From a virus: a stretch of DNA of 64,000 nt. A program made the position numbers and the translations under genes. The stretch spans positions 1-64,000 of the IMG/VR virus record IMGVR_UViG_3300020463_000019; one strand, given 5' to 3'. Position 1 is the first letter of the stretch, and every line of letters begins with the position of its first letter. A model generated the notes under the pieces. It was not told where the DNA came from, ran no database searches, and worked only from the letters and a program-made list of their open reading frames with translations. This document shows positions 1 to 64,000 of the stretch, one piece after another.

Positions 1-95
1 CGCAATAGCCTTTTTAAATAAGTTACTCATTCAAGTTCCTGCTTCAATTCATAGCCGTACCCTTAGTATATGGCACTAAGTTGTTAAAGTCAACC

Positions 96-911
96 TTATT
101 TTGTTGCTTTTTTGGCTTCTTTATCAGACGGAAACTCGTTTGAATGTTGTCTTGTGTAACTTGGAGTAAGGTCATTCATTTCAAGTATGTCATCTCGTAT
201 GTTTTGATTGCGTTTTTCTATGTTAAGTACTCGTGTAAAACTATTTGTTATAGCCGCAGTATAGTAAGCAAATGGATTATTTGACTTTGATTCATCGAAC
301 TGTAATCCAATTTGTGCTAGTTGAACTAGTGCCTGTCCCCGCATCTCGTCTACATATGTATAACCACGCCAATTGTATCGGTGGCTATATCTTTCGCATA
401 ATTTCATATACATGTTTGCAAGTTTGTTAGTTGTACGACCGTGATCTTGACTAAACCAACCGTTGTCTAATCCACCTTGCCAATGACTTTTACCACACAA
501 CTCAAGTTCTTTTTCACTGTTGTATCGGTAATGATAGTATGGTGGAAATAAACACTTAGCATGGTGGTCAGCAACTGACTTTGGATTTTTCTTTCTAGTT
601 GGGTCTAGTGGAACATGTTCAAATGTCATAACTCTAAACACTAAGTCCTCTAATTCAAAACTATCAGGGTCAACTGCAAAGTTTGCTAGTTTTAATTTTT
701 TGTCTTCGTTTTTTGCAAAAGCCGCACGTTGTATTCGATCTGCACGAGCTTTTCTTGCTTCTTTGATAACTTCTTTGGTAATACTGTTTATATTATCAAC
801 AATTGCGTCAAAATCCTTTGCATGATGATCTATATAGTAACTATAAGAGGTTTTACTCTTGTGTATTTCTAGTAATAAATCTCTATTATTAAGATAATTC
901 CTTGTAGCCAT
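96..911 (-). CDS. 55: Late-transcription sigma factor, gp55-like
   Basis: A 271-residue protein that should direct host RNA polymerase to phage late promoters, as T4 gp55 does. The C-terminal half contains the helical block with NPFAYYTAAITNSFTRVLN, typical of marine T4-like late sigma factors (about residues 210-230), followed by a basic tail. The start at 911 was chosen because AAAGGA lies just upstream of it; an upstream in-frame Met at 968 would add a hydrophobic 19-residue leader with no ribosome site. It is the only minus-strand gene supported here and is divergent from the virion operon. Five ATAAATA boxes before virion genes fit its expected target. The family call rests on motif reading and is fairly secure. 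Confidence 0.85.
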   Translation of the reverse strand: MATRNYLNNRDLLLEIHKSKTSYSYYIDHHAKDFDAIVDNINSITKEVIKEARKARADRIQRAAFAKNEDKKLKLANFAVDPDSFELEDLVFRVMTFEHVPLDPTRKKNPKSVADHHAKCLFPPYYHYRYNSEKELELCGKSHWQGGLDNGWFSQDHGRTTNKLANMYMKLCERYSHRYNWRGYTYVDEMRGQALVQLAQIGLQFDESKSNNPFAYYTAAITNSFTRVLNIEKRNQNIRDDILEMNDLTPSYTRQHSNEFPSDKEAKKATK

Positions 912-939
912 TAATTGGTTCCTTTTATTTAATACCCAT

Positions 940-968
940 ATTATACAACAAATAAATACATAGAGCAA
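940..968 (-). promoter_or_regulatory. Sigma70-like promoter for the late sigma factor
   Basis: Reading the minus strand, TTGCTC (968-963) and TATAAT (945-940) are separated by 17 bases, and the sigma-factor start codon follows about 29 bases later. The -10 box is perfect and the -35 box matches 4 of 6 bases. This fits transcription by unmodified host polymerase before late genes are switched on. It overlaps the divergent late box at 952-959, so the two directions may compete. Confidence 0.5.
952..959 (+). promoter_or_regulatory. Late promoter box (ATAAATAC)
   Basis: ATAAATAC lies 29 bases before the start codon at 981. It resembles the T4 late promoter TATAAATA recognised by gp55 and recurs at similar distance before four other virion gene groups (8763, 25314, 28267, 29775). 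It precedes the first baseplate gene. Confidence 0.65.
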
Positions 969-980
969 GAGGTATTTTTA

Positions 981-1934
981 ATGGGTAGAATTTTAAATAG
1001 TAAGGGCGAAGTACAGTATGATGCCAAAGGCAAAGCTGTAAGTAACTTAGCCAAAAACAAAGGTGTAACAACATCTGCTGTTCCTTCGTATGATAGTTTT
1101 GAAGATTTCCAGAATGCTAACCCACAGGCTGCTGGTTTTGCTTCTAAAATAGCAGGCGGATTTGGAATTAATTTAGCAGATCCAGCCTCATCACGCTTAG
1201 GTGGTGCTGGAATATCAAAAGGTGCAAATCCTTTTAAAGCCGCTAAAACAATGGCATCAAGTAATCCTGCTGCAGGCGCCAGTGAAATGGACCATCGAGT
1301 AAGGATTAGTTTACCATATAATAGTAAGTTATTGTACAAAGATTCTTATATTCCAAGTTTACTTCGTCCGTTAGTCGCAACCAACGGAGTTGTATTTCCG
1401 TTTACACCAAACATTATATTCAATCAAAACGCAGACTACACTCGTGTAGCCCCTACACATAGTAATTATCCTCTTAATTTTTACAATAGTAGCGCCGTGA
1501 GTGATATCACAGTATTTGGACAATTTGTTGCTCAGGATGGAGCAGATGCTAGTTATGTAATGGCAGTTATAACATTTTTAAGAGCAGTTACAAAAATGTA
1601 TGCTGGAATGGATTCACTTGCAGGTAATCCACCACCAGTTCTAAGATTATCAGGGCATGGACAGTACATGCTTCCAAGTGTACCTTGTGTGGTTACAAAC
1701 GTTAGTATTACACTGCCAGCAGATATTGATTATATTACTATTCCAACTCCAGGCGCACCTACCGCAGGTAATTATGCACCTCCAGGAGCACCAGCAACAA
1801 CAAGAGTGCCAAAGCGTACAGAAATTAGTGTTAACTTAACACCAGTTTACAGTAGAGAAGCATTGAAATCGTTTAGTGTTGATAAACTGGCTGATGGTAG
1901 AGCAATTAGTAAATTCTATGGAGGATTCATCTAA
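981..1934 (+). CDS. 54: Baseplate tail-tube initiator, gp54/gp48-like
   Basis: A 317-residue protein likely to sit at the top of the baseplate and nucleate the tail tube. Residues 1-100 are low in complexity and rich in Gly, Ala and Ser. The C-terminal two thirds have the tail-tube-like pattern of the gp54 family: a segment reading VVFPFTPNIIFNQNADY, then SAVSDITVFGQF, then a helix with FLRAVTKMYAG. A Pro/Gly/Ala-rich loop (about residues 255-275) precedes the last strands. The stop codon overlaps the next start by one base (TAATG). Order with gp53 and gp5 supports the assignment; gp48 is the alternative within the same structural family. Confidence 0.7.
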   Translation: MGRILNSKGEVQYDAKGKAVSNLAKNKGVTTSAVPSYDSFEDFQNANPQAAGFASKIAGGFGINLADPASSRLGGAGISKGANPFKAAKTMASSNPAAGASEMDHRVRISLPYNSKLLYKDSYIPSLLRPLVATNGVVFPFTPNIIFNQNADYTRVAPTHSNYPLNFYNSSAVSDITVFGQFVAQDGADASYVMAVITFLRAVTKMYAGMDSLAGNPPPVLRLSGHGQYMLPSVPCVVTNVSITLPADIDYITIPTPGAPTAGNYAPPGAPATTRVPKRTEISVNLTPVYSREALKSFSVDKLADGRAISKFYGGFI

Positions 1935-2233
1935 TGGCAAATTATAACATAACCAGTCCTTATTCTGAAACTGGAATGTATGGAAATTACCTTGATGTAT
2001 TAACACCTCGTGTAATTACTCCAGCACAAAGTGATCAAGTAATGACTATTAATTTAACATATCAATATCGTCCAGACTTACTTGCAAACGACTTATATGA
2101 TAATAAAAATTTATGGTGGGTGTTTGCCGCTCGTAATCCAAATACACTTATAGACCCTATATTTGATATGAAGTCAGGGATAGAAATATTTTTACCAGAG
2201 CAAGGCAGATTATTCAAAGACTTAGGATTATAA
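1934..2233 (+). CDS. 53: Baseplate wedge protein gp53-like
   Basis: A 99-residue protein matching the short marine form of T4 gp53, which links baseplate wedges around the hub. The diagnostic stretch is YQYRPDLLANDLYDNKNLWW followed by VFAARNPN and DPIFDMKSGIEIFLP, close to the gp53/LysM-like core. T4 gp53 is about twice as long, so only the conserved core is present. Translation is coupled to the upstream gene by a one-base overlap. Confidence 0.8.
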   Translation: MANYNITSPYSETGMYGNYLDVLTPRVITPAQSDQVMTINLTYQYRPDLLANDLYDNKNLWWVFAARNPNTLIDPIFDMKSGIEIFLPEQGRLFKDLGL

Positions 2234-2237
2234 TCCA

Positions 2238-4940
2238 ATGCTAGGACGTTTAGGACCCAAAGACATACAAGAAATTGGAAAGCGTAAACTTGGCGATGCA
2301 CTTGACATGGGTGCTATCAGCGATGACGGAATGCTTGCCAATAAGTTAAGTGGAGCATTTTCAGGCCTAGAAGGTATCAAGCCTCCACAAATAAAAGCTG
2401 ATGCAGGCCAAGTTAACACATCAGTTGATGGCGAAGAAGCAAAAGAAAAAACTACAACAAAAGTACCAGCAGTTGTAAGACCAAATGTATTACACAGTTA
2501 CTCAAGTTACACATATCATCTTGAAATGTTTGCACTTACAACAGAAGATTATAATAGTTTTGTAAATGATCCAGAGTTTACCATTGAAGGAAAACAAGAT
2601 CGCTTGTTGATCAAAAGCGGTGGAGGTGATTATGACAATAGAAACAGACATTTCCACTTAGATTATTTTATTGATAACCTACAAATTAGTAGTGTAATTT
2701 CGCCTGGCGGAGATAATATTGGTAGTACTAACACTCAGCTATCTTTTGAAATACGCGAACCATACGGTATGACATTGTTGAACGCTTTTGTACTTGCCGC
2801 TGGTGAACTAGGAAGTTATAATTATATTGATCAACCTTACATGCTAAAAATTAGTTTTAAAGGATATGATTCAAAAAATAAACTAATTGAAGAATCTACC
2901 AAAGGTTTATCAACTAGATATATCCCTATTAGATTTACAAACTTTACATTTGGAGTTGGCGTTGAAGGAACAACTTATAATATTGAGGCAGTTCCTTATC
3001 ATAGCATTGGAATATCAAGTCATAAAAGTACTATTCCAGCAAACATACAATTAGAAGCAACCACAGTTGGAGAGTTTCTTGTTAAAGAACTTACTACAGT
3101 CTCTAACAAAACAGTACAAGTAAAAAGAGAAGTTGATCCAAGATTTAGAAGTGCATCAGGTATTGCAAATGAAGGCGGAGGTGCTTTACAGACAACAAGC
3201 CGACAAGAAGAAATTACAGAAAATGTTCAAGGCGGACTAGCCGGTTATTTAAATAATTTAGAACGAGATCATGTAAAACAAAAACTTAAAACTGTGGCAG
3301 ATGTATATGCATTTGAGCTACCTGAGATTATTGGTAAATCGCAAATCATGCTAAATGAATTAGTTGATATTGCAAAAGCAAAAAACGAAAAAGACCCAGA
3401 GAAGATTGCTAAAGGACAATTAAATATTCCTGATTCATTTGAATTTGACAAAGAAAAACAATCATTTGCTATTCGTGCAGGAACACCTATAATCAAAGTT
3501 ATACACAGTGTACTTCGTACATGTAGTTACATGCTTGATCAAGTTCAAAAGTTTGACTTGAAAAGAGACGAAAAAGAAGCACAAGGATATGAAGAAAACC
3601 GTAAGAAGCCAATTAATTTTTATCGTATTGTGCCTCGTGTTGAATTATTATCAGACCAGTTTGATACTATAAGAAACTGTTGGGCTAAGAAAATTACTTT
3701 TGTAATACAACAATATGATATGACTGGCAAGGATTATGAAAACTTAGGACAAGCACAAATACAAGATTATGTTAAGTCTTATAGATACTTGTACACCGGA
3801 GAGAACACTGACATTCTTAACTTTGATATTCAGTTTAATGCGGCATACTTTCAAAAAGGATTGTACAATATAGCACAAAAATCAAAACAGTATTCAACAG
3901 GAATCACTAACACAAATCCAACAGCTATTGCAGAAGGTCACACTGCCCTAGCAGAACCTAATGGTTCATCAAACATATTTCCACGCATGAGAGAAATTGT
4001 AACTGATACCGGAACAAGTAAACAAATTAACGATCCAAGAGTAAGTGACAGAGCCTCAGTTATTGATCATTTTATGGATGATGTATTTGATCAAGGTGCA
4101 GACTTAGTTAGTCTAAATATGAATATTGTTGGCGACCCAGCGTATATACAAACAACTGATCTTAGAGATGTAAGCATAAACAGTTTCAATGCTCCTGCAT
4201 TTAACAAAAACCTTAGCCTCAACCCTAACAAGGAATGGCACATTTATATAGAATTTAAAAACCCACCTGATTATAATTCAAGAACAGGCACTATGAAAGG
4301 TTTTGATATCAATGTAGGCGGAGAAGCTGATGTTAATGCTCCTACAATTGATGGATACTATCGTTTGACTGAAGTTCGTAGTACATTTAGTAATGGACAA
4401 TTTTCACAAGATCTAATAGGTGTGCGTGAGCGTATACAAGCTCTATCATATGCAAAAACAAGTGATCAAAATCCATCCACTAACTTAAATGCTAGAACTA
4501 GTAAGCCACTTAACGGAGAGATAGTGAAAAAAGACGACTTTAGTGCTACTACTAATAAGCCGCCATCAGTGAAACCTAAACCAAAGACAGTAACAAGTGA
4601 AGATACTTCTGATAAGTTTGATGATCTCAAAGGACCTGAAGAAAAATTAAAGAAAAAAGCATTGACTCCAGTTAGTGAGGTCGAGCAAGCCGCCACTAAT
4701 TTTGAAACTAAGGGTGATAAAAAGATCGAGGCAGTGACTCCACCTCCTAAGAAAGTAGTAAAAGAACCACCTCCACCACCTCCAAAAGTGGTTGAGAATA
4801 AACCTAAGTTGCCAGAAGGTATAACTCCTGACAGAGTTAGTGGTGGATGGAGAGCATTCAATCCTGCAACAGGTAAAGCCCAAGGATTTGCCTTTAATGA
4901 CTTAGAAGGAGCAAAAGCATTTGCAAGTGGGGGAGGATAA
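2238..4940 (+). CDS. Large baseplate hub-type structural protein
   Basis: A 900-residue virion protein between gp53 and the gp5-like spike, the position expected for a gp27-like hub protein. Residues 80-340 are beta-rich (LQISSVISPGG, LSFEIREPYGMTLLNAF, MLKISFKGYD). The middle is mixed alpha/beta. Near residue 830 comes a proline-rich linker with PPPKK and six consecutive prolines, ending in a compact tail (GWRAFNPATGKAQGFAFNDL) that may be a small binding module. It is far longer than T4 gp27 (about 390 residues). No enzymatic motif was seen. The hub role is inferred from order and fold-like features, not from a clear sequence match. Confidence 0.6.
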   Translation: MLGRLGPKDIQEIGKRKLGDALDMGAISDDGMLANKLSGAFSGLEGIKPPQIKADAGQVNTSVDGEEAKEKTTTKVPAVVRPNVLHSYSSYTYHLEMFALTTEDYNSFVNDPEFTIEGKQDRLLIKSGGGDYDNRNRHFHLDYFIDNLQISSVISPGGDNIGSTNTQLSFEIREPYGMTLLNAFVLAAGELGSYNYIDQPYMLKISFKGYDSKNKLIEESTKGLSTRYIPIRFTNFTFGVGVEGTTYNIEAVPYHSIGISSHKSTIPANIQLEATTVGEFLVKELTTVSNKTVQVKREVDPRFRSASGIANEGGGALQTTSRQEEITENVQGGLAGYLNNLERDHVKQKLKTVADVYAFELPEIIGKSQIMLNELVDIAKAKNEKDPEKIAKGQLNIPDSFEFDKEKQSFAIRAGTPIIKVIHSVLRTCSYMLDQVQKFDLKRDEKEAQGYEENRKKPINFYRIVPRVELLSDQFDTIRNCWAKKITFVIQQYDMTGKDYENLGQAQIQDYVKSYRYLYTGENTDILNFDIQFNAAYFQKGLYNIAQKSKQYSTGITNTNPTAIAEGHTALAEPNGSSNIFPRMREIVTDTGTSKQINDPRVSDRASVIDHFMDDVFDQGADLVSLNMNIVGDPAYIQTTDLRDVSINSFNAPAFNKNLSLNPNKEWHIYIEFKNPPDYNSRTGTMKGFDINVGGEADVNAPTIDGYYRLTEVRSTFSNGQFSQDLIGVRERIQALSYAKTSDQNPSTNLNARTSKPLNGEIVKKDDFSATTNKPPSVKPKPKTVTSEDTSDKFDDLKGPEEKLKKKALTPVSEVEQAATNFETKGDKKIEAVTPPPKKVVKEPPPPPPKVVENKPKLPEGITPDRVSGGWRAFNPATGKAQGFAFNDLEGAKAFASGGG

Positions 4941-4943
4941 TAG

Positions 4944-6230
4944 ATGAGCGAATTTCTTCAAAATATAAACAAAATTCATAAAGATTTAGATGTTAACAAA
5001 AAAGGAAGTATTGTTGATCCTGGTCCATATGAAGCAACAATTATGAATGCAAGTGATACGATTCGAACTGGTCGTGTTGATGTTTATATTCCTGCTTTAG
5101 GAGGTCCAATTGGCAGTACAAATAGTTGGTATACAGTTAGATATGCACAACCTTACTTTGGAAAAACAAATAAAGATTTAATAGATAAGCAAGAAGTTAC
5201 TGGATTACATAGTTATGGTATGTGGATGACTCCACCTGACCCTGGAACTAAGGTTGTAGTTACATTTATGGAAGGGTTATCAAACAAAGGAATTGTAATT
5301 GGTTGTATAGTTGATGATATTACAAATTTCATGTGTCCTGGATTACCATGTAGTAAGTATTGGGTAGCAAGTGCAGAAGTAAGTGAGTTATTTCCAGCAT
5401 ACCAAGTAGGCAAAGACTTTTTGCCAGTACTAGAATATAATCCAAAAGTTGTTAGAGATGTTGACAACAAAGCAGGTGTTATTGAACGTCCAGTAAATAT
5501 TCCTCTTGCAAAGATACTAAAAGAACAAGGCTTAATTGCTGACAGTGTAAGAGGATTAAGTCAAAGCACAAGTCAAAGAGAAGCAAACAGTTCTGTTTAC
5601 GGAATAAACACACCCGGACGTCAAGTAAATCCATCAGATTCAAGCAATGAAGTCAAAGGGCGTTTACCCGGACATATGTTTGTTATGGATGACGGTGACG
5701 ATAAAGGCGCAAGTAATCAAATGCGTTTGCGTACTAGTACTGGACATCAAATACTAATGGATGACGATGAAGGTATTATATATGTTGCAACTGCAAGTGG
5801 TAATGCCTGGATTGAAATGACAAACAACGGAAACATTCATGTATACGGAAAGCAGAGTTTGAGTATTCATACTGAAGGAAGTTTTAATGTACACGCTGGT
5901 GGAAATATAAATCTAAATGCACAAATGGGTATCAATGCATTAGCCGAAGGTAACGGTGGAATAAAAATTGAAGCCAAAGAAGGAAACTACGACGTATATA
6001 GTAAAACAGGAATAGTGCATCAAAGTGGGGAAGGTGGCTTTGATGTGAAAACTGCATCAGATGTAAAAATTACTGCAACTGATCACGACATACACCACAA
6101 CGGTCCAGAAGCAACAGATGCTCAGAGGCCTACACCTAATGACTTATTAACAGCAAACGGAAATCGAGATGTTACAAATAGTGTAGCAAATATCGTGCCT
6201 GAACACGAACCATGGAATAGAGGAGACTAA
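4944..6230 (+). CDS. 5: Baseplate central spike, gp5-like, without lysozyme
   Basis: A 428-residue spike protein that should form the membrane-piercing needle under the hub. The N-terminal part is an OB-fold-like barrel (about residues 20-130) with YEATIMNASDTIRTGRVDVY and WMTPPDPGTKVVVTFMEG, as in gp5/VgrG proteins. A region around residues 230-380 has short repeating strands (HVYGKQSLSIHTEGSFNVHA, GGNINLNAQMGINALAEGN) expected for a triple-stranded beta-helix. T4 gp5 carries a lysozyme domain between these parts; none is visible here. The gene sits three bases after the large hub gene and is followed downstream by a PAAR tip. Confidence 0.85.
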   Translation: MSEFLQNINKIHKDLDVNKKGSIVDPGPYEATIMNASDTIRTGRVDVYIPALGGPIGSTNSWYTVRYAQPYFGKTNKDLIDKQEVTGLHSYGMWMTPPDPGTKVVVTFMEGLSNKGIVIGCIVDDITNFMCPGLPCSKYWVASAEVSELFPAYQVGKDFLPVLEYNPKVVRDVDNKAGVIERPVNIPLAKILKEQGLIADSVRGLSQSTSQREANSSVYGINTPGRQVNPSDSSNEVKGRLPGHMFVMDDGDDKGASNQMRLRTSTGHQILMDDDEGIIYVATASGNAWIEMTNNGNIHVYGKQSLSIHTEGSFNVHAGGNINLNAQMGINALAEGNGGIKIEAKEGNYDVYSKTGIVHQSGEGGFDVKTASDVKITATDHDIHHNGPEATDAQRPTPNDLLTANGNRDVTNSVANIVPEHEPWNRGD

Positions 6231-6232
6231 AA

Positions 6233-7168
6233 ATGCCATTGAGTTTTGGAGGTCGTACTTTTAATTTTGATCTTGATGCTGTAGCCAAAGGAGCAGTTGA
6301 TAAACTGAACAATGGTGCGGACTCAACATTCAAGTTAAGTACGGACGCATGTAGCGTTATGGGAACAATTGGAGCTATAGTTCCAGATCAAAAAACGGCA
6401 GTTGCCGCGGCTGAAGCCGAAGAAAAAACACAAGAAATGTTAACTGCAATAAGTGACTCATCAGGTCAACTTACTGAAGCAATAAGCGAGTTAACCAAAG
6501 TAACTGCAACCGCAGAAACAAAAGCACAAACAGTTAGTGACCTTGCGTCACGATTGAGAGCGGCAGGAAAGCCAGGAGTTGCAGACGAATTGGAAGAAGC
6601 ATTAACTAACTATCTTGATGCAGTTGAAGGTAAAGCAGTCAAAGTAAATGATGTAGCAGGTATAGGTGGAGAAGTACCAGTCTTAGATAGTGATGGTAAT
6701 CCAACCTTTGATGAATTTGGTGATCCAGTTACACAAGATGTAGGATCATTAATTGAAACTGCAATATCTGAAGCATCATCTAAGATGGATGAAGCAACTG
6801 CAAAACTTGGAAGTTTAGTATCTGCCACAGGCGGACTAAGTTGTAAAGGAATACAAGAAGCAATGCTAAACAGCAAGTTTGATGCTAGTGGTAATACTGG
6901 AGAAATGAGTAAAAAGGTAAAAAGTACAGTACCAAGACATACTAGACGTATACAAGATAATGGTACACTGGTTAATTTTAATATTGATCGTAAAAAACCT
7001 TTTAGAGATGTTGAAGAAGAAATACAAGTTAGAAACTATGATGCAGCTGAAAACGAAGATCCGTTTACATTAAAGAAAGTGTTGGTTAGAGTGTATGGAA
7101 CTGATGCACAGTTAAACAAACGCTATGGTGCAAAAGTTGAAGAGTTACCGGAGGCAATAGAAGTATAA
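6233..7168 (+). CDS. Virion protein with coiled coil and NFNID C-terminal domain
   Basis: A 311-residue protein of unknown role in the spike operon. Residues 55-110 are Ala/Glu/Lys/Thr-rich and likely helical or coiled coil. The last 70 residues hold a small domain starting NFNIDRKKPFRDVEEEI and ending VRVYGTDAQLNKRYGAKVEE. The same domain recurs in the next protein, twice in part, so the two are probably paralogous and may interact. The stop codon overlaps the next start. Position between gp5 and PAAR suggests a baseplate or spike accessory protein; no enzymatic motif was seen. Confidence 0.6.
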   Translation: MPLSFGGRTFNFDLDAVAKGAVDKLNNGADSTFKLSTDACSVMGTIGAIVPDQKTAVAAAEAEEKTQEMLTAISDSSGQLTEAISELTKVTATAETKAQTVSDLASRLRAAGKPGVADELEEALTNYLDAVEGKAVKVNDVAGIGGEVPVLDSDGNPTFDEFGDPVTQDVGSLIETAISEASSKMDEATAKLGSLVSATGGLSCKGIQEAMLNSKFDASGNTGEMSKKVKSTVPRHTRRIQDNGTLVNFNIDRKKPFRDVEEEIQVRNYDAAENEDPFTLKKVLVRVYGTDAQLNKRYGAKVEELPEAIEV

Positions 7169-8028
7169 TGAAAAACTACATGATCAAACCAAATTTAAAA
7201 TTACAAAACTTTAATATTGATTATAAACTACCAAACAAAGTTGTAAAATACAACGGCGAAGATATTAAGTTGTATGGAAGAATTAAAGATATTGACAAGC
7301 GTTTTCCTGATGGAGAAGAAGTAGTTGTTGAATCTAAAAAGCCAGATGCATCAGCCGACGTTCCGGTTTGGCCCGGTGCGGCAAAACTTATGCCTGCATC
7401 ATTTACTGCGGCAGTGAGTAAAGCAACAGACGAAATGAAATCATTGACAAACCAAGCACTGAACAGTGTGCAAGGAATGGGATCAGGACTTAAAGCGTTG
7501 GCACAAGGAAATGCAAGTGAACTAATTATGTTAGCCAAACTTGATGCCGCAATTATCAAAGCAAAACAAGAGCTTGGAGAAATATCAAAACCTACTGCTG
7601 ATGAATTAAAAAAAGGTGCAGATGGCGAACTATTGAAAGCCATGGATATTAAAGATCCTAGTAGTCTAAGTAAAGCATTAGGCGGCGATGGCTTGGCAAG
7701 TAAAGTAGGAGTGCCTGCAACTGCAAGATCATTATCTGGTGATAGTTTACAAAACTTTAATATTGATAAAACACAAAATTACAGAGATGTTTTAGAAGAA
7801 GTTGATGTAAGAGTTGGCGATGGTGATGATGCTACATTTGAAAGACAAAAGAAAAAAGTTAGAGTATACGGCAGTGAAACTGACTTAACTTCAAAGTATG
7901 GAGCAAGAAGTGAAGAGACTGATATAGGTATCAAGTATGGCAAACAAAAGCCATCAACTACTGGAAAGCCAGACATCAGTACACAGACATTTAATGCCGC
8001 GAAAAAAACTTGGGGAGTATCAGCATAA
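7168..8028 (+). CDS. Virion protein with two NFNID-type domains
   Basis: A 286-residue protein. Near the N terminus LQNFNIDYKLPNKVVKYNGE leads into DIKLYGRIKDIDKRF, a shortened copy of the domain that is complete at about residues 195-260 (LQNFNIDKTQNYRDVLEEVD, VRVYGSETDLTSKYGA). Between them is an Ala/Lys-rich helical segment. The upstream gene ends with the same domain, giving three copies in tandem across two genes. Its one-base overlap with the PAAR gene suggests a spike-associated role, but function is unknown. Confidence 0.6.
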   Translation: MKNYMIKPNLKLQNFNIDYKLPNKVVKYNGEDIKLYGRIKDIDKRFPDGEEVVVESKKPDASADVPVWPGAAKLMPASFTAAVSKATDEMKSLTNQALNSVQGMGSGLKALAQGNASELIMLAKLDAAIIKAKQELGEISKPTADELKKGADGELLKAMDIKDPSSLSKALGGDGLASKVGVPATARSLSGDSLQNFNIDKTQNYRDVLEEVDVRVGDGDDATFERQKKKVRVYGSETDLTSKYGARSEETDIGIKYGKQKPSTTGKPDISTQTFNAAKKTWGVSA

Positions 8029-8342
8029 TGGCAAGAGGTATTGCACGAGTTGGAGATAGAACACACGGAACATGTTTTCATCCATCACATGTTCCACCAT
8101 TAGTAACAGGTGGAACTATTATTACAGGAAGCCCAGACGACTTGACAAACGAAAAGTTAACTGCTAGGCTAGGTGACAAAGTATTAACTGATTGCGGACA
8201 TGTTGCTGAAATAATTACAGGCAGTCCAAGTGTAATTACAAATGAAAAATTAACTGCCAGGTTAGCAGATAAAGTAGCAAACGGACCTCCGTATATTGCT
8301 GAAATTATTACTGCAAGTCCTGACAGAATGGCAGATGATTAA
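8028..8342 (+). CDS. PAAR-like spike tip protein
   Basis: A 104-residue protein from the ATG at 8028, which overlaps the preceding stop (TAATG). It begins MARGIARVGDRTHGTC and contains repeated glycine-rich strands TGGTIITGSPDDLTNEKL, IITGSPSVITNEKLTARLAD and IITASPD, the three-fold repeat typical of PAAR proteins that cap the gp5/VgrG spike. Cys and His residues (HGTCFHPSH, DCGHVAE) could bind the metal found at PAAR tips. It corresponds to T4 gp5.4. Confidence 0.85.
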   Translation: MARGIARVGDRTHGTCFHPSHVPPLVTGGTIITGSPDDLTNEKLTARLGDKVLTDCGHVAEIITGSPSVITNEKLTARLADKVANGPPYIAEIITASPDRMADD

Positions 8343-8357
8343 AGGTTAAATAGTACT

Positions 8358-8735
8358 ATGGCAATATATAAAGGTTATACATCAGTAGGAAGAGATTACG
8401 TTGATACCGCGGCAACAGACGAGGTATTAATACGCATGGACTTAATGAATCACTTTAATACTAGGATGGGCGAACGTGTAATGAACCCTGACTTTGGTTG
8501 TCTAGTATGGCAATACCTGTTTGATCCATTTACTGATGAAGCAAAATTTGCTATTATTGAAAACATTCAGGATATTATTAAGCAAGATCCTAGAGTGGTT
8601 CTAGATAAAATTGATGTAACAGAATATGAACATGGTTTACAAGTTATACTAGATCTAGTATATGATGGAAATGATCAATTAGAACAAATGCGAGTTTCAT
8701 TTGACCAGCGTTCTGAATCAGCAGAAATGACATAA
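8358..8735 (+). CDS. 25: Baseplate wedge protein gp25-like
   Basis: A 125-residue protein of the gp25 family, a wedge component that contacts the first sheath ring. The family signature is RMGERVMNPDFGCLVWQYLF followed by DPFTDE and a helix IIENIQDIIKQDPRV. Length fits T4 gp25 (132 residues). It follows PAAR after a 15-base gap and precedes gp6, as expected in T4-like baseplate operons. Confidence 0.9.
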   Translation: MAIYKGYTSVGRDYVDTAATDEVLIRMDLMNHFNTRMGERVMNPDFGCLVWQYLFDPFTDEAKFAIIENIQDIIKQDPRVVLDKIDVTEYEHGLQVILDLVYDGNDQLEQMRVSFDQRSESAEMT

Positions 8736-8762
8736 TCGTTATATACGCACTTTTTGTAACAC

Positions 8763-8770
8763 ATAAATAC
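8763..8770 (+). promoter_or_regulatory. Late promoter box (ATAAATAC)
   Basis: ATAAATAC lies 32 bases before the gp6 start codon, in a 59-base gap that is otherwise empty. Spacing and sequence match the other late boxes in the window. Confidence 0.65.
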
Positions 8771-8794
8771 TAGAACAAGGAATTGGGTATATAA

Positions 8795-11700
8795 ATGAGC
8801 ACTAGCGACCGTCAAAATAGTTTATTTGTTTCAGAGGACTGGACAAAAATTTATCAAACTTTCCGTGATGCAGACTTTCAAAGTTACGATTTTGAAACAC
8901 TTCGTGCCACAATGGTACAATATCTTCGTAATAACTATCCTGAAGATTTCAATGATTACATTGAAAGTAGTGAATTTATTGCACTTATGGATCTTATTGC
9001 ATACTTTGGACAAAGTCTTGCATTTAGACAAGATCTTAACGCAAGAGAGAACTTTTTAGAAACTGCACAAAGACGTGATAGTGTATTACGTTTGGCAAAA
9101 TTATTAAGTTATCAGCCTAAAAGAAACCAACCTGCTCGTGGTATGCTCAAAATCACAAGCATTGGAACAACTGAAAGTGTAACAGATAGCACTGGCAGAA
9201 ATCTTGCTGATAGTTTTATTGTATGGAACGATACTACAAATCCTGATTACTTAGAACACTTTGCGGCTATATTAAATGCTTCAATGGCATCAGCACAAAA
9301 CTTTGGCAATCCTGCAGTAAAGAAAACATTAAGTGGAATTAAAACTGAGTTGTACGAAATGAACTTAGTACCAGACAGTATTCCAGTTGTTGGGTTCAGC
9401 ACTAGTATTGCTGGACAAAATATGCCTTTTGAAGTTGTAAATGGAACGTTTGAAAATAGAGAATACATTTACGAGCAAAGTCCAAGACCGGGTAATACAT
9501 TCAATATGTTTTATCGACAGGATGGAAAAGGCGCCGGAAGTAGTAACACTGGTTTCTTTGTTTACTTCAAACAAGGTAAACTTGAAACTGTTGACTTTAC
9601 ACTTGATAATGCTCTAAATAATCGCCTTGTAAGCATTGATGTTAATAATATTAACAATGACGATGTATGGTTATTTGAAGTTAATCCTGATGCAAGTACT
9701 GGTGATGAGTGGACTAAAGTTCCAGCAATCACAGGAAATAACGTAATTTACAATAGTTTAACAGACAGTGTTCGTTCATTGTTTGCAGTCAACAGTCGCA
9801 CAAACGATCAAGTTGATTTAGTATTTGGCGACGGTGTTTTTGCTGATGTACCAGTTGGTAGTTTCCGTAGTTACTATCGAACTAGCAACGGAAGAACATA
9901 TCGCATTAAGCCAGGAGATATCAAAGGACTTCGTGTAAGTGTACAATATGTAAGTAGAACAAATACAGTTGAAACTTTGACAATGGGTCTAAGTTTACAA
10001 TACACAATTGACAATGCAACTGGAAGAGAGACACTAGCAGACATTAAATTAAAAGCACCACAACAATATTACACACAAAACCGTATGGTAAATGGTGAAG
10101 ATTATAATATCTTTCCATTAGTTAATTTTAACAATGTAATGAAAAGTAAGGCTATTAATAGAACTAGTAGTGGTATTAGTAGATTCCTTGATGTGCGTGA
10201 TGTTACTGGAAAATATTCTAGTACAAACATTTACTCAGCTGACGGTGGCTTATACCGTAACGAATTTTTAAATAATAAAACATTTACTTGGTTAACTGAC
10301 AACGACATTTATAATGTCCTCAGAAACACAGTTGAGCCAATATTGCGTAGCAACGAAACTGAACATTTCTATCTTGCCAACTTTGAACGCAAAGACTTAT
10401 CTATGAGTGAAGTAAGATGGGTAAGAGTCAGTTTTGGAAGTAACTATAGCACTGGATATTTTACAGATGCTTCAGGTGATTTACTTGAAGTGGGTACCGT
10501 TGTAAGCAACAATAGACAGTATGTAACTGAAAACAGTATGGTACAATTTTCAGCTCCGACAGGACAACACTTTATGTTAGATGGCACATTAATGACAGGT
10601 GATGCTGATCATTCTAACAGTTTGAATGAAAGACACGCAGGTATTGTAAGTATTAACAACAACGGTTCAGGTACAAATGATGGACTGGTAACTGCACAAA
10701 CTGGAGCAGTTAGACTAAATGAAAACATTCCAACTGGTGCATTATTGCACTCGGTACTACCAGGATTTGTTAGTGATTTACCTGGTAGTTTTGAAAGTAC
10801 AATGTTTACTGCTATCAAGCAATACAAAAACTTTGCAATCGGATTTGATTATCTTGATAGCGAATGGTATATAATCAACAGTAGAGATATTAGCACAAGT
10901 AATGTGTTTAGCAGAGATTTTGCAGAGAATAATACAAACTCAAATAAAGATGCAAGTTGGTTAGTAAAGTTTAGTACAGACGGTAGTACCTATAGTATTG
11001 CATATCGTGGATTACAATACTACTTTACAAGTACTAGCGAAACAAGATTTTATTATGACCAACAAAGTAAAGTTTATGATCCAATTAATGGACTAACCAA
11101 GAAAGATACAATTAGTGTACTTGGTATTAACAAAAAACCAACTGATGCAAATCCGTTGGTACGTGACATTGACTGGAACGTTTATGACGTAGTAGTTGAA
11201 AGCGATGGTTATCGTGATAATACAAAAGTATTAGTGACATTTGCTGATCAAGATGATGATGGCATTATTGATAATCCAAATATATTTGATGAAATTGTTG
11301 GCAAAGATTTAACTACAGATACGCCACAAAATCGTAAATTTATGTTTTTAAAGAGACAGGCTGATTATGATAACTTTGATAAGTTTGTTGCTACTCAAGC
11401 AGGTAGCGTAAACCACAACTATAAAACATTAGCAGAAATTGAAGCAGCTCTTACTAATCTTGTTGTTAATCAAGTGCTTTATGCAGTTGACGAAAATAAA
11501 TTTTATATTGTTTCAAATAGTACTGGAACTAAAACAGCAGTTGAAAGTTTAGATTATCAAGTTTATGTTGGTAGAGATGGCATCAAGTTTCATTACATGC
11601 ATAACTCACCAAATAACAGACGTATTGACCCAAGTCCTGGAAACATAATTGATATTTTTGTGCTTACAAGAAACTACAACGATTCATATGTTGAATATAT

Positions 11701-12346
11701 TCAAGACACAACTAATACAGTAACAGCGCCAGAAGTTCCAACTGTAAACAGTTTAAGAAGTCAATTTAATAGCCTTGAAGGTTATAAAACATTAAGTGAT
11801 GCACTTATAATGCATAGTGCTAAATTTAAGCCATTGTTTGGTACAAAGGCTGATGAAAATCTACAGGCTAGTTTTAAAGTTGTTAAAAACGCAGGCTATA
11901 CTATATCTGACAGTGAGATAAAAACTAAACTAATAGCGGCACTAAACGAATATTTTACAACTGACAACTGGGACTTTGGAGAAACTTTCTTCTTTAGTGA
12001 ACTAAGTGCATTCTTGCATCAAAAGTTAACACCATTCCTAAACAGTGTAGTTATTGTTCCTAGAAGTGACACACAAGCATTTGGAAGTTTATATCAAATT
12101 AGTTGTGAACATGATGAAATATTTGTATCAGCCGCAACTGTTAATGATGTAGATATTATTGATGCTATTACTGCTTCAAACATCAAAGCAACAGGAACAG
12201 TATATACTGGAAACGCTGAAACAACATCTCGTGGACTTAACATTACTAACACTAATGGTGGTAATTCGTTTGGTTCGGGCGGTGGAGGCTCAGGCGGTGG
12301 CGGCGGTGGCGGCGGCGGTGGCGGCGGCGGTTATGGAGGCTACTAA
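8795..12346 (+). CDS. 6: Baseplate wedge protein gp6-like
   Basis: A 1183-residue wedge protein. The N-terminal 120 residues carry the gp6/gpJ-family pattern: [20 protein letters not shown], then [20 protein letters not shown] and [20 protein letters not shown]. The C-terminal region (about residues 1000-1140) resembles the gp6 dimerisation domain, with [21 protein letters not shown]4 gp6 is 660 residues, so the middle is expanded by some 500 residues of beta-rich sequence. The protein ends in an unusual glycine tract of about 20 residues encoded by a GGC/GGT run. The stop overlaps the next start by one base. Confidence 0.85.
12276..12339 (+). repeat. Low-complexity GGC/GGT tract
   Basis: A run of about 64 bases made almost wholly of GGC and GGT triplets inside the AT-rich 3' end of the gp6-like gene. 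It encodes a near-pure glycine tail with two tyrosines at the end. Such tracts are prone to slippage, so length may vary between relatives or be a sequencing uncertainty. Confidence 0.85.
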
Positions 12347-15300
12347 TGGCAAAGCGTAAATCCAGTACCTTTCTACCTAAATTTTTACAAACTACTAAAA
12401 ACGAAAAGTTTTTACATGCAACGCTTGACCAATTATTAAACAGTAAAAGTTTAGAAAGAATTGATGGATACATAGGAAAACGTCGTGGTCCTAGTTATAG
12501 TATTTTTGATCCTTACATTAGTACAGTTGGAAGCAACAGACAAAATTATCAGCTCGAACCGAGTGTCACTTATAAGAATGAGGGTGTTCTTGACTTTGTA
12601 ATAACATACGACGATATAATTAGTTATATTGGCAGTAATGGCGGCAATAATTTAAAGCATGATCGTTTATTCAAACAAGAATATTACAACTGGAGTGGGT
12701 TTGCTGATTATGATAAACTAATTAACTTTGGTGAATATTACTGGATGCCAGAAGGTCCTGGTAAAGTAAAAGTTAGTGCAGGTGATATTCCATCGTCACA
12801 AACTTATGCTATTACACAAGCAAACAATGACCACTACCGCTTTTCACCAACTTATGGAACTGCAAACAATCCAACATTATACCTAGTACGTGGTGGCAGT
12901 TATCAGTTTACAGTTGATCAAGACTCTGAGTTTTGGATTCAAACTGAACCTGGAAAAACTGGTAAAAGTGCAATTAGTTTTAACAGAAGCACAAGAGACA
13001 TTTCTGGTGTAACAAATAATGGAACATCAGACGGAACAATTACTTTTAATGTTCCTCAAACAACTGATCAAGACTTTTTTACAAAAACTTTAGTCAATGT
13101 TGCCGCTATTGACTTGGCCAGTGATTTAACATATAATCAAATTCATGGTAGTACTGTAGATGCATTACAAGCACTTGGCGGAATTGATGGGCAATTATAT
13201 TTTGATAATAAGACAATTATTTTTACTCAAGACGTTGATGCTACCAATACATGGCCTGCCGAGGATGGCCCTGACGCTTTAACAACTGATGAGAAGTTAG
13301 CAATATATCGTGTACTTGTATCAAGTGGAGGCAATACTTCTTTGCTGAAAATACAAGACCTTTCTGCTAATCAAAAAGTACAAATTAACGAAGGTGAATT
13401 ACACAGTACAAAAGAGTATTATCGTACAAGTGATGGGACACAATTAGAAGTTGTTCCATTAATTAGTGCTCCTTTTAGCACATTATATTATCAAGATGCT
13501 ACAACTAGTGGACGTTTAGGAGAAATTAAATTACTTGACGCTACTGATCGTTTTATTGATATTGACACTGAAATACTTGGAAACACACACTATACAAGTC
13601 CTAACGGAATTAAATTTACCAATGGCATGCACATTGAGTTTGATACTACTGTTATGCCTGTTGCATACCAAAACAAAACTTATATTGTAGATGGAATTGG
13701 CTCAGGCATTTTGCTTATCGAAAAAGGTACTCATGAAAGTTATGAATTAGATACTACTGAGACAAAAGATTATATAGGAGTACGAAGAGGTTCGGCTGAT
13801 AGTAATGCTTGGAGCCGTAGTAATCACTGGTATCATAAAGCTGTGGTAAATGCTATTGCAGATTATAACAATGTGGTTCCAGTAATTGATAATGAGAAAC
13901 GTGCAAATCGTCCTATTATCGAATTTAATAGAAACTTACAACTTTTTAACAGTGGTAATGTTAGTATAGGTGAAGTTGATGTAGTTGATACAGTAACAAC
14001 TGATGCATTGAGTAGAGTACAAAACTCCGGTGGTTATATTGTAGACGGAGTCACACTTACAGATGGAATGAAAATAATTTTTCCGAATGATACAAATGTA
14101 GAAGTTCGTAATAAAATTTATACTGTTGACATTGTTGATTTTGAAGATGATTATTACAATGAAATAAGGTTAATTCCAAGTACAACTACTGTCGTAGATG
14201 GCGATACATTTGTTTGTAAAAAAGGAACAGATCAAAAAGGAAAAAGTTATTATTGGCTTACAGACACTTGGATTTTAGCACAACAAAAGTCAACTGTCAA
14301 CCAGGCTCCTTTATTCGATGTGTTTGACGATAACGGAATAAGTTATGGTAATAATACAATTTATGTAGGCACTAACTTTAGAGGAAGTAAGCTGTTCGCA
14401 TATGGAGTTGGTACAGGTGCAAGTGACATTGAATTAGGTTTTGCACTAAAGTATAGAAACTTTAGTAACATTGGAGATATTGTTTTTGATAACTCCTATA
14501 GCACTGACACTTTCCTTTATACTGCAACCTCAGGTAGCACAACTATTGCAATTAATACTGGTTTTATAAAATTAACTGATAAAAGCAGAACAGTAAGTTA
14601 CATAGACGGTTGGACAAAAGTTAAAGACCCTAGCACACAACATCAAGAAGTTGTTTATATTGCAAACGGAGAAGCAGATACTTTTGACATTGGTGTTAGA
14701 CCAAAACTTGACTATGATAACAACTATATGCCAGTTGTTGTTTACGTTGACGGAACTGAAATAAAGTCAGGCTACAGTTATCAGTATGTAAACGCCAAGC
14801 ATTGTATAGTTTTTGACGATGCACCTGCAACAAATGCACATCTAATATTTGAAGTATGCAGTGACGAAACAAGTCCGTATGGTGTATATAAGGTACCAGT
14901 AAATTTAAGTAACAACGCATTTAATGCTTCGTTTAATGTAATTACACTTGGACAAATGCGTAACCACGTAGGCGAAACTTTGCGTACTGCGGCAGACTTC
15001 GAAGGGCAATATCCAGGAAGTGGTAATTTACGAGATGTAACAAACAGTGATGTAAACCCAGGAAATATATTACACCATAGTGCTGGTGTGGTAAATTCAG
15101 CATTGTTCTTACAACATGGAAATATGAACTTTATAGATTCCGTTGAGTATAATGCATCTGAATATACAAAGTTTAAACAAAAGTTTATGCAAGCCGCACA
15201 GACCTTAGATATTAATTTTGAAAATATTGCTGATGATGTTGATACAATTCTAAGTAGTATTAATAGTACAAAGAGTAGTGCATTTCCTTTTTATTATAGT

Positions 15301-18300
15301 GACATGGTGCCACATGGTACTAATAAAAAAATTAGAACATATACTATTACAGATAATAGGCAAGTATCATATCAGTTTGAAACTACATTTAACCTTATAA
15401 CAAATACTAACAGAGCAGTATTAGTATATAGAAATGATGTACAGCTAGTAGAAGGCAAGGATTACACTTTTGAGCCAAATCGTCCAGCCGTAACTTTTAC
15501 AACTGGATTGCTTAACCTTGCAGATATAATCAAAATTGTTGAGTATGAAAATACTGCTGGTAACTATATTCCACAAACACCAACTAAATTAGGATTGTAT
15601 CCAAAATTTGAGCCCATTAAGTTTACTGATACAAGTTACATTATTGATGTAGAAATGATTCAAGGGCATGATGGTAGCCTTACTAAAGCCTATGGTGGTG
15701 TACTTGATGATGTACTACTCGAACTTGAAAAAAGAATTTACAATAATATTAAATCAGTATACAAAGGCAATGTATTTGATGTCAATGAAGTAATGCCTGG
15801 ACGTTGGAGAGATACAGACTATACTACAATTGAGAAGAATACTGTACTTTCTAAATATTTTTTAAAGTGGGCAATTAAAAATAGAATTGATTGGACTACA
15901 CATACTGACTACATTAGAGATAACAGATTTACTTGGAACTATAACACACTAGAAGACAGAGTAGACGGTAGATTAATTACAGGTGGATGGCGTGGTGCAT
16001 ATTGGGATTACTATGACACAGATCGTCCGCATACTCATCCGTGGGAAATGCTAGGATTTTATGTAAAGCCTTCATGGTGGGAAACACGTTACGGTCCAGC
16101 ACCTTACACTAGTGGAAACTTAGTAATGTGGGAAGACTTGCGTGATGGTAAAGTCTATGATGCTGATGGTAACTTTACAGAAAATGATTTATACAAACGA
16201 CCTGATTTACTTTCGATGCTTCCTGTTAATGATCACGGAACATTAATTGCACCATGGGATAGCATTGCCAGAGGTTCAACTGTATTTGAAATGGATGCAA
16301 AGTGGACAGTCAATGATTATGGTCCTGCTCAAAGTGCATGGAGAAAAAGCAGTGAATGGCCATTTATGATGCAGGTTGCATCTGCTTTAATGCGTCCAGC
16401 AAAATATTTTGGCCTTATGTATAACACTGATAGTGTAATTCGTAGCACATTAACAGGTAATATTGTTAATACTGCTACTAATAAACAAATTAAGAAAACT
16501 GATTATATTGTACCTTACACAGATCAACTTATAGTAAATGGTTATTCATCATACATTGCAAACTATATGCAATTTCTTGGAGTTGAACTTGCAGTACTTA
16601 AAGACGTGCTTGATAAAGTTGATATAAACCTTGCTTGTAAACTAAGTGCATACACTGATAAGAAAATGCTAAAAGTTCTTGCTGAACAAGTAAGTCCAAA
16701 TGCAGTCAGTGAAAATGTGATGGTACCGGACGAAGACTATGAATTATTTGTAAGTAAAACAGGTCCTGTAATTAATGCACCTTATAGTGGCGTAATTGTG
16801 CAATTAACTGATAATGGTTATGTAGTTTATGGTTATAATACAACAGATCCGTTCTTTACTTACCTACCAAGCGTACAAACAAATCGCAAAAATACGCACG
16901 AAGTACTTGACGAAAGATACATTGAGTATTTAGACTTTGAGGAAGTGCCAATACGCATACCATATGGCACTGAATTTTCTACACCACAACAGGTGTTTGA
17001 CTTTTTAGTAGGATATGGACGTTGGTTAGGATTATTAGGTTATGACTTTGATAATTCAACTGAAGAAATAGTTGAAGGTAACGTAGTTGCTAACTGGACT
17101 ATGTCAGCAAAAGAATTTGCATACTGGAAACAACAGCGTTGGGGAGTTGGTGCAGTTGTAAGTTTGAGTCCAAGTGCAAACTTTATTCAGTTCAATCGTG
17201 CTGATGGTATGGTTGATAGTATGGTTACCGAACACAATAGCAAAACTATTTTGAATGAAAATTTCGAAGTACTTGGCATTGACAATTACAGAACAAAAAG
17301 AGAAGATGGAGTATTTGAACTTACACCTGATCCAGCATCGGGCGGAATATACTTTGCTGATGTTAAAACTGTACAATATGAACATACATTAGTTCTAAAT
17401 AACACAACAATTTTTAATGATATTATATATCAACCAGAACTTGGTAATAGACAAAATCGTTTGCGTTTAGTCGGACATAGAACAAACGGATGGGACGGAA
17501 GTTTAACTGCACAAGGATTTATTCTTAATAGAGGTGCAGTAGATCCATGGGTACAAAATACAGATTATGCCAAAGGTGCTATTATAAAATATGATGATAA
17601 TTTGTACACTTCATCCGAAAGACAAACAAGTGAATTAAACTTTGATTATACTAAATGGATACCTACTGATAGTTTTAAACTAGGATTACTTCCAAACTGG
17701 GATACTCTTGGAGGAAACTTTGAAAGTTTCTATAACATAGATGATGTTAATCTTGAAAGTTCAGCAGATGCATTTGGTAAGAGTGTAATTGGTTATCAGT
17801 CACGTGATTACTTGACAAATCTTGGTTTAGATGACACAAGTCAAGTAAAATTTTATCAAGGAATGATTAAAGAAAAAGGAACTAAAAACGCAATTGATAA
17901 ATTGCTTCGTGCGTCATTAGATAACATTACTAGTGATATTGATATGTACGAAGAGTGGGCAATACGTTCAGGAGAGTATGGCGGAACTGATATTAATCGT
18001 CGTATAGAAATTTTATTAAACGACGCAGACATAACTGGCAATCCTTTTGTAATCCATAATATTGAAAGTATAGAAGACAAAGAAGAAGGAGTAATGAACC
18101 TCCTACCTTCTAACTATTACAAAGCAAATCCAACTACTACTCACAACTGGATACCTATGCATAACAGCGTAGGACTACAGGGAAGTTTATTACCATATGC
18201 AGGATATGCAAAATTAACTGATGCCGACGCAACATTATTTGACATTTCTAGTTATGAAAATTTAAATGCACAAGTTCCTAATATGAAAGTTGGGTACACT

Positions 18301-21300
18301 CTATATGTTGCAAATGATGACAACAATGATTGGCAAATGTTTTACTTAGATGACTCTAAGGAAAAGGCATTAACAATTACTGCAAGTGATAACGATACCC
18401 TCCTATGGTCCACTAAAGATAATCATAACATGCAAGAAGGTCAACTATTTGTAGTAACAGATGCCGCTTCGGCAACTGGTGTTCACAGAGTATTGCGTAC
18501 TACTGGACTTAAAACATTTGAAACAAGTGAAACGAATGAAGGACTAGAATACGAAGGCGAGTCTGTTATATTTAAATTTAACAGTATTAGATTTACAGAC
18601 ACAAGTAGGTTACTAGAATTCAATCCAAGTCGTGGTTGGAAAGTAAATGACAGATTGTTTGTTGATCAGTATCAAGACAAATGGACAGTATTCAAAAAAG
18701 AAAATGAATATGGTGATCCTCGCACATATACACCAAGAACATACAATTTTGAAGACGGGCGTTTTGGATCATCAGTAGCAATTAACCAAGAAATTAGTCT
18801 TGGTGTATTTGGTATGCCAACTGTTAACACTCGTGGTGCAGTAACAATTTATATTCCAAACGTAGAAGGCGTACTTGCAGAAGCAACTTTATTAAAATCA
18901 GATAATACAACAACTGTATTAGAGTTTGGTAAAAGTGTAGATATTCACACTCAATCATTTGCAGTTGGAGCACCTGGAACAAATAATGACAACGGTGCAA
19001 TATTTGTATACACTCGGAATACTCAAACTAACAGTTATGATGTATCACTAGCATTTAGTTTAACAGGACTTGATACAGCAATTGATTACAAGACTGCTGA
19101 CAATACAGTTATCAAAGCAAGTAACGATAGACCAACTACTGGAAGATTAGGAGAAAAAGTACGTTTTTCTAAAGATGGCAAAAAACTTTTTGTGTCAGCA
19201 CCAAGAGCAGGTATTGTTTATGTATTTGATCAAGTAGCATCTGGGCCTAAGGCAATTGATCAAACATTTGGTGGTGACGGTATAGAAACAGTTTTTGAAG
19301 CAAGTTCTGATATCAACGGTAGAGCAATTGCTATTGAAGGTGTAGTAAAAATACAAGGCATTGATTATGATGTTCTTGGCAAAACAATTACATTTACCAA
19401 TCCTGTACCTAATGCAGAAAACGTTACAATATTAAGTGGAACACAGTATGTACCAAGTGGAGCAATTCGTCCTTCGACGCTTGTAGGCGGCTTTGGTGAA
19501 AGTATAGCCACAAACGCTGATGGTACAATATTAGTAGTAGGATCTCCAAACGAAGAAAATACATACACACAAGAAGGTGCAACATACGTTTACAATTTAA
19601 CTACAGAACACACAGGCAAAACTGCAGATGTCGACACAGTAAAAACAGATACTAACACACTTTCTGCAGATGTAAAAGAAGGCGACACCTGGACACTAAC
19701 ACAAAAAATTACACTAGATGCACTAAACAACCAAGGTGCAAACTATGGTACATCTGTTGCAATGACTGATGATGGACTAAGATTATTTTCAAGTGCACCT
19801 GGCATAGATAGAGCACAACGCTCAAGTGGATTAGTTGTACAGCATGATTATAACGCAACAACTAGTGCATGGGAACTTACAACAAACATAGCACAAAACG
19901 CTACAGTAGATGATCAGAAATTTGGTGCTAATTTAAATGTTTCTGGCAATGGAACTACACTTGCAGTTGGTGCAATTACAGATACGTTTAAAGAAACTGC
20001 AACTTTTGATGCAGGTGATACAACCTACGATGGCAGTGCAACTGCATACATTGATGATGTAACACGCGGTGGTAATGTATATGTATACCAAGGCATCGAC
20101 AAACATTACATACCAGTACAAACACTAGACAATAATTTTATTGACACAGATGATAGATTTGGAAGTGAAATACAAATTATTGATAATAAAATTTTTGTTG
20201 GTATGCCACTTGATAATAACACAAATACTGATGCAGGTAGAGTGTTTGAATATGATCTAAGCGAAGATATTTTTACGGTAGACGAACAAGAAGCTCAATT
20301 AGTTGACTTCAGTAAGATTAACAAAGTTTACACCTACAGTAAAACTAGAAATGAAGTAATACAATACTACGATTGGATTGATCCTATTAAAGGAAAGATT
20401 CCAGGACTAGCAGATGAAAACATTGATTTTAAAACACTTACTGATCCAGCAACTTACGCATCCACTAAAACATGGGGTCCAGACAACGTTGGAAAAATAT
20501 GGTGGGATCTAAGTAAAGTAAAATATCTATATGCTGAGCAAAGTGACTGGGCATATCGTAGCACATTCTGGGGTTCAGTATTCCCAGGTAGTTCAATCGA
20601 TGTGTATGAATGGGTTGAAAGTAAAGTACCACCATCAAGTTACGAAGGTGAAGGATCTGTTTACAATCCAGGATTATTTACTACAAATGTTGAATTGCAA
20701 GGATTAATTAATAATACAAAATATTATTTCTGGGTAAAAAATAAACGTGATACTGCTAATAGTAAAACAGCAAGTACATATGATGTTGCTTTAATGATTG
20801 CTGATCCACAAACTTACGGTATACAGTTTGCATCATTTATTAGTGAAACTGATATTGCAATGTCTAACATCATAGAAAATTTAACAAGCAACGATACTGT
20901 TCTTGTTGTTGATTATGACTTGCAGAAAAATAACCAACTAATACACAGTGAGTGGACACTATTCAAAGAGGGTTATACACAAGACGAATTACCAGACAAT
21001 ATTAGACGTAAATGGTTTGATAGTTTAGTTGGGGCAGATACTGCTGGTAACAGTGTTCCTAGTACTAACTTACGTTTTACTGAAAGATATGGTGTTCAAT
21101 TCCGTCCAAGACAAAGTATGTTTGTGAACAGGAAAGAAGCACTTAAAGTTTATGTACAAGCAGTCAATGCAGTACTTGCTCAAACTCCTGTTGCAATTAC
21201 AAAAGATATAAGTCCTTTATTTGAAGCAGACCCAATGCCAACTGAAAACAGTAACGAGTGGGATCAAAAAGTTCTTAATCAAGAGCAATTAGGTTTTGTT

Positions 21301-24300
21301 CGTGTAAACGAGAAAGTCACTGGACATAAAGTTCTTGTAGAACAAGATGATAATATACAAAACTTGTGGAGCATTTACCAATTAAACACAAACAAAACTT
21401 GGACATTGATTAAATTACAAAGTTATGATGTAACCACACAATGGGGATATGCAGATTGGTATGCTACTGGATATGATGCAACAACATACATCAAGTATCA
21501 AGTGGAGTTAGTTAAAGACTTAGTTGATGTTATACCAGACGCTGGCGATGTTGTAAGAGTCAACAACGGCGGAAACTGGGAGTTACATCGTTGGAACGGT
21601 GTTGAATATGTTATAATTGCTATAAAAAATGGAACTATTGAACTAGCAAATAGTTTGTATGACTATTCAGTAAGTCGTTATGGTTACGACAGTGAAGTAT
21701 TTGATTTCCAACTTTACGACCAAGAACCACAGATTGAAACTAGAAAAATTATTGAAACTGTTTATTCTAACATTTTTACAGAGTCCCTTACAATTGAAAA
21801 CAATCGTATTTGGACAAAGATGATGTATTACATACTCGACGAACAACCATTTGTTGATTGGTTATTTAAGACAAGTTTTGTAAGTGTAAATCATAAAATT
21901 AGAGCGTTAGATGCGTTACCGTATTATCGTAGAGATAATCAGGATTATGTTAAAGACTTTATTAGCGAAGCAAAACCTTACCATACTAAGATTAGAGAAT
22001 ATGTATTAAACTATAATAAGACTGATCCGTATGATGGTGATGTAACTGACTTTGATGTACATAGTTATTATGATACAGAAAACAATTATTATCGTAAGCC
22101 AAACAGCAGAGACGGTGATGCAGATTTATTAGCGGCCGGTGTTAATATTCCGTTTAATGAAAATTATACATTTGAAGTAGGTGATATTACAGTTTATGAT
22201 GGCGGCTCAGGTTATGTAACTGCACCAGCAGTCACTATTAGTGGTGGCGGCGGCAGTGGTGCTGAAGCAACCTCAACTATCACAGACGGAGGAATAGTAA
22301 ACTCAATTACAGTTACTAAGCCAGGTACAGGATACACTAGCACTCCAACAGTAACAATAGCCGAAAGCACAGGCACTACAGGAACAGCATATGCTAGATT
22401 GACAAATGCAAAAGTTCGTACTTTTGATACAACTATGAAGTTTGATAGAACTCTTGAAGCAAGTAATACTGCGGTTACTATAGAATCAATTTACAATATA
22501 CCAAGTGAATCTAGAACAAGGGTATCTGAATGGAGCCCTGGTGTTACATATCTTGCAGGAGATGTTATTAAGCGTTCATACACAGTAACTAGAGAGCCTA
22601 TTAGAGTTGATGTTATTAACAATATTATTGGAAGTAGAGAAAGTGTAACTATTGATATTGTCGAGGAGTATTTTGTTCCAAAGGCGTATACAAGTTCAAC
22701 TAGTATTCTACATGATCTAAATCAAAATAGATTGGTAAAAATTGATCCAAGTCTTAAGTTTGGTAGAGTTAAAAATACAAGTGATATTTTAGATTGGAAA
22801 GCAAATACAAGTTATTCATTAAATGACGAAATTAGTTATCAAGGTGAGGCGTATCGGGCAACTGAAGACTTTACAAGTGGCCCTACATTTACAAGTGATA
22901 GTCTAGTAGTCATTGCTGATGAAACTTTTGAAAATGCTATGGATCGTACAATGGCGTTTTACCAGCCAACCACAACACAGGCCGCAAGAGAATTAGAAAA
23001 TATTTTCAGTGGAATTGAATATCCAAATAATAAAATATTAGGTCCTGGATTTGATCTCGAACCTGGATTTGGACGTAGTGGATTTGATGCTATTCCTTAT
23101 GATAACTTTGAGATTGGTGACGAAGGTATTGCAATGCTTAGTGGTGTTGTTGATACTACTATCACTGCAAGTAATATTCAAATAAGTGGATTAGAACTTG
23201 AATCAGGATCTTATATTAAATTTGATTATGTTGAACCTGGCTATGCAGAAAATACTACTGTGCTTGTTGAAGGTGTGACAGTTGCAGACGTACTAAGAAA
23301 TAGATTTGGTGACTCGTTACTGGGAACACAACCTGACGATATTGATATTACCGGTGGAAAATTTGTAGATCAGTTTAGTTCGCATTCCACCGAAGAAACA
23401 GTTCCAGGTCGTGTATTTGATAGTTTGGATATGGAAGTATACCAAAGTCCAAGTAGTATTGTAGGCAATGAAGGACTTAGTCCAAGAATTGATATTATCA
23501 AACATGCTGGTGATGGCAGTACTACCAAGTTTAGTTTTGTGACTTCTGATTATAGACACAATATGAACTTACTAGTTTACACAACTCAAACAGGTAAAGT
23601 ACAACCAGATGAGTATACAGTAGATTGGACAGACTTTACAATTAATTTTGTAACTGCACCAGCGTCAAATGATATTGTTGATATTATCAGTATTGGTAAC
23701 ACTGGTGAAAACATGGTGTTGGATACAGTTTACACAGGAGACGGAAGCACAAAAGAATTTATCTTACCAATCAATTATTCATTAGCAAAACAAAGTCTTG
23801 TTATTATGGATGGCGTTAAAACTGCCCACACTATTACTGAACAAAATAGTAGTAGAGCAGTTTTAAATTTTGCTACTGCACCGGCAGTTGATAAGCACAT
23901 ACATATTTTTATTTTCAACTTAGATCCAACAGGCGATATAGCATACAGTCATGTAGCACAAGAAATGTTTACAATGGATGGAAGTACTCGTACATTTACA
24001 CTTGCACAAGAGCCATTCTATGATGCTCCAACTGATGCAAAAGTTTATGTAGAATTATTAGAAGCAAGATTACGTCCAGCGGTATATACATATTTTACTG
24101 GCGATGGTGCAACAACTACATATACATTAACTTCAAATGCAGATATAGATCATAGAGCAATAACTGCATCAGATATAAGCGTATTTGTTGGTGGTGCAAG
24201 TAACAGTGCCTGGACATTAGACGCTGATGATGGAAGTAGTGCAAGAACAATAACATTTACTACGGCTCCAACAAGTGGATCAAGAATTGCTATTGGTGAT

Positions 24301-25317
24301 AATACCAATGCAGAATTTACTATTTCAGGTAGTAATATAACACTTGATAGTGGACTATCAATTCCAACAGGTGAAAAATTAAACGTAACTTCATTTAGCA
24401 ATCATGATGCATTACAAATGACGGCAGAAACATTTGTAGGACTTTCAACAGGTGAAGTAACACTGAAGATGGGTTATGGTGTCGACAGATTTGACACAAT
24501 TGGATATGATGGAGATGACTTCTTGGTTGTTAATAGTCCTTCATATACATTATTTGTAACACCAGAAAATATTAATTACTTGTGGGTTACATTGAATAGT
24601 GTTAGATTAAGTTTAAACACTGACTATGAGATAGACAACGATAAACTATTGATTAAACGTGCTATTACTGGTACTGATGTACTCGTTGTTAATCACTTTA
24701 GTGAGAACACAATCAAACATAGAATTGCATGGAGAATGTTTAAAGATGTAGTAGGATCTACTAAGTTCTTCCGTATGATTGATGATGCTACAACTGAGCT
24801 TACAAAGAAACTTAGTAAATTAGATGTAGAAGTTCATGTAAAAGACGGAAGTAAACTTGCAAAACCAAGCGTAGCACAAAACCTTCCAGGTGTTGTGTTT
24901 ATTGGTAGTGAAAGAATTACATATTGGGAAATAGATGGCAATATACTAAAAAATATACGTCGTGGAACTATGGGAACAGGAATTCCATTTGCACACTACA
25001 AAGGCGATCAAGTTATTGACACAAGCGAACGTCAAACAGTTGAAGACGGATATAGTAGCGTTTGGTATGAAGATATCAATGCTGATAGTGCAACTACCAC
25101 ACTTACTGCTGATTATGGTGATAATGTAATTACAGCAGATAATGATAAGGAAACTAACTCAAGTACAACCAGTTTACAGTATCAAACAACAAAACAAGCC
25201 AACTTTTTGAACCAATTTGTTGGTACTATACCAGAAATTAGTGTTGCATTTGATCAATCAGGTAGGTATTTAGCAAGTGGCTATGTACAAGATAATTACG
25301 TTTTAATTAACGAATAA
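12346..25317 (+). CDS. Giant virion structural protein, baseplate gp7 position
   Basis: A single uninterrupted frame of 4323 residues directly after gp6, where T4 has gp7 (1032 residues). The N-terminal part reads [20 protein letters not shown] and is soluble and Tyr/Asn-rich. Around residues 2130-2640 are at least five FG-GAP-like repeats ([58 protein letters not shown]), as in integrin-type beta propellers. Near 3285-3340 are two copies of a GSGY-type glycine-rich beta repeat. Around 3720-3930 are four GDGST-type fibre repeats. A gp7-like wedge fused to adhesin-like modules is the best guess; it could also replace gp8-gp10. No protease or hydrolase motif was noted. Confidence 0.7.
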
Positions 25318-25321
25318 ATAA
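25314..25321 (+). promoter_or_regulatory. Late promoter box (ATAAATAA)
   Basis: ATAAATAA overlaps the stop codon of the giant gene and lies 38 bases before the fibre start codon at 25352. It differs from the other boxes only in its last base. Between it and the gene is TTTAAGGGG, also found before the fibre gene at 29810. Confidence 0.5.
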
Positions 25322-25351
25322 AGTTATATAATTTAAGGGGTTATAGATAAA

Positions 25352-27601
25352 ATGGCAATAGTATTTCGTAGAAACAAAAGTACGCCGTTAACGTTTGAAG
25401 AACTTGACGGAAACTTTGATGATGTCAATAATCGAATTACATCAATCGAAGGTTCGTTCGCTGTTTCAGTTAATGGGCTAACCGGTACTGTAGTTTTAGA
25501 CACAGATAATATAAGTGAAGGTTCAACCAACCTTTATTACACACAAGGAAGGTTTGACACTGCTTTTGGAAACAAAAACACTGATGGACTAACAGAAGGT
25601 TCAACCAACCTTTACTTTACCAATGCAAGAGTACAAACTGCAATGAACTCAATTAGTATTGATGCTCTTTCAGACGCTGACACTACTACTGCTGCCCCTT
25701 CAGTTAGTGATGTGTTAACTTGGGATGGTAGTAATTGGAAGCCACTAGCGGCTCCGGGTGCATCAGGTGGTGAAGCCAATACAGGAAGTAATGTTGGTAC
25801 AGGCGCAGGAATTTTTAAACAAAAAGTTGGCGTTAACTTAGAACTATACAGTCTTAGAACATCTGATACAAATCTTACAGTCACACAAAACACAGGTAAT
25901 AACACAGTTGATCTTGCGTTTCTTCCGACTGGCAACTTAGACATGAATGCACAAAGAATTGTAAATCTTACTGATCCAGTTGGTGCACAAAATGCGGCTA
26001 CCAAAGCGTATGTTGACAGTTTAGCAGGAAGTGGAACACTTGATATTTTAGCAGATGATGGTAGTACAACTATTACTATTGACTTAGCAACTGAAACATT
26101 AACAATTGCCGGAACTGCAAATCAAATTACTTCATCAGTAGCAGGCAACGTAGTTACACTTGGTTTACCATCAAGTATAAATGTCAACTCAGCAACTACT
26201 ACTGCACTTGCTACTGCAAGAGATATTGCATTGACAGGCGTAGTAACTGGTACTGCAAGTTTTGATGGAACAGCAAATGCGTCTATTAATACTGCATTTA
26301 GCGGATTAAATGTGACACTTGGTACTGACACAACTGGTAGTTATGTAGCAACACTAAGTGGAACAAACGGAATTTTAGTTACAGGTGGCGGTGCAGGCGA
26401 AGGAACTACACCATCGATTGGTCTTGATACTGGTAGTAGTGCCACAATGCAAGACTTAGTACTCACAGGTAACTTGGAAGTACAAGGAACCACTACAACA
26501 ATCAGCACAACTAATACAACAATCACAGATTCATTAATTGAACTACAAAGTGGATTATCAGGTGCACCAAGTAACGACTCAGGAATTATTATTGACCGTG
26601 GATCATCTAACAATGTGTTTATTGGTTGGGATGAAAGCGAAGATAAAGTAGTAGTTGGCATAGGTTCATTCACTGGAGCAAGTACAGGCAACCTTACAAC
26701 AAGTGCGGCAACGTTTGCGGCAGGACAATTAGAAGCAGGTAACATTACAATTGAAACAGGAAATATCAATACAACAAGTGGGGACTTAACATTTGTTCCG
26801 GCTGGTAATATTGCAGTTTCGTCTAAATTAATAACAGGTGTTGCTGATCCAGTTGGTGCACAAGATGCGGCTACAAAAGCATATGTTGATACTGAAGTTG
26901 CAGGAGCAAGTGCTAGCCAAGACATTGCAGGTGATTCAGGCACAGGCACAACAACATCAGGTACTGATACATTAACATTTACTGGTGGTGCAGATATTAC
27001 CACAAGCGTAAGTGGCTCAACAGTAACTTTTGCAGTAGATAATCCAGTTGCAGGTGCAACTGTTGCGGCATCAGTGAACACAATAGCCGCAACTGCAAAC
27101 CAAAGCTACTATCCAACATTTGTTGATGCCAACAACGCATCATCAACTGCAGAACTAGTTTATTCTGCAAGTACATTAACTTATAATCCAAGTACAGATA
27201 CTTTGACTGCCGCCAACTTTGCTGGTGAATCATTAACTGCAAAGTACGCTGATATTGCAGAAAAATATTCAAGCGATATGCAATACGATCCTGGAACAGT
27301 AGTAATGGTTGGAGGCAAGAAAGAAACAACTGCATGGAATGGTACAAGTAACTATGTTGCAGGAGTAGTTTCAACTAAACCTGCTTATTTGATGAATTCT
27401 ACACTAGAAGGCGGCATTGAAGTGGCACTGGTTGGACGTGTTCCGGTCCGTGTTACAGGGGCCATAAATAAAGGACAAGCCACGTTTGCAGTCGACGGAG
27501 GCACTAGTAGTGCATCAAGTAGCGGCCCAATTGTTGGTATTGCATTAGAAACTAGCGCCGATGAAGGCGAGAAATTAGTAGAGTGTTTACTTAAGATTTA
27601 A
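25352..27601 (+). CDS. Tail fibre protein with cyanophage-type C-terminal domain
   Basis: A 749-residue fibre. The N-terminal region has two EGSTNLYYT/EGSTNLYFT repeats. The shaft contains two copies of DPVGAQNAATKAYVD-type trimer repeats (about residues 208-222 and 500-515) and many short Thr/Gly-rich strands. The last 120 residues begin AKYADIAEKYSSDMQYDPGT and continue VVSTKPAYLMNS and GRVPVRVTG. This domain recurs in the fibre gene at 28297 and is common at the ends of marine T4-like fibres; it recalls the Peptidase_G2 self-cleaving tail domains, although cleavage here is only a possibility. Likely a host-recognition fibre. Preceded by a late box and TTTAAGGGG. Confidence 0.8.
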   Translation: MAIVFRRNKSTPLTFEELDGNFDDVNNRITSIEGSFAVSVNGLTGTVVLDTDNISEGSTNLYYTQGRFDTAFGNKNTDGLTEGSTNLYFTNARVQTAMNSISIDALSDADTTTAAPSVSDVLTWDGSNWKPLAAPGASGGEANTGSNVGTGAGIFKQKVGVNLELYSLRTSDTNLTVTQNTGNNTVDLAFLPTGNLDMNAQRIVNLTDPVGAQNAATKAYVDSLAGSGTLDILADDGSTTITIDLATETLTIAGTANQITSSVAGNVVTLGLPSSINVNSATTTALATARDIALTGVVTGTASFDGTANASINTAFSGLNVTLGTDTTGSYVATLSGTNGILVTGGGAGEGTTPSIGLDTGSSATMQDLVLTGNLEVQGTTTTISTTNTTITDSLIELQSGLSGAPSNDSGIIIDRGSSNNVFIGWDESEDKVVVGIGSFTGASTGNLTTSAATFAAGQLEAGNITIETGNINTTSGDLTFVPAGNIAVSSKLITGVADPVGAQDAATKAYVDTEVAGASASQDIAGDSGTGTTTSGTDTLTFTGGADITTSVSGSTVTFAVDNPVAGATVAASVNTIAATANQSYYPTFVDANNASSTAELVYSASTLTYNPSTDTLTAANFAGESLTAKYADIAEKYSSDMQYDPGTVVMVGGKKETTAWNGTSNYVAGVVSTKPAYLMNSTLEGGIEVALVGRVPVRVTGAINKGQATFAVDGGTSSASSSGPIVGIALETSADEGEKLVECLLKI

Positions 27602-27602
27602 T

Positions 27603-28262
27603 ATGACAGACAATAGTAAAAATAATACAGAGAGCAAACAAACTATGAAGCAACCGCAAGAAAATAGTGGTGTACAAGTACAAGGTCATATTAAAATATT
27701 TGACCCAGAATCAGGTGAAGTATTTGTAGACAAGCGTAATGCAATTCATTATGAGAACATGAGTGAAGGTTTAGCAATGAGTCTTGCTAACAAAACAACT
27801 GGATTTGTACATGAAATGCACTTTGGAAACGGTGGAACAAGTGTTGACCCTACTGGAGTTATAACTTATTTGCCTGCTAATAACACAGGACAAAGTGCTG
27901 ACTTATATAATCCAACTTATTATAAAGTTGTTGATAACACAAGTAGTTTAAACACAGATCCGATTAGAAACAAAATTGAAGTAAGACATACTACTAGCCT
28001 TGTCTATACTGATATTGTTGTAAGTTGTTTACTTGATTACGGTGAACCAAGTGGACAAGCGGCATTTGACAATGCAAGTAATTTTGATGATACCTATGTA
28101 TTTGACGAATTAGGATTAAAAGCATGGAACGGAACAGTTGGAGCGGGACCATTGCTCACACATGTTGTTTTTCATCCAGTGCAAAAGAGTCTTAACAGAC
28201 TAATACAAATAGATTATACAGTGCGTATTCAGACACTGACTAACCTAAGTTCGGTTAGCTAA
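27603..28262 (+). CDS. Putative virion structural protein between two fibres
   Basis: A 219-residue protein of unknown fold. After a 25-residue polar, Asn/Gln-rich start, it reads VQVQGHIKIFDPESGEVFVD and KRNAIHYENMSEGLAMSLAN, a pattern seen in small structural proteins beside marine phage fibres. The rest is beta-rich (LVYTDIVVSCLLDYGEPSGQ). It starts one base after the upstream fibre stop and lies within the late block, so a fibre-attachment or fibre-assembly role is plausible but not shown. Confidence 0.55.
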   Translation: MTDNSKNNTESKQTMKQPQENSGVQVQGHIKIFDPESGEVFVDKRNAIHYENMSEGLAMSLANKTTGFVHEMHFGNGGTSVDPTGVITYLPANNTGQSADLYNPTYYKVVDNTSSLNTDPIRNKIEVRHTTSLVYTDIVVSCLLDYGEPSGQAAFDNASNFDDTYVFDELGLKAWNGTVGAGPLLTHVVFHPVQKSLNRLIQIDYTVRIQTLTNLSSVS

Positions 28263-28266
28263 ATGA

Positions 28267-28274
28267 ATAAATAC
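28267..28274 (+). promoter_or_regulatory. Late promoter box (ATAAATAC)
   Basis: ATAAATAC lies 30 bases before the fibre start at 28297, in a 34-base gap. GGAGC follows as a ribosome site. Confidence 0.65.
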
Positions 28275-28296
28275 ATTATATTGGAGCAAGAAATAA

Positions 28297-29775
28297 ATGG
28301 CCTATACAATTAACAAAACAAGCGGTGCTGTTTTAGCTACCATTGCAGACGGTACGTTAGATAGTACTACTAATTTAACGCTTATTGGAAAGAACTATTC
28401 CGGCTACGGCGAAGCGTTTAATGAAAACTTTGTCGCATTGCTTGAAAACTTTTCAAATAACGTTGCTCCAACTTCACCGCTGGCTGGCCAACTATGGTGG
28501 GATTCTAGCAACGCATTACTTAAAGTTTACACAGGTAGTACATTTAAAACTGTTAGTTCATCCACAGCAAGTGCAACACAGCCGGCATCAGGTGTAGTTG
28601 GCGACTTATGGTGGGATACTACTAACAATCAATTGAAAGTTTACAACGGTGCAACATGGACACTAGTAGGACCAGCATACAGTAGTGGTGCTGGACAAAG
28701 TGGACCGGTTATTGAAACTATTACGGACAGTGGCGGATCAGATCACGTTGTCGTACAAATGATGAACAGTGATACAATTGTTTCAATCATTAACAAAGAT
28801 GCAACATTTACCCCACAAAGTTCGATTACAGGATTTTCTACTATTAAACAAGGATATACCCTAAACAGTAGTTTAGCGGCGGCAAAGTTTAATGGTACTG
28901 CAACAGACTCAGACGCACTCGGTGGCGTAGGAGCGGCAAATTATTTAAGAAGTGACGCAAACGATTCAACTAGTGGAACACTAGGAATTATCAATGATAA
29001 TGGTATAACTATTGGAACTGACAGCGATTTATCGTTGACAATCAGTGGAGATAATGTTATACTCAAGAATCAAACAAGTAATGGAGATATTGTTTTCCGT
29101 GTAAATGACGGTGGCGTTACAACAACAGTTCTTACACTTGACGGTGCAACTAGCGAAGCTCAAGTTACTGCAAATCCAACAACAGATTTTGGAATTGCAT
29201 CAAAGAAATATGTTGATGATTCATTATCTGGAATTGGTGGCGGCGCTGTTCTACTTAGAGATGGTAGTAACGAAATCGGTGGTACAATTTTACCAGATAC
29301 AGATCAAACTTATGATTTTGGATCAACTACAAAGACATTTAATACAATCTACGCACAAACTTTTAGCGGAACAGCAGTTGAAGCACAATATGCTGACTTG
29401 GCAGAAAGATTTGCGGCAGATAAATTTTACGCACCAGGTACAGTAGTAGCACTTGGCGGTGTAGAAGAAATAACCAGAGTAGCCGAAGAAGGCAGCGAAT
29501 CAGTGTTTGGAGTGATTAGTACTAAACCTGCATACTTAATGAATAGTAATGCTGGTACAAATAACACACACCCACCGGTCGCAATGAGTGGACGAGTTCC
29601 TGTACTAGTCACTGGAAAAATTAATAAAGGTGACAGACTCATAAGTGCCGGCGACGGGTTAGCGAAATCAGCAACTAAACATGAACTGACTGCGTTTAAC
29701 GTAATTGGTAGAGCACTAGAAAACAAAAAAACAACTGGCGAAGGTACAATTTTAGCCTTTGTCAAAATTAACTAA
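28297..29775 (+). CDS. Tail fibre protein, second of the pair
   Basis: A 492-residue fibre. The N-terminal half has two LWWDSSN/LWWDTTN repeats (LWWDSSNALLKVYTGSTFK, LWWDTTNNQLKVYNGATW), a structure-forming repeat seen in phage fibres. The C-terminal 125 residues begin AQYADLAERFAADKFYAPGT and share the PAYLMN and GRVPVLVTGKINKGD motifs with the fibre at 25352, so the two end in homologous domains. Probably a receptor-binding or short fibre. It has its own late box and was likely produced by domain sharing with the first fibre. Confidence 0.8.
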   Translation: MAYTINKTSGAVLATIADGTLDSTTNLTLIGKNYSGYGEAFNENFVALLENFSNNVAPTSPLAGQLWWDSSNALLKVYTGSTFKTVSSSTASATQPASGVVGDLWWDTTNNQLKVYNGATWTLVGPAYSSGAGQSGPVIETITDSGGSDHVVVQMMNSDTIVSIINKDATFTPQSSITGFSTIKQGYTLNSSLAAAKFNGTATDSDALGGVGAANYLRSDANDSTSGTLGIINDNGITIGTDSDLSLTISGDNVILKNQTSNGDIVFRVNDGGVTTTVLTLDGATSEAQVTANPTTDFGIASKKYVDDSLSGIGGGAVLLRDGSNEIGGTILPDTDQTYDFGSTTKTFNTIYAQTFSGTAVEAQYADLAERFAADKFYAPGTVVALGGVEEITRVAEEGSESVFGVISTKPAYLMNSNAGTNNTHPPVAMSGRVPVLVTGKINKGDRLISAGDGLAKSATKHELTAFNVIGRALENKKTTGEGTILAFVKIN

Positions 29776-29782
29776 TAAATAC
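29775..29782 (+). promoter_or_regulatory. Late promoter box (ATAAATAC)
   Basis: ATAAATAC overlaps the previous stop codon and lies 35 bases before the start at 29810. TACTTTAA is repeated just after it, and TTTAAGGGG provides the ribosome site. Confidence 0.65.
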
Positions 29783-29809
29783 TTTAAATACTTTAAGGGG
29801 TAATAAAAA

Positions 29810-30730
29810 ATGACATACAGTTCAGGTAACACAATTCTTGCAGCTGATTATAATACCTTTGTTGGAACCGTGAATGGCGTTGTAGGGCCAAGTGCTAGTT
29901 ACAAAAGTGGCGATGGATATGGCGATTCAGATCTATCAACAGTTGCACAGAGTGCAACAGTAAACTCAACTTCATGGAACACTTTAATTAACGCAGTTAA
30001 AAAAGCGGCAACCCATCAAGGTACAACAATCAATTTGCCAGGCAGTGCATTAAGCACAGGTGACACAATTGAGGCACTAGACGGAAGTACTTCTGGGTCT
30101 GGTACACTAAACTTATCACAAGCAGTAACAGATATTAACACAAACAAAGCAAACGTAGATGCATCTCAACAAACAACTATTGCAGGCTCATCTGCAAGTA
30201 GTAGAGGTAGCACATGGGGAACAGGCGGAAGTGAAACAATTGATGCACAAGTTCGTGTACAGTTTTCAAGCCAAGTACATACCGATGCTTTCTTTAATAC
30301 AGGTGGAGAAATTCACTTAACTTTCCAACATGCAAGTGGTTCGTCCGCACAGGATAATGCATGGAGAACTATTTTTAATACTGCAATTGGAACACTAAAA
30401 TTACAAAAAACATCAATGGCTAGAACAGGTTCTTCAGGAACTATTGCGGCTTTTGGATATACATCATTAACAACTTCTTACCAAAATATTTTTACTGGTA
30501 CTAATATTGGTGGTGGTGCATATGGCGCAAACGACGTGGTCGTTAAAGCAAAGTTAGATACATCAAATCATAGAGTTGAATTTGAAATTGATTTAGTTGA
30601 CCAATCCGTAGCAATTTCACCAAGTACAGCTGACGTTGTACAAGCGGGTACAGCCGTAAGTATTGGCTTCAGAAAATCAACAGGTTATGCTCCAGCAACA
30701 CCTACAGTTTCACAAATCTCAGGATTCTAA
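29810..30730 (+). CDS. Putative tail fibre or virion surface protein
   Basis: A 306-residue protein rich in Ser, Thr, Gly and Ala. The N-terminal half has fibre-like helices and polar repeats (NTILAADYNTFVGTVNGVVG, DINTNKANVDASQQ); the C-terminal half is beta-rich (VQFSSQVHTDAFFNTGGEIH, RVEFEIDLVDQSVAIS). Homologues by pattern are uncharacterised structural proteins of marine myoviruses. It is the last gene of the late block; the next gene has a sigma70-like promoter instead of a late box. Confidence 0.65.
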   Translation: MTYSSGNTILAADYNTFVGTVNGVVGPSASYKSGDGYGDSDLSTVAQSATVNSTSWNTLINAVKKAATHQGTTINLPGSALSTGDTIEALDGSTSGSGTLNLSQAVTDINTNKANVDASQQTTIAGSSASSRGSTWGTGGSETIDAQVRVQFSSQVHTDAFFNTGGEIHLTFQHASGSSAQDNAWRTIFNTAIGTLKLQKTSMARTGSSGTIAAFGYTSLTTSYQNIFTGTNIGGGAYGANDVVVKAKLDTSNHRVEFEIDLVDQSVAISPSTADVVQAGTAVSIGFRKSTGYAPATPTVSQISGF

Positions 30731-30748
30731 TTAATTTTAATAATTAGA

Positions 30749-30777
30749 TTGACTTTTTATCCCTAAGACTATACAAT
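30749..30777 (+). promoter_or_regulatory. Sigma70-like promoter at start of accessory operon
   Basis: TTGACT (30749-30754) and TACAAT (30772-30777) are 17 bases apart. No late box is present in this gap. The promoter would start transcription near 30784, about 33 bases before the first accessory gene, so the accessory genes may be expressed by host polymerase earlier than the virion block. Confidence 0.6.
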
Positions 30778-30798
30778 AGTAGAGTATTACACTCTACT
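30778..30798 (+). promoter_or_regulatory. Perfect 8-bp palindrome at the predicted start site
   Basis: AGTAGAGT and ACTCTACT form an 8-bp perfect inverted repeat around a 5-base loop, followed by ATTTTTA. It overlaps the predicted transcription start of the promoter just upstream. It could be a weak terminator for the fibre genes, an operator, or a 5' hairpin stabilising the accessory transcript. Confidence 0.5.
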
Positions 30799-30816
30799 AT
30801 TTTTATAGGATACCCA

Positions 30817-31176
30817 ATGGATAACATAGATACAATATTCGATAAATCAAAATATATTGCGGTCCAGCAAAACCAAGTGCAGTTACTCAAAGAATTAGTC
30901 ACAGAGAAACTTACGGTTGGCCAAGGCGGCGGACTTTTCTTAATCAACAGTGAGCTACTAAACTTCTTAGATCTATTAGAACGTTCTGGTTATGACACTG
31001 CTGTGATTAATGACATGAACGATAATCCAACTGAAATAACTAACATTAAAGAATTCAAAGATCAATGCATGGAAAAGTATGCTCAAGAGCAAAACCAAGC
31101 ATTAGCAGAAATGCGTAGAATAAGAAAAGCAAGAACAGTCAAAGAGTTAGTAGATTATGACTTTGCAGAAGAATAA
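30817..31176 (+). CDS. Hypothetical protein, 119 residues
   Basis: First gene after the sigma70-like promoter, with AGGATACCC as a weak ribosome site. The protein is acidic and mostly helical (NQVQLLKELVTEKLTVGQGG, LLNFLDLLERSGYD, LAEMRRIRKARTVKELVDY). No recognised domain. Its 3' end overlaps the next gene by 20 bases, indicating translational coupling to the glycosyltransferase-like pair. Confidence 0.65.
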   Translation: MDNIDTIFDKSKYIAVQQNQVQLLKELVTEKLTVGQGGGLFLINSELLNFLDLLERSGYDTAVINDMNDNPTEITNIKEFKDQCMEKYAQEQNQALAEMRRIRKARTVKELVDYDFAEE

Positions 31177-31990
31177 GGGCGTTCTTCTCTTTGCTAAAAA
31201 CAATCCAGACTTTAACTATATAAAACAGGCTAAAGTTTCTGCAACACTGGCAAAACATTATCTTAACGTTCCAGTAGCACTAGTTACACCCAAAGACGAA
31301 TGTGACGAAGATATTAGTTTATTTGATCATGTTATAGACTGGAAAGATAAAGTTGAAGAAATAAACACACGCCCAATGTACATTGATGGCAAGTTTAAAA
31401 AAGTTAGTTGGCATAACTTGGATAGACTAACTGCCTATGATGTCTCGCCCTTTGACGAAACAATCTTAATTGACAGTGATTACTTGATACAAAATGATGT
31501 ATTAAATTCAGTATGGGGTAGTAATGCACCTATGCTAATGAATACACATACTCGTATACCTTCAGAACATCAACAACATATATACGAATTAGTAATTGAA
31601 GATGGCTTTCCTAAAGTGCATTGGTTTACTGTTATGTATTTTCGTAAGTGCAAAGAAACACAAGATTGGTTTGAAGTTGCAAAATATGTAAAAGAGAATT
31701 ATGATTTTTACAAAAAAACATTTAGAATTCCATATGCATATTATCGCAATGATATTACTGCTTCAATTGCCAGTCATATTATAGGTGGCTTTAGAGATGA
31801 TTATATCAAATCATTGCCGGCAAGACAAATTAATAGTTTTAACACAGAACATATATTAGAAGTTGCAAAAGATAAAATTATTGTCAATACAGATACTATT
31901 CCTGTATTGTTAAAAAATACAAATGTACATTGCTTAAACAAACATGAAATAGAAAGAAACTACGATAAGTTTATGGAGATATATTCATGA
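31157..31990 (+). CDS. Glycosyltransferase-like protein (GT-A type), copy 1
   Basis: A 277-residue protein with GT8/GT-A-like layout. A Rossmann-type start (KGVLLFAKNNPDFNYIKQAK) is followed near residue 105 by the metal and nucleotide-sugar site pattern DETILIDSDYLIQND, where DSD takes the place of the DxD motif, and then VMYFRKCKETQDWFEV. The next gene shares this plan (DETIKLDADMLFT, LTYFRKCDEALTFY), so the two are diverged paralogues. Substrate is unknown. Start chosen by length; it overlaps the upstream gene by 20 bases. Confidence 0.65.
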   Translation: MTLQKNKGVLLFAKNNPDFNYIKQAKVSATLAKHYLNVPVALVTPKDECDEDISLFDHVIDWKDKVEEINTRPMYIDGKFKKVSWHNLDRLTAYDVSPFDETILIDSDYLIQNDVLNSVWGSNAPMLMNTHTRIPSEHQQHIYELVIEDGFPKVHWFTVMYFRKCKETQDWFEVAKYVKENYDFYKKTFRIPYAYYRNDITASIASHIIGGFRDDYIKSLPARQINSFNTEHILEVAKDKIIVNTDTIPVLLKNTNVHCLNKHEIERNYDKFMEIYS

Positions 31991-32850
31991 GCAAAGGTTA
32001 TTTTACTTTCGCACAATACAGTAAAAAGTTTGGTGACTACCCACGTATGGCATATGCACTAGCACTAAGTTTAAAAGCAAGCCAAAGAGTAGGTCCTACA
32101 GATTTAACAGTAGGAATGACTGAAGATGATTTAAAACAGTTACCCAAGCACTACTTAGATGTATTCAATGTTGAAATCATACCATGGACAGATGAAGCAA
32201 TAATGCACAACTGGAAGTTGCAAAACGAATGGAAAGTTTATCATATGTCTCCATATGATGAAACTATTAAACTTGATGCTGATATGTTGTTTACTGTTGA
32301 TATAAATTACTATTGGCAAATTATGAAAGCAAGAAACTTTGGTGTAGCAGTATGTGATACAATTCATACATTTAGAGATAAAGTAGGTGATGATACTTAC
32401 TATAGAAAAACATTTAAAGCAAATAAATTTTATAATGCATATAGTGCATTAACTTATTTTCGTAAGTGTGATGAAGCATTGACATTTTATAATCAAGTAG
32501 AAGATATTTACAGACATTGGGAAAAGTATGCAAATGAATACATGAGAATAAATGGTAATGATGTTGCATACACAGATGAAGTATATGGAATGGCAGTAAG
32601 GTTGTTAGGCTGGCAAGATAAAGTTAGGCCACCCAAAAGTTTTAGTTTTGTACACATGAAAAGTAAATGCCAAGGACTTTTAAATTATACTGTAGATGAT
32701 AGTTCATGGACTACATTCTTAGATGGACAATACAACGATGAAGGTTTGTGGATTAACAATTATTATCAAACAAAACCTTTGCACTATGTTGAAAAAAGTT
32801 GGTGTACTGATGACCTTATTACTAAACTAGAAAAACAAGCAGGCGTATAA
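31987..32850 (+). CDS. Glycosyltransferase-like protein (GT-A type), copy 2
   Basis: A 287-residue paralogue of the preceding protein, overlapping it by four bases (ATGA). The likely DxD site is DETIKLDADMLFTVD near residue 100. LTYFRKCDEALTFYNQVEDI matches the YFRKC segment of copy 1, and DVAYTDEVYGMAVRLLG resembles the late acidic segment of GT-A enzymes. It probably transfers a sugar to a phage or host surface acceptor; neither donor nor acceptor can be read from sequence. Confidence 0.65.
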   Translation: MSKGYFTFAQYSKKFGDYPRMAYALALSLKASQRVGPTDLTVGMTEDDLKQLPKHYLDVFNVEIIPWTDEAIMHNWKLQNEWKVYHMSPYDETIKLDADMLFTVDINYYWQIMKARNFGVAVCDTIHTFRDKVGDDTYYRKTFKANKFYNAYSALTYFRKCDEALTFYNQVEDIYRHWEKYANEYMRINGNDVAYTDEVYGMAVRLLGWQDKVRPPKSFSFVHMKSKCQGLLNYTVDDSSWTTFLDGQYNDEGLWINNYYQTKPLHYVEKSWCTDDLITKLEKQAGV

Positions 32851-33440
32851 TGGACGTTAATGAACTAAACAAACTAATGGCTGAAAAGTTTGGTAGTGTA
32901 CAAATAGATAAACAAGAACAACAATTTTATCTATACTACGACATGCTTGGCAAAATTACAGGCATGTCTGCGGCACCTATAGAAGAACAAAAAGATAACT
33001 TTCAAACATTTATTAATAAAGAAAAGTTTATAGAATTACAAGATGTTAATTTAAATAATTTTGTTGTGGACTCAACAAGTGACCCTGTTAGTATTGTAGA
33101 CATAAGTGCTGAATGGACAAAGAAAGATATTAATATTCCAAAACTAGATCAAAGTTTGTGGACTACAAATAGACTAGTAACTTTACAATTTGTAAAAGAT
33201 AAACGCAACTTAAAAATAAAAGTTAATAATCAATTACCTGTTGCAAGAAAAATATTTGTTGTACCACAAGGACAATATATGAGAAAACTTGCAGAAATAA
33301 CTTTACATACTGCTACAGATGAAGACTATCATATACCGCCATATAAAAATATAGATGGTTGTGAAATTTTAACGGAGCAAGACTTGAACAGTTTTGTTGC
33401 ATATAGAGAAGTAGAAAATGAAACAGACTTATCCAATTAG
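32850..33440 (+). CDS. Hypothetical protein, 196 residues
   Basis: Unrecognised soluble protein, one base overlapping the previous stop. The N-terminal third is helical and acidic; residues 75-160 are beta-rich (IVDISAEWTKKDINIPKLDQ, VARKIFVVPQGQYMRKLAEI). No membrane segment or enzyme motif. It overlaps the following glycosyltransferase-like gene by 23 bases, so it may be a partner in the same pathway. Confidence 0.6.
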   Translation: MDVNELNKLMAEKFGSVQIDKQEQQFYLYYDMLGKITGMSAAPIEEQKDNFQTFINKEKFIELQDVNLNNFVVDSTSDPVSIVDISAEWTKKDINIPKLDQSLWTTNRLVTLQFVKDKRNLKIKVNNQLPVARKIFVVPQGQYMRKLAEITLHTATDEDYHIPPYKNIDGCEILTEQDLNSFVAYREVENETDLSN

Positions 33441-34353
33441 TGACTTTGATGTCATCTATATCAGTTACGATGAACCAAATGCAGAAAAAAACTGGGCAGA
33501 CTTATTGAGTAAATGTCCTTGGGCAAAACGTGTACATGGCGTAAAAGGATTTGATGCCGCACACAATAAAGCCGGTGAAGTAAGTGAAACACACAGACTG
33601 GTTACTGTTGACGGTGATAATACAGTAAGAAAAGACTTCTTCAAGCAGACTATAGAAATAGATGAGGAAGAACAAAAAGATTATGTGTTTAGTTGGTGTG
33701 GACATAATGTTGTTAATAGTTTAGCATATGGCAATGGCGGACTGAAACTATGGCCAAAACATATTATTGAAAACATGAATAGCCATGAAAATGATGTTAG
33801 TGAAGATGGTGCTCATAGTGTAGACTTTTGTTGGATGCACACATACTTCCAAATGGCTGATACATTTAGTGACGTTGTAGTCAATGCAAATCCTGAACAA
33901 GCATACAGAGCAGGCTTTCGTGAAGGTGTTAAGATGAGCTTAGATAGAGGTATACTTCCTGCTAAGAATAGATTCTTACAACAAAATCATATTAAAAATA
34001 TGCAACGTCTTAGTATTTGGTGTAGTGTTGGAATGGATATTGAAAACGGTGACTGGGCTATACTTGGTGCAAGGGAAGCAGTATGTTTAACTAATTTAGA
34101 CAGTTGGAATCATACAAACATTGCAGATTATGATTTTATGCAAAAATTCGTAGGTGAAAAACTAGATAAGTATAATACAAGCGAAAAAAGAAGGCAACGC
34201 ACAAAACACCTAGGCGATCGCCTACGCAATGAATTACACTTCCGTATAGCAGATATGAATGCTGACACAAGTATTTGGTTCAAAAGCGTTTATCAGAATC
34301 CACATAGATATGGCGTAATGATTACAGAAAGTGAAGCCGACCGTAAGCGTTAA
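33418..34353 (+). CDS. Glycosyltransferase-like protein, EPNAE family copy 1
   Basis: A 311-residue protein with a GT-A-like N terminus: DVIYISYDEPNAEKNWADLL, WAKRVHGVKGFDAAHNKAGE, then RLVTVDGDN, where DGD fits a DxD site. A shorter relative at 50890 has the same opening (SYEEPNAEEHW, TQRVHGVKGLVNAHRECA), so this family occurs twice. The C-terminal 90 residues are basic (SEKRRQRTKHLGDRLRNELH). Probably a sugar or related group transferase; acceptor unknown. Confidence 0.6.
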   Translation: MKQTYPISDFDVIYISYDEPNAEKNWADLLSKCPWAKRVHGVKGFDAAHNKAGEVSETHRLVTVDGDNTVRKDFFKQTIEIDEEEQKDYVFSWCGHNVVNSLAYGNGGLKLWPKHIIENMNSHENDVSEDGAHSVDFCWMHTYFQMADTFSDVVVNANPEQAYRAGFREGVKMSLDRGILPAKNRFLQQNHIKNMQRLSIWCSVGMDIENGDWAILGAREAVCLTNLDSWNHTNIADYDFMQKFVGEKLDKYNTSEKRRQRTKHLGDRLRNELHFRIADMNADTSIWFKSVYQNPHRYGVMITESEADRKR

Positions 34354-34362
34354 AGGAACACT

Positions 34363-34791
34363 ATGAAAGTAATTGCACACAGAGGAAACTTGAAAGGTCC
34401 AAATCCTGAAAGAGAAAACTCTCCAGAGTATTTGCTTGAAGCAATAAAGGCTGGATATGACTGTGAAGTTGATGTTTGGTATGATAACAACAATCAACTA
34501 TACTTGGGACATAATAATCCTCAGTATAAAATTGATCATGCTTTTCTTAATAACAAGCACTTTTGGTGTCATGCTAAGAATTTAGAAGCACTAGAGTATA
34601 TGTTAGTTAATGATATACATTGCTTCTGGCATGAGCATGATGAACGAACTTTGACTAGCAAAGGCTTTATTTGGACATATCCAAAGCAGGAAACAAATTT
34701 TAAAAGTATTATCTGCATGATAAATCCAGAAGATACTGCACCAAAAGATTGTTATGGTATTTGTACTGACTGGGTAAACAAACACAAATAG
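34363..34791 (+). CDS. Short glycerophosphodiester phosphodiesterase-like protein
   Basis: A 142-residue protein with the catalytic opening of GDPD enzymes: AHRG (residues 5-8), the acidic pair E35 and D37 in CEVDVW, and H50 in LYLGHN. Full GDPD enzymes have about 240-300 residues, so much of the TIM barrel is missing, yet the metal and acid-base residues are kept. It could cleave glycerophosphodiesters of host lipids or teichoic-type polymers, or have become a transferase. Several uncharacterised marine phage proteins have this short form. Confidence 0.65.
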   Translation: MKVIAHRGNLKGPNPERENSPEYLLEAIKAGYDCEVDVWYDNNNQLYLGHNNPQYKIDHAFLNNKHFWCHAKNLEALEYMLVNDIHCFWHEHDERTLTSKGFIWTYPKQETNFKSIICMINPEDTAPKDCYGICTDWVNKHK

Positions 34792-34806
34792 GATCACATA
34801 TGAAGA

Positions 34807-35049
34807 ATGAAAATAAGATTTTACAAAAATTTGGATGGCATTAGATGGCTAGGTTTTATACTTGCTATGGTAAGTGCATTTATACTATCAGGCGGAAGTC
34901 AAGATGATCAATGGATAGGATGGAGTATTGCATTATTCTCTTGTTCTATATGGGTATACATGGGTTACAAGGATGAAGATGTACCAAGAGCATTAATGGA
35001 ACTAATGTATTTGGGATTAGCAATACGTGGAATTTGGAACTGGTTTTAA
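34807..35049 (+). CDS. Small membrane protein, 80 residues
   Basis: Probably three membrane segments: WLGFILAMVSAFILSGG, WIGWSIALFSCSIWVYMGY and LMYLGLAIRGIWNWF, with short polar loops. No family recognised. It lies 15 bases after the GDPD-like gene and 12 bases before the next, inside the accessory operon. It could anchor an enzyme or act on the host membrane, but there is no direct evidence. Confidence 0.6.
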   Translation: MKIRFYKNLDGIRWLGFILAMVSAFILSGGSQDDQWIGWSIALFSCSIWVYMGYKDEDVPRALMELMYLGLAIRGIWNWF

Positions 35050-35061
35050 AAGGACAATAGT

Positions 35062-35799
35062 ATGAAAATAGCAATTTGTTTTAGCGGACAACTTAGAGGT
35101 TCATGGAGAAAATGTGTGGAAAGTTGGAAGCAAACGTTTGGTCAGCATGAGCTATATTATTTTGGACATACATGGACAACTAGAAGTGCTCCTAATTTTA
35201 TTAAAGTAACAAAAGGTATAACAGATTTAGAAACTGTAGAAAATAGAGAAATACAACAACTAAAAAGAGAACTACCGGATATAAAGTTAAAAGTGGAAGA
35301 TCAAATTACTTTTACTCCTAACTTAGATCAAGCATTACATGATGTGAACTATCAAAGTCAGTTTTACGGTGTGATGCAAAGTGCAAACCTTAAACGTAAA
35401 CTTGAAATTGAAGAAAATCAAAATTTTGATTTATGTGTACGAGCTCGATGGGATACAATGTTTGATGAGGAATGGAATGTGCCTGAGCCAATCACTGATC
35501 ATGCACAAGTAATACATTTAGGATTTGATGCTAACGGACACAGAATGAGAGTTGGTGACATATACTGGCAAGCACCAAGTGAAGAGTTTGACTTAATGTG
35601 TGATTTTTATAGACACTTTCATAGACATCCTAAAGAATACTTTAACATGAATAACGATTTACATTATGGTCCAGAACATGTATTTGCATACTACTTGAAA
35701 GAGTGTAATTTAAATTTAACACAAATTTATCCGCCAGTTAAACTTGTGAGACCAAAGCCAGAACATGTGGTAGGAGCAGGTGACTATGAAACCGTCTAA
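35062..35799 (+). CDS. Glycosyltransferase-like protein, ICFSG family copy 1
   Basis: A 245-residue protein opening MKIAICFSGQLRGSWRKC and with NFDLCVRARWDTMFDE near residue 120. This ICFSGxLR plus (Y/F)DLxxxxRxD pattern is found in uncharacterised glycosyltransferase-like proteins of viruses and capsule clusters. The next gene encodes a paralogue (VAICFSGELRTF, DYDLVIKSRYDMLV). A GGACAATAG ribosome site precedes it. Activity and substrate are not known. Confidence 0.6.
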   Translation: MKIAICFSGQLRGSWRKCVESWKQTFGQHELYYFGHTWTTRSAPNFIKVTKGITDLETVENREIQQLKRELPDIKLKVEDQITFTPNLDQALHDVNYQSQFYGVMQSANLKRKLEIEENQNFDLCVRARWDTMFDEEWNVPEPITDHAQVIHLGFDANGHRMRVGDIYWQAPSEEFDLMCDFYRHFHRHPKEYFNMNNDLHYGPEHVFAYYLKECNLNLTQIYPPVKLVRPKPEHVVGAGDYETV

Positions 35800-36538
35800 A
35801 GTTGCAATTTGTTTCAGTGGTGAACTAAGAACATTTAATGTTGCATTGCCTTTGTTACTAAATGATTTTTTCTGTGATACAAATGCAGACATATTTTTAC
35901 ATACCTGGAATGTTACAGGCGACCATAAACATACAGATCTTGAACTAGCACATCTACAAGCAATAGTGCATAATAGTCATCACAATCTAGTACAACTTAA
36001 AGTTGATTCACCTATTAATCACAGTGGGCCATTTGGCAGTATGTTGTACAGTATTCAACAAGCAAACTGGATGAAAAGACAACACGAGATAGAACAACAC
36101 TTTGATTATGATTTAGTTATAAAATCACGTTACGATATGTTAGTACGTCCAGGTACAAGATTTTATATAACTGACATTACTGATAGAACTTTATATTACA
36201 GTTTAGGTAATAGAGGTCTAGTACACACTGATGTTGGTAAACACGGACTTAGTGATATTATTTTCTGGGGAGATAGTCCTACAATAGATATTGCCTGTGA
36301 CACATACAGACATTACAACTGGAAGGCTTATCCCAGATATTTAGAACTAATGAATGGCAACATGCAGGACCCTAGCGATAGTATGTTAAGTCCTGGAACA
36401 TTAATATATCAACGTACACTAAAACGTAATGTTCAAGTAAGACAAATTGAACCTCAGTATAGTGAAACACTATGGCGTTCGAAAGTTGAACACCTTGACC
36501 CTAACAACAACTTTGATGAAATTAGACAGGCTTATTAA
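35786..36538 (+). CDS. Glycosyltransferase-like protein, ICFSG family copy 2
   Basis: A 250-residue paralogue of the preceding protein, overlapping it by 14 bases. The ATG at 35786 was preferred over GTG at 35780 because GGAG lies nine bases upstream of the ATG. Key segments are VAICFSGELRTFNVALPLLL, IFLHTWNV, and DYDLVIKSRYDMLVRPGT. The two probably act in sequence or on related acceptors. Confidence 0.6.
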   Translation: MKPSKVAICFSGELRTFNVALPLLLNDFFCDTNADIFLHTWNVTGDHKHTDLELAHLQAIVHNSHHNLVQLKVDSPINHSGPFGSMLYSIQQANWMKRQHEIEQHFDYDLVIKSRYDMLVRPGTRFYITDITDRTLYYSLGNRGLVHTDVGKHGLSDIIFWGDSPTIDIACDTYRHYNWKAYPRYLELMNGNMQDPSDSMLSPGTLIYQRTLKRNVQVRQIEPQYSETLWRSKVEHLDPNNNFDEIRQAY

Positions 36539-37384
36539 ATGCATTTATTAACCGCAGGCGACAGTTGGACATTTGGAAGTGAAATTAAAGATGATGGTTT
36601 ACCACACACAGTAAGTGATTGGGATCCAGAAAACAATGCATTTCGTATTCCTAAAATTTGGCCTACACTATTGTCACAAAGATTAAATTGTAAAGATCAT
36701 ACAAACATAAGTTATCCAGCAAGTAGTAATGATAGAATAGTCAGACATACAATAAGTTGGATTACAGAACACTACCTACATGATAAAAAAGATACCAGTG
36801 ACTTATTTGTTATTGTTGGCTTTACAAGTCCTGAACGCAAAGACTTTTACTACAAAGATCCTGTTGATAGGAATCAACATGGCTGGACAACTATTTGGCC
36901 TAATCAAACTAATCATGAATATCATCAAAGAGGTATGCAGGCATTCTTTGACAATTATAGAATGTACTTGTGGAACGAAGAAGAATATTTAAATCGTTAT
37001 GTACAACAGGTAACACAACTGCAAAACTTTTTTACTGTACATGGTATCCAATATTATTTCTTCCAAGCATTTTATAATTTAGACGAGACAGGTATCACAC
37101 AATGGGTCGACAAAGGTTATATCAACAGTGAAAATGAAAAAATGGTTGTAGGAGAAAGCAACCCACGCTGGCACTTTCATTACAACAATCAACCTGATAA
37201 CTGGATATGGAAACAGGTTAACAGTGAAAGATTTTACGGCTATAATAAAGCACCACATACCTTTCATGGCTTCATTACACAAAATGCAAATGGTAGAGAA
37301 GTAATTGGAGGTATGCATCCTAATCCACATGGACATGTTTTATGGTGCCACGAACTTGGCAGATGTATAGAGGAGTTAATATGA
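36539..37384 (+). CDS. SGNH-hydrolase-like protein, copy 1
   Basis: A 281-residue protein with the SGNH/GDSL nucleophile block GDSWTFG (residues 7-13), a block with ISYPASSNDRIVRH (Asn of block III), and a C-terminal GMHPNPHGH carrying the catalytic-type His. The usual Asp three residues before that His is not obvious. Family members are esterases or acyl hydrolases acting on O-acyl groups of sugars. Two further paralogues follow (38195 and 38973). It starts one base after the previous stop and ends in an ATGA overlap. Confidence 0.65.
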   Translation: MHLLTAGDSWTFGSEIKDDGLPHTVSDWDPENNAFRIPKIWPTLLSQRLNCKDHTNISYPASSNDRIVRHTISWITEHYLHDKKDTSDLFVIVGFTSPERKDFYYKDPVDRNQHGWTTIWPNQTNHEYHQRGMQAFFDNYRMYLWNEEEYLNRYVQQVTQLQNFFTVHGIQYYFFQAFYNLDETGITQWVDKGYINSENEKMVVGESNPRWHFHYNNQPDNWIWKQVNSERFYGYNKAPHTFHGFITQNANGREVIGGMHPNPHGHVLWCHELGRCIEELI

Positions 37385-37497
37385 AACTACCAAATAACTT
37401 TAGACACTTTTTAACTGTCAATGCATGTATATGGGGATTTCTTATATTTGCATTAATTCTTGCATACTTAAATGATGATAATGCAAAGTTTTTTTAA
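37381..37497 (+). CDS. Small single-pass membrane protein, 38 residues
   Basis: The ATG overlaps the preceding stop (ATGA) and GAGGAG lies just upstream, both strong signs of translation. The peptide begins MKLPNNFRHFLTVNAC and has one hydrophobic segment, IWGFLIFALILAYL, with a polar tail ending in FF. The next gene starts immediately after its stop. Function unknown. Confidence 0.6.
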   Translation: MKLPNNFRHFLTVNACIWGFLIFALILAYLNDDNAKFF

Positions 37498-38205
37498 ATG
37501 ATTTTTATTAGTGCTCCATTTGGAAACTACTTACAATTCAAAAATGCAATTAGTGTTGCAGGAACTTTTACTGTATTGCCTCGTAAAGGAAGACTAAAAC
37601 AAATAATAAAAACACTACGTTATGTAAAAACTGATGCTGGCTGGAGTTGGCGAAATAAATTAGGATTACGAAATCCAGGATTGAGTGTTGCACAAAGGAC
37701 CGTAAACTTTGATAAGATCCTTAGTGTTGCCGCAATAGACGAGACAGATTGGACAAGTATATTCAATTCAATTAGTGCAGATCGCAACATAGAATTAAAT
37801 GTAAGTTGTCCCAACTTAGATTCACACAATGATACTACTACTTGGCAAGACTTTGATAAGTTTCCACGTAAGATGAGAAACAGATATTGTATAGTAAAAA
37901 TACCTCCTAATGCAACAGAAGAATTTATAGATAACATAGTTGATATGGGTTACAAACAGATACATGCAAGTAACACATTACCCACAGAGAAAGGTGGACT
38001 AAGTGGCAAAATATTAATGCCTCATACACTTGGAATAATTAGATACATAAAACAAAAACATCCTCACATTGAAATAATTGCAGGTGGCGGAATCACTACA
38101 TCCAAAGATGCAAAAATTTATAAGGGTGCAGGAGCAAATCATATAAGTCTAGGTAGCGTATGTTTTACTCCTTGGAAAATAAAAAGGATTATAAATGACA
38201 GTTGA
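37498..38205 (+). CDS. Short dihydroorotate-dehydrogenase-like protein
   Basis: A 235-residue TIM-barrel flavoprotein candidate. It carries the DHODH signature IELNVSCPN (Asn101 and Cys104, the class 1 base position), then CIVKIPPNATEEFI, HASNTLPTEKGGLSG and IIAGGGITTSKDAKIYKGAG, the FMN phosphate-binding end, and HISLGSVCF. Usual length is about 310 residues; the N-terminal part of the barrel is shortened. DHODH makes orotate for pyrimidines, but a phage enzyme could reduce or oxidise another substrate such as a tRNA uridine or sugar precursor. It sits between SGNH genes, without other pyrimidine genes. Confidence 0.75.
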   Translation: MIFISAPFGNYLQFKNAISVAGTFTVLPRKGRLKQIIKTLRYVKTDAGWSWRNKLGLRNPGLSVAQRTVNFDKILSVAAIDETDWTSIFNSISADRNIELNVSCPNLDSHNDTTTWQDFDKFPRKMRNRYCIVKIPPNATEEFIDNIVDMGYKQIHASNTLPTEKGGLSGKILMPHTLGIIRYIKQKHPHIEIIAGGGITTSKDAKIYKGAGANHISLGSVCFTPWKIKRIINDS

Positions 38206-38980
38206 TTTATTAGTAACCTGCGGCGATAGTTTTGCTTGTGGCAGTGGACTACCAGATGAAGATGCATTTGAAAAAAGTTATGCAGGTTTGACAGCCAAAG
38301 ACATTGGAGTAGAACAAAAAGTATTAGCAAGACCAGGTTGTTGTAATTACATAATTTTCTTACAAATTAAATGGGCAATAGAAAATTTAACACAAGCAAA
38401 TAAACCTTTTGTTTTAATTACAATGACTAATGCGGCTAGAACGGCCTGGTACAAGCCTTTCCAAAATAAACCTTCAGGTGTATCACCTAGCATTGAACAT
38501 TTGAATTATCAAGACTATCCTCCTTATGATACGCACACCCGGAAGACTATGCGTAGACCAATACCTGTGCAGACTGATAACAGTCTACAAAGCGAAACAT
38601 TAACTAACTTAGATACGTTTCTAGATGAAAGTGCAGTTGCGGCATGGCCACAATTTAGTCACGAACCACAAGCAAGAATTAAAACATTAAGAGATTGGGT
38701 AGCAGACTTTTTTAACTTTGAAATTAAAAATGATTATGACAATGGAATACTAGCACAAGGACACTTGTTGTTGAAGAAACATAATATACCACATTTGTTT
38801 ATGGGTTGGCAACCACAGTTTGGGGATCTATTACCTGAGGAAAATTATGTAGCAGTTGACTGGGGATATTGGAGTCAAAATTACCCAGACGATAGAGGTA
38901 CAGGACATTGTGATTATCGAGGACACGACTTAGTCTACAAAGAAATCATCAAGAAAGTAAAGGCACAAGTAAATGATTAA
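38195..38980 (+). CDS. SGNH-hydrolase-like protein, copy 2
   Basis: A 261-residue protein with block I TCGDSFACGSG near the N terminus, RPGCCNYIIF as a block III-like segment, and GHCDYRGHD near the C terminus. It is the most diverged of the three SGNH-like proteins, and the first part of the usual DxxH pair is unclear. Overlaps the DHODH-like gene by 11 bases and the next SGNH gene by 8. Confidence 0.55.
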   Translation: MTVDLLVTCGDSFACGSGLPDEDAFEKSYAGLTAKDIGVEQKVLARPGCCNYIIFLQIKWAIENLTQANKPFVLITMTNAARTAWYKPFQNKPSGVSPSIEHLNYQDYPPYDTHTRKTMRRPIPVQTDNSLQSETLTNLDTFLDESAVAAWPQFSHEPQARIKTLRDWVADFFNFEIKNDYDNGILAQGHLLLKKHNIPHLFMGWQPQFGDLLPEENYVAVDWGYWSQNYPDDRGTGHCDYRGHDLVYKEIIKKVKAQVND

Positions 38981-39719
38981 AACATTATATACTAACGGAG
39001 ATAGTTGGACATTTGGACAAGAACTGAAGGATGATGAAGCAGATCATTTAACACACAAGTTTTATAATAGTTGGCCATGGCATCTAAGTCAGCATCTTAG
39101 AATACCACAACTTGTAAATGATGCACTGGGAGGAACAAGTAACTATCGCATACTAAGACGTACACTTGATTATATTCAAAACTATAAAGGCAAGTACAAA
39201 GAACTAATGGTAGTAGTTGCATGGACAACATATGAAAGAAAAGAAGTACCAGTTGAGATTTTGCGTAAACATAATAACGGGCACACTGCTTGGGAAGAAA
39301 ACAATTTAGAATATGTAAGTGTGTTAATGAATAGTGTGCCAGATGTTGACACCGGCGATAGTGTAGTTGATAGAACAATATTAGATTGGCATAAAACAAG
39401 TACAATGTTAAACAGTCAACAACACAATGCTAAAGAATTTTATAATCAACAATGGACATTAAAACATGTATGTAAAAGTCTAGGCATTAACTTATTACAA
39501 TGCTATGCACTTGATAATCCAGAGTTTGCAGGACAAACTGCAAACAAAGAATGGCTTGAACAAATCATGCCTTTGCCCACAAGTTTAAACAGAATGTTAA
39601 TGGCGATAGAACACGAACAAGATGTACGAGCACCACTGCGGCACCCTAACGAAGAGGGCCATAAATATATAGCAGAGCAAATACAATCTCAAATACCCTT
39701 TTTCAAAAATTATACATAA
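38973..39719 (+). CDS. SGNH-hydrolase-like protein, copy 3
   Basis: A 248-residue paralogue of the protein at 36539. Both have NGDSWTFG or AGDSWTFG at the start, an Asn-containing turn (ALGGTSNYRILRRT here), VVAWTTYERK or VGFTSPERK in the middle, and RHPNEEGH or MHPNPHGH at the end. Retention of Ser, Asn and His suggests an active esterase or acyltransferase. Three copies in 3.2 kb suggests several acylated substrates or a multistep process. Confidence 0.6.
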   Translation: MIKTLYTNGDSWTFGQELKDDEADHLTHKFYNSWPWHLSQHLRIPQLVNDALGGTSNYRILRRTLDYIQNYKGKYKELMVVVAWTTYERKEVPVEILRKHNNGHTAWEENNLEYVSVLMNSVPDVDTGDSVVDRTILDWHKTSTMLNSQQHNAKEFYNQQWTLKHVCKSLGINLLQCYALDNPEFAGQTANKEWLEQIMPLPTSLNRMLMAIEHEQDVRAPLRHPNEEGHKYIAEQIQSQIPFFKNYT

Positions 39720-39729
39720 TGGAGTAGTT

Positions 39730-39852
39730 ATGTTATTAGTACATAAAATCAAACAATTGTTTAACGATACAGTTTATAGAATTAGACTTGAAATTGCTTA
39801 TCGTAAAAAATTAAAAGAAATCAAGAAAAAAGATCCGTTCATCTACAAATAG
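39730..39852 (+). CDS. Small basic protein, 40 residues
   Basis: An ATG with GGAG five bases upstream opens a 40-codon frame that fills the gap between two genes. The peptide begins MLLVHKIKQLFNDTVYRI and ends in a lysine-rich helix (AYRKKLKEIKKKDPFIYK). Good ribosome site and tight packing support translation. Function unknown; nucleic-acid or membrane-surface binding is possible. Confidence 0.55.
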   Translation: MLLVHKIKQLFNDTVYRIRLEIAYRKKLKEIKKKDPFIYK

Positions 39853-39860
39853 GAGGCTTT

Positions 39861-40088
39861 ATGGCTGACATTATAGATTTCAAACCCAAAGAAACAGTTT
39901 ACATATTAAATTTTACTAGTCCTAGTCCTGTTAAAATGACAAAGTCAGGAAAAGAAAAAATTGCATTAGAGATTCGTAAGGTTGATGAAAACCATGGAGT
40001 AGGACAAGCATGGGTACCTGCTTTAAACATTAGAGAAGCAAAGAGCAAACTTTGCAAAATGATAGAAGTGCTAGAGTTTCAAGACTAA
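39861..40088 (+). CDS. Hypothetical protein, 75 residues
   Basis: Starts eight bases after the previous stop, preceded by AGGAGG, an almost perfect ribosome site. The protein is a small alpha/beta domain (ETVYILNFTSPSPVKMTKSG, LNIREAKSKLCKMIEVLEF) without a recognised family. The last base of its TAA is the first base of the next ATG. Confidence 0.6.
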   Translation: MADIIDFKPKETVYILNFTSPSPVKMTKSGKEKIALEIRKVDENHGVGQAWVPALNIREAKSKLCKMIEVLEFQD

Positions 40089-40810
40089 TGAATATTATAA
40101 TTGGAATGGCAGGAGCAGGTCGCAGATTTGCTGACAGTGGCTATACTTTACCTAAACCCTTGTGCCGTGTAGGTGATACTACAATGATACAAAAGGCAGT
40201 TGATAGTTTAGGTGTTGAAGGCAAATATATCTTTGTAGTTTTACATGAACACCTATTACAGTACAAATGGTTAGAAGCACACTTGGCAAGTCTTGCTAGG
40301 TACGTTACTATTGTAAAACTTGATGAAGTAACTGAAGGTGCCGCTTGTACTTTACTACATGCAAAACAATACATAGACACAGATGAACCCTTGATCAGTA
40401 TTAACAGTGATCAAGTTTTACATTGGGATAGTAAAAAGTTTATAGGCAAGTGCAAGGAAGAACCTGATGTTTCTTGGATAATGACTTATCCACATACAGA
40501 TATCAAACATAGTTTTGTTAAAGTTAATGAGTACGGAGTGGTTATCGAAACTGCTGAAAAAGTTGCTATCAGTGAAATGGCTAGTGTAGGTTTATATCAT
40601 TGGAGTAAAGGAAGTTTATTTGTTGAAGGTGCAGAACAAATGATTGCAAACAATGATAAACACAACAATGAATTTTATATTGCACCAGTTTACAACTACA
40701 CAGTCAAAACACATTTAGTGAAGCCGTACCAAGTAGATGCAACTAACTTTAGTCCTGTTGGGACGCCGTCAGACCTTGCAGTATTCAATAACAAGTATTA
40801 CAAAAAGTGA
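40088..40810 (+). CDS. Sugar-phosphate nucleotidyltransferase
   Basis: A 240-residue enzyme expected to join a sugar 1-phosphate and an NTP to give an NDP-sugar. The signature is near the N terminus: IIGMAGAGRRFADSGYTLPK followed by PLCRVGDTTMIQKAV, matching the GxGxRF and PKPL motifs. A metal-type acidic site is likely in INSDQVLHWDSK (near residue 105). Length fits the catalytic domain alone. Start at 40088 gives a TAATG overlap. With the PMM2-like HAD enzyme four genes downstream it could make a GDP- or dTDP-sugar. Confidence 0.8.
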   Translation: MNIIIGMAGAGRRFADSGYTLPKPLCRVGDTTMIQKAVDSLGVEGKYIFVVLHEHLLQYKWLEAHLASLARYVTIVKLDEVTEGAACTLLHAKQYIDTDEPLISINSDQVLHWDSKKFIGKCKEEPDVSWIMTYPHTDIKHSFVKVNEYGVVIETAEKVAISEMASVGLYHWSKGSLFVEGAEQMIANNDKHNNEFYIAPVYNYTVKTHLVKPYQVDATNFSPVGTPSDLAVFNNKYYKK

Positions 40811-40923
40811 AAAAAGATAAACTAGGCACGCAGACTAGACGTCTTAATCGCAAACTTAAACACAAAGCAAAACGCAAAGGCAGAATAGATTTTAGAACAA
40901 ATAGACCAGGAAAAAGAAAATGA
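40807..40923 (+). CDS. Small highly basic protein, 38 residues
   Basis: A GTG start overlaps the preceding TGA stop (GTGA) and its TGA stop overlaps the next ATG (ATGA), so it is coupled on both sides and fills the gap exactly. The peptide starts MKKDKLGTQTRRLNRKLK and continues HKAKRKGRIDFRTNRPGK; about half the residues are Lys or Arg. Likely nucleic-acid binding or a charge partner for an acidic protein. Translation is inferred from packing only. Confidence 0.55.
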   Translation: MKKDKLGTQTRRLNRKLKHKAKRKGRIDFRTNRPGKRK

Positions 40924-41174
40924 ATGTTGAAGATTTACAATTCACAAGAGATAAAGATCAAGATATATGGAGAACATATTTAAATATTGGTTCGTATAAA
41001 ATGATGATAGGATGGTCAAAGTTTGGCAATGATTACATCATAACAATTACTGAAGATAACAAAATGGTTAATATAGAAAATGTAAACCCAGGACCAATGA
41101 TTACTTCAGGATTATCTAAAGAAGTATGTAATAAAAGAATAGAAAATATGTATGCATATGTGAACGAACAATGA
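40920..41174 (+). CDS. Hypothetical protein, 84 residues
   Basis: Small alpha/beta protein with WRTYLNIGSYKMMIGWSKFG in the middle and VCNKRIENMYAYVNEQ at the end. No recognised motif. Coupled by ATGA overlaps to the basic peptide before it and the cupin after it. Confidence 0.55.
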   Translation: MNVEDLQFTRDKDQDIWRTYLNIGSYKMMIGWSKFGNDYIITITEDNKMVNIENVNPGPMITSGLSKEVCNKRIENMYAYVNEQ

Positions 41175-41500
41175 AAAAGTATAAACTAGATGATATGAAA
41201 GGTGGATGGTTTGTAGGTAACTTTGAACCTAGCGTAATGAAAGCAAACTTTGAAGTTGGAATTCATCGACACACAAAAGGAGAGTTTCATCAGGACCACT
41301 TTCACAAAAAAGGCACTGAAGTAAATGTTATGAGAAAAGGCAAACTAAAGTTAAACGGAGAAATATTTGAACCCGGAGATATTTTTATTCTCTACCCTTA
41401 CGAAGTTAGCCAAGTAGAATACCTAACCGATGTTGAACTTACAGTAGTAAGAGATATGAGTGACCCTGACGACAAATATATGTTTGACATTAAGGACTAA
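41171..41500 (+). CDS. Cupin-fold protein
   Basis: A 109-residue single-domain cupin. Motif 1 is clear: HFHKKGTEVNVMRKGKLKLN, with the HxH, Glu and Gly residues of the metal site, preceded by an extra HRHTKGEFHQD. Motif 2 has FEPGDIFILYPYE, but the usual second-motif His is replaced by Glu or lost, so metal binding may differ. It precedes the RuBisCO-like gene by 17 bases, and could be a sugar isomerase or epimerase, a dioxygenase, or a binding protein. Acireductone dioxygenase was considered but the sequence does not fit it. Confidence 0.7.
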   Translation: MKKYKLDDMKGGWFVGNFEPSVMKANFEVGIHRHTKGEFHQDHFHKKGTEVNVMRKGKLKLNGEIFEPGDIFILYPYEVSQVEYLTDVELTVVRDMSDPDDKYMFDIKD

Positions 41501-41512
41501 AGAAAGTATAAT
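41484..41512 (+). promoter_or_regulatory. Perfect consensus sigma70 promoter before the RuBisCO-like gene
   Basis: TTGACA (41484-41489) and TATAAT (41507-41512) are both perfect and 17 bases apart. The -35 box lies in the end of the cupin gene. The predicted start of transcription falls at 41518-41519, on the start codon of the RuBisCO-like gene, so the transcript would be leaderless or nearly so. Confidence 0.65.
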
Positions 41513-41517
41513 AAAGT

Positions 41518-42663
41518 ATGTTAGATATATACGTTGATAGCGTTGACCCAAATGAATATTTTACAGTAACCTACAAACTTGAAGGTAACGATTTAAACAG
41601 AGCCGCCTTTGCACTAGCAGTAGGACAAAGTGTAGGTAACCCAAGTGTTCGTAATGAATATGAAACTCCTGAACTTATTGATCAGTATAGTGCTAAAGTA
41701 ATTGGCCACCCAGACAAACTTGCAGGAAAGTTATCAGGAATAGTCAAGATTGCTTGGCCATATAGAATTATTGACTGGGAAACAGATGGCATAGCACAAT
41801 TACTTTGTGTTGTAATGGGTGGACAAATGGACATTGATTATATTCACAGGTGCGAATTATTAGAACTAGATATTGATAGAGACTTGTGTGATGCAGTGGA
41901 ACCACGCTACGGACTTAATGGTATGCGACACTTAACAGGCAACTACAACAAACCGTTGCTGGGTAGTATTGTTAAACCTAAAACAGGATTAACAGGCAAA
42001 GCATTACAAGAAATTGTAAGTGCATTTGTAGAAGGTGGTGTAGACTTTATCAAAGAAGATGAGATTATGGCCAATCCAAGTTGCTTGCCTATTAAAGAAA
42101 GAATATGGCTAGTAGAAGATGTACTAAAAGGTAGCAACGTTGTTTACTGCTACTGCATCAATGCAGATCCCTTGCATGTATTAGACAGAGCAAAGATGGT
42201 AGCAGACAGAGGTGGTAACGGAGTACACATCAACTTTTGGAGTGGACATGGCGTATACAAAAGTATTAACAAACTTGACTTACCAATATACATACACTAT
42301 CAAAAAAGTGGTGACAAAGTATTAAGCAGTACAAAGAATGCTTATAGAATTGCTTGGCCAGTATTGTGTAAACTTGCAAGCCTCAGTGGAGTCGATACTA
42401 TACACACGGGCATGTGGGGTGGATACCTCAGTGACGATGAAAATGAATTGCGGCGGACTATGCTTATGCTAAGTTCAAACAATACTGTACCAGCATTAAG
42501 TTGTGGTATGACTGCTGAACTAATACCTGAAGTAACAAGACGCTTTGGTGTAGACTATCTAGCAAACGTTGGTGGTGCTATACATGAACACCCAAACGGC
42601 TTGACGGCAGGAACAAGAAAATTAAGAGATGCAATTGATAGAGAAGATAGGTCCGTAAGATGA
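41518..42663 (+). CDS. RuBisCO-like protein (form IV type)
   Basis: A 381-residue protein with the large-subunit RuBisCO fold. Loop 1 has GSIVKPKTGL (Lys153 and Lys155, equal to K175 and K177). The metal site GGVDFIKEDE keeps the carbamylated-type Lys179, Asp181 and Glu182. His260 and His296 match H294 and H327, Ser328 matches S379, and Gly352-Gly353 match the phosphate loop. Substitutions include Tyr261 for R295 and Tyr303 for the loop-6 lysine K334, so CO2 fixation is not expected; enolisation or isomerisation of a phosphorylated sugar is likelier. It overlaps the PMM2-like HAD gene by four bases. Confidence 0.85.
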   Translation: MLDIYVDSVDPNEYFTVTYKLEGNDLNRAAFALAVGQSVGNPSVRNEYETPELIDQYSAKVIGHPDKLAGKLSGIVKIAWPYRIIDWETDGIAQLLCVVMGGQMDIDYIHRCELLELDIDRDLCDAVEPRYGLNGMRHLTGNYNKPLLGSIVKPKTGLTGKALQEIVSAFVEGGVDFIKEDEIMANPSCLPIKERIWLVEDVLKGSNVVYCYCINADPLHVLDRAKMVADRGGNGVHINFWSGHGVYKSINKLDLPIYIHYQKSGDKVLSSTKNAYRIAWPVLCKLASLSGVDTIHTGMWGGYLSDDENELRRTMLMLSSNNTVPALSCGMTAELIPEVTRRFGVDYLANVGGAIHEHPNGLTAGTRKLRDAIDREDRSVR

Positions 42664-43361
42664 ATTATGCCTTTGATGTAGATGGAACTCTAGGCGAAGC
42701 AAGACAAATTATGGACCCAGACTTTAAGCGTTGGTTCATGCAATGGATGCGTGGTAAGAACGTTTACTTAGTTACTGGCAGCGATCGTGCCAAAACAGTT
42801 GAACAAATTGGCCAAGACCTTGTTGATAGATGTACAATGTCATTTCAATGTGCAGGTAATAGTGTATGGCAAAACGGTGTAGAAGTTTCTAGCACAAAAC
42901 TCAATGTGCCGCCAGAGATGATTCACTTTCTGGAAGAAAAGGTTGCCGCTACTAGTTACCCGGATCTCTATGGAAATCATATTGAAATCCGTCCTGGGCT
43001 AATCAACTTTAGTATTGTTGGCCGAAACGCTGTCGGTAACCAGAGAGATGATTATTATACTTGGGATCAAAAACACAAAGAGCGTGAGCAGATAGCCGAA
43101 GAGTTTAATAATAGATTTATAGGCTTTGAAGCCGAAGTAGGTGGAAATACAAGTTTGGACATACACTTAAAAGGACGTAACAAAGCACAAGTATATGATG
43201 TTATAGGTGCACCGTTGGTGTTCTTTGGCGATAGAATATTTCCCGGAGGCAATGACTATCCATTGCATTGTAGAATGATTGGTCCACAAGATAAAAGTCA
43301 TCCAGTAACAAGTGCAAGTGAAACTTGGAACTTATTAAAAGAATACTACAACCATGTCTGA
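42660..43361 (+). CDS. HAD-superfamily phosphomannomutase (PMM2-like)
   Basis: A 233-residue HAD enzyme resembling eukaryotic-type phosphomannomutase (about 245 residues). The nucleophile motif FDVDGTLGEARQ lines up with the PMM2 opening, VTGSDRAKTVEQIGQDLVD with motif II, RPGLINFSIVGR with the substrate-binding arginines of the cap, GGNTSLDIHLKG with the cap-to-core return, and FFGDRIFPGGNDYPL with motif IV. It should move phosphate between C6 and C1 of a hexose, supplying the nucleotidyltransferase. The overlap with the RuBisCO-like gene suggests a joint pathway. A simple phosphatase is the alternative. Confidence 0.75.
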   Translation: MNYAFDVDGTLGEARQIMDPDFKRWFMQWMRGKNVYLVTGSDRAKTVEQIGQDLVDRCTMSFQCAGNSVWQNGVEVSSTKLNVPPEMIHFLEEKVAATSYPDLYGNHIEIRPGLINFSIVGRNAVGNQRDDYYTWDQKHKEREQIAEEFNNRFIGFEAEVGGNTSLDIHLKGRNKAQVYDVIGAPLVFFGDRIFPGGNDYPLHCRMIGPQDKSHPVTSASETWNLLKEYYNHV

Positions 43362-44709
43362 GGGCATTGATCCACATGAGATGAAAGCCAAACTCAACAG
43401 GATTGGATCCGGATTCTGCCTAGCAAAGTGGACACAACTTACACTAAATTTACAGAATGGTACTGCACACAGTTGCCATCATCCTCCTGTACACAAGATA
43501 CCTGCAGAAGAATTAAAAGATAATCCAAGCGCCTTACATAATACTAAACACAAAAAAGAACGCAGGAAACAAATGCTCAACGGTGAACGACCAAGCGAGT
43601 GTGACTTTTGTTGGCGAATAGAAGATGCTGACAAAAATGCACTAAGTGATAGGCATTATAAGTCGGCTTTTAGTTGGAGTGCAGACCAGTTTGATCGTAT
43701 AGCATACAGCGATTCAACAGTAGACTATCAACCCTCTTATGTGGAAGTAAGTTTTTCACATGCGTGTAACTTTAAGTGTATGTATTGTTCGCCAAGTATA
43801 AGCACAAGTTGGATGAAAGAAGTAAAACAACATGGTGCCTTCCCTACTACTGATCGTTATAATAACATAGAGTGGATAGAGCAAACTGGAAAGATGCCGA
43901 TACCAACTCGTGAGTACAATCCTTATGTAGAAGCATTTTGGAAGTGGTGGCCTAGCCTATACAAAAGTTTACATACGTTTCGTATTACTGGAGGTGAGCC
44001 ATTGATGAGTAAGGACACGTTCCGTGTTATGGAATGGATACTAGAAACAGCCTCGCCAAATAAAAATCTGTTGTTAGGTATCAATAGTAACTTTGTTGTT
44101 GAACCAAAACTGTTTGAACGTTTTATTAATCTTACACAACAAATGCTTGACAGTAAACGTGTAAGAAAGTTTGAAATTTATACTAGTGCTGAAGCAAGTG
44201 GAGTTCGTGCAGAGTATATTAGATCCGGACTTGACTATCAAAAATTTTTAAGTAACATACATCGTGTGTGCAATTTATTTGGAGCAAGAGAAGATTTTAC
44301 ACTTACTTTCATGTGTACATACAATGCACTAAGTCTAAGTACGTTTACTGAATGGCTAAAAGATTTAGTTGAAGTTCGTAAGCGTTATGGTCTGTATAGC
44401 ATTTATATTGATGTTAGTTATGTACGTTATCCGGACATGATGGATATTAAGATACTTCCTGAATCATTTGAAAAGTATATACATGAGTCTATTGCTTATA
44501 TGGAAGAACAAGAGGCAAACGGATTAATGCACAAAAGCGAAACTGCAAAGTTAAAGCGTATTGTTTCCTATTGGAAAAGTACAAGAACAGTTAATCAGGA
44601 TACTCATCAAAGAAACTTTAAAGCATATACTGCGGAACTTGATAAGCGACGCAATACTTTGTTCTCAGATGTTTTTCCGGAATATAGTGCATGGTATGAC
44701 ACAATTTAA
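43354..44709 (+). CDS. Radical SAM enzyme with N-terminal Cys module, copy 1
   Basis: A 451-residue enzyme. The iron-sulfur motif SHACNFKCMYCSPS (CxxxCxxC, near residues 135-142) is followed by FRITGGEPLM, the GGE motif that helps bind S-adenosylmethionine. Before the barrel is a module of about 90 residues with paired cysteines (SCHHPP and CDFCWRIEDADKNALSDRHY), the arrangement also seen in the three enzymes at 54461, 55888 and 57228. It lies about 8 kb before the main array and overlaps the PMM2-like gene by eight bases. Substrate is unknown. Confidence 0.85.
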   Translation: MSEGIDPHEMKAKLNRIGSGFCLAKWTQLTLNLQNGTAHSCHHPPVHKIPAEELKDNPSALHNTKHKKERRKQMLNGERPSECDFCWRIEDADKNALSDRHYKSAFSWSADQFDRIAYSDSTVDYQPSYVEVSFSHACNFKCMYCSPSISTSWMKEVKQHGAFPTTDRYNNIEWIEQTGKMPIPTREYNPYVEAFWKWWPSLYKSLHTFRITGGEPLMSKDTFRVMEWILETASPNKNLLLGINSNFVVEPKLFERFINLTQQMLDSKRVRKFEIYTSAEASGVRAEYIRSGLDYQKFLSNIHRVCNLFGAREDFTLTFMCTYNALSLSTFTEWLKDLVEVRKRYGLYSIYIDVSYVRYPDMMDIKILPESFEKYIHESIAYMEEQEANGLMHKSETAKLKRIVSYWKSTRTVNQDTHQRNFKAYTAELDKRRNTLFSDVFPEYSAWYDTI

Positions 44710-45886
44710 TCAAATTTATATAAATAACATTGTAGATGGTTTAAACGATATGGTTATAGATGCAACGTCTATAACGCCAGCAGTATCAGCTACTGGAACA
44801 ATTTCTATCAAACAAACCTTAAAAAGTCTACTTAAAAATCAAGATAATCCCTATTTTATTTTAAATGGGCCATGCGAATGGTTTGAGTCTTGGTCGGATT
44901 CTAGGATTAACTTCTCAGGCCAAACAGTTGATTTCTTCTTATATGAAGTTTTGCATGTTTGGAATAACAACAAAAGATGGGATTGCCCGGAAGGTGTTAT
45001 AAATGAAGATTGTGTTATCAACGAGTTTGAAATGGTCGATCGTTGGTGCAAAAAACATAATTGTTCATATAGGATATTTGTTAACGAATTTAACATGCTC
45101 CAATCACTCCAAAATACAAAATACGCTAACCGGGCAATCCAACACTTAGATACTTTTAGTCTAGCATATTATACAAACATTAAAGATGCTGACACAACAA
45201 ATCTAAAACATAATATTTCATATAAACTAAATTGCTTTACATATCGATGGGATCAGATTCGAATGTTAGCATCAGCATGGCTTACAGGAAGAAATGATTG
45301 TATAGTCACACACTATCACAAAACTGCCGGGGTTAAATACAAGTGGCCAATTAAGGATAGCATACATTGGCAAAAATTAATTAACAAAAGAAACTTACTA
45401 CAATGTATTGGTCCTCTTGCCCTTGAGAAACATTTAACAGAAAAGTTTGACCCAGCAGAGCATGTGTTGCCAGTTACAAAAGAACACTTAACTACAGACT
45501 CAATTGAGGACTACTACCTTAAAAGTTTTGCTAGTTTAGTATGTGAAACAAACTACGAATATCCATGGGGACAACTAAGCGAAAAAACTATTAACGCTAT
45601 ACGATTTGAAAATGCATTCATATTACTTGCAGGGCCTGGTAGTTTGGAACAAGCAAAGTCCTGGGGCTTTAAAACTTTTAACCAATGGTGGGATGAAAGT
45701 TATGATACAATAATCAATCCATGTCAGCGTATGGACGCAGTATTAAACATAGTTGATACTATTTTGAATTATACATATGACGAGCTCCAAGAAATTAAAA
45801 AGCAAATGGCTCCTACACTTTTACATAATAGAAATATAATTCGCACAGGTGAGTTAAGACAAAACATAATGAAGGAAATAATATGA
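44696..45886 (+). CDS. Putative transferase with DESYD-type C-terminal motif
   Basis: A 396-residue protein. The ATG at 44696 overlaps the previous stop by 14 bases; a longer reading from 44561 would overlap by 149 and is unlikely. No motif was seen in the first 280 residues. Near residue 300 are QLSEKTINAIRFENAFILLA, GPGSLEQAKSWGFKTFNQWW and DESYD, a set found in uncharacterised glycosyltransferase-like proteins of phages and capsule clusters. It has several conserved-looking cysteines (GPCEWF, CPEG, CVIN). Sugar transfer is the leading guess, with no direct evidence. Confidence 0.5.
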   Translation: MTQFNQIYINNIVDGLNDMVIDATSITPAVSATGTISIKQTLKSLLKNQDNPYFILNGPCEWFESWSDSRINFSGQTVDFFLYEVLHVWNNNKRWDCPEGVINEDCVINEFEMVDRWCKKHNCSYRIFVNEFNMLQSLQNTKYANRAIQHLDTFSLAYYTNIKDADTTNLKHNISYKLNCFTYRWDQIRMLASAWLTGRNDCIVTHYHKTAGVKYKWPIKDSIHWQKLINKRNLLQCIGPLALEKHLTEKFDPAEHVLPVTKEHLTTDSIEDYYLKSFASLVCETNYEYPWGQLSEKTINAIRFENAFILLAGPGSLEQAKSWGFKTFNQWWDESYDTIINPCQRMDAVLNIVDTILNYTYDELQEIKKQMAPTLLHNRNIIRTGELRQNIMKEII

Positions 45887-47028
45887 ATATTGGATGGCTT
45901 GGATTAGGCAAGTTAGGTATGCCTTGTGCAGAAGTTATAGCAGACAAAGGGCATAGTGTATTTGGATATGATGTAGAACCAGTAAAGAGTAAAAAGGTTA
46001 CAGTCGTAGATCATCCTAGTAGAGCAGTACGTGATATGGATTTTGTTTTTGTTGCAGTACAAACTCCACATGATCCACTATACGGTGGAGAACAACCAAT
46101 TACACATTTACCAAACAAAGACTTTGGACTCGACAGTGTTAAAGAAGTATTAAGTACTATTGATGCATATGCAACAAAAGATACTATTGTTGTATTGATT
46201 AGTACAGTATTACCTGGCACTACTAGGCGTGAGTTTGCAAATTTAATTACCAAAGGTAGACTGATTTACAATCCATACTTAATTGCAATGGGTACAGTAG
46301 AATGGGATATGGTTAATCCAGATATGGTTATTGTTGGTGGTGAAAAGCCTAATGATACTGATGCTAAAAAATTAATAAAATTTTATAAAACTATAATGGA
46401 AAATGATCCACACTATAACATTGGTACTTGGGAAGAAGGTGAAGCAACAAAAATATTCTACAATACATTTATCAGTGCAAGACTTAGTTTGGTTAATATG
46501 ATACAAGACGTTGCACAACGTACAGGTAATATGAATGTTGATGTAGTAACAAACAGTTTATCAAATGCAGGCAAACGTATTACAAGTGCCGCATATATGA
46601 AAGCAGGAATGGGTGATGGTGGCCCATGTCATCCTAGAGATAATATAGCATTAAGATGGTTAGCAGATAGATTAGATTTAGGATATAATTTATTTGATGC
46701 TATTGCACATAGTAGAGAAGTACAAGCAAAGCACTTGGCTACAGAACTATTAAAGCATAGTCCTCGTATTGCATTAACAAGTACAAGTTACAAAGATAGT
46801 GTAGAAATTGAAACAGGAAGTTATGCACTATTAGTTGCACATTATGTAAAAGAACAAGGTGGACTGATTGTTGATATTGATAATATGGCAGGAGTCATAC
46901 TTCGCGTACATGAAAAAGATAAATTCAAAACAAAAGACTTTGACATTGTAGTAGATCCATGGCGTACATATAAATCAACAAACCCAACAGTAAAGGTTAT
47001 ACACTATGGTAATACTAGACAAGTATGA
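45883..47028 (+). CDS. UDP-sugar 6-dehydrogenase family protein
   Basis: A 381-residue member of the UDP-glucose/GDP-mannose dehydrogenase family, which oxidises the C6 hydroxyl of an NDP-sugar to a carboxylate in two NAD-dependent steps. The N terminus has GWLGLGKLGMP (NAD site); VVLISTVLPGTTRREF fits the conserved STVxPGT segment, and GMGDGGPCHPRDN holds the catalytic Cys near residue 249 (family pattern GGxCFPKD). It is shorter than typical enzymes (about 430 residues), mainly at the C-terminal nucleotide domain. The ATGA overlap ties it to the putative transferase upstream. Confidence 0.85.
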   Translation: MNIGWLGLGKLGMPCAEVIADKGHSVFGYDVEPVKSKKVTVVDHPSRAVRDMDFVFVAVQTPHDPLYGGEQPITHLPNKDFGLDSVKEVLSTIDAYATKDTIVVLISTVLPGTTRREFANLITKGRLIYNPYLIAMGTVEWDMVNPDMVIVGGEKPNDTDAKKLIKFYKTIMENDPHYNIGTWEEGEATKIFYNTFISARLSLVNMIQDVAQRTGNMNVDVVTNSLSNAGKRITSAAYMKAGMGDGGPCHPRDNIALRWLADRLDLGYNLFDAIAHSREVQAKHLATELLKHSPRIALTSTSYKDSVEIETGSYALLVAHYVKEQGGLIVDIDNMAGVILRVHEKDKFKTKDFDIVVDPWRTYKSTNPTVKVIHYGNTRQV

Positions 47029-47524
47029 GTACGAACCATTAACATTCACACCCACCTGGGATGATGAATTTAAAAAATTTCCTTACAAGAGACAACCGTT
47101 TGGTGATTTTGATCAGTTAGCAAAATGGCATAGATTAGGATTTACACATAAAAACTTTACAGGTGAAATGTGTCCTGATCAAAGTATTACACCAGAATGG
47201 GCAAAAAATATTGGTAAGGTTCTTGCCTGGAAGGATTGTGGTTATACTTTCTATCGTATGCAAGTTGGTGATATACTTCCGCCACATGCAGATCATTTTA
47301 ACAAGTACAAGGAACTATTTCATATTGCAGACAGTGAAGATGTAATGCGTTGTATAGTTTTCTTGGAGGATAAAAAACCAGGACACATGAGTGAGTTTCA
47401 AGGACTAGGCGTAGGTGATTGGCACCGAGGAGATGCAATTGCTTGGAGAGGAACTGTAGAACACAGTGCATTGAATATAGGATATGAACCAAGATACACA
47501 TTACAAATTACTGGACATGCTTGA
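47006..47524 (+). CDS. Fe(II)/2-oxoglutarate-dependent oxygenase-like protein
   Basis: A 172-residue double-stranded beta-helix protein. DILPPHADHFNKY supplies the HxD pair, and VEHSALNIGYEPRYTLQI supplies the distal His and the Arg that would bind 2-oxoglutarate. DWHRGDAIAWRG is the usual turn before the second His. This is the layout of small asparaginyl/aspartyl-hydroxylase-type oxygenases common in phages. It overlaps its neighbours by 23 and 8 bases. It could hydroxylate a sugar, an amino acid side chain or a peptide. Confidence 0.7.
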   Translation: MVILDKYEYEPLTFTPTWDDEFKKFPYKRQPFGDFDQLAKWHRLGFTHKNFTGEMCPDQSITPEWAKNIGKVLAWKDCGYTFYRMQVGDILPPHADHFNKYKELFHIADSEDVMRCIVFLEDKKPGHMSEFQGLGVGDWHRGDAIAWRGTVEHSALNIGYEPRYTLQITGHA

Positions 47525-48215
47525 GTATGATGAACTTGATATATTAAAACGCATGGGTTATACATGGAATGACCCGTACGATATTATATACAAGTTTGAA
47601 GATGCATTGTCTGAATATACTAAAGCACCTTATGTTGTGACAACAGATTGTTGTACACATGCAATGGAGTTATGTTTTCGTTGGCTGGCTTATAATAATC
47701 AAATGCCAGCACAGGTAACAATACCTGAACATACATATCTTAGTGTTCCAATGATGTTAGCCAAACTTGATATTAAATTTAATTTTACACAAAATAATTG
47801 GTTAGGCGAATATCAATTAAGTGGTAGTCCTATATGGGATAGTGCAAGGTTATTAGCAGAAGGTATGTATAAACTACCTGGCTACTATCAATGTTTAAGT
47901 TTTGGAATAGGAAAACCATTGACAATTGGTCGCGGAGGTGCTATACTATTAGATAGTAAAGAAGCCTATGAATGGCTTAGTCGTGCAAGAAGCGACGGTA
48001 GAGATTTAAAAATAAAACCATGGAACAATCAAACATTTGATTTCATTGGTTATCATTATAATATGACAGTAGAACAAGCCGCAAAAGGTTTAATCATGTT
48101 GGATACATATGAAACTAACTTTGACTTCTTTGAAGACCCAATGTTACTATATCCAAATTTAAGTGAATGCGTAGGTGAAATAAATGATCATACAGACACA
48201 CAACGAATGGGATAA
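47517..48215 (+). CDS. DegT/DnrJ/EryC1-type aminotransferase, short
   Basis: A 232-residue PLP enzyme candidate for adding an amino group to a keto sugar. TTDCCTHAMELCFRWL resembles the SCT-HALEL phosphate-binding segment, IPEHTYLSVPMM the PxxTF segment, Asp108 in WDSARLLAEG contacts the PLP ring, and Lys133 in SFGIGKPLTIGRGGAIL is the Schiff-base lysine. GYHYNMTVEQAAKGLIMLD fits the GxNxRM-EQAA helix. Usual length is about 370 residues, so the C-terminal domain is largely missing. ATG at 47517 was chosen; 47484 would add 11 residues and a longer overlap. Confidence 0.75.
   Translation: MLEYDELDILKRMGYTWNDPYDIIYKFEDALSEYTKAPYVVTTDCCTHAMELCFRWLAYNNQMPAQVTIPEHTYLSVPMMLAKLDIKFNFTQNNWLGEYQLSGSPIWDSARLLAEGMYKLPGYYQCLSFGIGKPLTIGRGGAILLDSKEAYEWLSRARSDGRDLKIKPWNNQTFDFIGYHYNMTVEQAAKGLIMLDTYETNFDFFEDPMLLYPNLSECVGEINDHTDTQRMG
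47919..47947 (+). promoter_or_regulatory. Possible internal sigma70 promoter
   Basis: TTGACA and TATACT are separated by 17 bases inside the aminotransferase gene. If active it would drive the amidinotransferase and carbamoyltransferase genes, beginning about 235 bases downstream. It overlaps coding sequence for the PLP lysine region, so a chance match is quite possible. Confidence 0.3.
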
Positions 48216-49191
48216 ACTAAACAGTATCGTATTAGGAGATGTTGCAGGAGCAAGGTTTCCAAAATATGATGATGTGTTTACTCGAGTAGCCAAAGGAAGT
48301 TCTTGGACTGAAACTGCACAACCTGTAGGTCCTATTAGCCAAGTAGTTATAGAAGAAACTAAAGTAGAATTAGACTTTATGAAACAAACACTTGAACAAG
48401 CAGGTGTTACTGTATACCGTCCAAGGCAATTAGACTTTCAGCAAGTTGTGCATGGTTATAGATACTTCAGTGATGGTATGTATAATTATTGTCCACGAGA
48501 TGTAATATTAATTATAGGCAACTATGTAATTGAAACTCCTTGCTTATTTCATAGTAGACAACATGAAGGTGAAGCATACCGAGATATACGCTACAGTGGA
48601 TTAGAACAAGGTTGTAAATGGATCAGTGCTCCTCAGCATAACTTACCTGCTCATGAAGTATTTGATGCTGATGGTAACCTAACTGAAAAGACCCCAATCT
48701 TTGATGCGGCTAATGTAATGCGTTTTGGAAAAGATATATTATATTTAAAAAGTCAAACAGGGAATGCCGCTGGTGCTAGATGGCTTAGTACAGTACTAGG
48801 ATCTGAATATACTGTACATGTATGGGATAAAGTATATGCATACGCACATATTGACAGTACTATTTCCGCACTCAATGAAGAAACTATTTTACTTAACAAA
48901 CCAAGAATTAAAACTGCTGGGCAACTTCCTAAGTTTCTTAGACAGAAAAAGAAAATATGGCTGAGCGAAATTGAGCATACTGACTTCCATGTTTATCCTT
49001 ATGCAAGTAAATGGATTGGAATGAATGTGCTTAGTATTAATCCAACTACTGTGATGGTAGATCCAAGACAAACATCATTAATCAAAAGATTAGAAAAAGA
49101 AAAGTTTGATATTGCACCAGTGCAACTAACACATAGTAGAACACTTGGTGGTGGACATCATTGTTGTACATTAGACTTACACAGAGGATAA
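48184..49191 (+). CDS. Amidinotransferase (glycine/inosamine amidinotransferase family)
   Basis: A 335-residue enzyme expected to move an amidino group, typically from arginine, to an amine. The triad-type positions are visible: FDAANVMRFGKDILYLKSQ with Asp174, AHIDSTISALN with His222, and TLGGGHHCCTLDLHR with Cys327, matching the GGGFHCWT active-site turn of the family. Length is slightly below human AGAT (about 385). In bacteria the family includes StrB1, which makes the guanidino groups of streptomycin. It overlaps the aminotransferase gene by 32 bases, so the amine it acts on may be made by its neighbour. Confidence 0.85.
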   Translation: MIIQTHNEWDKLNSIVLGDVAGARFPKYDDVFTRVAKGSSWTETAQPVGPISQVVIEETKVELDFMKQTLEQAGVTVYRPRQLDFQQVVHGYRYFSDGMYNYCPRDVILIIGNYVIETPCLFHSRQHEGEAYRDIRYSGLEQGCKWISAPQHNLPAHEVFDADGNLTEKTPIFDAANVMRFGKDILYLKSQTGNAAGARWLSTVLGSEYTVHVWDKVYAYAHIDSTISALNEETILLNKPRIKTAGQLPKFLRQKKKIWLSEIEHTDFHVYPYASKWIGMNVLSINPTTVMVDPRQTSLIKRLEKEKFDIAPVQLTHSRTLGGGHHCCTLDLHRG

Positions 49192-49192
49192 T

Positions 49193-50704
49193 ATGAGAGT
49201 ACTAGGAGTAAGTGCAGGCTTTCATGATGCAGGATTATCAGTTATTGCTGATGGCGAAATACTATTTGCAGGACATAGTGAAAGATATAGCAAACAAAAA
49301 CACGATCATCATTTATGTCCAGAAATTGTTACAAAGGCATTGGACTCTGTGTTTCCGTCTGAGATTGATGCTATTGCTTATTACGAAACACCATGGCTTA
49401 AAAAGACAAGAGAAATATATGCAGGGCAAGGCATTGAAGGCGGTGATAGAAGTAGCACATGGACTACTAAGGGTGCATTGAAAAAAGAGTTTGGAGACTT
49501 GTTACCTAACGCACCAGTGCATACATACCGGCATCATCATACACATGCCGCCGCTGGCTTTCAAACAAGTCCTTTCAAAGACGCAACAGTTGTTGTCATT
49601 GACGCTATAGGTGAATGGGAAACTATTACAATATGGTACGCATACTATGATAACAAAGGTCGTGCGTGTTATGAAAAGTTGTGGCGACAACGTTATCCAC
49701 ATAGTATTGGATTGTATTATAGTGCAATGACCGCACGACTTGGATTACGTCCACTTGATGAAGAATATATTATGATGGGTATGGCTGGTTGGGGTACTGC
49801 TAGTGGTTTAAATGAAAACTTGATTGAAAGTGAATTTGTACATGATATGGCAACACTACGTTTCAAACAAAATTTACACGCTGGCATTGACAAAAACTTT
49901 ATGATCAATATGAATGAATATGATATTGCCGCTAGAGCTCAGTATAGTGTTGAAAAAATGATAGACAATGTAATGTCAAGAGCAAGAGGCTTTAATAAAA
50001 GTCGTAACCTAGTTTATATGGGAGGAGTTGCACTTAACTGTTTATACAATCGCAAACTAGGAGACTTCTTTGACGATATATGGATTATGCCAAACCCTGG
50101 AGATTGTGGAAGTAGTTTAGGTGCCGCGGCACTTACATATGGCAAAAAAATTGAATGGGATAATCCTTACTTAGGAACATTCATATATGGACCTTATCCT
50201 ATCAGAGACTTGATAGATGAACTACAAACAAATAAAATTGTAGGAGTAGCAAACGGAAGAGCAGAGTTTGGACCAAGAGCGTTAGGCAATAGAAGTTTAC
50301 TAGCCGATCCACGGGGTCCTGAAATTAAAGATAAAGTAAACGAAATAAAACGTAGACAAAAGTTTAGACCGTTTGCTCCTATGATTCTCGAAGAGCATGT
50401 ACATGAATACTTTGACATGCCTGAGAAAACACCTACGTCGCCTTATATGCAAGTAGTTGCCAGATGTAAAAAGCCAGACGAGTTTCCTGCAATTATACAC
50501 GTTGACGGAACTAGCAGAGTACAAACAGTTGGCAAAGGTTGTTATGGCAGTGGTGTACGTTATTTACTAGAACAATGGTATGTGTTAACAGGTTGTCCTA
50601 TGTTGCTTAACACAAGTTTAAATATCAGAGGGGAGCCAATGGTTGATACAAGAGAAGATGCAGATAGATTTGAAAAAGAGTATGGAGTAAAAGTATGCAG
50701 TTAG
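49193..50704 (+). CDS. NodU/CmcH-family carbamoyltransferase
   Basis: A 503-residue enzyme that should transfer a carbamoyl group from carbamoyl phosphate to a hydroxyl. The start MRVLGVSAGFHDAGLSVI is the family's ATPase-like fold opening; AGHSERYSKQKHDHH and HHHTHAAAGF (residues 114-123) are the metal and adenylation-site motifs; VVVIDAIGEWET is a second nucleotide segment. GRAEFGPRALGNRSLLADPR and RPFAPMILEEH mark the C-terminal domain. NodU and the antibiotic enzymes CmcH and TobZ carbamoylate sugars. It begins one base after the amidinotransferase stop. Confidence 0.9.
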   Translation: MRVLGVSAGFHDAGLSVIADGEILFAGHSERYSKQKHDHHLCPEIVTKALDSVFPSEIDAIAYYETPWLKKTREIYAGQGIEGGDRSSTWTTKGALKKEFGDLLPNAPVHTYRHHHTHAAAGFQTSPFKDATVVVIDAIGEWETITIWYAYYDNKGRACYEKLWRQRYPHSIGLYYSAMTARLGLRPLDEEYIMMGMAGWGTASGLNENLIESEFVHDMATLRFKQNLHAGIDKNFMINMNEYDIAARAQYSVEKMIDNVMSRARGFNKSRNLVYMGGVALNCLYNRKLGDFFDDIWIMPNPGDCGSSLGAAALTYGKKIEWDNPYLGTFIYGPYPIRDLIDELQTNKIVGVANGRAEFGPRALGNRSLLADPRGPEIKDKVNEIKRRQKFRPFAPMILEEHVHEYFDMPEKTPTSPYMQVVARCKKPDEFPAIIHVDGTSRVQTVGKGCYGSGVRYLLEQWYVLTGCPMLLNTSLNIRGEPMVDTREDADRFEKEYGVKVCS

Positions 50705-50889
50705 ATGATGAACAAGCAAATAAGATACTAGACAAACTAGAAATTGTTCAGTTACGTTTAGAAAAGATTGAGCTACAACAAGAGCAGTTGTTAGAAAAGT
50801 TTAACAAGCATGTTGACTTTATCAATGAAACATACGAAGGACTACGAAATCCTATTAGGACTGCCACAAAGTTTTTTGGTAGAAAGTAA
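50695..50889 (+). CDS. Small coiled-coil protein, 64 residues
   Basis: A heptad-like helix covers most of the protein (ANKILDKLEIVQLRLEKIEL followed by QQEQLLEKFNKHVDF), followed by a short basic end (RTATKFFGRK). It overlaps the carbamoyltransferase stop by 10 bases and ends just before the next start. Likely an oligomerising or scaffold peptide; no family recognised. Confidence 0.6.
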   Translation: MQLDDEQANKILDKLEIVQLRLEKIELQQEQLLEKFNKHVDFINETYEGLRNPIRTATKFFGRK

Positions 50890-51570
50890 ATGTTTGATAT
50901 TATTTTTATGAGCTACGAAGAGCCAAATGCTGAAGAGCATTGGCAAGCAGTTAAGGACAAGTACCCATGGACACAAAGAGTACATGGTGTAAAAGGTTTG
51001 GTTAATGCTCATAGAGAGTGTGCTAAACTAAGTCGTACTCAAATGTATTATCATATTGAAGCAGACAACGAACTAACTGAAGACTTCAATCCTAGTTTTA
51101 AACCTGGTGCATACGACAGAGACACAGTGCATGTATGGCGTGCTAGAAATAGTGTAAACAACTTAGTGTATGGTTACAGTGGAATCAAACTGTTTCCTAA
51201 AAAGAATGTACTAGCATTAGATCCTGATAAAGTTGTTGACTTTACAACAAGTGTTAGTGATAAATTTAAAGCAGTACAAATTGTAGGTAGTACAGTTCAC
51301 TATGATACTGACCCATACAATACTTGGAAGGCCGCATTTAGAGAGTGTGCTAAACTAAGTGCAAGGATTATTGATAGACAAAAAGACAAAGAAACAAGTG
51401 AACGTTTAAATACTTGGTGTACAGTTGGAGTAGGAGACTATGCCGACTACAGTATAGCTGGTGCAATTGATGGCTGTGATTATGGCAAATATGCTACACA
51501 AGATGATATGGTAAAGGTTAATGACTGGGAATGGCTGAGGAATAGATTTGACGAAACAACTAAAGGATAG
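50890..51570 (+). CDS. Glycosyltransferase-like protein, EPNAE family copy 2
   Basis: A 226-residue relative of the protein at 33418, sharing MSYEEPNAEEHW, TQRVHGVKGLVNAHRECA and the central NSVNNLVYGYSGIKLFPKK (the other reads NVVNSLAYGNGGLKLWPKH). YYHIEADNELTEDF supplies a candidate acidic metal site. The C-terminal basic region of copy 1 is absent. Having one copy beside the sugar-modifying enzymes and one beside the fibre-proximal transferases suggests the two gene groups serve one process. Confidence 0.6.
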   Translation: MFDIIFMSYEEPNAEEHWQAVKDKYPWTQRVHGVKGLVNAHRECAKLSRTQMYYHIEADNELTEDFNPSFKPGAYDRDTVHVWRARNSVNNLVYGYSGIKLFPKKNVLALDPDKVVDFTTSVSDKFKAVQIVGSTVHYDTDPYNTWKAAFRECAKLSARIIDRQKDKETSERLNTWCTVGVGDYADYSIAGAIDGCDYGKYATQDDMVKVNDWEWLRNRFDETTKG

Positions 51571-52255
51571 TATAATCAGCGACCAGGATATGTTTACTCG
51601 TATGAGTTTATTTACTGGCAATAGTTCATTTGACGATTTACGCAAAACAATTGATAACACAGATGCAATACTCGATGATGCATTTAGCGTAGGACAATTA
51701 AAAAGCAAACGTTGGCTTATAGATAGTTTAATAGAAAGTGGCGGGTATGAACTTGGCACTGTTTTTCTATGTGCTGGATGGTATGCTACACTTGCTAGTA
51801 TGTTGTTTAACAGTATACTTTCAATACGGTGCATTAGAAGTTTTGACATTGATCCTAATTGTGCTACTATTGCCGAAACAGTTAATAGGAGTCAAGTGTT
51901 AAATAGTTGGCAGTTCAAAGCAACAACTGCGGATATAATGAACCTGGAGTTTGACAACTACACATATAGTACACAACGAAGCGATGGTACTAGTGTAGAA
52001 CTATGTGAAAGTGCAGATACTATTATAAACACAAGTTGTGAACATATACCAAACTTCAAAGAATGGTACGATAGAATCCCGTATGATAAGTTGGTTATAT
52101 TACAAAGTAACAACTACTCTGAGTTACCTGAACATGTAAATTCAAGTAACAGTTTAGAAGAGTTTGTAGATAGTGTTCCACTAATAGACACATGGTACAA
52201 AGGTGAACTAGAGTTAAGTAAGTATACGAGGTATATGGTAATTGGAATTAGATAA
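51548..52255 (+). CDS. Methyltransferase-like protein
   Basis: A 235-residue protein with a weak class I methyltransferase pattern: LGTVFLCAGWYATLASMLF in place of the glycine-rich loop, IRSFDIDPNCATIAETVN with the acidic residue that holds SAM ribose, and ADTIINTSCEHIPNFKEWYD as motif IV. Start is uncertain: TTG at 51548 overlaps the previous stop by 23 bases, while ATG at 51590 lacks overlap but would drop 14 residues. O-methylation of a sugar would fit the operon, but no acceptor site can be read. Confidence 0.55.
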   Translation: MTKQLKDSIISDQDMFTRMSLFTGNSSFDDLRKTIDNTDAILDDAFSVGQLKSKRWLIDSLIESGGYELGTVFLCAGWYATLASMLFNSILSIRCIRSFDIDPNCATIAETVNRSQVLNSWQFKATTADIMNLEFDNYTYSTQRSDGTSVELCESADTIINTSCEHIPNFKEWYDRIPYDKLVILQSNNYSELPEHVNSSNSLEEFVDSVPLIDTWYKGELELSKYTRYMVIGIR

Positions 52256-52466
52256 ACTATCACTGCGTGAACAACAAAAAGAATGTGCTAGAGCCTTAGC
52301 ATCTATGAGTGCTACCAACAACAATATTCATCAATTCAACAAACAAGCACATCACAATAGTCACAACTGGTATTCTGCAGTCATTAACTGGTATGTAGAA
52401 CAGTATGGCGACTTACCCTCAAAGACTGGACCAGGACAAGAAGTTAAGTTAATCTTGGACAACTAA
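52242..52466 (+). CDS. Hypothetical protein, 74 residues
   Basis: Starts at TTG overlapping the preceding stop by 14 bases. The helical N terminus (LSLREQQKECARALASMSAT) leads to a His/Asn/Trp-rich middle (NNIHQFNKQAHHNSHNWYSA). No family recognised. Its last base is the first of the next ATG, so it is coupled to the radical SAM array and could be a small partner or substrate for it. Confidence 0.5.
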   Translation: MELDKLSLREQQKECARALASMSATNNNIHQFNKQAHHNSHNWYSAVINWYVEQYGDLPSKTGPGQEVKLILDN

Positions 52467-53392
52467 TGATTAATAGTATTACTACTGACGTTCCGAGCAG
52501 TTTAGATATTGAATGGGTAATCAACAATTACTGCAATTTTAATTGTAGTTATTGCACTCCTGACTTATTTGGTAACACTAGTAGAGCATTAGATTTACCT
52601 ATAGCAGTTGAGTTTTTTAACACAGTACATCAACAACATCCAGGAATAAAAATGCTAAGTCTCAGTGGAGGAGAACCTACACTGTGGAAGCATCTACCTG
52701 AGTTTGTTGATAGTGTAGCAAGTAACTACTTCTTTCATATTATTACCAACGGTAGTAGAACGCTTGACTGGTGGCGTAGATTCATGTATAAAAGAAAGAT
52801 AGACAGGATAACAATAAGTTTACATGTAGAGCAAATTAATTTTGATAAAACATTTGCCAATATAGAATTTTTACAAAACCAAACAGACTTAACTTTATTA
52901 GTATTACTAAAGCCTGGGTCAAAGGAAATACTAGAACAATTTGTAAAACGTATAACTGATGCAAAAATAAATGCAAGTATAAAAATAAAACCATTAACCT
53001 CGCATGATAATAGAAGTGTGTACAACTACAACAAAGACGAAAAATCATGGTTACAACACTTTAGTTACAACAAAGCAAACATAAATTCCTATAGTGGTAT
53101 TGCTAAAAGACTTATAGTTGATGGCAAAGAGCATAGCATGAGTTATGCTTACAAACTAGTTGCAGGTGGATTAAATAACTTTAGAGGTTGGAACTGTAAC
53201 TTAGGAAGTAGCCGAATGTTTATTTGGCACGATGGAAATGTGTTTCCTGCTACATGTAAAACTGCTATGGCAAGACCGATTGGCAATGTTTTTTCTAATA
53301 CGTTAGAAGTTAAAACATCAAGTACAAGATGTGCTGATGAGTTTTGTCATTGTGCACCTGATATTAGGATTACAAAAAGTAGAAATGTATAA
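52466..53392 (+). CDS. Radical SAM enzyme, array copy 2 (compact form)
   Basis: A 308-residue enzyme with VINNYCNFNCSYCTPDLFG (CxxxCxxC near residue 23) and KMLSLSGGEPTLWKHL (GGE). The barrel continues with FFHIITNGSRTLDWW and RITISLHVEQINFDKTF. The C-terminal 60 residues contain cysteines (WNCNLGSSRMFIWHD, FPATCKTAMARP, CADEFCHCAPD) in a SPASM-like auxiliary cluster arrangement. It lacks the long N-terminal module of the other forms. First member of the continuous array; overlaps the next gene by eight bases. Confidence 0.85.
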   Translation: MINSITTDVPSSLDIEWVINNYCNFNCSYCTPDLFGNTSRALDLPIAVEFFNTVHQQHPGIKMLSLSGGEPTLWKHLPEFVDSVASNYFFHIITNGSRTLDWWRRFMYKRKIDRITISLHVEQINFDKTFANIEFLQNQTDLTLLVLLKPGSKEILEQFVKRITDAKINASIKIKPLTSHDNRSVYNYNKDEKSWLQHFSYNKANINSYSGIAKRLIVDGKEHSMSYAYKLVAGGLNNFRGWNCNLGSSRMFIWHDGNVFPATCKTAMARPIGNVFSNTLEVKTSSTRCADEFCHCAPDIRITKSRNV

Positions 53393-54464
53393 ACTAGAAG
53401 ACATAAAGCAAATACATTTAGAAGTGACACAGAAGTGTCAGGCCGCGTGTCCTATGTGTGATCGCAATATGAATGGCAAAGGTATCAACCCGCATATTGA
53501 TTTGAGCGAACTTAGTTTAGAAGACTGCGAAAAAATGTTTCCGCCAGAGTTTATTGCACAACTAGATAGTATGTATATGTGTGGTAACTTAGGTGATCCT
53601 ATTATAGCAAAAGACTGTTTACAAATATTCCAATACTTTCGCAAACACAACAAAGACATGTGGTTGAGTATGAACACAAATGGTGGAGCACAAATACCAG
53701 CATGGTGGGCAGGACTTGCTAGTACTCTTAATCACAGAGGTGCAGTTATCTTTAGTGTTGACGGTTTAAAAGATACAAATCATATTTACAGACAAGGTGT
53801 AAGTTGGGACATAGTAGAACGTAGCATGAGAGCATTTGTAAAAGGTGGTGGTCGAGCAAGATGGGACTTCCTTATATTTGAACACAACCAACATCAAGTT
53901 GAACGAGCAAAAGCTCTTGCTATGGAGATTGGTTGCGAAAACTTTATTCCTAAGAAGACAGGAAGATTTGTTACTGCGACTACACAACCTAAAGAAGAAC
54001 ATGAAGGAAGCAATAGAAAAGGCACTGAGTCAATTGAGCTTAAGAAGCCTGACGATAAATATGTTAATAAAGCTCTTACTACTCAGCAAAAATTAATTGA
54101 AAAATACGGCGACATGGACAACTACTATGACGCAGTTCCTATTAAATGTAAAGTTGCAAGTTCAGGTAATCTTTTTATTACTGCTGAAGGCATGGCAATG
54201 CCGTGTTGTTGGACTGCTGGTCGTATGTATAAGTGGTGGCATAAAGATCCTAGAGTCGAACAGATATGGAACTTCATAGATGCACATGGAGGCAAACAAG
54301 GTTTAAGTGTAATTGAAAATGGACTACCTGCAGTATTTGACTCGGGTATATTTGACAGTATAAATGATAGTTGGAACAAAACAAGTTGTGCCGATGGCAA
54401 GTTAAAAGTATGTGCTATGAAGTGCGGTATTGAGTGGGATCCTTTTACGGAGCAATTTAAGTGA
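53385..54464 (+). CDS. Radical SAM/SPASM-like enzyme, array copy 3 (short form)
   Basis: A 359-residue enzyme. The ATG at 53385 sits inside the preceding stop region (ATGTATAA); a longer reading from 53331 adds only a hydrophobic leader and is rejected. HLEVTQKCQAACPMCDRNM carries CxxxCxxC near residue 18. The middle has MWLSMNTNGG, IFSVDGLKDTNHIYRQGVSW and RARWDFLIFEHNQHQVE, and the end has CKVASSGNLFITAEGMAMPC with CC and CAMKC as an auxiliary cluster. The proteins at 58655 and 59757 follow the same plan. Confidence 0.85.
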   Translation: MYKLEDIKQIHLEVTQKCQAACPMCDRNMNGKGINPHIDLSELSLEDCEKMFPPEFIAQLDSMYMCGNLGDPIIAKDCLQIFQYFRKHNKDMWLSMNTNGGAQIPAWWAGLASTLNHRGAVIFSVDGLKDTNHIYRQGVSWDIVERSMRAFVKGGGRARWDFLIFEHNQHQVERAKALAMEIGCENFIPKKTGRFVTATTQPKEEHEGSNRKGTESIELKKPDDKYVNKALTTQQKLIEKYGDMDNYYDAVPIKCKVASSGNLFITAEGMAMPCCWTAGRMYKWWHKDPRVEQIWNFIDAHGGKQGLSVIENGLPAVFDSGIFDSINDSWNKTSCADGKLKVCAMKCGIEWDPFTEQFK

Positions 54465-55891
54465 TAAACAAAACTGAAGACAAAGATCGTTACAATGATA
54501 TCAGCGAAACATTCTGTGCTTTGCCATGGTTACATTTAAGTAGTAGACCAGATGGCAAGATGCGTACTTGTTGTACTAGTAATGCAAGTAGTGTACAAGA
54601 TCCAGACAGTAGTAAAAAAGTAGGTGGTGGAGAAGTTGGTGTTGTAAAGAACAATGATGGCGTGCCTGCTAACTTTAATCACACAAGTTTAGAAGATGCT
54701 TGGAATAGTGACTACATGAAGAATGTACGCAAGATGATGTTGCGTGGAGAAAAGCCAGCACCTTGTCTAAAATGCTATAAGGAAGAAGAAGCAGGACATC
54801 TAAGCAAACGTAATTGGGAAACAAACTATTGGGGTAATAGATATAACTTACACAACTTAGTAGAAGAAACAGACATTACAGGAAAGATACCACCAAAGAT
54901 ACGTTACATTGATCTGCGTATGGGAAGTAAGTGTCAACTAGCATGTGTCATGTGTAGTCCACATGATAGCACAGGATGGATTAAAGAATGGAATAAAATC
55001 TATCCGCAAATAACAAATGAAAAATTAAAAAATACAAGTGCTTGGGATAACAAAGGTCGTAATGATGGTGCAAGTTATAATTGGCACAAAAACAATCCTA
55101 AGTTTTGGAGTGACTTGTACGAACAGATTCCGCACATGTATCAATTGTATTTTGCTGGTGGTGAAAGTTTAATCATTGATGAACACTATGACTTGTTAGA
55201 AGAATGTATTAAAAATGGCTACGCAAAGAACATTGAGTTGCGTTACAATAGTAATGCAGTTGAATGGCGTGATGACTTGTTTGACTTGTGGGCAGAATTT
55301 AAACGTGTGAGATTCCACTACAGTATAGACGCACATGGAGAACACAATGACTATATACGCTACCCAACAGATTGGAAACATCAAGAAGAAGTATTCTGGA
55401 AGTTGGACAATACTAGTGACAATGTAGAAGTAACAACCGCTACAACTATTATGGCACTCAACGTTGGATACATTCCAGAGTTTGTGCAATGGAAAGTAGC
55501 ACAGAACTTTCGTAAGATAAACAAATGGCCGTTAGGAGCAGGAGGTATTAACATGCATTTTGCTTACTGGCCACCTCAGTTAAATGTTAAAGTATTGCCG
55601 GCTGAAGTAAAACAAACTATAACAGACAAGTACGAACAAGAGTTCATACCTTGGATGATGGATAACTGGCAAAGTTTTACAGGAGTCAAAGAAGCAGGAC
55701 TAACACAAGAACAATGGCTAAGTGCTCCATACGGAGTAAAAAGATTTCGTGGCATTATCAAGTTTATGAATGCAGAAGACTGGACACAACGTTTACCAGA
55801 AACAAGACAGTACTTAAACCTAGTAAACAAACAACGTGGATGGGAAACAAAGTTTCTTGAAGTCTTTCCGTTGTTCAAGGAAGTGCTATGA
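54461..55891 (+). CDS. Radical SAM enzyme with N-terminal Cys module, array copy 4
   Basis: A 476-residue enzyme with a GTG start in a four-base overlap. The N-terminal module reads FCALPWLHLSSRPDGKMRTC followed by CTS, then PCLKCYKEEEAGHLSKRNWE. The barrel motif is LRMGSKCQLACVMCSPHDST (CxxxCxxC near residue 155-162), followed by LYFAGGESLIIDEHYDLLEE (GGE). RFHYSIDAHGEHNDYIRYPT is a conserved later segment shared with the proteins at 55888 and 57228. This form resembles the twitch/SPASM-related proteins found in many marine T4-like genomes. Substrate unknown. Confidence 0.85.
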   Translation: MINKTEDKDRYNDISETFCALPWLHLSSRPDGKMRTCCTSNASSVQDPDSSKKVGGGEVGVVKNNDGVPANFNHTSLEDAWNSDYMKNVRKMMLRGEKPAPCLKCYKEEEAGHLSKRNWETNYWGNRYNLHNLVEETDITGKIPPKIRYIDLRMGSKCQLACVMCSPHDSTGWIKEWNKIYPQITNEKLKNTSAWDNKGRNDGASYNWHKNNPKFWSDLYEQIPHMYQLYFAGGESLIIDEHYDLLEECIKNGYAKNIELRYNSNAVEWRDDLFDLWAEFKRVRFHYSIDAHGEHNDYIRYPTDWKHQEEVFWKLDNTSDNVEVTTATTIMALNVGYIPEFVQWKVAQNFRKINKWPLGAGGINMHFAYWPPQLNVKVLPAEVKQTITDKYEQEFIPWMMDNWQSFTGVKEAGLTQEQWLSAPYGVKRFRGIIKFMNAEDWTQRLPETRQYLNLVNKQRGWETKFLEVFPLFKEVL

Positions 55892-57231
55892 CAGAACTAA
55901 ACATGGATAGGTTTTGTGTTGTTCCTTTTGTGCAGTTAAACACAAGAGGCAAAGGTGATGCACGAGTATGTTGTAGTATCGATGGATTAAACTATGGCGT
56001 ACCAAAACATTTAACACTTGATCAAGTTAATCCAGATACATACAACGGCAAAGACACAGAAGTATATAACCTACAACATGATGATATATCAGACTTATGG
56101 AACAGTGACTTTATGCGAGACTTCCGACAAAAGATGTTGGCAGGTGAATATATACCCAACTGTGAGTTTTGTTACAGAATGGAAAACAGTGGACTTAGTA
56201 GTAAGCGACTAGGCAAGAACAAAATATTCTTAGAGCGAACACTTCCGTTCTTACAAGACTATGCAAACGCTAACGGACATGTTGACAAAATGCCACAGTG
56301 GTGGGAGATACGTTTAAGTACCAAGTGTAACCTAAGTTGTATTATGTGTGCTCCAAGTTTGAGTACTATGATGTATAAAGAATATGCAAAGTGGCGTAAG
56401 GATGGAACAGGAAGTCAATACACAAATGGAGCATTGGCTATTGCAGAAGACAGTGGCGAAGAGTTTTTAAGTAAGAGTGAGTTCTTTCGTGATCAAGTTA
56501 CAAGTAATCTGCAACATGTTTTATACATGGAGTTTAGAGGTGGTGAAGTATTTGCAGACAAAGAAAGCATAGACTTTATTGAAGCAGTAAGTTATACAGA
56601 ATATGCCGCAGGCATTACGCTAGATATCTCAACAAACGCTACACTAATTAATAAAAGAGTAGTAGACATACTTAATAGATTCAAAGGTGGTAAACTAAGA
56701 CTTAGTATTGATGCGTACAAAGAAGCAGATGAATGGATACGCTATCATACAGACTGGAATGCAGTAATTAGAAGTATGGAAATAATGCATGGCTTACACA
56801 ACAAGTGGAAGTTCCTAACACAAACAACAGTACAATTTTTAAACTGCTTAACATTAGATGAACTAGTAGTGTTCTTTAATGATTACATTATGGAACAACG
56901 AGACGAAAGATTCTTTTTAGGATTTACAAGTGTAAGAGGTAAAGACTGGTTACGACATGAGATGGTACCTAATAGTATTCGTGAACCAGCAGTACAACGC
57001 ATGAAAGAACTAAAACGCACATTACCTATATTCCAAACCAATTGGAAAAATTCAGAACAACTTAACAAAGCAATGGATCAACTTATAAGTGTATTAAGCG
57101 ATACAGAATATACAGAAGAAGCAAAAGTAGAACTTGCACCTAAAGCAAGAAACTTTTTTGAAACACTAACTAGAGTTCGAAAGAAAGATTACTTCGAACA
57201 GTTTCCACACATTAATCAGAGTATAGCATGA
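55888..57231 (+). CDS. Radical SAM enzyme with N-terminal Cys module, array copy 5
   Basis: A 447-residue paralogue. FCVVPFVQLNTRGKGDARVC and CEFCYRMENSGLSSKRLGKN form the N-terminal cysteine module. IRLSTKCNLSCIMCAPSLST carries CxxxCxxC near residue 150; the usual GGE is GGEV in MEFRGGEVFADKES. LRLSIDAYKEADEWIRYHTD corresponds to the late segment in copy 4. Overlaps both neighbours by four bases, indicating coupled translation. Confidence 0.85.
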   Translation: MTELNMDRFCVVPFVQLNTRGKGDARVCCSIDGLNYGVPKHLTLDQVNPDTYNGKDTEVYNLQHDDISDLWNSDFMRDFRQKMLAGEYIPNCEFCYRMENSGLSSKRLGKNKIFLERTLPFLQDYANANGHVDKMPQWWEIRLSTKCNLSCIMCAPSLSTMMYKEYAKWRKDGTGSQYTNGALAIAEDSGEEFLSKSEFFRDQVTSNLQHVLYMEFRGGEVFADKESIDFIEAVSYTEYAAGITLDISTNATLINKRVVDILNRFKGGKLRLSIDAYKEADEWIRYHTDWNAVIRSMEIMHGLHNKWKFLTQTTVQFLNCLTLDELVVFFNDYIMEQRDERFFLGFTSVRGKDWLRHEMVPNSIREPAVQRMKELKRTLPIFQTNWKNSEQLNKAMDQLISVLSDTEYTEEAKVELAPKARNFFETLTRVRKKDYFEQFPHINQSIA

Positions 57232-58655
57232 CTGAAGTAGATCATACCAAACACACCCGATGTCCTATACCATGGATGAGTCAAAGTTATAGAGCCAACG
57301 GAGACATTAGAGTATGTTGTCAAGCACAACATGGACCTACTGGCGGTATACTTAAATCACCAGAAGGTAAAGTATTGAATGCTCGTGACAGTGACTTAAA
57401 TGAAATACGCAACGCACCACTAGAGAAAGACATCCGAAGTTCGATGATACGTGGCGAGAAACATGTAGAGTGTACACGTTGTTGGACTGAAGAAGATGCT
57501 GGTATGACTAGTAGACGTATCATAGAAAATAAACTATGGACCAAGGGCGGTTGGGATCAACTGCGTGAAGAAGACAAGTATACCTGGGACGAGTTAATGA
57601 GTTATACACAAGAAGACGGAACCATAGATACAGATGCTATTGGCAACAACTTCTTTGATGTACGCTTTGGAAACTTGTGTAATCTAAAGTGTAGAATGTG
57701 CGGTCCAACTGACAGTAGTATGTGGTATGACGAACAAGTTAAACTATGGGGCAACACATACAAAGACAGTCACGGTACTGTTACACTTGTACCTAATGCT
57801 AAAGGCAAACATGTACCTGAAGTAAATGTTTATGACTGGCATGAAAGTAAACACTATTGGACACAAATGGAATGCATGATTCCTAATATCCGTAAGTTGT
57901 ATATTGTAGGTGGTGAACCATTTATGATTGATCAACACTATGCGTTTTTGCAAAAGTGTGTAGATGGTGGCTATGCTAAAAATATCATTGTAGAGTACAA
58001 CAGTAATGTAACAAACATTCCACAACGTGCTTGGGACATATGGAAACATTTTAAACGCATAGGCATTGGTGCTAGTATAGATGCAGTAGGAGACTTAAAC
58101 TATTACATACGTCCACCAAGTAGATTTGAAAAGATATGGAGCAACCTTAAAAAACTAAGTGCCGCTGAAGGTAACTTTAGAATGTGGTTGGCTACAACTA
58201 TTAACATATACAACGTTTGGGTACTACCAGACATTATGAAGTTCTACATTGAGAACAACATGCCTAGAGTAAATGATGATGACTTCAAACCTATTATGAC
58301 ACCACACCCATTACACGGGCCACAGTTCTTAAACATAAGAGCATTACCAAAGCCTATCAAAGATTTAATTGCTGACAAATACGAAAAGCAATTGCCACAG
58401 GTTTATGAAGTGATTGATCAACACATTCAAGATCCTAATAGAAATCATCACAGTAAAAGACAAGCAAAACTTATATTAGAAACATACAAAGACTTTATGT
58501 ATGCCAAAGACTTTTCAGATAAACTATACAAGTTCTGGGAACACACTAACAGACTAGATAAAATACGTGGACACTACTTCAAAGATTACTGTCCAGAAAT
58601 GTATGAGATGTTGTTAGAACATGCACACCCAGACTCTTGTAAGGCACCTTATTAA
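57228..58655 (+). CDS. Radical SAM enzyme with N-terminal Cys module, array copy 6
   Basis: A 475-residue paralogue. CPIPWMSQSYRANGDIRVCC and ECTRCWTEEDAGMTSRRIIE form the N-terminal module. VRFGNLCNLKCRMCGPTDSS carries CxxxCxxC near residue 150, and KLYIVGGEPFMIDQHYAFLQ carries GGE. GIGASIDAVGDLNYYIRPPS matches the late segment of copies 4 and 5. Its last base overlaps the next start (TAATG). Within the three long forms, the region between the cysteine module and barrel differs most, suggesting distinct substrates. Confidence 0.85.
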   Translation: MTEVDHTKHTRCPIPWMSQSYRANGDIRVCCQAQHGPTGGILKSPEGKVLNARDSDLNEIRNAPLEKDIRSSMIRGEKHVECTRCWTEEDAGMTSRRIIENKLWTKGGWDQLREEDKYTWDELMSYTQEDGTIDTDAIGNNFFDVRFGNLCNLKCRMCGPTDSSMWYDEQVKLWGNTYKDSHGTVTLVPNAKGKHVPEVNVYDWHESKHYWTQMECMIPNIRKLYIVGGEPFMIDQHYAFLQKCVDGGYAKNIIVEYNSNVTNIPQRAWDIWKHFKRIGIGASIDAVGDLNYYIRPPSRFEKIWSNLKKLSAAEGNFRMWLATTINIYNVWVLPDIMKFYIENNMPRVNDDDFKPIMTPHPLHGPQFLNIRALPKPIKDLIADKYEKQLPQVYEVIDQHIQDPNRNHHSKRQAKLILETYKDFMYAKDFSDKLYKFWEHTNRLDKIRGHYFKDYCPEMYEMLLEHAHPDSCKAPY

Positions 58656-59776
58656 TGCACTATCTCAAGCCGGAAGAAATAAAATATCTACAAGTAGATC
58701 ACAACAGTGGTTGTAACCTACGTTGCCCACAGTGTGCTAGAACACACAACGGTGCTACTATACCTGGCTTGAAAAATGTAGATCTAACAGTGGATCACTA
58801 CAAAGACTTCATTATACACACCCCTAACTTGAATTTTATTATGTTCTGCGGTAACTATGGCGAAGTTGTTGTTAGCAAGACCTTTTTAGAATGCCTACAA
58901 TATGTAGTAGAAAATACCACTGCAAAGATAGTAATAGCCACTAACAGTAGTGCCAGAGATGAAAGTTGGTGGAAAGAGCTCGGTCTAATGCTAAAGGGTA
59001 GAGGAAAAGTTAACTTTAGTATAGACGGATTGAGCGATACAAATCACTTGTATCGTGTGAACGCAGACTTTGATAAATGTCTGCGTAACGCACAAGCGTT
59101 TATAGATGCAGGAGGGATAGCACGTTGGGATTACTTGGTATTTGCACACAACGAACACCAAGTAGACGGTGCAGTAGAACTAGCAAAGACTATGGGTTTC
59201 AAAGACTTTGCAGTCAAACTCACAAACCGTTTTGTCAACGACGAACAATATAGGCATAAGAAGGCAGCAAGTGAAAGTAGTAAAGTGGTAACACGAAAGA
59301 GTAGTTACACACTAAGCATGGCAAGTGATGCCAAGTATACTGCCAGTGGAGTAGATGATAATACCAATATCATCAACAAGTACGGCAGTTGGAACAACTA
59401 TGTGAATGCTACCCCTATTAGTTGTAAGTGGCGACCCGGAGGGCAAATATTCTTAGACTTTGAAAACAGAGTATGGCCTTGTACTTGGACTGCCAGTGGA
59501 TACTTGCATCACGGAGACAACACACAAAAGACACAAGCACTACAGTTGTTTGAACGCTACGGAGAAGACTTCAATTGTTTAGACAACAAAAGCCTACCTG
59601 AAGTACTTGAACATTCATACTTTGCCCGAGACTTTTGTGCTAGTTGGAGTAGCACTATGACAGATGCTGTTCCTAAGTTGTTTGCTTGTGGAAGAACCTG
59701 TGGCACAGACTACAACTTCTCTAGTGCTCATGGTGCTAACAGAAGGATACTAGAACTTGACAAACTGGCACATTAA
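58655..59776 (+). CDS. Radical SAM/SPASM-like enzyme, array copy 7 (short form)
   Basis: A 373-residue relative of copy 3. VDHNSGCNLRCPQCARTHNG gives CxxxCxxC near residue 20. VNFSIDGLSDTNHLYRVNAD and ARWDYLVFAHNEHQVDGAVE repeat the central motifs. The C-terminal cysteines (CKWRPGGQIFLDF, VWPCTWTASGYLH, CGRTCGTDYN) suggest an auxiliary cluster. It overlaps the next gene by 20 bases. Confidence 0.85.
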   Translation: MHYLKPEEIKYLQVDHNSGCNLRCPQCARTHNGATIPGLKNVDLTVDHYKDFIIHTPNLNFIMFCGNYGEVVVSKTFLECLQYVVENTTAKIVIATNSSARDESWWKELGLMLKGRGKVNFSIDGLSDTNHLYRVNADFDKCLRNAQAFIDAGGIARWDYLVFAHNEHQVDGAVELAKTMGFKDFAVKLTNRFVNDEQYRHKKAASESSKVVTRKSSYTLSMASDAKYTASGVDDNTNIINKYGSWNNYVNATPISCKWRPGGQIFLDFENRVWPCTWTASGYLHHGDNTQKTQALQLFERYGEDFNCLDNKSLPEVLEHSYFARDFCASWSSTMTDAVPKLFACGRTCGTDYNFSSAHGANRRILELDKLAH

Positions 59777-60851
59777 AGTCCTAGACCTAGAGCCTAGTAC
59801 ACAATGTAATGCGGCTTGCCCTATGTGTGCAAGAAGTTTTCAAGGTGTGCAGAACAAAAACGTGCCTGTTGCCAATCTTCGAGTGAGTGCATTACAAACA
59901 CTACGCCCATACTTAAACGAACTAGAACGACTGAGCATGTGTGGCAACTATGGAGACCCTATACTCAATCCACAGTTAACAGACATCATAGACTACTGTC
60001 TCAGTATAAACTCTAGTTGCAGTACTATCATACACACCAACGGTGGTGCTAGAACAGAGAGTTGGTGGCGAGAACTAGCAGAGTATCCTTGGCTTAAAGT
60101 AAGATTTGGCATAGATGGATTAGCAGATACAAATCACTTGTATAGACGCAAAGTGCGTTGGGATATACTAGAACGCAACTATAGAGCATTCATAGATGCT
60201 GGTGGTGTTGCTGAATGGAAGATGATAGTATTTGGTCACAATCAACATCAAGTAGAGGCATGCAGACAACGTGCAATTGATGAAGGATTCTCAAACTTCA
60301 GTTATGTTGTAACCAACAGATTTACACAAGGCAACAAGACAGTGTTTACCATGCACCCTGACGCAGACGATAGTACTCCACTAACAGCCGCAGACTTGGA
60401 CTTTGATCCAAGCAAGTTCTCTGCAAGTCATGCACAAAGGGTAAAAGGTGTTTACGACACAGGTGCATACTTGGAAGAAGGCAAACAACCACAAAGCCAC
60501 AAGCCTACAGCTATACCACAGAGAAAGTTTGCTTACACAGATAGTTGGCAACCTCAACAAAACAACATAAGTTGTTATACACAACAAGAAGGAATAGTGT
60601 ATGTAAGTGCGGCTGGTGACTTGTATCCTTGTTGTCATCTAGGCTATCCATATGGTGGACAAAACAAATATGATGATTTAGCATGGCTGGATAAGAAGAC
60701 TATTAACTTGTACAACAACAGTGCTGAACAAATCTTTGGTTGGTTTGATGAAGTAGAAAGACGCTGGAGTCAAAGCAACTGCTTGGGTACATGCACTAAG
60801 GTGTGCAGTACTGAAGGCAAACCCAATCTATATGCAGTGGAAGCCTTATAA
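59757..60851 (+). CDS. Radical SAM/SPASM-like enzyme, array copy 8 (short form)
   Basis: A 364-residue relative of copies 3 and 7, starting at TTG inside the end of the previous gene. LEPSTQCNAACPMCARSFQG gives CxxxCxxC near residue 17; VRFGIDGLADTNHLYRRKVR and AEWKMIVFGHNQHQVEACRQ repeat the central motifs. The end has ISCYTQQEGIVYVSAAGDLY then PCCHLGYP and CLGTCTKVC, an auxiliary-cluster-like set. Last gene of the continuous array. Confidence 0.85.
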   Translation: MTNWHIKVLDLEPSTQCNAACPMCARSFQGVQNKNVPVANLRVSALQTLRPYLNELERLSMCGNYGDPILNPQLTDIIDYCLSINSSCSTIIHTNGGARTESWWRELAEYPWLKVRFGIDGLADTNHLYRRKVRWDILERNYRAFIDAGGVAEWKMIVFGHNQHQVEACRQRAIDEGFSNFSYVVTNRFTQGNKTVFTMHPDADDSTPLTAADLDFDPSKFSASHAQRVKGVYDTGAYLEEGKQPQSHKPTAIPQRKFAYTDSWQPQQNNISCYTQQEGIVYVSAAGDLYPCCHLGYPYGGQNKYDDLAWLDKKTINLYNNSAEQIFGWFDEVERRWSQSNCLGTCTKVCSTEGKPNLYAVEAL

Positions 60852-60859
60852 ATAATACT

Positions 60860-61138
60860 ATGTATGCTATTAAAGTTTATTTAAAAAAGCCCAAACATTC
60901 AGGCTTAAAAACAAAAGGTTCTCCATTTTTAGAAAATGCACTACAAAGAGACTATTATCTCATGCGTGACTTCGATGATAACATAGTACATGTGTACACT
61001 AGAAAAGAACGTGCAGAAAAAACTGTGAACCAACTACAAGAACAAAACCCACATATGATGATAGAACTCACAGAAGACATTCCTGCAGCCGCATTGGCCA
61101 GAGCCTTAAAAAAGAAAAGTGAAACACCCAAGACATAA
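60860..61138 (+). CDS. Hypothetical protein, 92 residues
   Basis: Small, strongly basic protein of mixed alpha/beta character (YAIKVYLKKPKHSGLKTKGS, VHVYTRKERAEKTVNQLQEQ) ending in a lysine-rich tail. It starts eight bases after the radical SAM array and could be a partner or substrate of it. No family recognised. Confidence 0.55.
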   Translation: MYAIKVYLKKPKHSGLKTKGSPFLENALQRDYYLMRDFDDNIVHVYTRKERAEKTVNQLQEQNPHMMIELTEDIPAAALARALKKKSETPKT

Positions 61139-61142
61139 TAGT

Positions 61143-61208
61143 ATGCAGTTGCAGATCCGTGAAATTGGAAATTCAAAGAGCAGAACGCGAGAGCCGAAAT
61201 CAAAATAA
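61143..61208 (+). CDS. Possible 21-residue peptide
   Basis: ATG at 61143 opens a short frame (MQLQIREIGNSKSRTREPKS, then K and stop) in the gap before the kinase-like gene. No clear ribosome site and no family. It may be only leader sequence. Confidence 0.2.
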   Translation: MQLQIREIGNSKSRTREPKSK

Positions 61209-61233
61209 CGGTAAGCAAATTTTTTGAGGTAGT

Positions 61234-61710
61234 ATGAAAACATATCGTAAACCCATACCAGGACATGCACTAACACAGGTGTACAACAGTCGAGCCAACG
61301 GCAGTGACTATGAATGGAAAGAAGTGTACAAACGCTTTTACGCCTATGATCCCCGTGTAGTACAAGTACTAGATGTAGATGCTGACTATATTATAATGGA
61401 AAGACTTGAAGGTTGGACCTTAGATGATACTGCTAAGTTGTGTGCTCTTGAAGCTCGTGAACGCAAACAAATACTACAAACTGTGGTCAGTTTACACAAT
61501 AGTATGCTACAATGGAGTGACGGTTGTCTAGACGAGAGTACAGTGTGGATGCACAATGACATGGACTTGCAAAATTTTATGTATACTGACTCAGGTATAC
61601 GACTGATAGATCCAGAAAGTTTTGATGTTAGAACTCTTGGTATACAACACAACAACAGTAGATATGGAAAGTTCTTTGAACTGTATGTAAAATTGCTGGC
61701 TTATGTGTAA
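61234..61710 (+). CDS. Minimal kinase-like phosphotransferase
   Basis: A 158-residue protein with the C-lobe of the aminoglycoside/choline kinase fold. VWMHNDMDLQNFMYTDSG is the catalytic loop (HxDxxxxN pattern, near residue 108), and GIRLIDPESF supplies the metal-binding Asp. IIMERLEGWTL is the hinge between lobes. The N-lobe is only about 50 residues and a clear ATP-binding lysine is not evident (perhaps in YEWKEVYKRF). Family members phosphorylate small molecules such as sugars and aminoglycosides. A TTGAGGTAGT ribosome region precedes it. Confidence 0.6.
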   Translation: MKTYRKPIPGHALTQVYNSRANGSDYEWKEVYKRFYAYDPRVVQVLDVDADYIIMERLEGWTLDDTAKLCALEARERKQILQTVVSLHNSMLQWSDGCLDESTVWMHNDMDLQNFMYTDSGIRLIDPESFDVRTLGIQHNNSRYGKFFELYVKLLAYV

Positions 61711-61718
61711 ATAAGTGT

Positions 61719-61814
61719 ATGTTGAAACCCCGTGATTATATAGCACTACACTTGTTGAACTGTGTAATAGCCTGTATAGCCATAGCACTAATGTATGAGT
61801 GGTATTTTGGTTGA
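61719..61814 (+). CDS. Small single-pass membrane peptide, 31 residues
   Basis: A short frame with a hydrophobic core (IALHLLNCVIACIAIALMYE), a basic N terminus (MLKPRDY) and an aromatic end. Its TGA stop overlaps the TTG of the next frame. The ribosome site is weak. Membrane-type composition and coupling support it, but it may be spurious. Confidence 0.4.
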   Translation: MLKPRDYIALHLLNCVIACIAIALMYEWYFG

Positions 61815-62032
61815 GGCCGGTCGCCAAGTGTAGACGTTGTGGATGTGATTGCCACTGTAGTGAGGATGTGTGTCCAACGTGTCCTAATGATGTTTGTGGT
61901 TACTGTGACTGCGAGGATCCGAAAAGGCTGTACAGCAGATCTCAAAAAAATTGCTACGCAAATCAAAGCGCCATCCTAGAAAACGGGGTCGAGGTTATTT
62001 TCCCACCCCACCCCTGCCAATTTCAGAAATAA
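61811..62032 (+). CDS. Cysteine-rich small protein, 73 residues
   Basis: Starting at TTG 61811 (overlapping the preceding TGA as TTGA), the protein has 12 cysteines, ten of them in residues 7-34: CRRCGCDCHC, then CPTC and CGYCDC, with three CxxC pairs. The rest is polar with two later cysteines. GTG at 61799 is an in-frame alternative start. It could be a zinc- or iron-sulfur-binding protein. It lies between radical SAM genes, so a substrate of those enzymes is also possible. No family recognised. Confidence 0.5.
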   Translation: MRPVAKCRRCGCDCHCSEDVCPTCPNDVCGYCDCEDPKRLYSRSQKNCYANQSAILENGVEVIFPPHPCQFQK

Positions 62033-62056
62033 AAAAACTTTTTTCACTTTTCGAGG

Positions 62057-62084
62057 TTGACAGTTTCTTATACTGTGCTATATT
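62057..62084 (+). promoter_or_regulatory. Sigma70 promoter P1 with extended -10
   Basis: TTGACA (62057-62062) and TATATT (62079-62084) are 16 bases apart, with TGC before the -10 box as an extended -10 element. Predicted start is near 62091. It drives a stretch with no credible gene but strong RNA folding. Its spacing and flanks are duplicated at 62375-62424. Confidence 0.75.
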
Positions 62085-62091
62085 AATATTA

Positions 62092-62371
62092 TAGTTAAAC
62101 AAAAGGGGAATAGGTAATATGACATAGCAAAAGAAACGGTTTGGGATACTGGTTGCCATAAGAACTACAGTATCGGGATTTACAAGAGTGGTAGCTCTCA
62201 GGGAATCAAAGACCGAAATATAGAAACTACCCAACCTAGTCATAGGGGGCACAGCTCGACTAGGTTGCATGAATTGAGAAGCCCCCTACAGTATAGAAGA
62301 TACACAATAGTTACCTGAGGCTTATACACGTGGAGCGAGTAGGGCGGACACTGTGTATCTCCTATACTGTA
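62092..62371 (+). ncRNA. Candidate structured noncoding RNA
   Basis: The region after promoter P1 has no credible gene and folds strongly. A domain closed by 62137-62143 with 62207-62215 holds a 7-bp hairpin (62145-62151 with 62168-62174). Next is an H-type pseudoknot: AACCTAGT (62233-62240) with ACTAGGTT (62259-62266), and AGGGGGC (62244-62250) with GCCCCCT (62281-62287). Then an 18-bp hairpin: 62287-62296 with 62362-62371 and 62299-62306 with 62352-62359, around a 45-base loop. An ATG-ACA-TAG start-stop lies at 62119. It does not match tmRNA, RNase P, SRP or 6S RNA by eye. Role unknown. Confidence 0.55.
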
Positions 62372-62378
62372 TTAGAGG

Positions 62379-62406
62379 TTGACAAGACTTTTATATGTGC
62401 TATAGT
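62379..62406 (+). promoter_or_regulatory. Sigma70 promoter P2 with extended -10
   Basis: TTGACA (62379-62384) and TATAGT (62401-62406), 16 bases apart, with TGC before the -10 box. GAGGTTGACA, TGTGCTATA and ATAGTTA occur at the same spacing as in P1, so the two promoters are duplicates. It lies eight bases after the end of the candidate RNA and drives the gene at 62436. Confidence 0.75.
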
Positions 62407-62435
62407 ATACATATAGTTAGAAACAAGGAGTTGTT

Positions 62436-62816
62436 ATGTTTGTAGATGTAAGTAAGCAAGAACTAGAAGATGAGTTGTTCCTAGAAGCAGTTGATCATTA
62501 TAACAAAATGAAAGCTGAACTTGGTATGGTTAGCCAGTGGGACATACATGTAGGCAACGGTATGTTTGCTGCTGATGACTGCTTGTTGCAAAGTGACAAG
62601 CAATACAAAGTCACTTATACATATATTGAAAGCATGGGCGACACCATGGATGATGTGCAGTGGGCAGAGGTAAGTATGTTTGCTCCAAGTGGTAGTATAA
62701 AGGATTTATGGTTTGCCGCTGATAGTTGTATTAGGCAGAGTGGTACACACCATTCATACATAGAAGACTTTGAAATGCAGGAGGACGGAACACTTGCTCT
62801 TGTAACAGGAAGTTAA
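62436..62816 (+). CDS. Hypothetical protein, 126 residues, under promoter P2
   Basis: Acidic small protein with AAGGAG as ribosome site (about eight bases before the ATG). It has a helical N terminus (LEDELFLEAVDHYNKMKAEL) and beta-rich middle (YKVTYTYIESMGDTMDDVQW). No family recognised. Strong promoter and ribosome site suggest high early expression. Its 3' side is followed by a structured element. Confidence 0.65.
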   Translation: MFVDVSKQELEDELFLEAVDHYNKMKAELGMVSQWDIHVGNGMFAADDCLLQSDKQYKVTYTYIESMGDTMDDVQWAEVSMFAPSGSIKDLWFAADSCIRQSGTHHSYIEDFEMQEDGTLALVTGS

Positions 62817-62822
62817 TAAACA

Positions 62823-62886
62823 AAAGGGTGACGACTAGCCGGGGAAAACTAAAGGCGTAAAAGTCCCAACCTAGAGTACACCCTTT
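62823..62886 (+). ncRNA. Candidate structured 5' RNA element before the SDR gene
   Basis: AAAGGGTG (62823-62830) and CACCCTTT (62879-62886) form a perfect 8-bp stem closing 48 bases. Inside, CTAG pairs with CTAG (62835-62838 and 62871-62874), or GACT with AGTC; GCC (62838-62840) can pair with GGC (62854-62856) and GGG with CCC (62865-62867) as a pseudoknot. This resembles a riboswitch aptamer or regulatory hairpin just before the next ribosome site. It shares CGACTAG and CCCAACCTAG with the RNA at 62233-62266, in reversed order. No known class was recognised. Confidence 0.5.
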
Positions 62887-62906
62887 CCAAGTAGAAGGAA
62901 TTTGAT

Positions 62907-63464
62907 ATGCAATATTTGATTGCTGGTAATCCTGCGTATGGATTATCTGCCGCCATTGCCGATCGCATAAGCACAGACCAATGGCACAGTAGAAGTTTCA
63001 ATGATGTAGATCTAACGAGCGTAGCGAGTCAAAAGCAGTTTGCAAACGATAGTCTACTAGTAGATGTAACCATAGTAGTAAGTTGCCTCTGGGGTTATGA
63101 ACAGGTTAAACTAGTAGAACGAGTAGCAAAGGCCTGGGCGGAACATCAGCACGATGGATATCTCGTAGTGCTAGGAAGTAGTGCCGATACTCCAGTTAAA
63201 GGAACTGCTTGGGGATACCCTGCAGAGAAGAAGGCCTTACGAGCATACTGTAGACAACTAAGCCAAATGAGTGCAGGCGAGAATTCACATAGATTCCGTT
63301 GTACATACCTCTCTCCGGGTAATATGCACACACCCAAACAGGATGAGAAAATGCCAGGTGTAGTTAAACTAAATACAGCGTATGTCGCAGATGTAATAGT
63401 CTGGTTGACAAATCAGCCAAAACATGTTAATATAAGTGAACTAACCCTGGACGCTATTCCTTGA
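62907..63464 (+). CDS. Mini short-chain dehydrogenase/reductase-like protein
   Basis: A 185-residue NAD(P)-binding protein. The N terminus YLIAGNPAYGLSAAIADRIS stands for the glycine-rich cofactor loop; VVSCLW fits the NNAG-type segment position; LVVLGSSAD supplies the Ser; YPAEKKALRAYCRQLS supplies the YxxxK pair; CTYLSPGNMHT is the PG motif after the active site. Usual SDRs have about 250 residues, so loops and the C-terminal helix are trimmed. It probably reduces or oxidises a small alcohol or keto sugar. Its stop overlaps the next TTG. Confidence 0.7.
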   Translation: MQYLIAGNPAYGLSAAIADRISTDQWHSRSFNDVDLTSVASQKQFANDSLLVDVTIVVSCLWGYEQVKLVERVAKAWAEHQHDGYLVVLGSSADTPVKGTAWGYPAEKKALRAYCRQLSQMSAGENSHRFRCTYLSPGNMHTPKQDEKMPGVVKLNTAYVADVIVWLTNQPKHVNISELTLDAIP

Positions 63465-64000
63465 CAACTGACAACTATCCAAGCAAGCCGTGTGCTGCTC
63501 CTCTAACCAGTGTAGCAATAAAGCCCAACGGCCGGCTTCGCCCCTGTTGTTGGTGGACAGATGATGTAGAACCCAGACTAGAAGATCGTGGTATAAAACA
63601 GTATATCTGGCAAGACCTCGCGGCTATGTATAAGAACATGGAAAAAGGCATATGGCCAAAAGGTTGTAACAAGTGTAATACCACACAAAAGAGTCGGTAC
63701 GATCACTATGAAAGACGCTATCCTAATGCCAGAAACGAACCTCAACGACTAAGAACAATGGACCTCCGCTTTGGTACACTGTGTAATGCCAGTTGTATTA
63801 CATGTAGTAGTACTAATTCAAACTATTTCTACAAAGTAAAACGGCAGGGTCTTTATCTAACACCCGAACATCAACCATTTGACAGCCAGGCCAAGATCGA
63901 TGCATATGAAGCAGAACAAGATTGGTGGAAAAAAGAACGTAATATCAATGACTTATTAGAGAACCTTGACACAGTGGATCACCTCTATATAACTGGTGGT
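63461..64000 (+). CDS. Radical SAM enzyme, copy 9, cut by window edge
   Basis: An open frame from TTG at 63461 (overlapping the preceding TGA as TTGA) to the window end, at least 180 residues. The N-terminal module has PCAAPLTSVAIKPNGRLRPC followed by CWW and later GCNKCN, and DLRFGTLCNASCITCSSTNS carries CxxxCxxC near residue 105-112. YITGG at the edge is the start of the GGE motif. It has the plan of the long forms at 54461-58655, with a shorter N-terminal module. A following gene cannot be judged. Confidence 0.8.
   Translation, partial: MTTDNYPSKPCAAPLTSVAIKPNGRLRPCCWWTDDVEPRLEDRGIKQYIWQDLAAMYKNMEKGIWPKGCNKCNTTQKSRYDHYERRYPNARNEPQRLRTMDLRFGTLCNASCITCSSTNSNYFYKVKRQGLYLTPEHQPFDSQAKIDAYEAEQDWWKKERNINDLLENLDTVDHLYITGG

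Follow-up and report, generated by a model that had tools for sequence, protein, structure and literature searches.

A locus within a 64,000-nucleotide stretch of DNA (the window; bases 1 to 64000 of the 66.3-kb IMG/VR virus record IMGVR_UViG_3300020463_000019) raised the question of what a relative of RuBisCO might do in a virus. The locus encodes a RuBisCO-like protein (RLP) flanked by genes for a cupin, a sugar nucleotidyltransferase (NTase) and a PMM2-like HAD phosphomutase (Table 1). To our knowledge, a reaction has been assigned to only a small number of RuBisCO-like branches.

Phage baseplate, tail-lysozyme and virion genes were present within the window, and its large baseplate-wedge protein showed 36% identity to counterparts in jumbo myophages such as Atu_ph07 and PBECO4. 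T4 gp23 capsid genes were detected on 14 of the 46 records tested, and a 306-kb contig with gp23 encoded an RLP 83% identical to that of the window. An origin of the gene in an artefact or in bacterial contamination of viral bins was rejected on the basis of these gp23 genes and of the tail and baseplate genes in the window.

Table 1. Positions of the RLP gene and of the cassette-associated genes in the window
Feature	Position	Strand	Remarks
Miniature GDPD-fold phosphodiesterase-like protein, 142 aa, phrog_34507	34363..34791	+	Fold model, motifs
'SGQLR' family protein, putative glycan transferase	35062..35799	+	Relatives weakly match DUF7796
Sugar nucleotidyltransferase (NTase), NTP_transferase superfamily, phrog_3980	40088..40810	+	Nearest solved structure 4evw
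84-aa ORF, no assigned function	40920..41174	+	Between NTase and cupin; 4-nt overlap with cupin
Small cupin, 109 aa, phrog_24762	41171..41500	+	Directly upstream of RLP
RuBisCO-like protein (RLP), 381 aa	41518..42663	+	Pfam, PDB profile, AF2 model, tree, dN/dS
PMM2-like HAD phosphomutase	42660..43361	+	Pfam PMM above cut-off; overlaps RLP by 4 nt (42660/42663)

Identity, active site and phylogeny of the RLP

The window RLP was matched by the Pfam RuBisCO_large model with an E value of 1.6e-32 (113 bits, against a cut-off of 30.1), and its best match in the PDB was 2cwx (E value of 4.7e-31). An AlphaFold (AF2) model built from 53 family members had a pLDDT of 92.2 and aligned with the RuBisCO chain 2cwx over 372 residues, with a Z score of 41.4 and 27% identity. 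Both domain and fold placed the protein in the RuBisCO superfamily. Comparison with four relatives at 82 to 84% identity yielded dN/dS values of 0.07 to 0.09, indicating that the RLP gene is under strong purifying selection; it is a genuine gene and not a chance ORF. Its sequence would place the protein with the form IV RLPs in the broad sense, namely, as a RuBisCO homologue without the carboxylase residues.

Active-site residues were counted in 81 viral RLP copies, with cellular copies aligned separately, and RuBisCO numbering was assigned by profile-profile alignment (hhalign) of the RLP family with RuBisCO. The metal site, which an earlier note on this DNA had described as intact, consisted of K179, D181 and E182 (K201, D203 and E204 of RuBisCO); it was kept in 81/81 viral and all aligned cellular copies and was present in the AF2 model, and carbamylation of K179 is predicted. 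The enolisation lysines K153 and K155 (RuBisCO K175 and K177) were invariant in the viral copies, as were H237, N239, H260, Q262, Y303, S328, C329, G330, G352 and G353, and nearly all of the invariant residues were present in the cellular relatives. While the metal and enolisation groups were kept, the alignments indicated that the carboxylation set of Glu60, Asn123, His294, Arg295 and Lys334, of which Lys334, Glu60, His294 and Arg295 mark genuine RuBisCO (forms I to III), is gone. Invariant Tyr303 and Gln262 occupied the positions of Lys334 and His294, respectively, and Lys263 occupied that of Arg295 (Lys in 54/81 copies, Ser in 27/81), with further replacements of E60 by Gly36, T65 by Asn41, W66 by Pro42 and N123 by Gly102. 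The family signature was G-x-x-x-x-N-P, H237, H-[FY]-Q-x-S-G, Y303 and SCG. Because the P1-loop glycines were retained and the P2 Arg was lost, the alignments suggest a mono-phosphorylated substrate.

Tyr residues at both Lys334 and Arg295 had been claimed previously. The former holds, but the latter was rejected by hhalign against the RuBisCO, OiaX and kinase-linked RLP profiles and was off by two positions, as the Tyr in question is Tyr261, which sits at RuBisCO position 293 and is Phe in 49/81 copies. A short MtnW match, H-x-x-x-S-G, hinted at a different register for H294 and R295; it conflicts with the three other profiles.

The family was found on at least 171 contigs in an IMG/VR scan, in which 171 RLP loci were found and 80 were kept. 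There was no tblastn match to the RLP in 50,697 INPHARED cultured-phage records, no PHROG was matched, and no RuBisCO fold was present among the BFVD viral models listed, the best of which (TMq of 0.43) was not RuBisCO. A scan of viral contigs with one narrow RuBisCO-family pattern, built on RuBisCO and other RLPs, recovered eight loci, all with the signature of this RLP clade. Cellular relatives at 37 to 52% identity were detected in SAR11, three species of Legionella, Azospirillum, Elusimicrobia, Bacteroidota, Patescibacteria, Verrucomicrobia and DPANN archaeal MAGs. Their distribution was patchy, with an RLP in 2/297 Pelagibacterales and 4/22 Legionella genomes.

A maximum-likelihood tree was constructed from 40 viral and 21 cellular family rows together with MtnW, OiaX, kinase-linked RLPs and RuBisCO forms I to III. 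The family was split from all of these references by a branch with 100/100 support, so that it grouped neither with forms I to III nor with known MtnW, a grouping that the earlier note had named as contrary to its proposal. Viral rows interleaved with those of SAR11 and other cellular organisms. The window RLP also scored far under every NCBIfam equivalog cut-off tested. In the GOS survey, 65 sequences fell outside all known RuBisCO groups (PMC1821046); the present clade may coincide in part with the marine RLP groups left unassigned there.

The gene cassette in phages and cells

The gene arrangement around the window RLP, including the overlap with the PMM2-like gene and the upstream cupin and NTase genes, was as the earlier note had described. 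The NTase ORF is open from a TTG at 40052, and the start conserved among relatives is the ATG at 40088. The product of the PMM2-like gene would, from its sequence, be a good eukaryotic-type PMM, with a Pfam PF03332 score of 87.7 bits against a cut-off of 22.4 and catalytic motifs found in the alignment with 5ue7. The 84-aa ORF had no relative in other RLP loci.

Genes within 10 kb of the RLP were counted in 81 viral and 23 cellular loci. An NTase was present in 80/81 viral and 20/23 cellular loci, a GDPD-like protein (145 aa) in 68/81 viral loci and a cupin in 58/81, with NTase-cupin-RLP-GDPD being the commonest gene order. The 'SGQLR' protein recurred in 38/81 viral loci. The PMM2-like enzyme, on which the earlier note had placed its emphasis, was found in about 10/81 loci; it was rejected as a defining partner and regarded as accessory. 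The recurrent partners are the NTase, the cupin and the GDPD-like protein, the last of which had been missed.

In the window, the GDPD-like gene is 6.7 kb upstream of the RLP gene, and elsewhere it is often directly downstream. Its product keeps H6, E35, D37 and H50 of the GDPD active site (HRG, E-x-D and GHD motifs) and is predicted to be a miniature GDPD barrel by a model with a pLDDT of 96.8 and a Z score of 10.9 to 1o1z over 136/142 residues; nearly all of the top rows of the structure search were GDPD-fold proteins. The Pfam GDPD model had no match to the window or SAR11 copies up to an E value of 0.5, and the profile of the GDPD-like family matched a PDB GDPD with an E value of 1.8e-4 in the N-terminal part only.

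In cells, the cassette is sited in surface-polysaccharide loci. One SAR11 cassette (L085) adjoins O-antigen ligase, polysaccharide flippase, epimerase and glycosyltransferase genes, another cellular locus (L087) has a flippase beside the cassette, and a LicD gene is near the RLP gene in the three Legionella species. In a set of 115 representative phage neighbours, the Pfam families that recurred were methyltransferases, GT2/8/10, WavE, epimerases and NeuB. The frequency of the NTase in viral and cellular loci and the ligase, flippase and glycosyltransferase neighbours support the suggestion made previously that a metal-binding, non-carboxylating RLP is tied to nucleotide-sugar synthesis.

An RLP was absent from cultured Synechococcus phages that had the NTase and GDPD genes and, in some cases, the cupin gene. 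The NTase was fused to RpiB in phages Bellamy and SynMITS9220M01, to RibB in S-SKS1 and to a HAD domain in S-CAM9 and B23. IMG/VR loci were then sampled by partner: 80 by RpiB, 80 by the SAR11 NTase and 16 by RibB. In the 80 RpiB-fetched loci, an NTase fused to RpiB was present in 79, a PfkB kinase in 78, a cupin in 77, a KdsC-like phosphatase in 75 and a GDPD-like protein in 67. An RLP was present in 0/80 RpiB loci and RpiB in 0/81 RLP loci; as the two sets were each ascertained by their own marker gene, this non-overlap is a descriptive pattern and not a controlled test. The 80 loci fetched with the SAR11 NTase included 68 with HAD::NTase fusions and 9 with an RLP, with zero overlap, and a few RLP loci also had a HAD (8/81) or RibB (1/81) gene. 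The RibB-fetched loci had an NTase in 16/16, fused in 10/16, and an RLP in 1/16. The branch joining the RpiB-fused and RLP-linked NTases had an SH-aLRT value of only 89, and the two are not tightly joined within a diverse NTase family.

Because fusions with RpiB, RibB or HAD domains stand in the cassette where an RLP is absent, the RLP is most simply read as occupying the slot in which a sugar phosphate is prepared. Ribulose 5-phosphate is a substrate common to RpiB and RibB. RpiB operates through a 1,2-enediol and RLPs usually through a 2,3-enediol(ate). The substitution argues for an analogous role of the RLP and not for an identical substrate.

Proposed function and alternatives

The reading that we favor, with somewhat more than even confidence, is that the RLP is a non-carboxylating sugar-phosphate isomerase or epimerase which enolises its substrate with Mg2+ and a carbamyl-lysine and feeds NDP-sugar synthesis for a surface glycan. 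We infer the reaction, substrate, nucleotide and end use as follows. The substrate would be a sugar with a single phosphate group; a ketopentose phosphate of the ribulose or xylulose type is the most likely candidate. With bicarbonate-activated K179 and Mg2+, a proton would be taken next to the carbonyl of the sugar mono-phosphate and returned elsewhere, generating an isomer or epimer, and Tyr303 and Gln262 would stand in for the carboxylation groups. The sugar phosphate would be handed to the neighboring NTase for conversion to an NDP-sugar. Judged by fold, the cupin probably performs a further isomerisation or epimerisation, and the GDPD-fold protein, again by fold, and the 'SGQLR' protein probably act at a phosphodiester or transfer step. 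The end product would be located on a surface glycan; in cells this may be the capsule or the O-antigen, and for phages a glycan of the virion or of the host surface. An NTase acting on a ketose phosphate has a precedent in D-fructose-6-phosphate cytidylyltransferase (PMC10918830), and isomerase and enolase precedents within the RLP superfamily are provided by the R. rubrum RLP and MtnW (reviewed in PMC6302742). The role of a miniature GDPD in simple sugar activation is not obvious, which counts against this reading.

The cassette could instead produce a sugar that hypermodifies phage DNA or a phage protein. T4-like phages glycosylate their own DNA, and a DNA methylase gene was among the neighbors; however, the same cassette is found in bacterial O-antigen and capsule loci, and the phage neighbors are LPS-type transferases (WavE, GT2, GT8 and GT10) and methyltransferases, and we regard this end use as unlikely. 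Rather unlikely, too, is a decarboxylase or retro-Claisen activity on a beta-keto-acid sugar phosphate, as for OiaX, by which a branched sugar would be made or trimmed for activation. OiaX has the fold and metal site in common with the RLP, its profile was among the RLP matches, and it too differs from RuBisCO at K177 and N123. Against such an activity, the OiaX model NF042437 scored 115.6 bits versus a cut-off of 700, OiaX is apart on the tree and retains H-x-H-R and Lys334 where the RLP family has Q, K/S and Tyr, and the four-carbon acid-sugar kinase gene that adjoins plasmid OiaX and related RLP genes was not seen at the RLP locus.

Participation in methylthioadenosine salvage, either as MtnW (DK-MTP-1-P enolase) or as a 5-methylthioribulose-1-phosphate isomerase of the R. 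rubrum type working with a cupin, would account for the pairing of RLP and cupin, which is that of R. rubrum (PMC6302742), and MtnW models were among the best structural matches. The MtnW models TIGR03332 and NF007095, however, gave only 101.3 versus 513.6 and 129.5 versus 409 bits, respectively, the family is separated from MtnW by the 100/100 branch, and the neighbors were glycan genes and an NTase with no salvage genes identified, so that we consider this role highly improbable. A carbon-fixing RuBisCO carried as an auxiliary metabolic gene, which is how viral 'rbcL' calls read (PMC8506154, PMC12607003), is the reading to which we assign the least credence, with hardly any chance of being correct. 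The RuBisCO_large domain and full metal site are in its favor, but none of the residues equivalent to K334, E60, N123, H294 and R295 is retained (the replacements at K334 and H294 are invariant), a phosphoribulokinase gene was not noticed in the vicinity of the RLP, and the form III model scored 133.6 against a cut-off of 497.

The presence of rbcL-type genes in viruses is not wholly new, because surveys of auxiliary metabolic genes have already listed them. Viral rbcL from Great Salt Lake was taken as evidence of Calvin-cycle carbon fixation (PMC8506154); among landfill viral rbcL genes, one grouped with 'RbcL-like' proteins, and random IMG/VR viruses were likewise seen to carry the function (PMC12607003). 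Among the papers searched, none was found on the function, cassette, polysaccharide context or replacement pattern of this RLP clade. The clade is an abundant branch with a tight gene context, for which RpiB and RibB provide a clue pointing to ketopentose-phosphate chemistry that feeds glycan synthesis. We see an even chance that one whole branch of the RuBisCO superfamily, with aquatic jumbo and T4-like phages as its main carriers, was recruited as an RpiB-interchangeable isomerase of nucleotide-sugar synthesis and that its viral 'rbcL' calls are glycan genes. If so, the superfamily gains a biosynthetic role, a route to an activated sugar is present in marine phages and SAR11, and readings of viral rbcL as carbon-fixation genes need correcting where the gene is of this clade, to which all eight loci of the pattern scan belong by signature.

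Comparison with known systems

Form IV RLPs, including the marine IV-GOS group, likewise combine the RuBisCO fold and metal site with incomplete carboxylation residues. Relative to the RLPs compared here (MtnW, OiaX and the kinase-linked RLPs), the present family is set apart by its own active-site signature and a fixed sugar-activation cassette. It resembles MtnW in fold (Z score of 39.2 to 2oem), metal site, the 'IHGHP' phosphate loop and, if the proposed reaction is correct, enolisation without carboxylation, whereas MtnW is without Lys177 and the family is distinguished from it by model score, tree position and the lack of identified methionine-salvage genes nearby. OiaX and the kinase-linked RLPs act on phosphorylated sugars, as the present RLP would; unlike this family, they keep Lys334 and His294-Arg295, are located in catabolic operons with a four-carbon acid-sugar kinase and stand apart on the tree.

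The cyanophage NTase::RpiB cassettes, such as that of Bellamy, have the NTase, cupin and GDPD-like families in common with the RLP cassette, but carry an RpiB fusion, a PfkB kinase and a KdsC-like phosphatase in place of the RLP. HS5.18, the D-fructose-6-phosphate cytidylyltransferase of the C. jejuni HS:5 capsule, is likewise a surface-polysaccharide NTase, and activates a ketose phosphate, as proposed here; it is assigned to PF01128, whereas the window NTase scores best with NTP_transferase/GlmU-type models.

Nucleotidyltransferase fusions and RuBisCO-like protein (RLP) loci

A single sugar nucleotidyltransferase family occurs in cyanophages as fusion proteins, the partner being RpiB, the DHBP synthase RibB or a HAD domain. 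The fusion to RibB suggested that a ribulose-5-phosphate cleavage product is activated. One phage locus (L073; n = 1) carried an RLP, a cupin, a GDPD-like protein and a free-standing RibB, so the presence of an RLP does not strictly exclude that of RibB. In three Legionella species (loci L100, L101 and L102), a divergently oriented LicD-family gene adjoined the RLP-nucleotidyltransferase pair, an arrangement that hints at possible transfer of the activated group as a phosphodiester.

Other features of the window

The miniature GDPD barrel protein, which falls below Pfam detection, was widespread in glycan loci of phages and SAR11. DUF6071 paralogues flanked a dihydroorotate-dehydrogenase-like gene (36539-39719), and several radical SAM/SPASM-type proteins were clustered in one phage region. 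The giant ORF is possibly a structural or tail protein.

Coordinates of features in the window and compared phage loci
Feature	Locus	Position	Remark
Nucleotidyltransferase fusion	L128	6992-8149	Cyanophage; RpiB, RibB or HAD type
Nucleotidyltransferase fusion	L129	6001-7428	Cyanophage; RpiB, RibB or HAD type
Nucleotidyltransferase fusion	L124	5341-6726	Cyanophage; RpiB, RibB or HAD type
RibB	L073	12565-13173	Free-standing
Giant ORF	Window	12346-25317	Single ORF, 4323 aa
Miniature GDPD barrel	Window	34363-34791	142 aa; catalytic motifs intact
DUF6071 paralogue	Window	36539-37384	
Dihydroorotate-dehydrogenase-like gene	Window	37498-38205	
Related-looking gene	Window	38195-38980	Resembles the DUF6071 paralogues
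DUF6071 paralogue	Window	38973-39719	
Radical SAM/SPASM-type protein region	Window	43354-44709 and 52466-59776	
NodU-type carbamoyltransferase	Window	49193-50704	Beside radical SAM/SPASM-type cluster

Follow-up and report, generated by a model that had tools for sequence, protein, structure and literature searches.

Guanidine-bearing sugars are otherwise known from antibiotics, streptomycin being the example closest to the locus described here, and within the reach of a limited literature search none is known to us from viruses. The streptomycin pathway includes the inosamine-phosphate amidinotransferase StrB1 (1bwd) and also a DegT-family aminotransferase, StsC. The Asp, Asp, His and Cys catalytic residues of StrB1 are common to the phage enzyme, whereas the phage module adds to the StrB1 system an NDP-sugar dehydrogenase and a 2-oxoglutarate (2OG) oxygenase. 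Neither a cyclitol oxidase nor a kinase was recognised in the phage module, and Pfam searches recognised no streptidine-type inosose dehydrogenase or inosamine kinase near its core. The phage unit combines known kinds of enzymes in a new way. In the literature, consulted mostly as titles and abstracts, no report of this phage module was found, and in one paper (PMC6884629) an amidinotransferase is cited for archaeal tRNA only.

The DNA analysed, hereafter the window, is a 64,000-nucleotide stretch from a T4-like aquatic virus of bacteria that encodes a late sigma factor. A sugar island adjoins the tail genes, coming after tail-fibre-like genes, and contains a module of five intact ORFs, nearly all of which overlap, surrounded by eight radical SAM genes and glycosyltransferase-like genes; all features located below are on the + strand. 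The sequence-only reading had listed here genes for a dehydrogenase, a DegT aminotransferase, an amidinotransferase, a carbamoyltransferase and an oxygenase, and all of them were found intact where it had placed them.

The putative arginine:amine amidinotransferase (nucleotides 48184 to 49191) is a StrB1-like protein of the pentein fold. It aligns end to end with StrB1 (270.7 bits, 1.6e-79), a score about twice those of its homologues AGAT (~140 bits) and HsvA (the two spanning about 135-142 bits), and StrB1 was also preferred by a relative ~41% identical to the window protein; the Pfam signal was weak (ADI, 0.0029). The earlier assignment of Asp174, His222 and Cys327 to family positions was borne out, as these residues align with AGAT Asp254, His303 and Cys407, and Asp106 aligns with AGAT Asp170 (AGAT numbering by manual count). 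Each of the four is at least 93% conserved in an alignment of 85 sequences consisting of viral relatives, a few isolates and the window, and so are Asp224, Arg241 and Ser275, which by analogy to AGAT may bind arginine. The catalytic residues place the enzyme in the StrB1/AGAT family, and transfer of an amidino group from arginine to an amine acceptor is its predicted activity.

The NDP-sugar dehydrogenase (nucleotides 45883 to 47028) matched the Pfam UDPG_MGDP_dh N-terminal (2.9e-18) and central (2.4e-14) domains and phrog_9148 (8.6e-84). It has in common with the UDP-glucose 6-dehydrogenase/GDP-mannose dehydrogenase family the Rossmann motif and the catalytic Cys249, Lys190, Asn194, Asp253 and Thr108, identified by alignment to human UGDH. 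These five residues are invariant among 77 aligned sequences (window, phage-reference and cellular) and also in the viral set, split-intein genes excepted, and the GxGxxG glycines are present in 76 of the 76 non-gapped sequences. The equivalents of Tyr10, Glu141 and Glu145, however, are replaced by Lys10, Tyr132 and Met136. The subfamily to which the enzyme belongs is recognisable by the signature GxGKxG, YNP(Y/F)xIAMG (as in YNPYLIAMG) and GxCHPRDN, which homologues from cells (Pelagibacteraceae, Azospirillum and others) also carry. In this subfamily a Lys occupies the Tyr10 position in 74 of 76 sequences, and the Glu141 position is Phe, Tyr, Gln, Ser, Ala or Leu in 77 of 77. In a survey of 229 enzymes Tyr10, which is credited with thioester hydrolysis, was 98% conserved and Glu141 was invariant (PMC4794789). 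Since the subfamily lacks this Tyr and this Glu, both expected of uronate-forming enzymes, the uronate step is doubtful and lacks support in the form originally proposed. In an unlikely but more novel reading, the subfamily, lacking the Tyr and Glu assigned to thioester hydrolysis and to the active-site loop, would release no uronate; it would either supply an aldehyde, to be transaminated and guanidinylated at C6, or hand an acyl thioester to an amine, in which case the phage route to a guanidino sugar would be one not known from cells. On the same residue evidence, annotation as uronate-forming is doubtful for a large dehydrogenase subfamily, both viral and cellular.

The product of nucleotides 47006 to 47524 resembles 2OG/Fe oxygenases of the Asp/Arg-hydroxylase type. 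Its match to PF05118 (E 0.001, 19.4 bits) is under the curated cut-off of 22.6, and a PDB sequence search gave no significant match, but the HxD...H facial triad and the position of the 2OG-binding Arg are present, and His94, Asp96, His153 and Arg163 are invariant in its 15 aligned relatives. The gene that follows (nucleotides 47484 to 48215) codes for a short PLP aminotransferase of the DegT/DnrJ/EryC1/StrS type (PF01041, 2.4e-15). The protein has 243 amino acids, while most relatives have ~195 and the 36 family members range from 191 to 243, compared with ~360-390 amino acids in solved DegT family members; it is therefore not a full-length two-domain enzyme, its C-terminal part being reduced. 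The PLP-lysine position, Lys144, and the pyridine-contact Asp119 are invariant in the short family, and a structural model (pLDDT 82.5) had GDP-perosamine synthase as best match (E 5.6e-10) and a type I fold matching WlaR aminotransferases with Z about 18. The sequence-only reading had overlooked both the short length of this protein and the uronate-type residues missing from the dehydrogenase.

The last gene of the module (nucleotides 49193 to 50704) encodes an O-carbamoyltransferase of the TobZ/NodU/novobiocin type. Both Pfam Carbam_trans domains, PF02543 and PF16861, were matched (C-terminal 3.2e-51, N-terminal 1.2e-38), as were phrog_1601 (2.5e-102), novobiocin carbamoyltransferase (1e-48) and TobZ (1e-39), the last two in the PDB. 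The Kae1-like N-terminal and YrdC-like C-terminal domains are both present, and the HHxxHA motif appears in the alignment as HHTHA.

Immediately upstream of the dehydrogenase gene, U441 (nucleotides 44696 to 45886) is a conserved neighbour of the module. Its start was set at Met46 of the listed ORF, and not at 44561, because homologues align from about that residue. Neither Pfam and PHROG searches nor a sequence search of the PDB gave a match to U441. An AlphaFold model of moderate confidence (mean pLDDT 70) matched GT-B enzymes by Foldseek at E 8e-4. By VIA, the model matched exostosin and, at Z 10.6-10.7, the phage HY126 glycosyltransferase and T4 beta-glucosyltransferase; across these matches Z was 10.1-10.7 and rmsd 4.7-5.2 over 260-273 residues, Z 10.7 going with an rmsd of 4.7 over 268 residues. 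TM-scores of the fold matches were low. Several GT-B enzymes, exostosin and TarM among them, lie within 1 Z unit of the top matches, so the match suggests the GT-B fold and nothing narrower, and U441 is predicted to be a glycosyltransferase-like protein of that fold.

The module recurs in many related viruses. Within 6 kb of the amidinotransferase gene, 34 of 37 loci carry the dehydrogenase, 34 the oxygenase and 36 U441; after dereplication at 80% the respective numbers are 23, 24 and 26 of 26 loci. An independent scan anchored on the dehydrogenase gave 45 viral loci, 15 with the amidinotransferase and 30 without. The oxygenase was found in 15/15 of the former and 0/30 of the latter (Fisher 2.9e-12), or 8/8 and 0/19 when dereplicated (4.5e-7), kinship being handled in all these counts by dereplication alone. 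Carbamoyltransferase and U441 do not discriminate between the two classes of loci. The dehydrogenase-oxygenase-amidinotransferase set persists across differing gene orders and orientations. As a constant neighbour of the amidinotransferase the DegT gene was rejected, since it is absent nearby in 23 of 37 loci, yet it is found elsewhere in large genomes; the short DegT family itself mostly lacks a nearby amidinotransferase, which is present in 4 of 25 loci. At the scale of the genome, a DegT gene, short or full length, occurs in 12 of 14 amidinotransferase records of at least 140 kb and in none of six dehydrogenase-bearing records of at least 137 kb without amidinotransferase (p 7e-4), two groups that may differ in phage type; the two amidinotransferase records with no detectable DegT are both smaller than 160 kb and are perhaps fragments. 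The carbamoyltransferase showed no such association (9/14 large amidinotransferase records versus 4/6 without), on which ground it was dropped as a member of the pathway and is probably a separable decoration enzyme. The single pathway first proposed, which separate distribution of its genes or loss of catalytic residues would have argued against, consequently splits in two: the co-travelling dehydrogenase, oxygenase and amidinotransferase, with DegT at the genome scale, support a guanidino-sugar unit, while the carbamoyltransferase is distributed separately.

Isolated phages present parts of this arrangement. Synechococcus phage Bellamy and Pelagibacter phage HTVC008M encode dehydrogenases of the same subfamily (52% and 44% identity) in islands that also include carbamoyltransferase genes together with glycosyltransferase or methyltransferase genes, but no amidinotransferase or short DegT was found in the 25 kb examined. 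A NadE-like gene adjoins the dehydrogenase gene or sits one gene off in these two phages; NadE as an alternative partner was discarded after a search that gave five matches only, at 0 of the 45 viral dehydrogenase loci. In Synechococcus phage S-SCSM2R (PQ898602.1), a 2OG-Fe(II) oxygenase gene precedes an annotated inosamine amidinotransferase gene, and short DegT, radical SAM and glycosyltransferase genes lie within 3 kb of the latter; its amidinotransferase is just 33% identical to that of the window, and its dehydrogenase is more distant (26%) and ~35 kb from the amidinotransferase. Campylobacter phages CP220 and F379 have an amidinotransferase amid several radical SAM and sugar-transferase-like genes; nearby, neither an oxygenase nor a dehydrogenase was recognised as its partner. 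An amidinotransferase-oxygenase pair shared with these phages was considered and dismissed, as the 173-amino acid protein that precedes the amidinotransferase in CP220 is outside the oxygenase family. The CP220 amidinotransferase is nearer HsvA than the StrB1 type and has no recognised partner beside it; therefore phage amidinotransferases do not all serve a guanidino-sugar pathway.

We consider it an even call that the core of the module is a phage-encoded guanidino-sugar unit with the oxygenase as constant partner and with carbamoyltransferase and radical SAM enzymes as options. The NDP-sugar dehydrogenase would oxidise the hydroxymethyl group of a sugar nucleotide, perhaps halting at the aldehyde or at an enzyme-bound acyl. 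The DegT-type enzyme, whose gene is adjacent here but in many relatives lies at a distant site of the genome, would add an amine, to which the StrB1-like enzyme would transfer the amidino group of arginine. The 2OG oxygenase would hydroxylate the sugar or an intermediate, the GT-B-like glycosyltransferase would deposit the finished sugar, and carbamoyltransferase and radical SAM enzymes could add further decorations. We infer the order of steps, the identity of the sugar, the aldehyde stage and the placing of the glycan on virion or host. Candidate destinations of the sugar are the fibres, the host surface and the DNA. If correct, aquatic viruses would gain a positively charged glycan, which might help them to bind receptors, shield the surface of the virion or of the host, or protect DNA.

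In a canonical scheme, the one first proposed, UDP-uronate is the genuine product of the dehydrogenase, and a single uronic sugar is the substrate shared by DegT, amidinotransferase and carbamoyltransferase. This scheme would agree with the catalytic residues and GxGxxG retained by the dehydrogenase and with the presence of WbpE-like aminotransferases, which belong to amino-uronate pathways, among the DegT fold matches; the NadE-like gene of HTVC008M and Bellamy could conceivably amidate the carboxylate. We regard it as unlikely in view of the Lys at Tyr10 and the Phe, Tyr or Gln at Glu141 in the subfamily, the human E161Q enzyme, whose crystal structure trapped a thiohemiacetal, and the lack of association between carbamoyltransferase and amidinotransferase. 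Should the genes merely be pooled at a hot spot for phage glycan islands with no common pathway, the mixture of many sugar and radical SAM genes, and the variable presence of carbamoyltransferase, DegT, RuBisCO-like and radical SAM genes, would be accounted for; the perfect association of oxygenase with amidinotransferase at dehydrogenase loci and the maintenance of the set in various orders and orientations make this highly improbable.

The guanidino-sugar unit must also be weighed against other products and targets. Carbamoyltransferases and oxygenases occur together in DNA hypermodification, and this combination, together with the high rank of the T4 and HY126 enzymes in the fold comparison of U441, would suit a module that decorates a hypermodified base of the phage DNA with U441 as DNA glycosyltransferase. 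That target is improbable, given that exostosin, TarM and other GT-B enzymes match U441 about equally, that the oxygenase is Asp/Arg-hydroxylase-like, and that none of the genes in the module was recognised as encoding an enzyme of base modification. The same resemblance of the oxygenase, and the homology of the amidinotransferase to AGAT and HsvA, would fit synthesis of a small guanidino compound (guanidinoacetate or a guanidino-polyamine) or amino-acid chemistry with the oxygenase, no sugar being involved, and an ocean survey found the creatine enzyme GAMT enriched in viruses (PMC11360552). The doubled score of StrB1, the constant linkage with an NDP-sugar dehydrogenase and a glycosyltransferase-like gene, and the lack of a recognised GAMT-like gene in the module render this distinctly improbable.

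Other genes of the island flank the module. Upstream, a twitch-domain radical SAM protein is encoded by nucleotides 43354 to 44709 (NF033640, 3e-98). Downstream, a 226-amino acids protein (nucleotides 50890 to 51570), glycosyltransferase-like by eye, had no match in Pfam, PHROG or NCBIfam searches, and its gene is kept beside the module in close relatives. A 235-amino acids protein (nucleotides 51548 to 52255), methyltransferase-like by eye, had no Pfam match and matched the glycosyltransferase family phrog_4447 weakly (0.005). A run of seven radical SAM genes follows (nucleotides 52466 to 60851); all seven match Pfam Radical_SAM, three of these also have SPASM, and three of the seven are above the cut-off for NF033640 (N_Twi_rSAM).

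Nucleotides 45883 to 50704 of the window (plus strand) hold the gene set noticed in the sequence-only reading, five ORFs that run from the dehydrogenase to the carbamoyltransferase. Four enzymes were identified in that reading, which also referred to an oxygenase; the latter corresponds to the ORF at 47006-47524. From the gene of the glycosyltransferase-like protein U441 (44696-45886) through that of the amidinotransferase, neighbouring genes share 4 to 41 bases; one base separates the amidinotransferase from the carbamoyltransferase. The window covers nucleotides 1 to 64,000 of a 66,292-base IMG/VR virus record that is probably a fragment. It contains T4-like phage genes for a late sigma factor and for the baseplate, and fibre-like genes lie at 25-30 kb. 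Between about 31 and 61 kb is an island made up of sugar and radical SAM genes. A single 4323-amino acid ORF (12346-25317) lies between the baseplate and fibre-like genes. The module is flanked by eight radical SAM genes (43354-44709 and 52466-60851), of which at least four belong to the twitch-domain type; of the 45 viral dehydrogenase loci, 34 also have radical SAM genes nearby.

The amidinotransferase (48184-49191) scored 270.7 bits against the streptomycin amidinotransferase StrB1 and 131-142 bits against AGAT, HsvA and SxtG. A relative that shares about 41% identity with the window protein likewise matched StrB1 best. The CP220 amidinotransferase is nearer to HsvA. The catalytic residues were correctly assigned from the sequence and are conserved across 85 aligned sequences. 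The 47006-47524 product is an Asp/Arg-hydroxylase-like 2OG oxygenase that retains the metal and co-substrate residues. The DegT protein (47484-48215) has 243 amino acids, compared with about 195 in most relatives, and retains the PLP lysine and Asp; its predicted model (pLDDT 82.5) is similar to sugar aminotransferases, among them GDP-perosamine synthase and the WlaR enzymes. An unannotated gene of about 351 codons (L253 8680-9732, L260 1443-2498 and similar) regularly comes before the short DegT gene in many phages, with no amidinotransferase nearby.

Viral contigs were scanned separately with the amidinotransferase, the dehydrogenase and the short DegT, and ORFs were called and labelled by profiles. 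Among the 37 amidinotransferase loci flanked by 6 kb on each side, neighbours were U441 (36), the dehydrogenase (34), the oxygenase (34), DegT (14) and the carbamoyltransferase (6). An amidinotransferase was present in 15 of the 45 dehydrogenase loci; the oxygenase was found in all 15 of these versus none of the other 30 (Fisher 2.9e-12; 8/8 versus 0/19 after dereplication at 80%, Fisher 4.5e-7), with a profile that was built from amidinotransferase loci and may be less sensitive elsewhere, and that did detect relatives beside DegT genes lacking an amidinotransferase. In dehydrogenase loci neither the carbamoyltransferase nor U441 discriminated by amidinotransferase presence (p 1 and 0.1).

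Since DegT was near the amidinotransferase in less than half of the loci, whole records were searched. Fourteen amidinotransferase records of at least 140 kb, selected independently of DegT, included the short form in nine, a full-length form in three more and none in two; no DegT of any kind was found in the six records that had the dehydrogenase but lacked the amidinotransferase, all of them 137 kb or longer. Fisher tests gave p 7e-4 when either DegT form was counted and 0.014 when just the short form was. These values come from small numbers, with size cut-offs and pooling of both forms set post hoc, and the groups may differ in phage type. The carbamoyltransferase occurred in 9/14 versus 4/6 of the same records (p 1), showing no association with the amidinotransferase. 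The gene set itself is confirmed, and the single pathway proposed earlier stands in part: dehydrogenase, oxygenase and amidinotransferase are linked and DegT is associated at the record scale, but the carbamoyltransferase (49193-50704) is probably a separable extra. The best reading, to which we give about an even chance, is that dehydrogenase, oxygenase, DegT and amidinotransferase form a guanidino-sugar unit. The kinds of enzyme are already known; what is new is how they are combined in phages, together with the variant form of the dehydrogenase.

The uronate label given to the dehydrogenase (45883-47028) is doubtful. Its reaction residues Cys, Lys, Asn, Asp and Thr are retained, but the human UGDH loop NPEFLAEG is replaced by YNPYLIAMG or a close variant (72 locus sequences). 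In a set of 77 sequences, consisting of the window, two phage references and cellular loci, Glu141 was substituted in all, the Glu145 position was mostly Met, and Tyr10 was Lys in 74 of 76; the cellular loci were retrieved with the subfamily's own motifs, so their agreement characterises this subfamily rather than the family at large. In a published comparison of 229 such dehydrogenases Glu141 was invariant and Tyr10 98% conserved, Tyr10 being credited with thioester hydrolysis and Glu141 with a mainly structural role (PMC4794789), and the solved human E161Q structure has a trapped thiohemiacetal (PMC3184952). Because both residues are replaced, the alignment makes hydrolysis to the acid by this subfamily doubtful. 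In L022 (1743-4230) and L028 (5102-8702, minus strand) the dehydrogenase gene is interrupted exactly at the catalytic Cys by an apparent split intein, and a free-standing endonuclease-like ORF of 269-296 amino acids lies between the halves; a further apparent intein, in frame, sits in the active-site helix of the L028 enzyme. The same subfamily is found in cellular genomes of Pelagibacteraceae (L143, L117, L166 and others) beside glycosyltransferase-like genes and sometimes a carbamoyltransferase.

As to the destination of the sugar, U441 has a predicted GT-B-like fold whose matches tied among the phage HY126 glycosyltransferase, T4 beta-glucosyltransferase, exostosin and TarM. The island comes after the fibre-like genes. 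On this evidence fibre, surface and DNA are all possible targets, DNA being in our judgement the least supported.

The island also encodes a dihydroorotate dehydrogenase-like protein (37498-38205; PF01180 8.9e-19) and, in this phage, a RuBisCO-like protein (41518-42663; PF00016 1.6e-32). The latter has relatives in 171 candidate stretches among viral contigs, and its gene is present in just 2 of the 37 amidinotransferase loci. The KPK motif is mostly kept, as is FIKEDE, the carbamate-lysine motif, while the loop-6 lysine is apparently substituted (GMWGGYLSDD).

Follow-up and report, generated by a model that had tools for sequence, protein, structure and literature searches.

Why would a virus carry seven consecutive radical SAM (rSAM) genes, and on what would their products act? 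The question is raised by positions 52466-60851 of a 64,000-nucleotide stretch, hereafter the window, which covers positions 1 to 64,000 of the 66,292-bp virus record IMGVR_UViG_3300020463_000019. The initial annotation reported nine rSAM genes in the window, seven of them head to tail, and rightly stated that the proteins of this array have no described function. A PF04055 search over the whole record recovered all nine open reading frames at the reported positions and brought the count to 11, indicating that the observation had been understated. The stop/start overlaps of the seven-gene run are real and span 1-20 bp: the gene at 53385 starts 8 bp ahead of the preceding stop, most likely at the ATG at 53385 within a longer open frame, the genes at 54461, 55888 and 57228 overlap their predecessors by 4 bp, that at 58655 by 1 bp and that at 59757 by 20 bp. 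The CxxxCxxC motif, claimed for all copies, is present in all eleven, and the structural model of the gene product at 54461 (pLDDT 92) matches rSAM structures with Z up to 11.8, placing the proteins in the radical SAM superfamily.

The three architectures described for these proteins also held, as judged by alignments and by scores against NF033640 (N_Twi_rSAM, the NCBIfam 'twitch domain-containing radical SAM protein', curated cut-off 170 bits). Four long proteins, all encoded on the plus strand like the other rSAM genes of the window, passed this cut-off: R1 (43354..44709, 451 aa, 329.5 bits, motif CNFKCMYC), R4 (54461..55891, 412.9 bits), R5 (55888..57231, 281.9 bits) and R6 (57228..58655, 362.8 bits). 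R9 (63461..64000, continuing to record position 64621), found by the PF04055 search and alignment, is a shorter N-twitch protein whose four N-terminal cysteines are those of the long ones. The cut-off was not reached by R2, R3, R7 and R8. R3 (53385..54464, 68 loci at 40% single linkage), R7 (58655..59776, PF04055 E 2e-5, under the Pfam cut-off), R8 (59757..60851, PF04055 E 2e-8) and a gene past the window end (record 64867-65988) are short SPASM/twitch-like proteins, united in the family alignment by an IDGLxDTNHLYR block and by their C-terminal cysteines. The compact architecture is that of R2 (52466..53392, 308 aa, PF04055 E 4e-12) and of a gene cut by the contig end (record 65981-66292); the two genes past the window end come from the PF04055 search of the record. 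R2 was also considered as a prokaryotic viperin and rejected (NF038283, 43.3 bits vs a cut-off of 180).

Is the array a functional assembly? Breakage of the motif in other copies, named beforehand as a check, was looked for and not found: of 590 relatives with 280 aa or more, 589 retain an intact CxxxCxxC, and the remaining one is truncated where its contig starts. The paralogues are 21-39% identical among themselves, dN/dS is 0.04-0.20 for R2-R7, and gene order is kept in many related contigs. By these sequence measures the paralogues are old and under purifying selection; recent tandem duplication is ruled out by the identities, gene decay by the intact motifs and the dN/dS values, and the array is not a chance arrangement. 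The picture of an intact and unusual array of distinct paralogues is thus borne out. In related IMG/VR contigs the number of rSAM genes reaches 25 within 77 kb, and the rSAM proteins fall into 136 clusters at 40% identity, in variable combinations. What is conserved is a core made of a glycosyltransferase-like gene, a methyltransferase-like gene, a 74-aa gene, R3 and R4. Across phages, R3 and R4 alone among the rSAMs are nearly constant while more than 100 other types come and go, so that the variable set looks, from its turnover, like interchangeable tailoring enzymes. It is possible that the paralogues modify successive positions on one target, as initially proposed.

One of the core partners suggests a glycan target. 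The core glycosyltransferase-like protein (50890..51570, plus strand, as are all flanking genes given below) is a shorter homologue, in the same alignment, of the product of 33418-34353, from whose model its fold is taken. That model (pLDDT 91.9) has GT-A enzymes as its best matches (Z 8-11, the best 10.8 over ~140 residues, best E 5e-4; TM-scores are low, ~0.3), which predicts a GT-A glycosyltransferase fold for this recurrent partner. The gene at 33418 belongs to a group of glycosyltransferase-like genes lying just after the tail-fibre genes (31157..34353), of which that at 31157 has a weak Mannosyl_trans3 match. The second partner (51548..52255) is a putative class I methyltransferase, with conserved Rossmann-type motifs and homologues in Pelagibacter phage Mosig and in Bdellovibrionota.

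The surroundings of the array are rich in sugar-modifying genes, which makes the initial verdict of no evident substrate too pessimistic. A UDP-glucose/GDP-mannose-type dehydrogenase (45883..47028; PF03721, PF00984) is followed by an Asp/Asn beta-hydroxylase-like oxygenase (47006..47524; PF05118 E 0.001, just under the cut-off, in a cassette conserved in relatives), a short DegT/DnrJ/EryC1/StrS aminotransferase (47484..48215; PF01041 E 2e-15) with the PLP lysine motif SFGIGK, a StrB1-like amidinotransferase of the inosamine-phosphate type (48184..49191) and a NodU/TobZ-type carbamoyltransferase (49193..50704; PF16861 E 3e-51, PF02543 E 1e-38, NodU model). The amidinotransferase matches 1bwd with E 1.6e-79, vs 1.7e-40 or weaker for AGAT, HsvA and SxtG; it is 42% identical to the streptomycin enzyme StrB1 over 332 aligned residues, the match spans residues 2-334 with the catalytic Asp/His/Cys motifs aligned, and FDAANV, H-(I/V)-D-S-T and GGG-x-H-C are kept. 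This full-length homology suggests that it is closest to inosamine-phosphate amidinotransferases. The order of the DegT, dehydrogenase, carbamoyltransferase and amidinotransferase genes is kept in related contigs, the last two each occurring in 11 of 29 related records. Since the five-gene aminosugar cassette is found in part of the related contigs and not in all, it cannot account for the core R3 and R4. Further genes include an SDR-like oxidoreductase with a weak match (62907..63464; NCBIfam SDR models E 8e-5), which lies beside the array in relatives, and nucleotidyltransferase-like, cupin-like, RuBisCO-like and phosphomannomutase/HAD-like genes (40052..43361), of which the RuBisCO-like gene is 82-83% conserved in three relatives. 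One relative has a Gfo/Idh/MocA oxidoreductase domain fused to an rSAM domain, and one carries a heptose-phosphate/glycerol-phosphate nucleotidyltransferase.

Where in the phage genome does this island lie? Baseplate wedge genes at 8358 and 8795 precede a very large structural gene, and tail-fibre-like genes run to about 30 kb and are followed by the island. It is a block placed after the tail-fibre and baseplate genes, with content that varies in relatives, as characterizes a T4-superfamily host-recognition island. In tblastn searches, the best-ranked matches of the large wedge protein, mostly with >90% query coverage, were jumbo phages such as Phosso, Atu_ph07 and 121Q; a cyanophage or pelagiphage lineage was rejected on this ranking and for lack of a near nucleotide match. 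On the best explanation, the phage is a jumbo member of the T4 superfamily and the array is part of its host-recognition region.

Based on the intact rSAMs with one auxiliary four-cysteine set, the sugar genes, the position after the tail fibres, the GT-A-like partner, the Gfo/Idh/MocA-rSAM fusion and the nucleotidyltransferase, together with the glycosyltransferase context in Bdellovibrionota and the similar gene set of the cultured phages Mosig and CP220 (both described below), we give an even chance to the array supplying the enzymes of a variable island for glycan tailoring. There, R3 and R4 would share one sugar or glycan as substrate with the two core proteins resembling glycosyltransferases and methyltransferases. 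Oxidation, epimerisation or deoxygenation of sugar carbons could be the next step, carried out by the variable rSAMs in the manner of BtrN, NeoN and AprD4, rSAM enzymes of aminoglycoside pathways; the resulting ketones would be aminated by DegT, then amidinated and carbamoylated. The finished glycan would decorate either the tail fibres of the phage or the surface of its host, and there change recognition, block superinfection or evade defence. Against this count the low TM-scores of the GT-A matches, the lack of a recognisable cyclitol synthase among the genes scanned, and the absence of any rSAM assigned to a characterised sugar enzyme, the curated function-level NCBIfam models being all far under cut-off. 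The R4 model was uninformative as a substrate test: anSME, CteB, SkfB, SuiB, BlsE, DesII and viperin are tied at Z about 11-12, and the fold does not separate a sugar from a peptide substrate.

The main rival, which we consider rather unlikely, is that the rSAMs modify protein by epimerisation, cross-linking or C-methylation, yielding hardened or protected fibres. Their target would be polypeptides of the tail fibres or of other parts of the virion, or else a small peptide, for instance the 74-aa one encoded at 52242..52466. Twitch and SPASM architectures are typical of peptide maturases, R4 matches anSME, CteB, SkfB and SuiB as well as any structure, SkfB is the best solved-structure sequence match of the rSAM profile, and Asp/Asn-hydroxylase-like oxygenases are close by. 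The 74-aa gene, moreover, keeps its place immediately before R3 in many loci. However, sugar enzymes occupy the flanks and no RiPP maturase model comes near its cut-off, all scoring far below. The 74-aa protein is phage-only, with 52 family members, and had no match in 50,697 phage records; it is absent from the Bdellovibrionota core module. In its alignment the conserved part is the C-terminal half and there is no variable core, as opposed to the conserved leader and variable core of a RiPP precursor, which makes that role unlikely. It is also the sole small protein widely conserved near the array: of the other small open reading frames of the window, 50695 had matches in close relatives and the rest had none in related loci.

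Could the island instead make a diffusible aminoglycoside-like or nucleoside-like small molecule, acting on the host or on competitors? The StrB1-like amidinotransferase, DegT, the carbamoyltransferase and the rSAMs resemble aminoglycoside tailoring, and BlsE, from blasticidin, is among the matches. Among the genes scanned in this record, itself a fragment, no cyclitol synthase, inositol dehydrogenase or other cyclitol or nucleoside scaffold enzyme, export gene or resistance gene was recognised, and the rSAMs are not assigned to known carbohydrate rSAM families. An attached glycan fits the tail-fibre adjacency and the many glycosyltransferase-like genes better, and we regard a diffusible product as improbable. 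Still less probable is a general supplement to host metabolism or Fe-S capacity, as proposed by earlier authors (PMC2853527, PMC5332604): some phages have Fe-S assembly genes alongside their rSAM genes (PMC5332604), but the many clusters in variable combinations are unlike a fixed metabolic supplement, and the fixed part is tied to a glycosyltransferase-like gene. Modification of DNA bases or tRNA has the slightest chance, for although R2 is weakly similar to QueE and relatives have QueC-like PP-loop proteins, the QueE score (36.9 bits vs a cut-off of 260.1) led us to reject R2 as an enzyme of 7-deazaguanine DNA modification, the genes follow tail genes rather than replication genes, and no tRNA genes were found.

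Multi-rSAM phages as such are already known, and the initial view that single similar proteins had been described falls short of the literature. Campylobacter phages CP220 and CPt10 were reported in 2010 to have 11-12 rSAM genes, with interchangeable five-rSAM-gene clusters each accompanied by an amidinotransferase (PMC2853527). These Firehammervirus phages are T4-like and rSAM-rich, with short and compact rSAM homologues and nearby sugar-transferase domains; CP220 itself combines rSAM, amidinotransferase and two sugar-nucleotide transferase domains. Their rSAM genes are, however, scattered over the genome, identities are about 23-30%, and the region examined lacks both a strong N-twitch match and an R3-R4 core. 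TARA_ERS488813_N000010, a marine T4-like genome of 183 kb, has 12 rSAM genes according to a 2017 report that gives gene counts and Fe-S context (PMC5332604). Pelagimyophages, including Mosig EXVC030M, carry glycosyltransferases and rSAM cassettes in their host-recognition clusters, within a variable island flanked by tail genes, as described in 2020 (PMC7029224). Between its tail-fibre genes and VrlC, Mosig has rSAM, DegT-type aminotransferase, carbamoyltransferase and methyltransferase homologues, whereas it has two PF04055 matches against 11 here and no StrB1-like gene in the region viewed. What appears new is the scale, the conserved core, the glycan context and a link to Bdellovibrionota. 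If the glycan-tailoring reading is right, phages would have rSAM collections among the densest uncharacterised ones known to us. The conserved core and the cultured Mosig and CP220, with their similar gene set, would then make testable what the enzymes act on, a question dating from 2010.

A lead on host identity or gene origin comes from the Bdellovibrionota. Bdellovibrionota chromosomes contain the same S-N-C rSAM trio with the GT-like partner and a methyltransferase-like gene, their R4-like proteins being ~52-58% identical to phage R4, and Glycos_transf_2 is found in 14 of 89 proteins flanking these arrays. Unlike the phage island, these arrays are chromosomal and have neither the wedge gene nor the 74-aa gene; no wedge homologue occurs in those genomes, and prophages were rejected as an explanation. 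It is tentatively conceivable that a group of marine jumbo phages draws, together with predatory Bdellovibrionota, on one large, recombining pool of rSAM enzymes for sugars. Such a pool would use radical chemistry to diversify glycans, giving phage tails or host surfaces decorations that are aminoglycoside-like and differ between strains, with BALO-type predators as possible host or gene source. Phage host-recognition islands and predatory bacteria would then be connected, and new sugar chemistry would be gained. Phage wedge genes are present in the Rickettsiales MED657 and Gammaproteobacteria MED685 MAGs, which were treated as mis-binned phage DNA for this reason.

The first 30 kb of the window encodes tail and baseplate proteins: a hub/lysozyme, PAAR, two wedge subunits, a 4323-aa virion protein and tail-fibre-like proteins. 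One baseplate wedge protein (8795-12346) has a poly-glycine tail ([22 protein letters not shown]) at its end. Glycosyltransferase-like (GT-like), SGNH-like and sugar-metabolism genes follow on the same strand from about 31 kb, and the radical SAM (rSAM) genes come after them. At 36539-39719, after the tail genes and before the sugar cassette, SGNH-hydrolase-looking genes, the one at 36539 matching DUF6071, flank a dihydroorotate-dehydrogenase-like gene (37498). A RuBisCO-like gene (41518-42663; PF00016, E = 2e-32; carbamate-lysine motif GGVDFIKEDE), with copies 82-83% identical in three related virus records (G002, G011, G014), adjoins cupin-like and phosphomannomutase-like genes.

All nine rSAM genes reported in the initial annotation were recovered, and two more lie past the window end, within the 66,292-bp IMG/VR virus record of which the window covers positions 1-64000. 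Stop/start overlaps suggest that the array genes are translationally coupled. Their products are of three types: N-type (43354, 54461, 55888, 57228, 63461), with an N-terminal C-x17-C ... C-x2-C set; S-type (53385, 58655, 59757, 64867), which have in common the block IDGLxDTNHLYR and a set of C-terminal cysteines; and compact C-type (52466, 65981). In a 30-sequence alignment, the N-type set was invariant, along with CxxxCxxC, GGE and single Asn, Ser and Arg residues. In both the N and S types there would presumably be enough conserved cysteines to ligate a single auxiliary cluster fully, as twitch enzymes such as BtrN do. Four of the five N-type proteins exceeded the cut-off of NF033640 ("twitch domain-containing radical SAM protein"), a family named after its domain, not a function, and no rSAM protein of the array reached a curated functional model.

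IMG/VR contains at least 111 relatives of R4 (54461). Among the best 80 loci, fetched via R4 so that its presence is by construction and the linkage of other genes informative, R3 (53385) precedes R4 in nearly all (L086 is an exception), and the pair usually follows GT-like, methyltransferase-like (51548 in the window) and 74-aa genes. The 536 distinct rSAM proteins of at least 280 aa from the collected loci formed 136 mostly rare single-linkage clusters at 40% identity, the window's paralogues share 21-39% identity, and dN/dS against close relatives was 0.04-0.20 for R2-R7 (genes 52466 to 58655). These sequence comparisons describe a fixed pair, R3 and R4, surrounded by a pool of exchangeable enzymes that are old and under selection. 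Whole related records contain up to 25 PF04055 matches (in 77 kb), and 20 in 44 kb, including rSAM proteins with a B12-binding domain. Several 500-730-aa rSAM proteins with N-terminal B12-binding or B12-binding-like domains occur in relatives L095, L097, L100, L103 and L059, one of them weakly PhpK-like.

The best-supported reading, to which we give an even chance, is a variable glycan-tailoring island. The analysis established intact enzymes, selection, linkage, a sugar-gene context and a predicted GT-A partner; a sugar as rSAM substrate, the order of steps and the place of the product are what we infer. Directly upstream of the array, a cassette (45883-50704) encodes a UDP-sugar dehydrogenase, an oxygenase, a DegT aminotransferase, an amidinotransferase and a carbamoyltransferase. 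This five-gene order is kept in L013, L014, L069, L073 and L074, and also in L076, where the dehydrogenase is missing at the edge of the locus. The amidinotransferase matched StrB1 of streptomycin synthesis (E = 1.6e-79, 42% identity), while its matches to the glycine, HsvA and SxtG enzymes were no better than E = 1.7e-40. The GT-like partner family (33418, 50890) has no name in databases; its predicted structure (pLDDT 91.9) matched GT-A glycosyltransferases, with low TM-scores but a consistent set of matches. In relative L078 (2803-5142), a 780-aa protein fuses a Gfo/Idh/MocA oxidoreductase domain to a radical SAM domain. Taken together, these predicted similarities point to sugars. Fused 828-987-aa reading frames in L022, L026, L030, L043, L048 and L060 contain partner GT-like domains, and the methyltransferase-like query hits some of these frames as well, which suggests a joint action of the two partners.

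Protein modification by the rSAM enzymes ranks second and seems to us rather unlikely. Two results count against the sugar reading: the predicted structure of R4 fits peptide maturases just as well as sugar/nucleotide rSAM enzymes, and none of the rSAM proteins reached a curated functional model. The 74-aa protein (52242-52466) is not precursor-like. Strongly conserved (NkxAHHNSxxWYxAVIxWY...LPSxxGPG), chiefly in its C-terminal half, it is confined to phages, its gene often overlaps R3, and no database match to it was found.

Phages with multiple rSAM genes are already a known phenomenon, because precedents exist in CP220/CPt10, a TARA genome and pelagimyophages, including Mosig. Campylobacter phages CP220/CPt10 encode 11-12 rSAM proteins and interchangeable five-gene modules, each with an amidinotransferase (PMC2853527); on re-examination we recovered 11 matches, as well as homologues of the short and compact types. 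Twelve were counted in a T4-like TARA genome (PMC5332604), and rSAM cassettes were noted in pelagimyophage host-recognition clusters, whose glycosyltransferases the authors proposed to modify the host O-chain (PMC7029224). In Pelagibacter phage Mosig, the stretch from tail-fibre genes to VrlC contains homologues of rSAM proteins, of the DegT-type aminotransferase, of the carbamoyltransferase and of the methyltransferase. We take PMC2853527, PMC5332604 and PMC7029224 to be Timms et al. 2010, Nishimura et al. 2017 and Zaragoza-Solas et al. 2020. Among mostly open-access journal articles, no paper was found that connects arrays of rSAM genes with an aminosugar cassette, with a conserved core or with Bdellovibrionota.

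When 84,980 species genomes were scanned with a profile, R4-like proteins turned up mostly in Bdellovibrionota, where the S-N-C trio lies beside GT-like and methyltransferase-like genes on contigs of up to 937 kb; GT2 glycosyltransferases make up 14 of the 89 flanking proteins, alongside housekeeping genes. NF033640 was above cut-off in 30/114 Bdellovibrionota versus 3/120 Pseudomonadota genomes (Fisher P = 7e-8), one of the latter three being mis-binned phage DNA. A quick tree placed the clade of phage R4 proteins within Bdellovibrionota sequences, next to Bacteriovoracaceae/Halobacteriovoraceae; the midpoint rooting makes any direction of transfer inferential. This distribution, the shared neighbours and the nesting suggest gene flow between phages and Bdellovibrionota, and perhaps phage infection of the latter. 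Phage wedge genes were also found in MAGs labelled Gammaproteobacteria MED685 and Rickettsiales MED657 (loci among L128-L132, L125 and L111); judged by these genes, the MED685 and MED657 contigs are mis-binned phage DNA, and L111, L125, L129, L130 and L132 may be so too.
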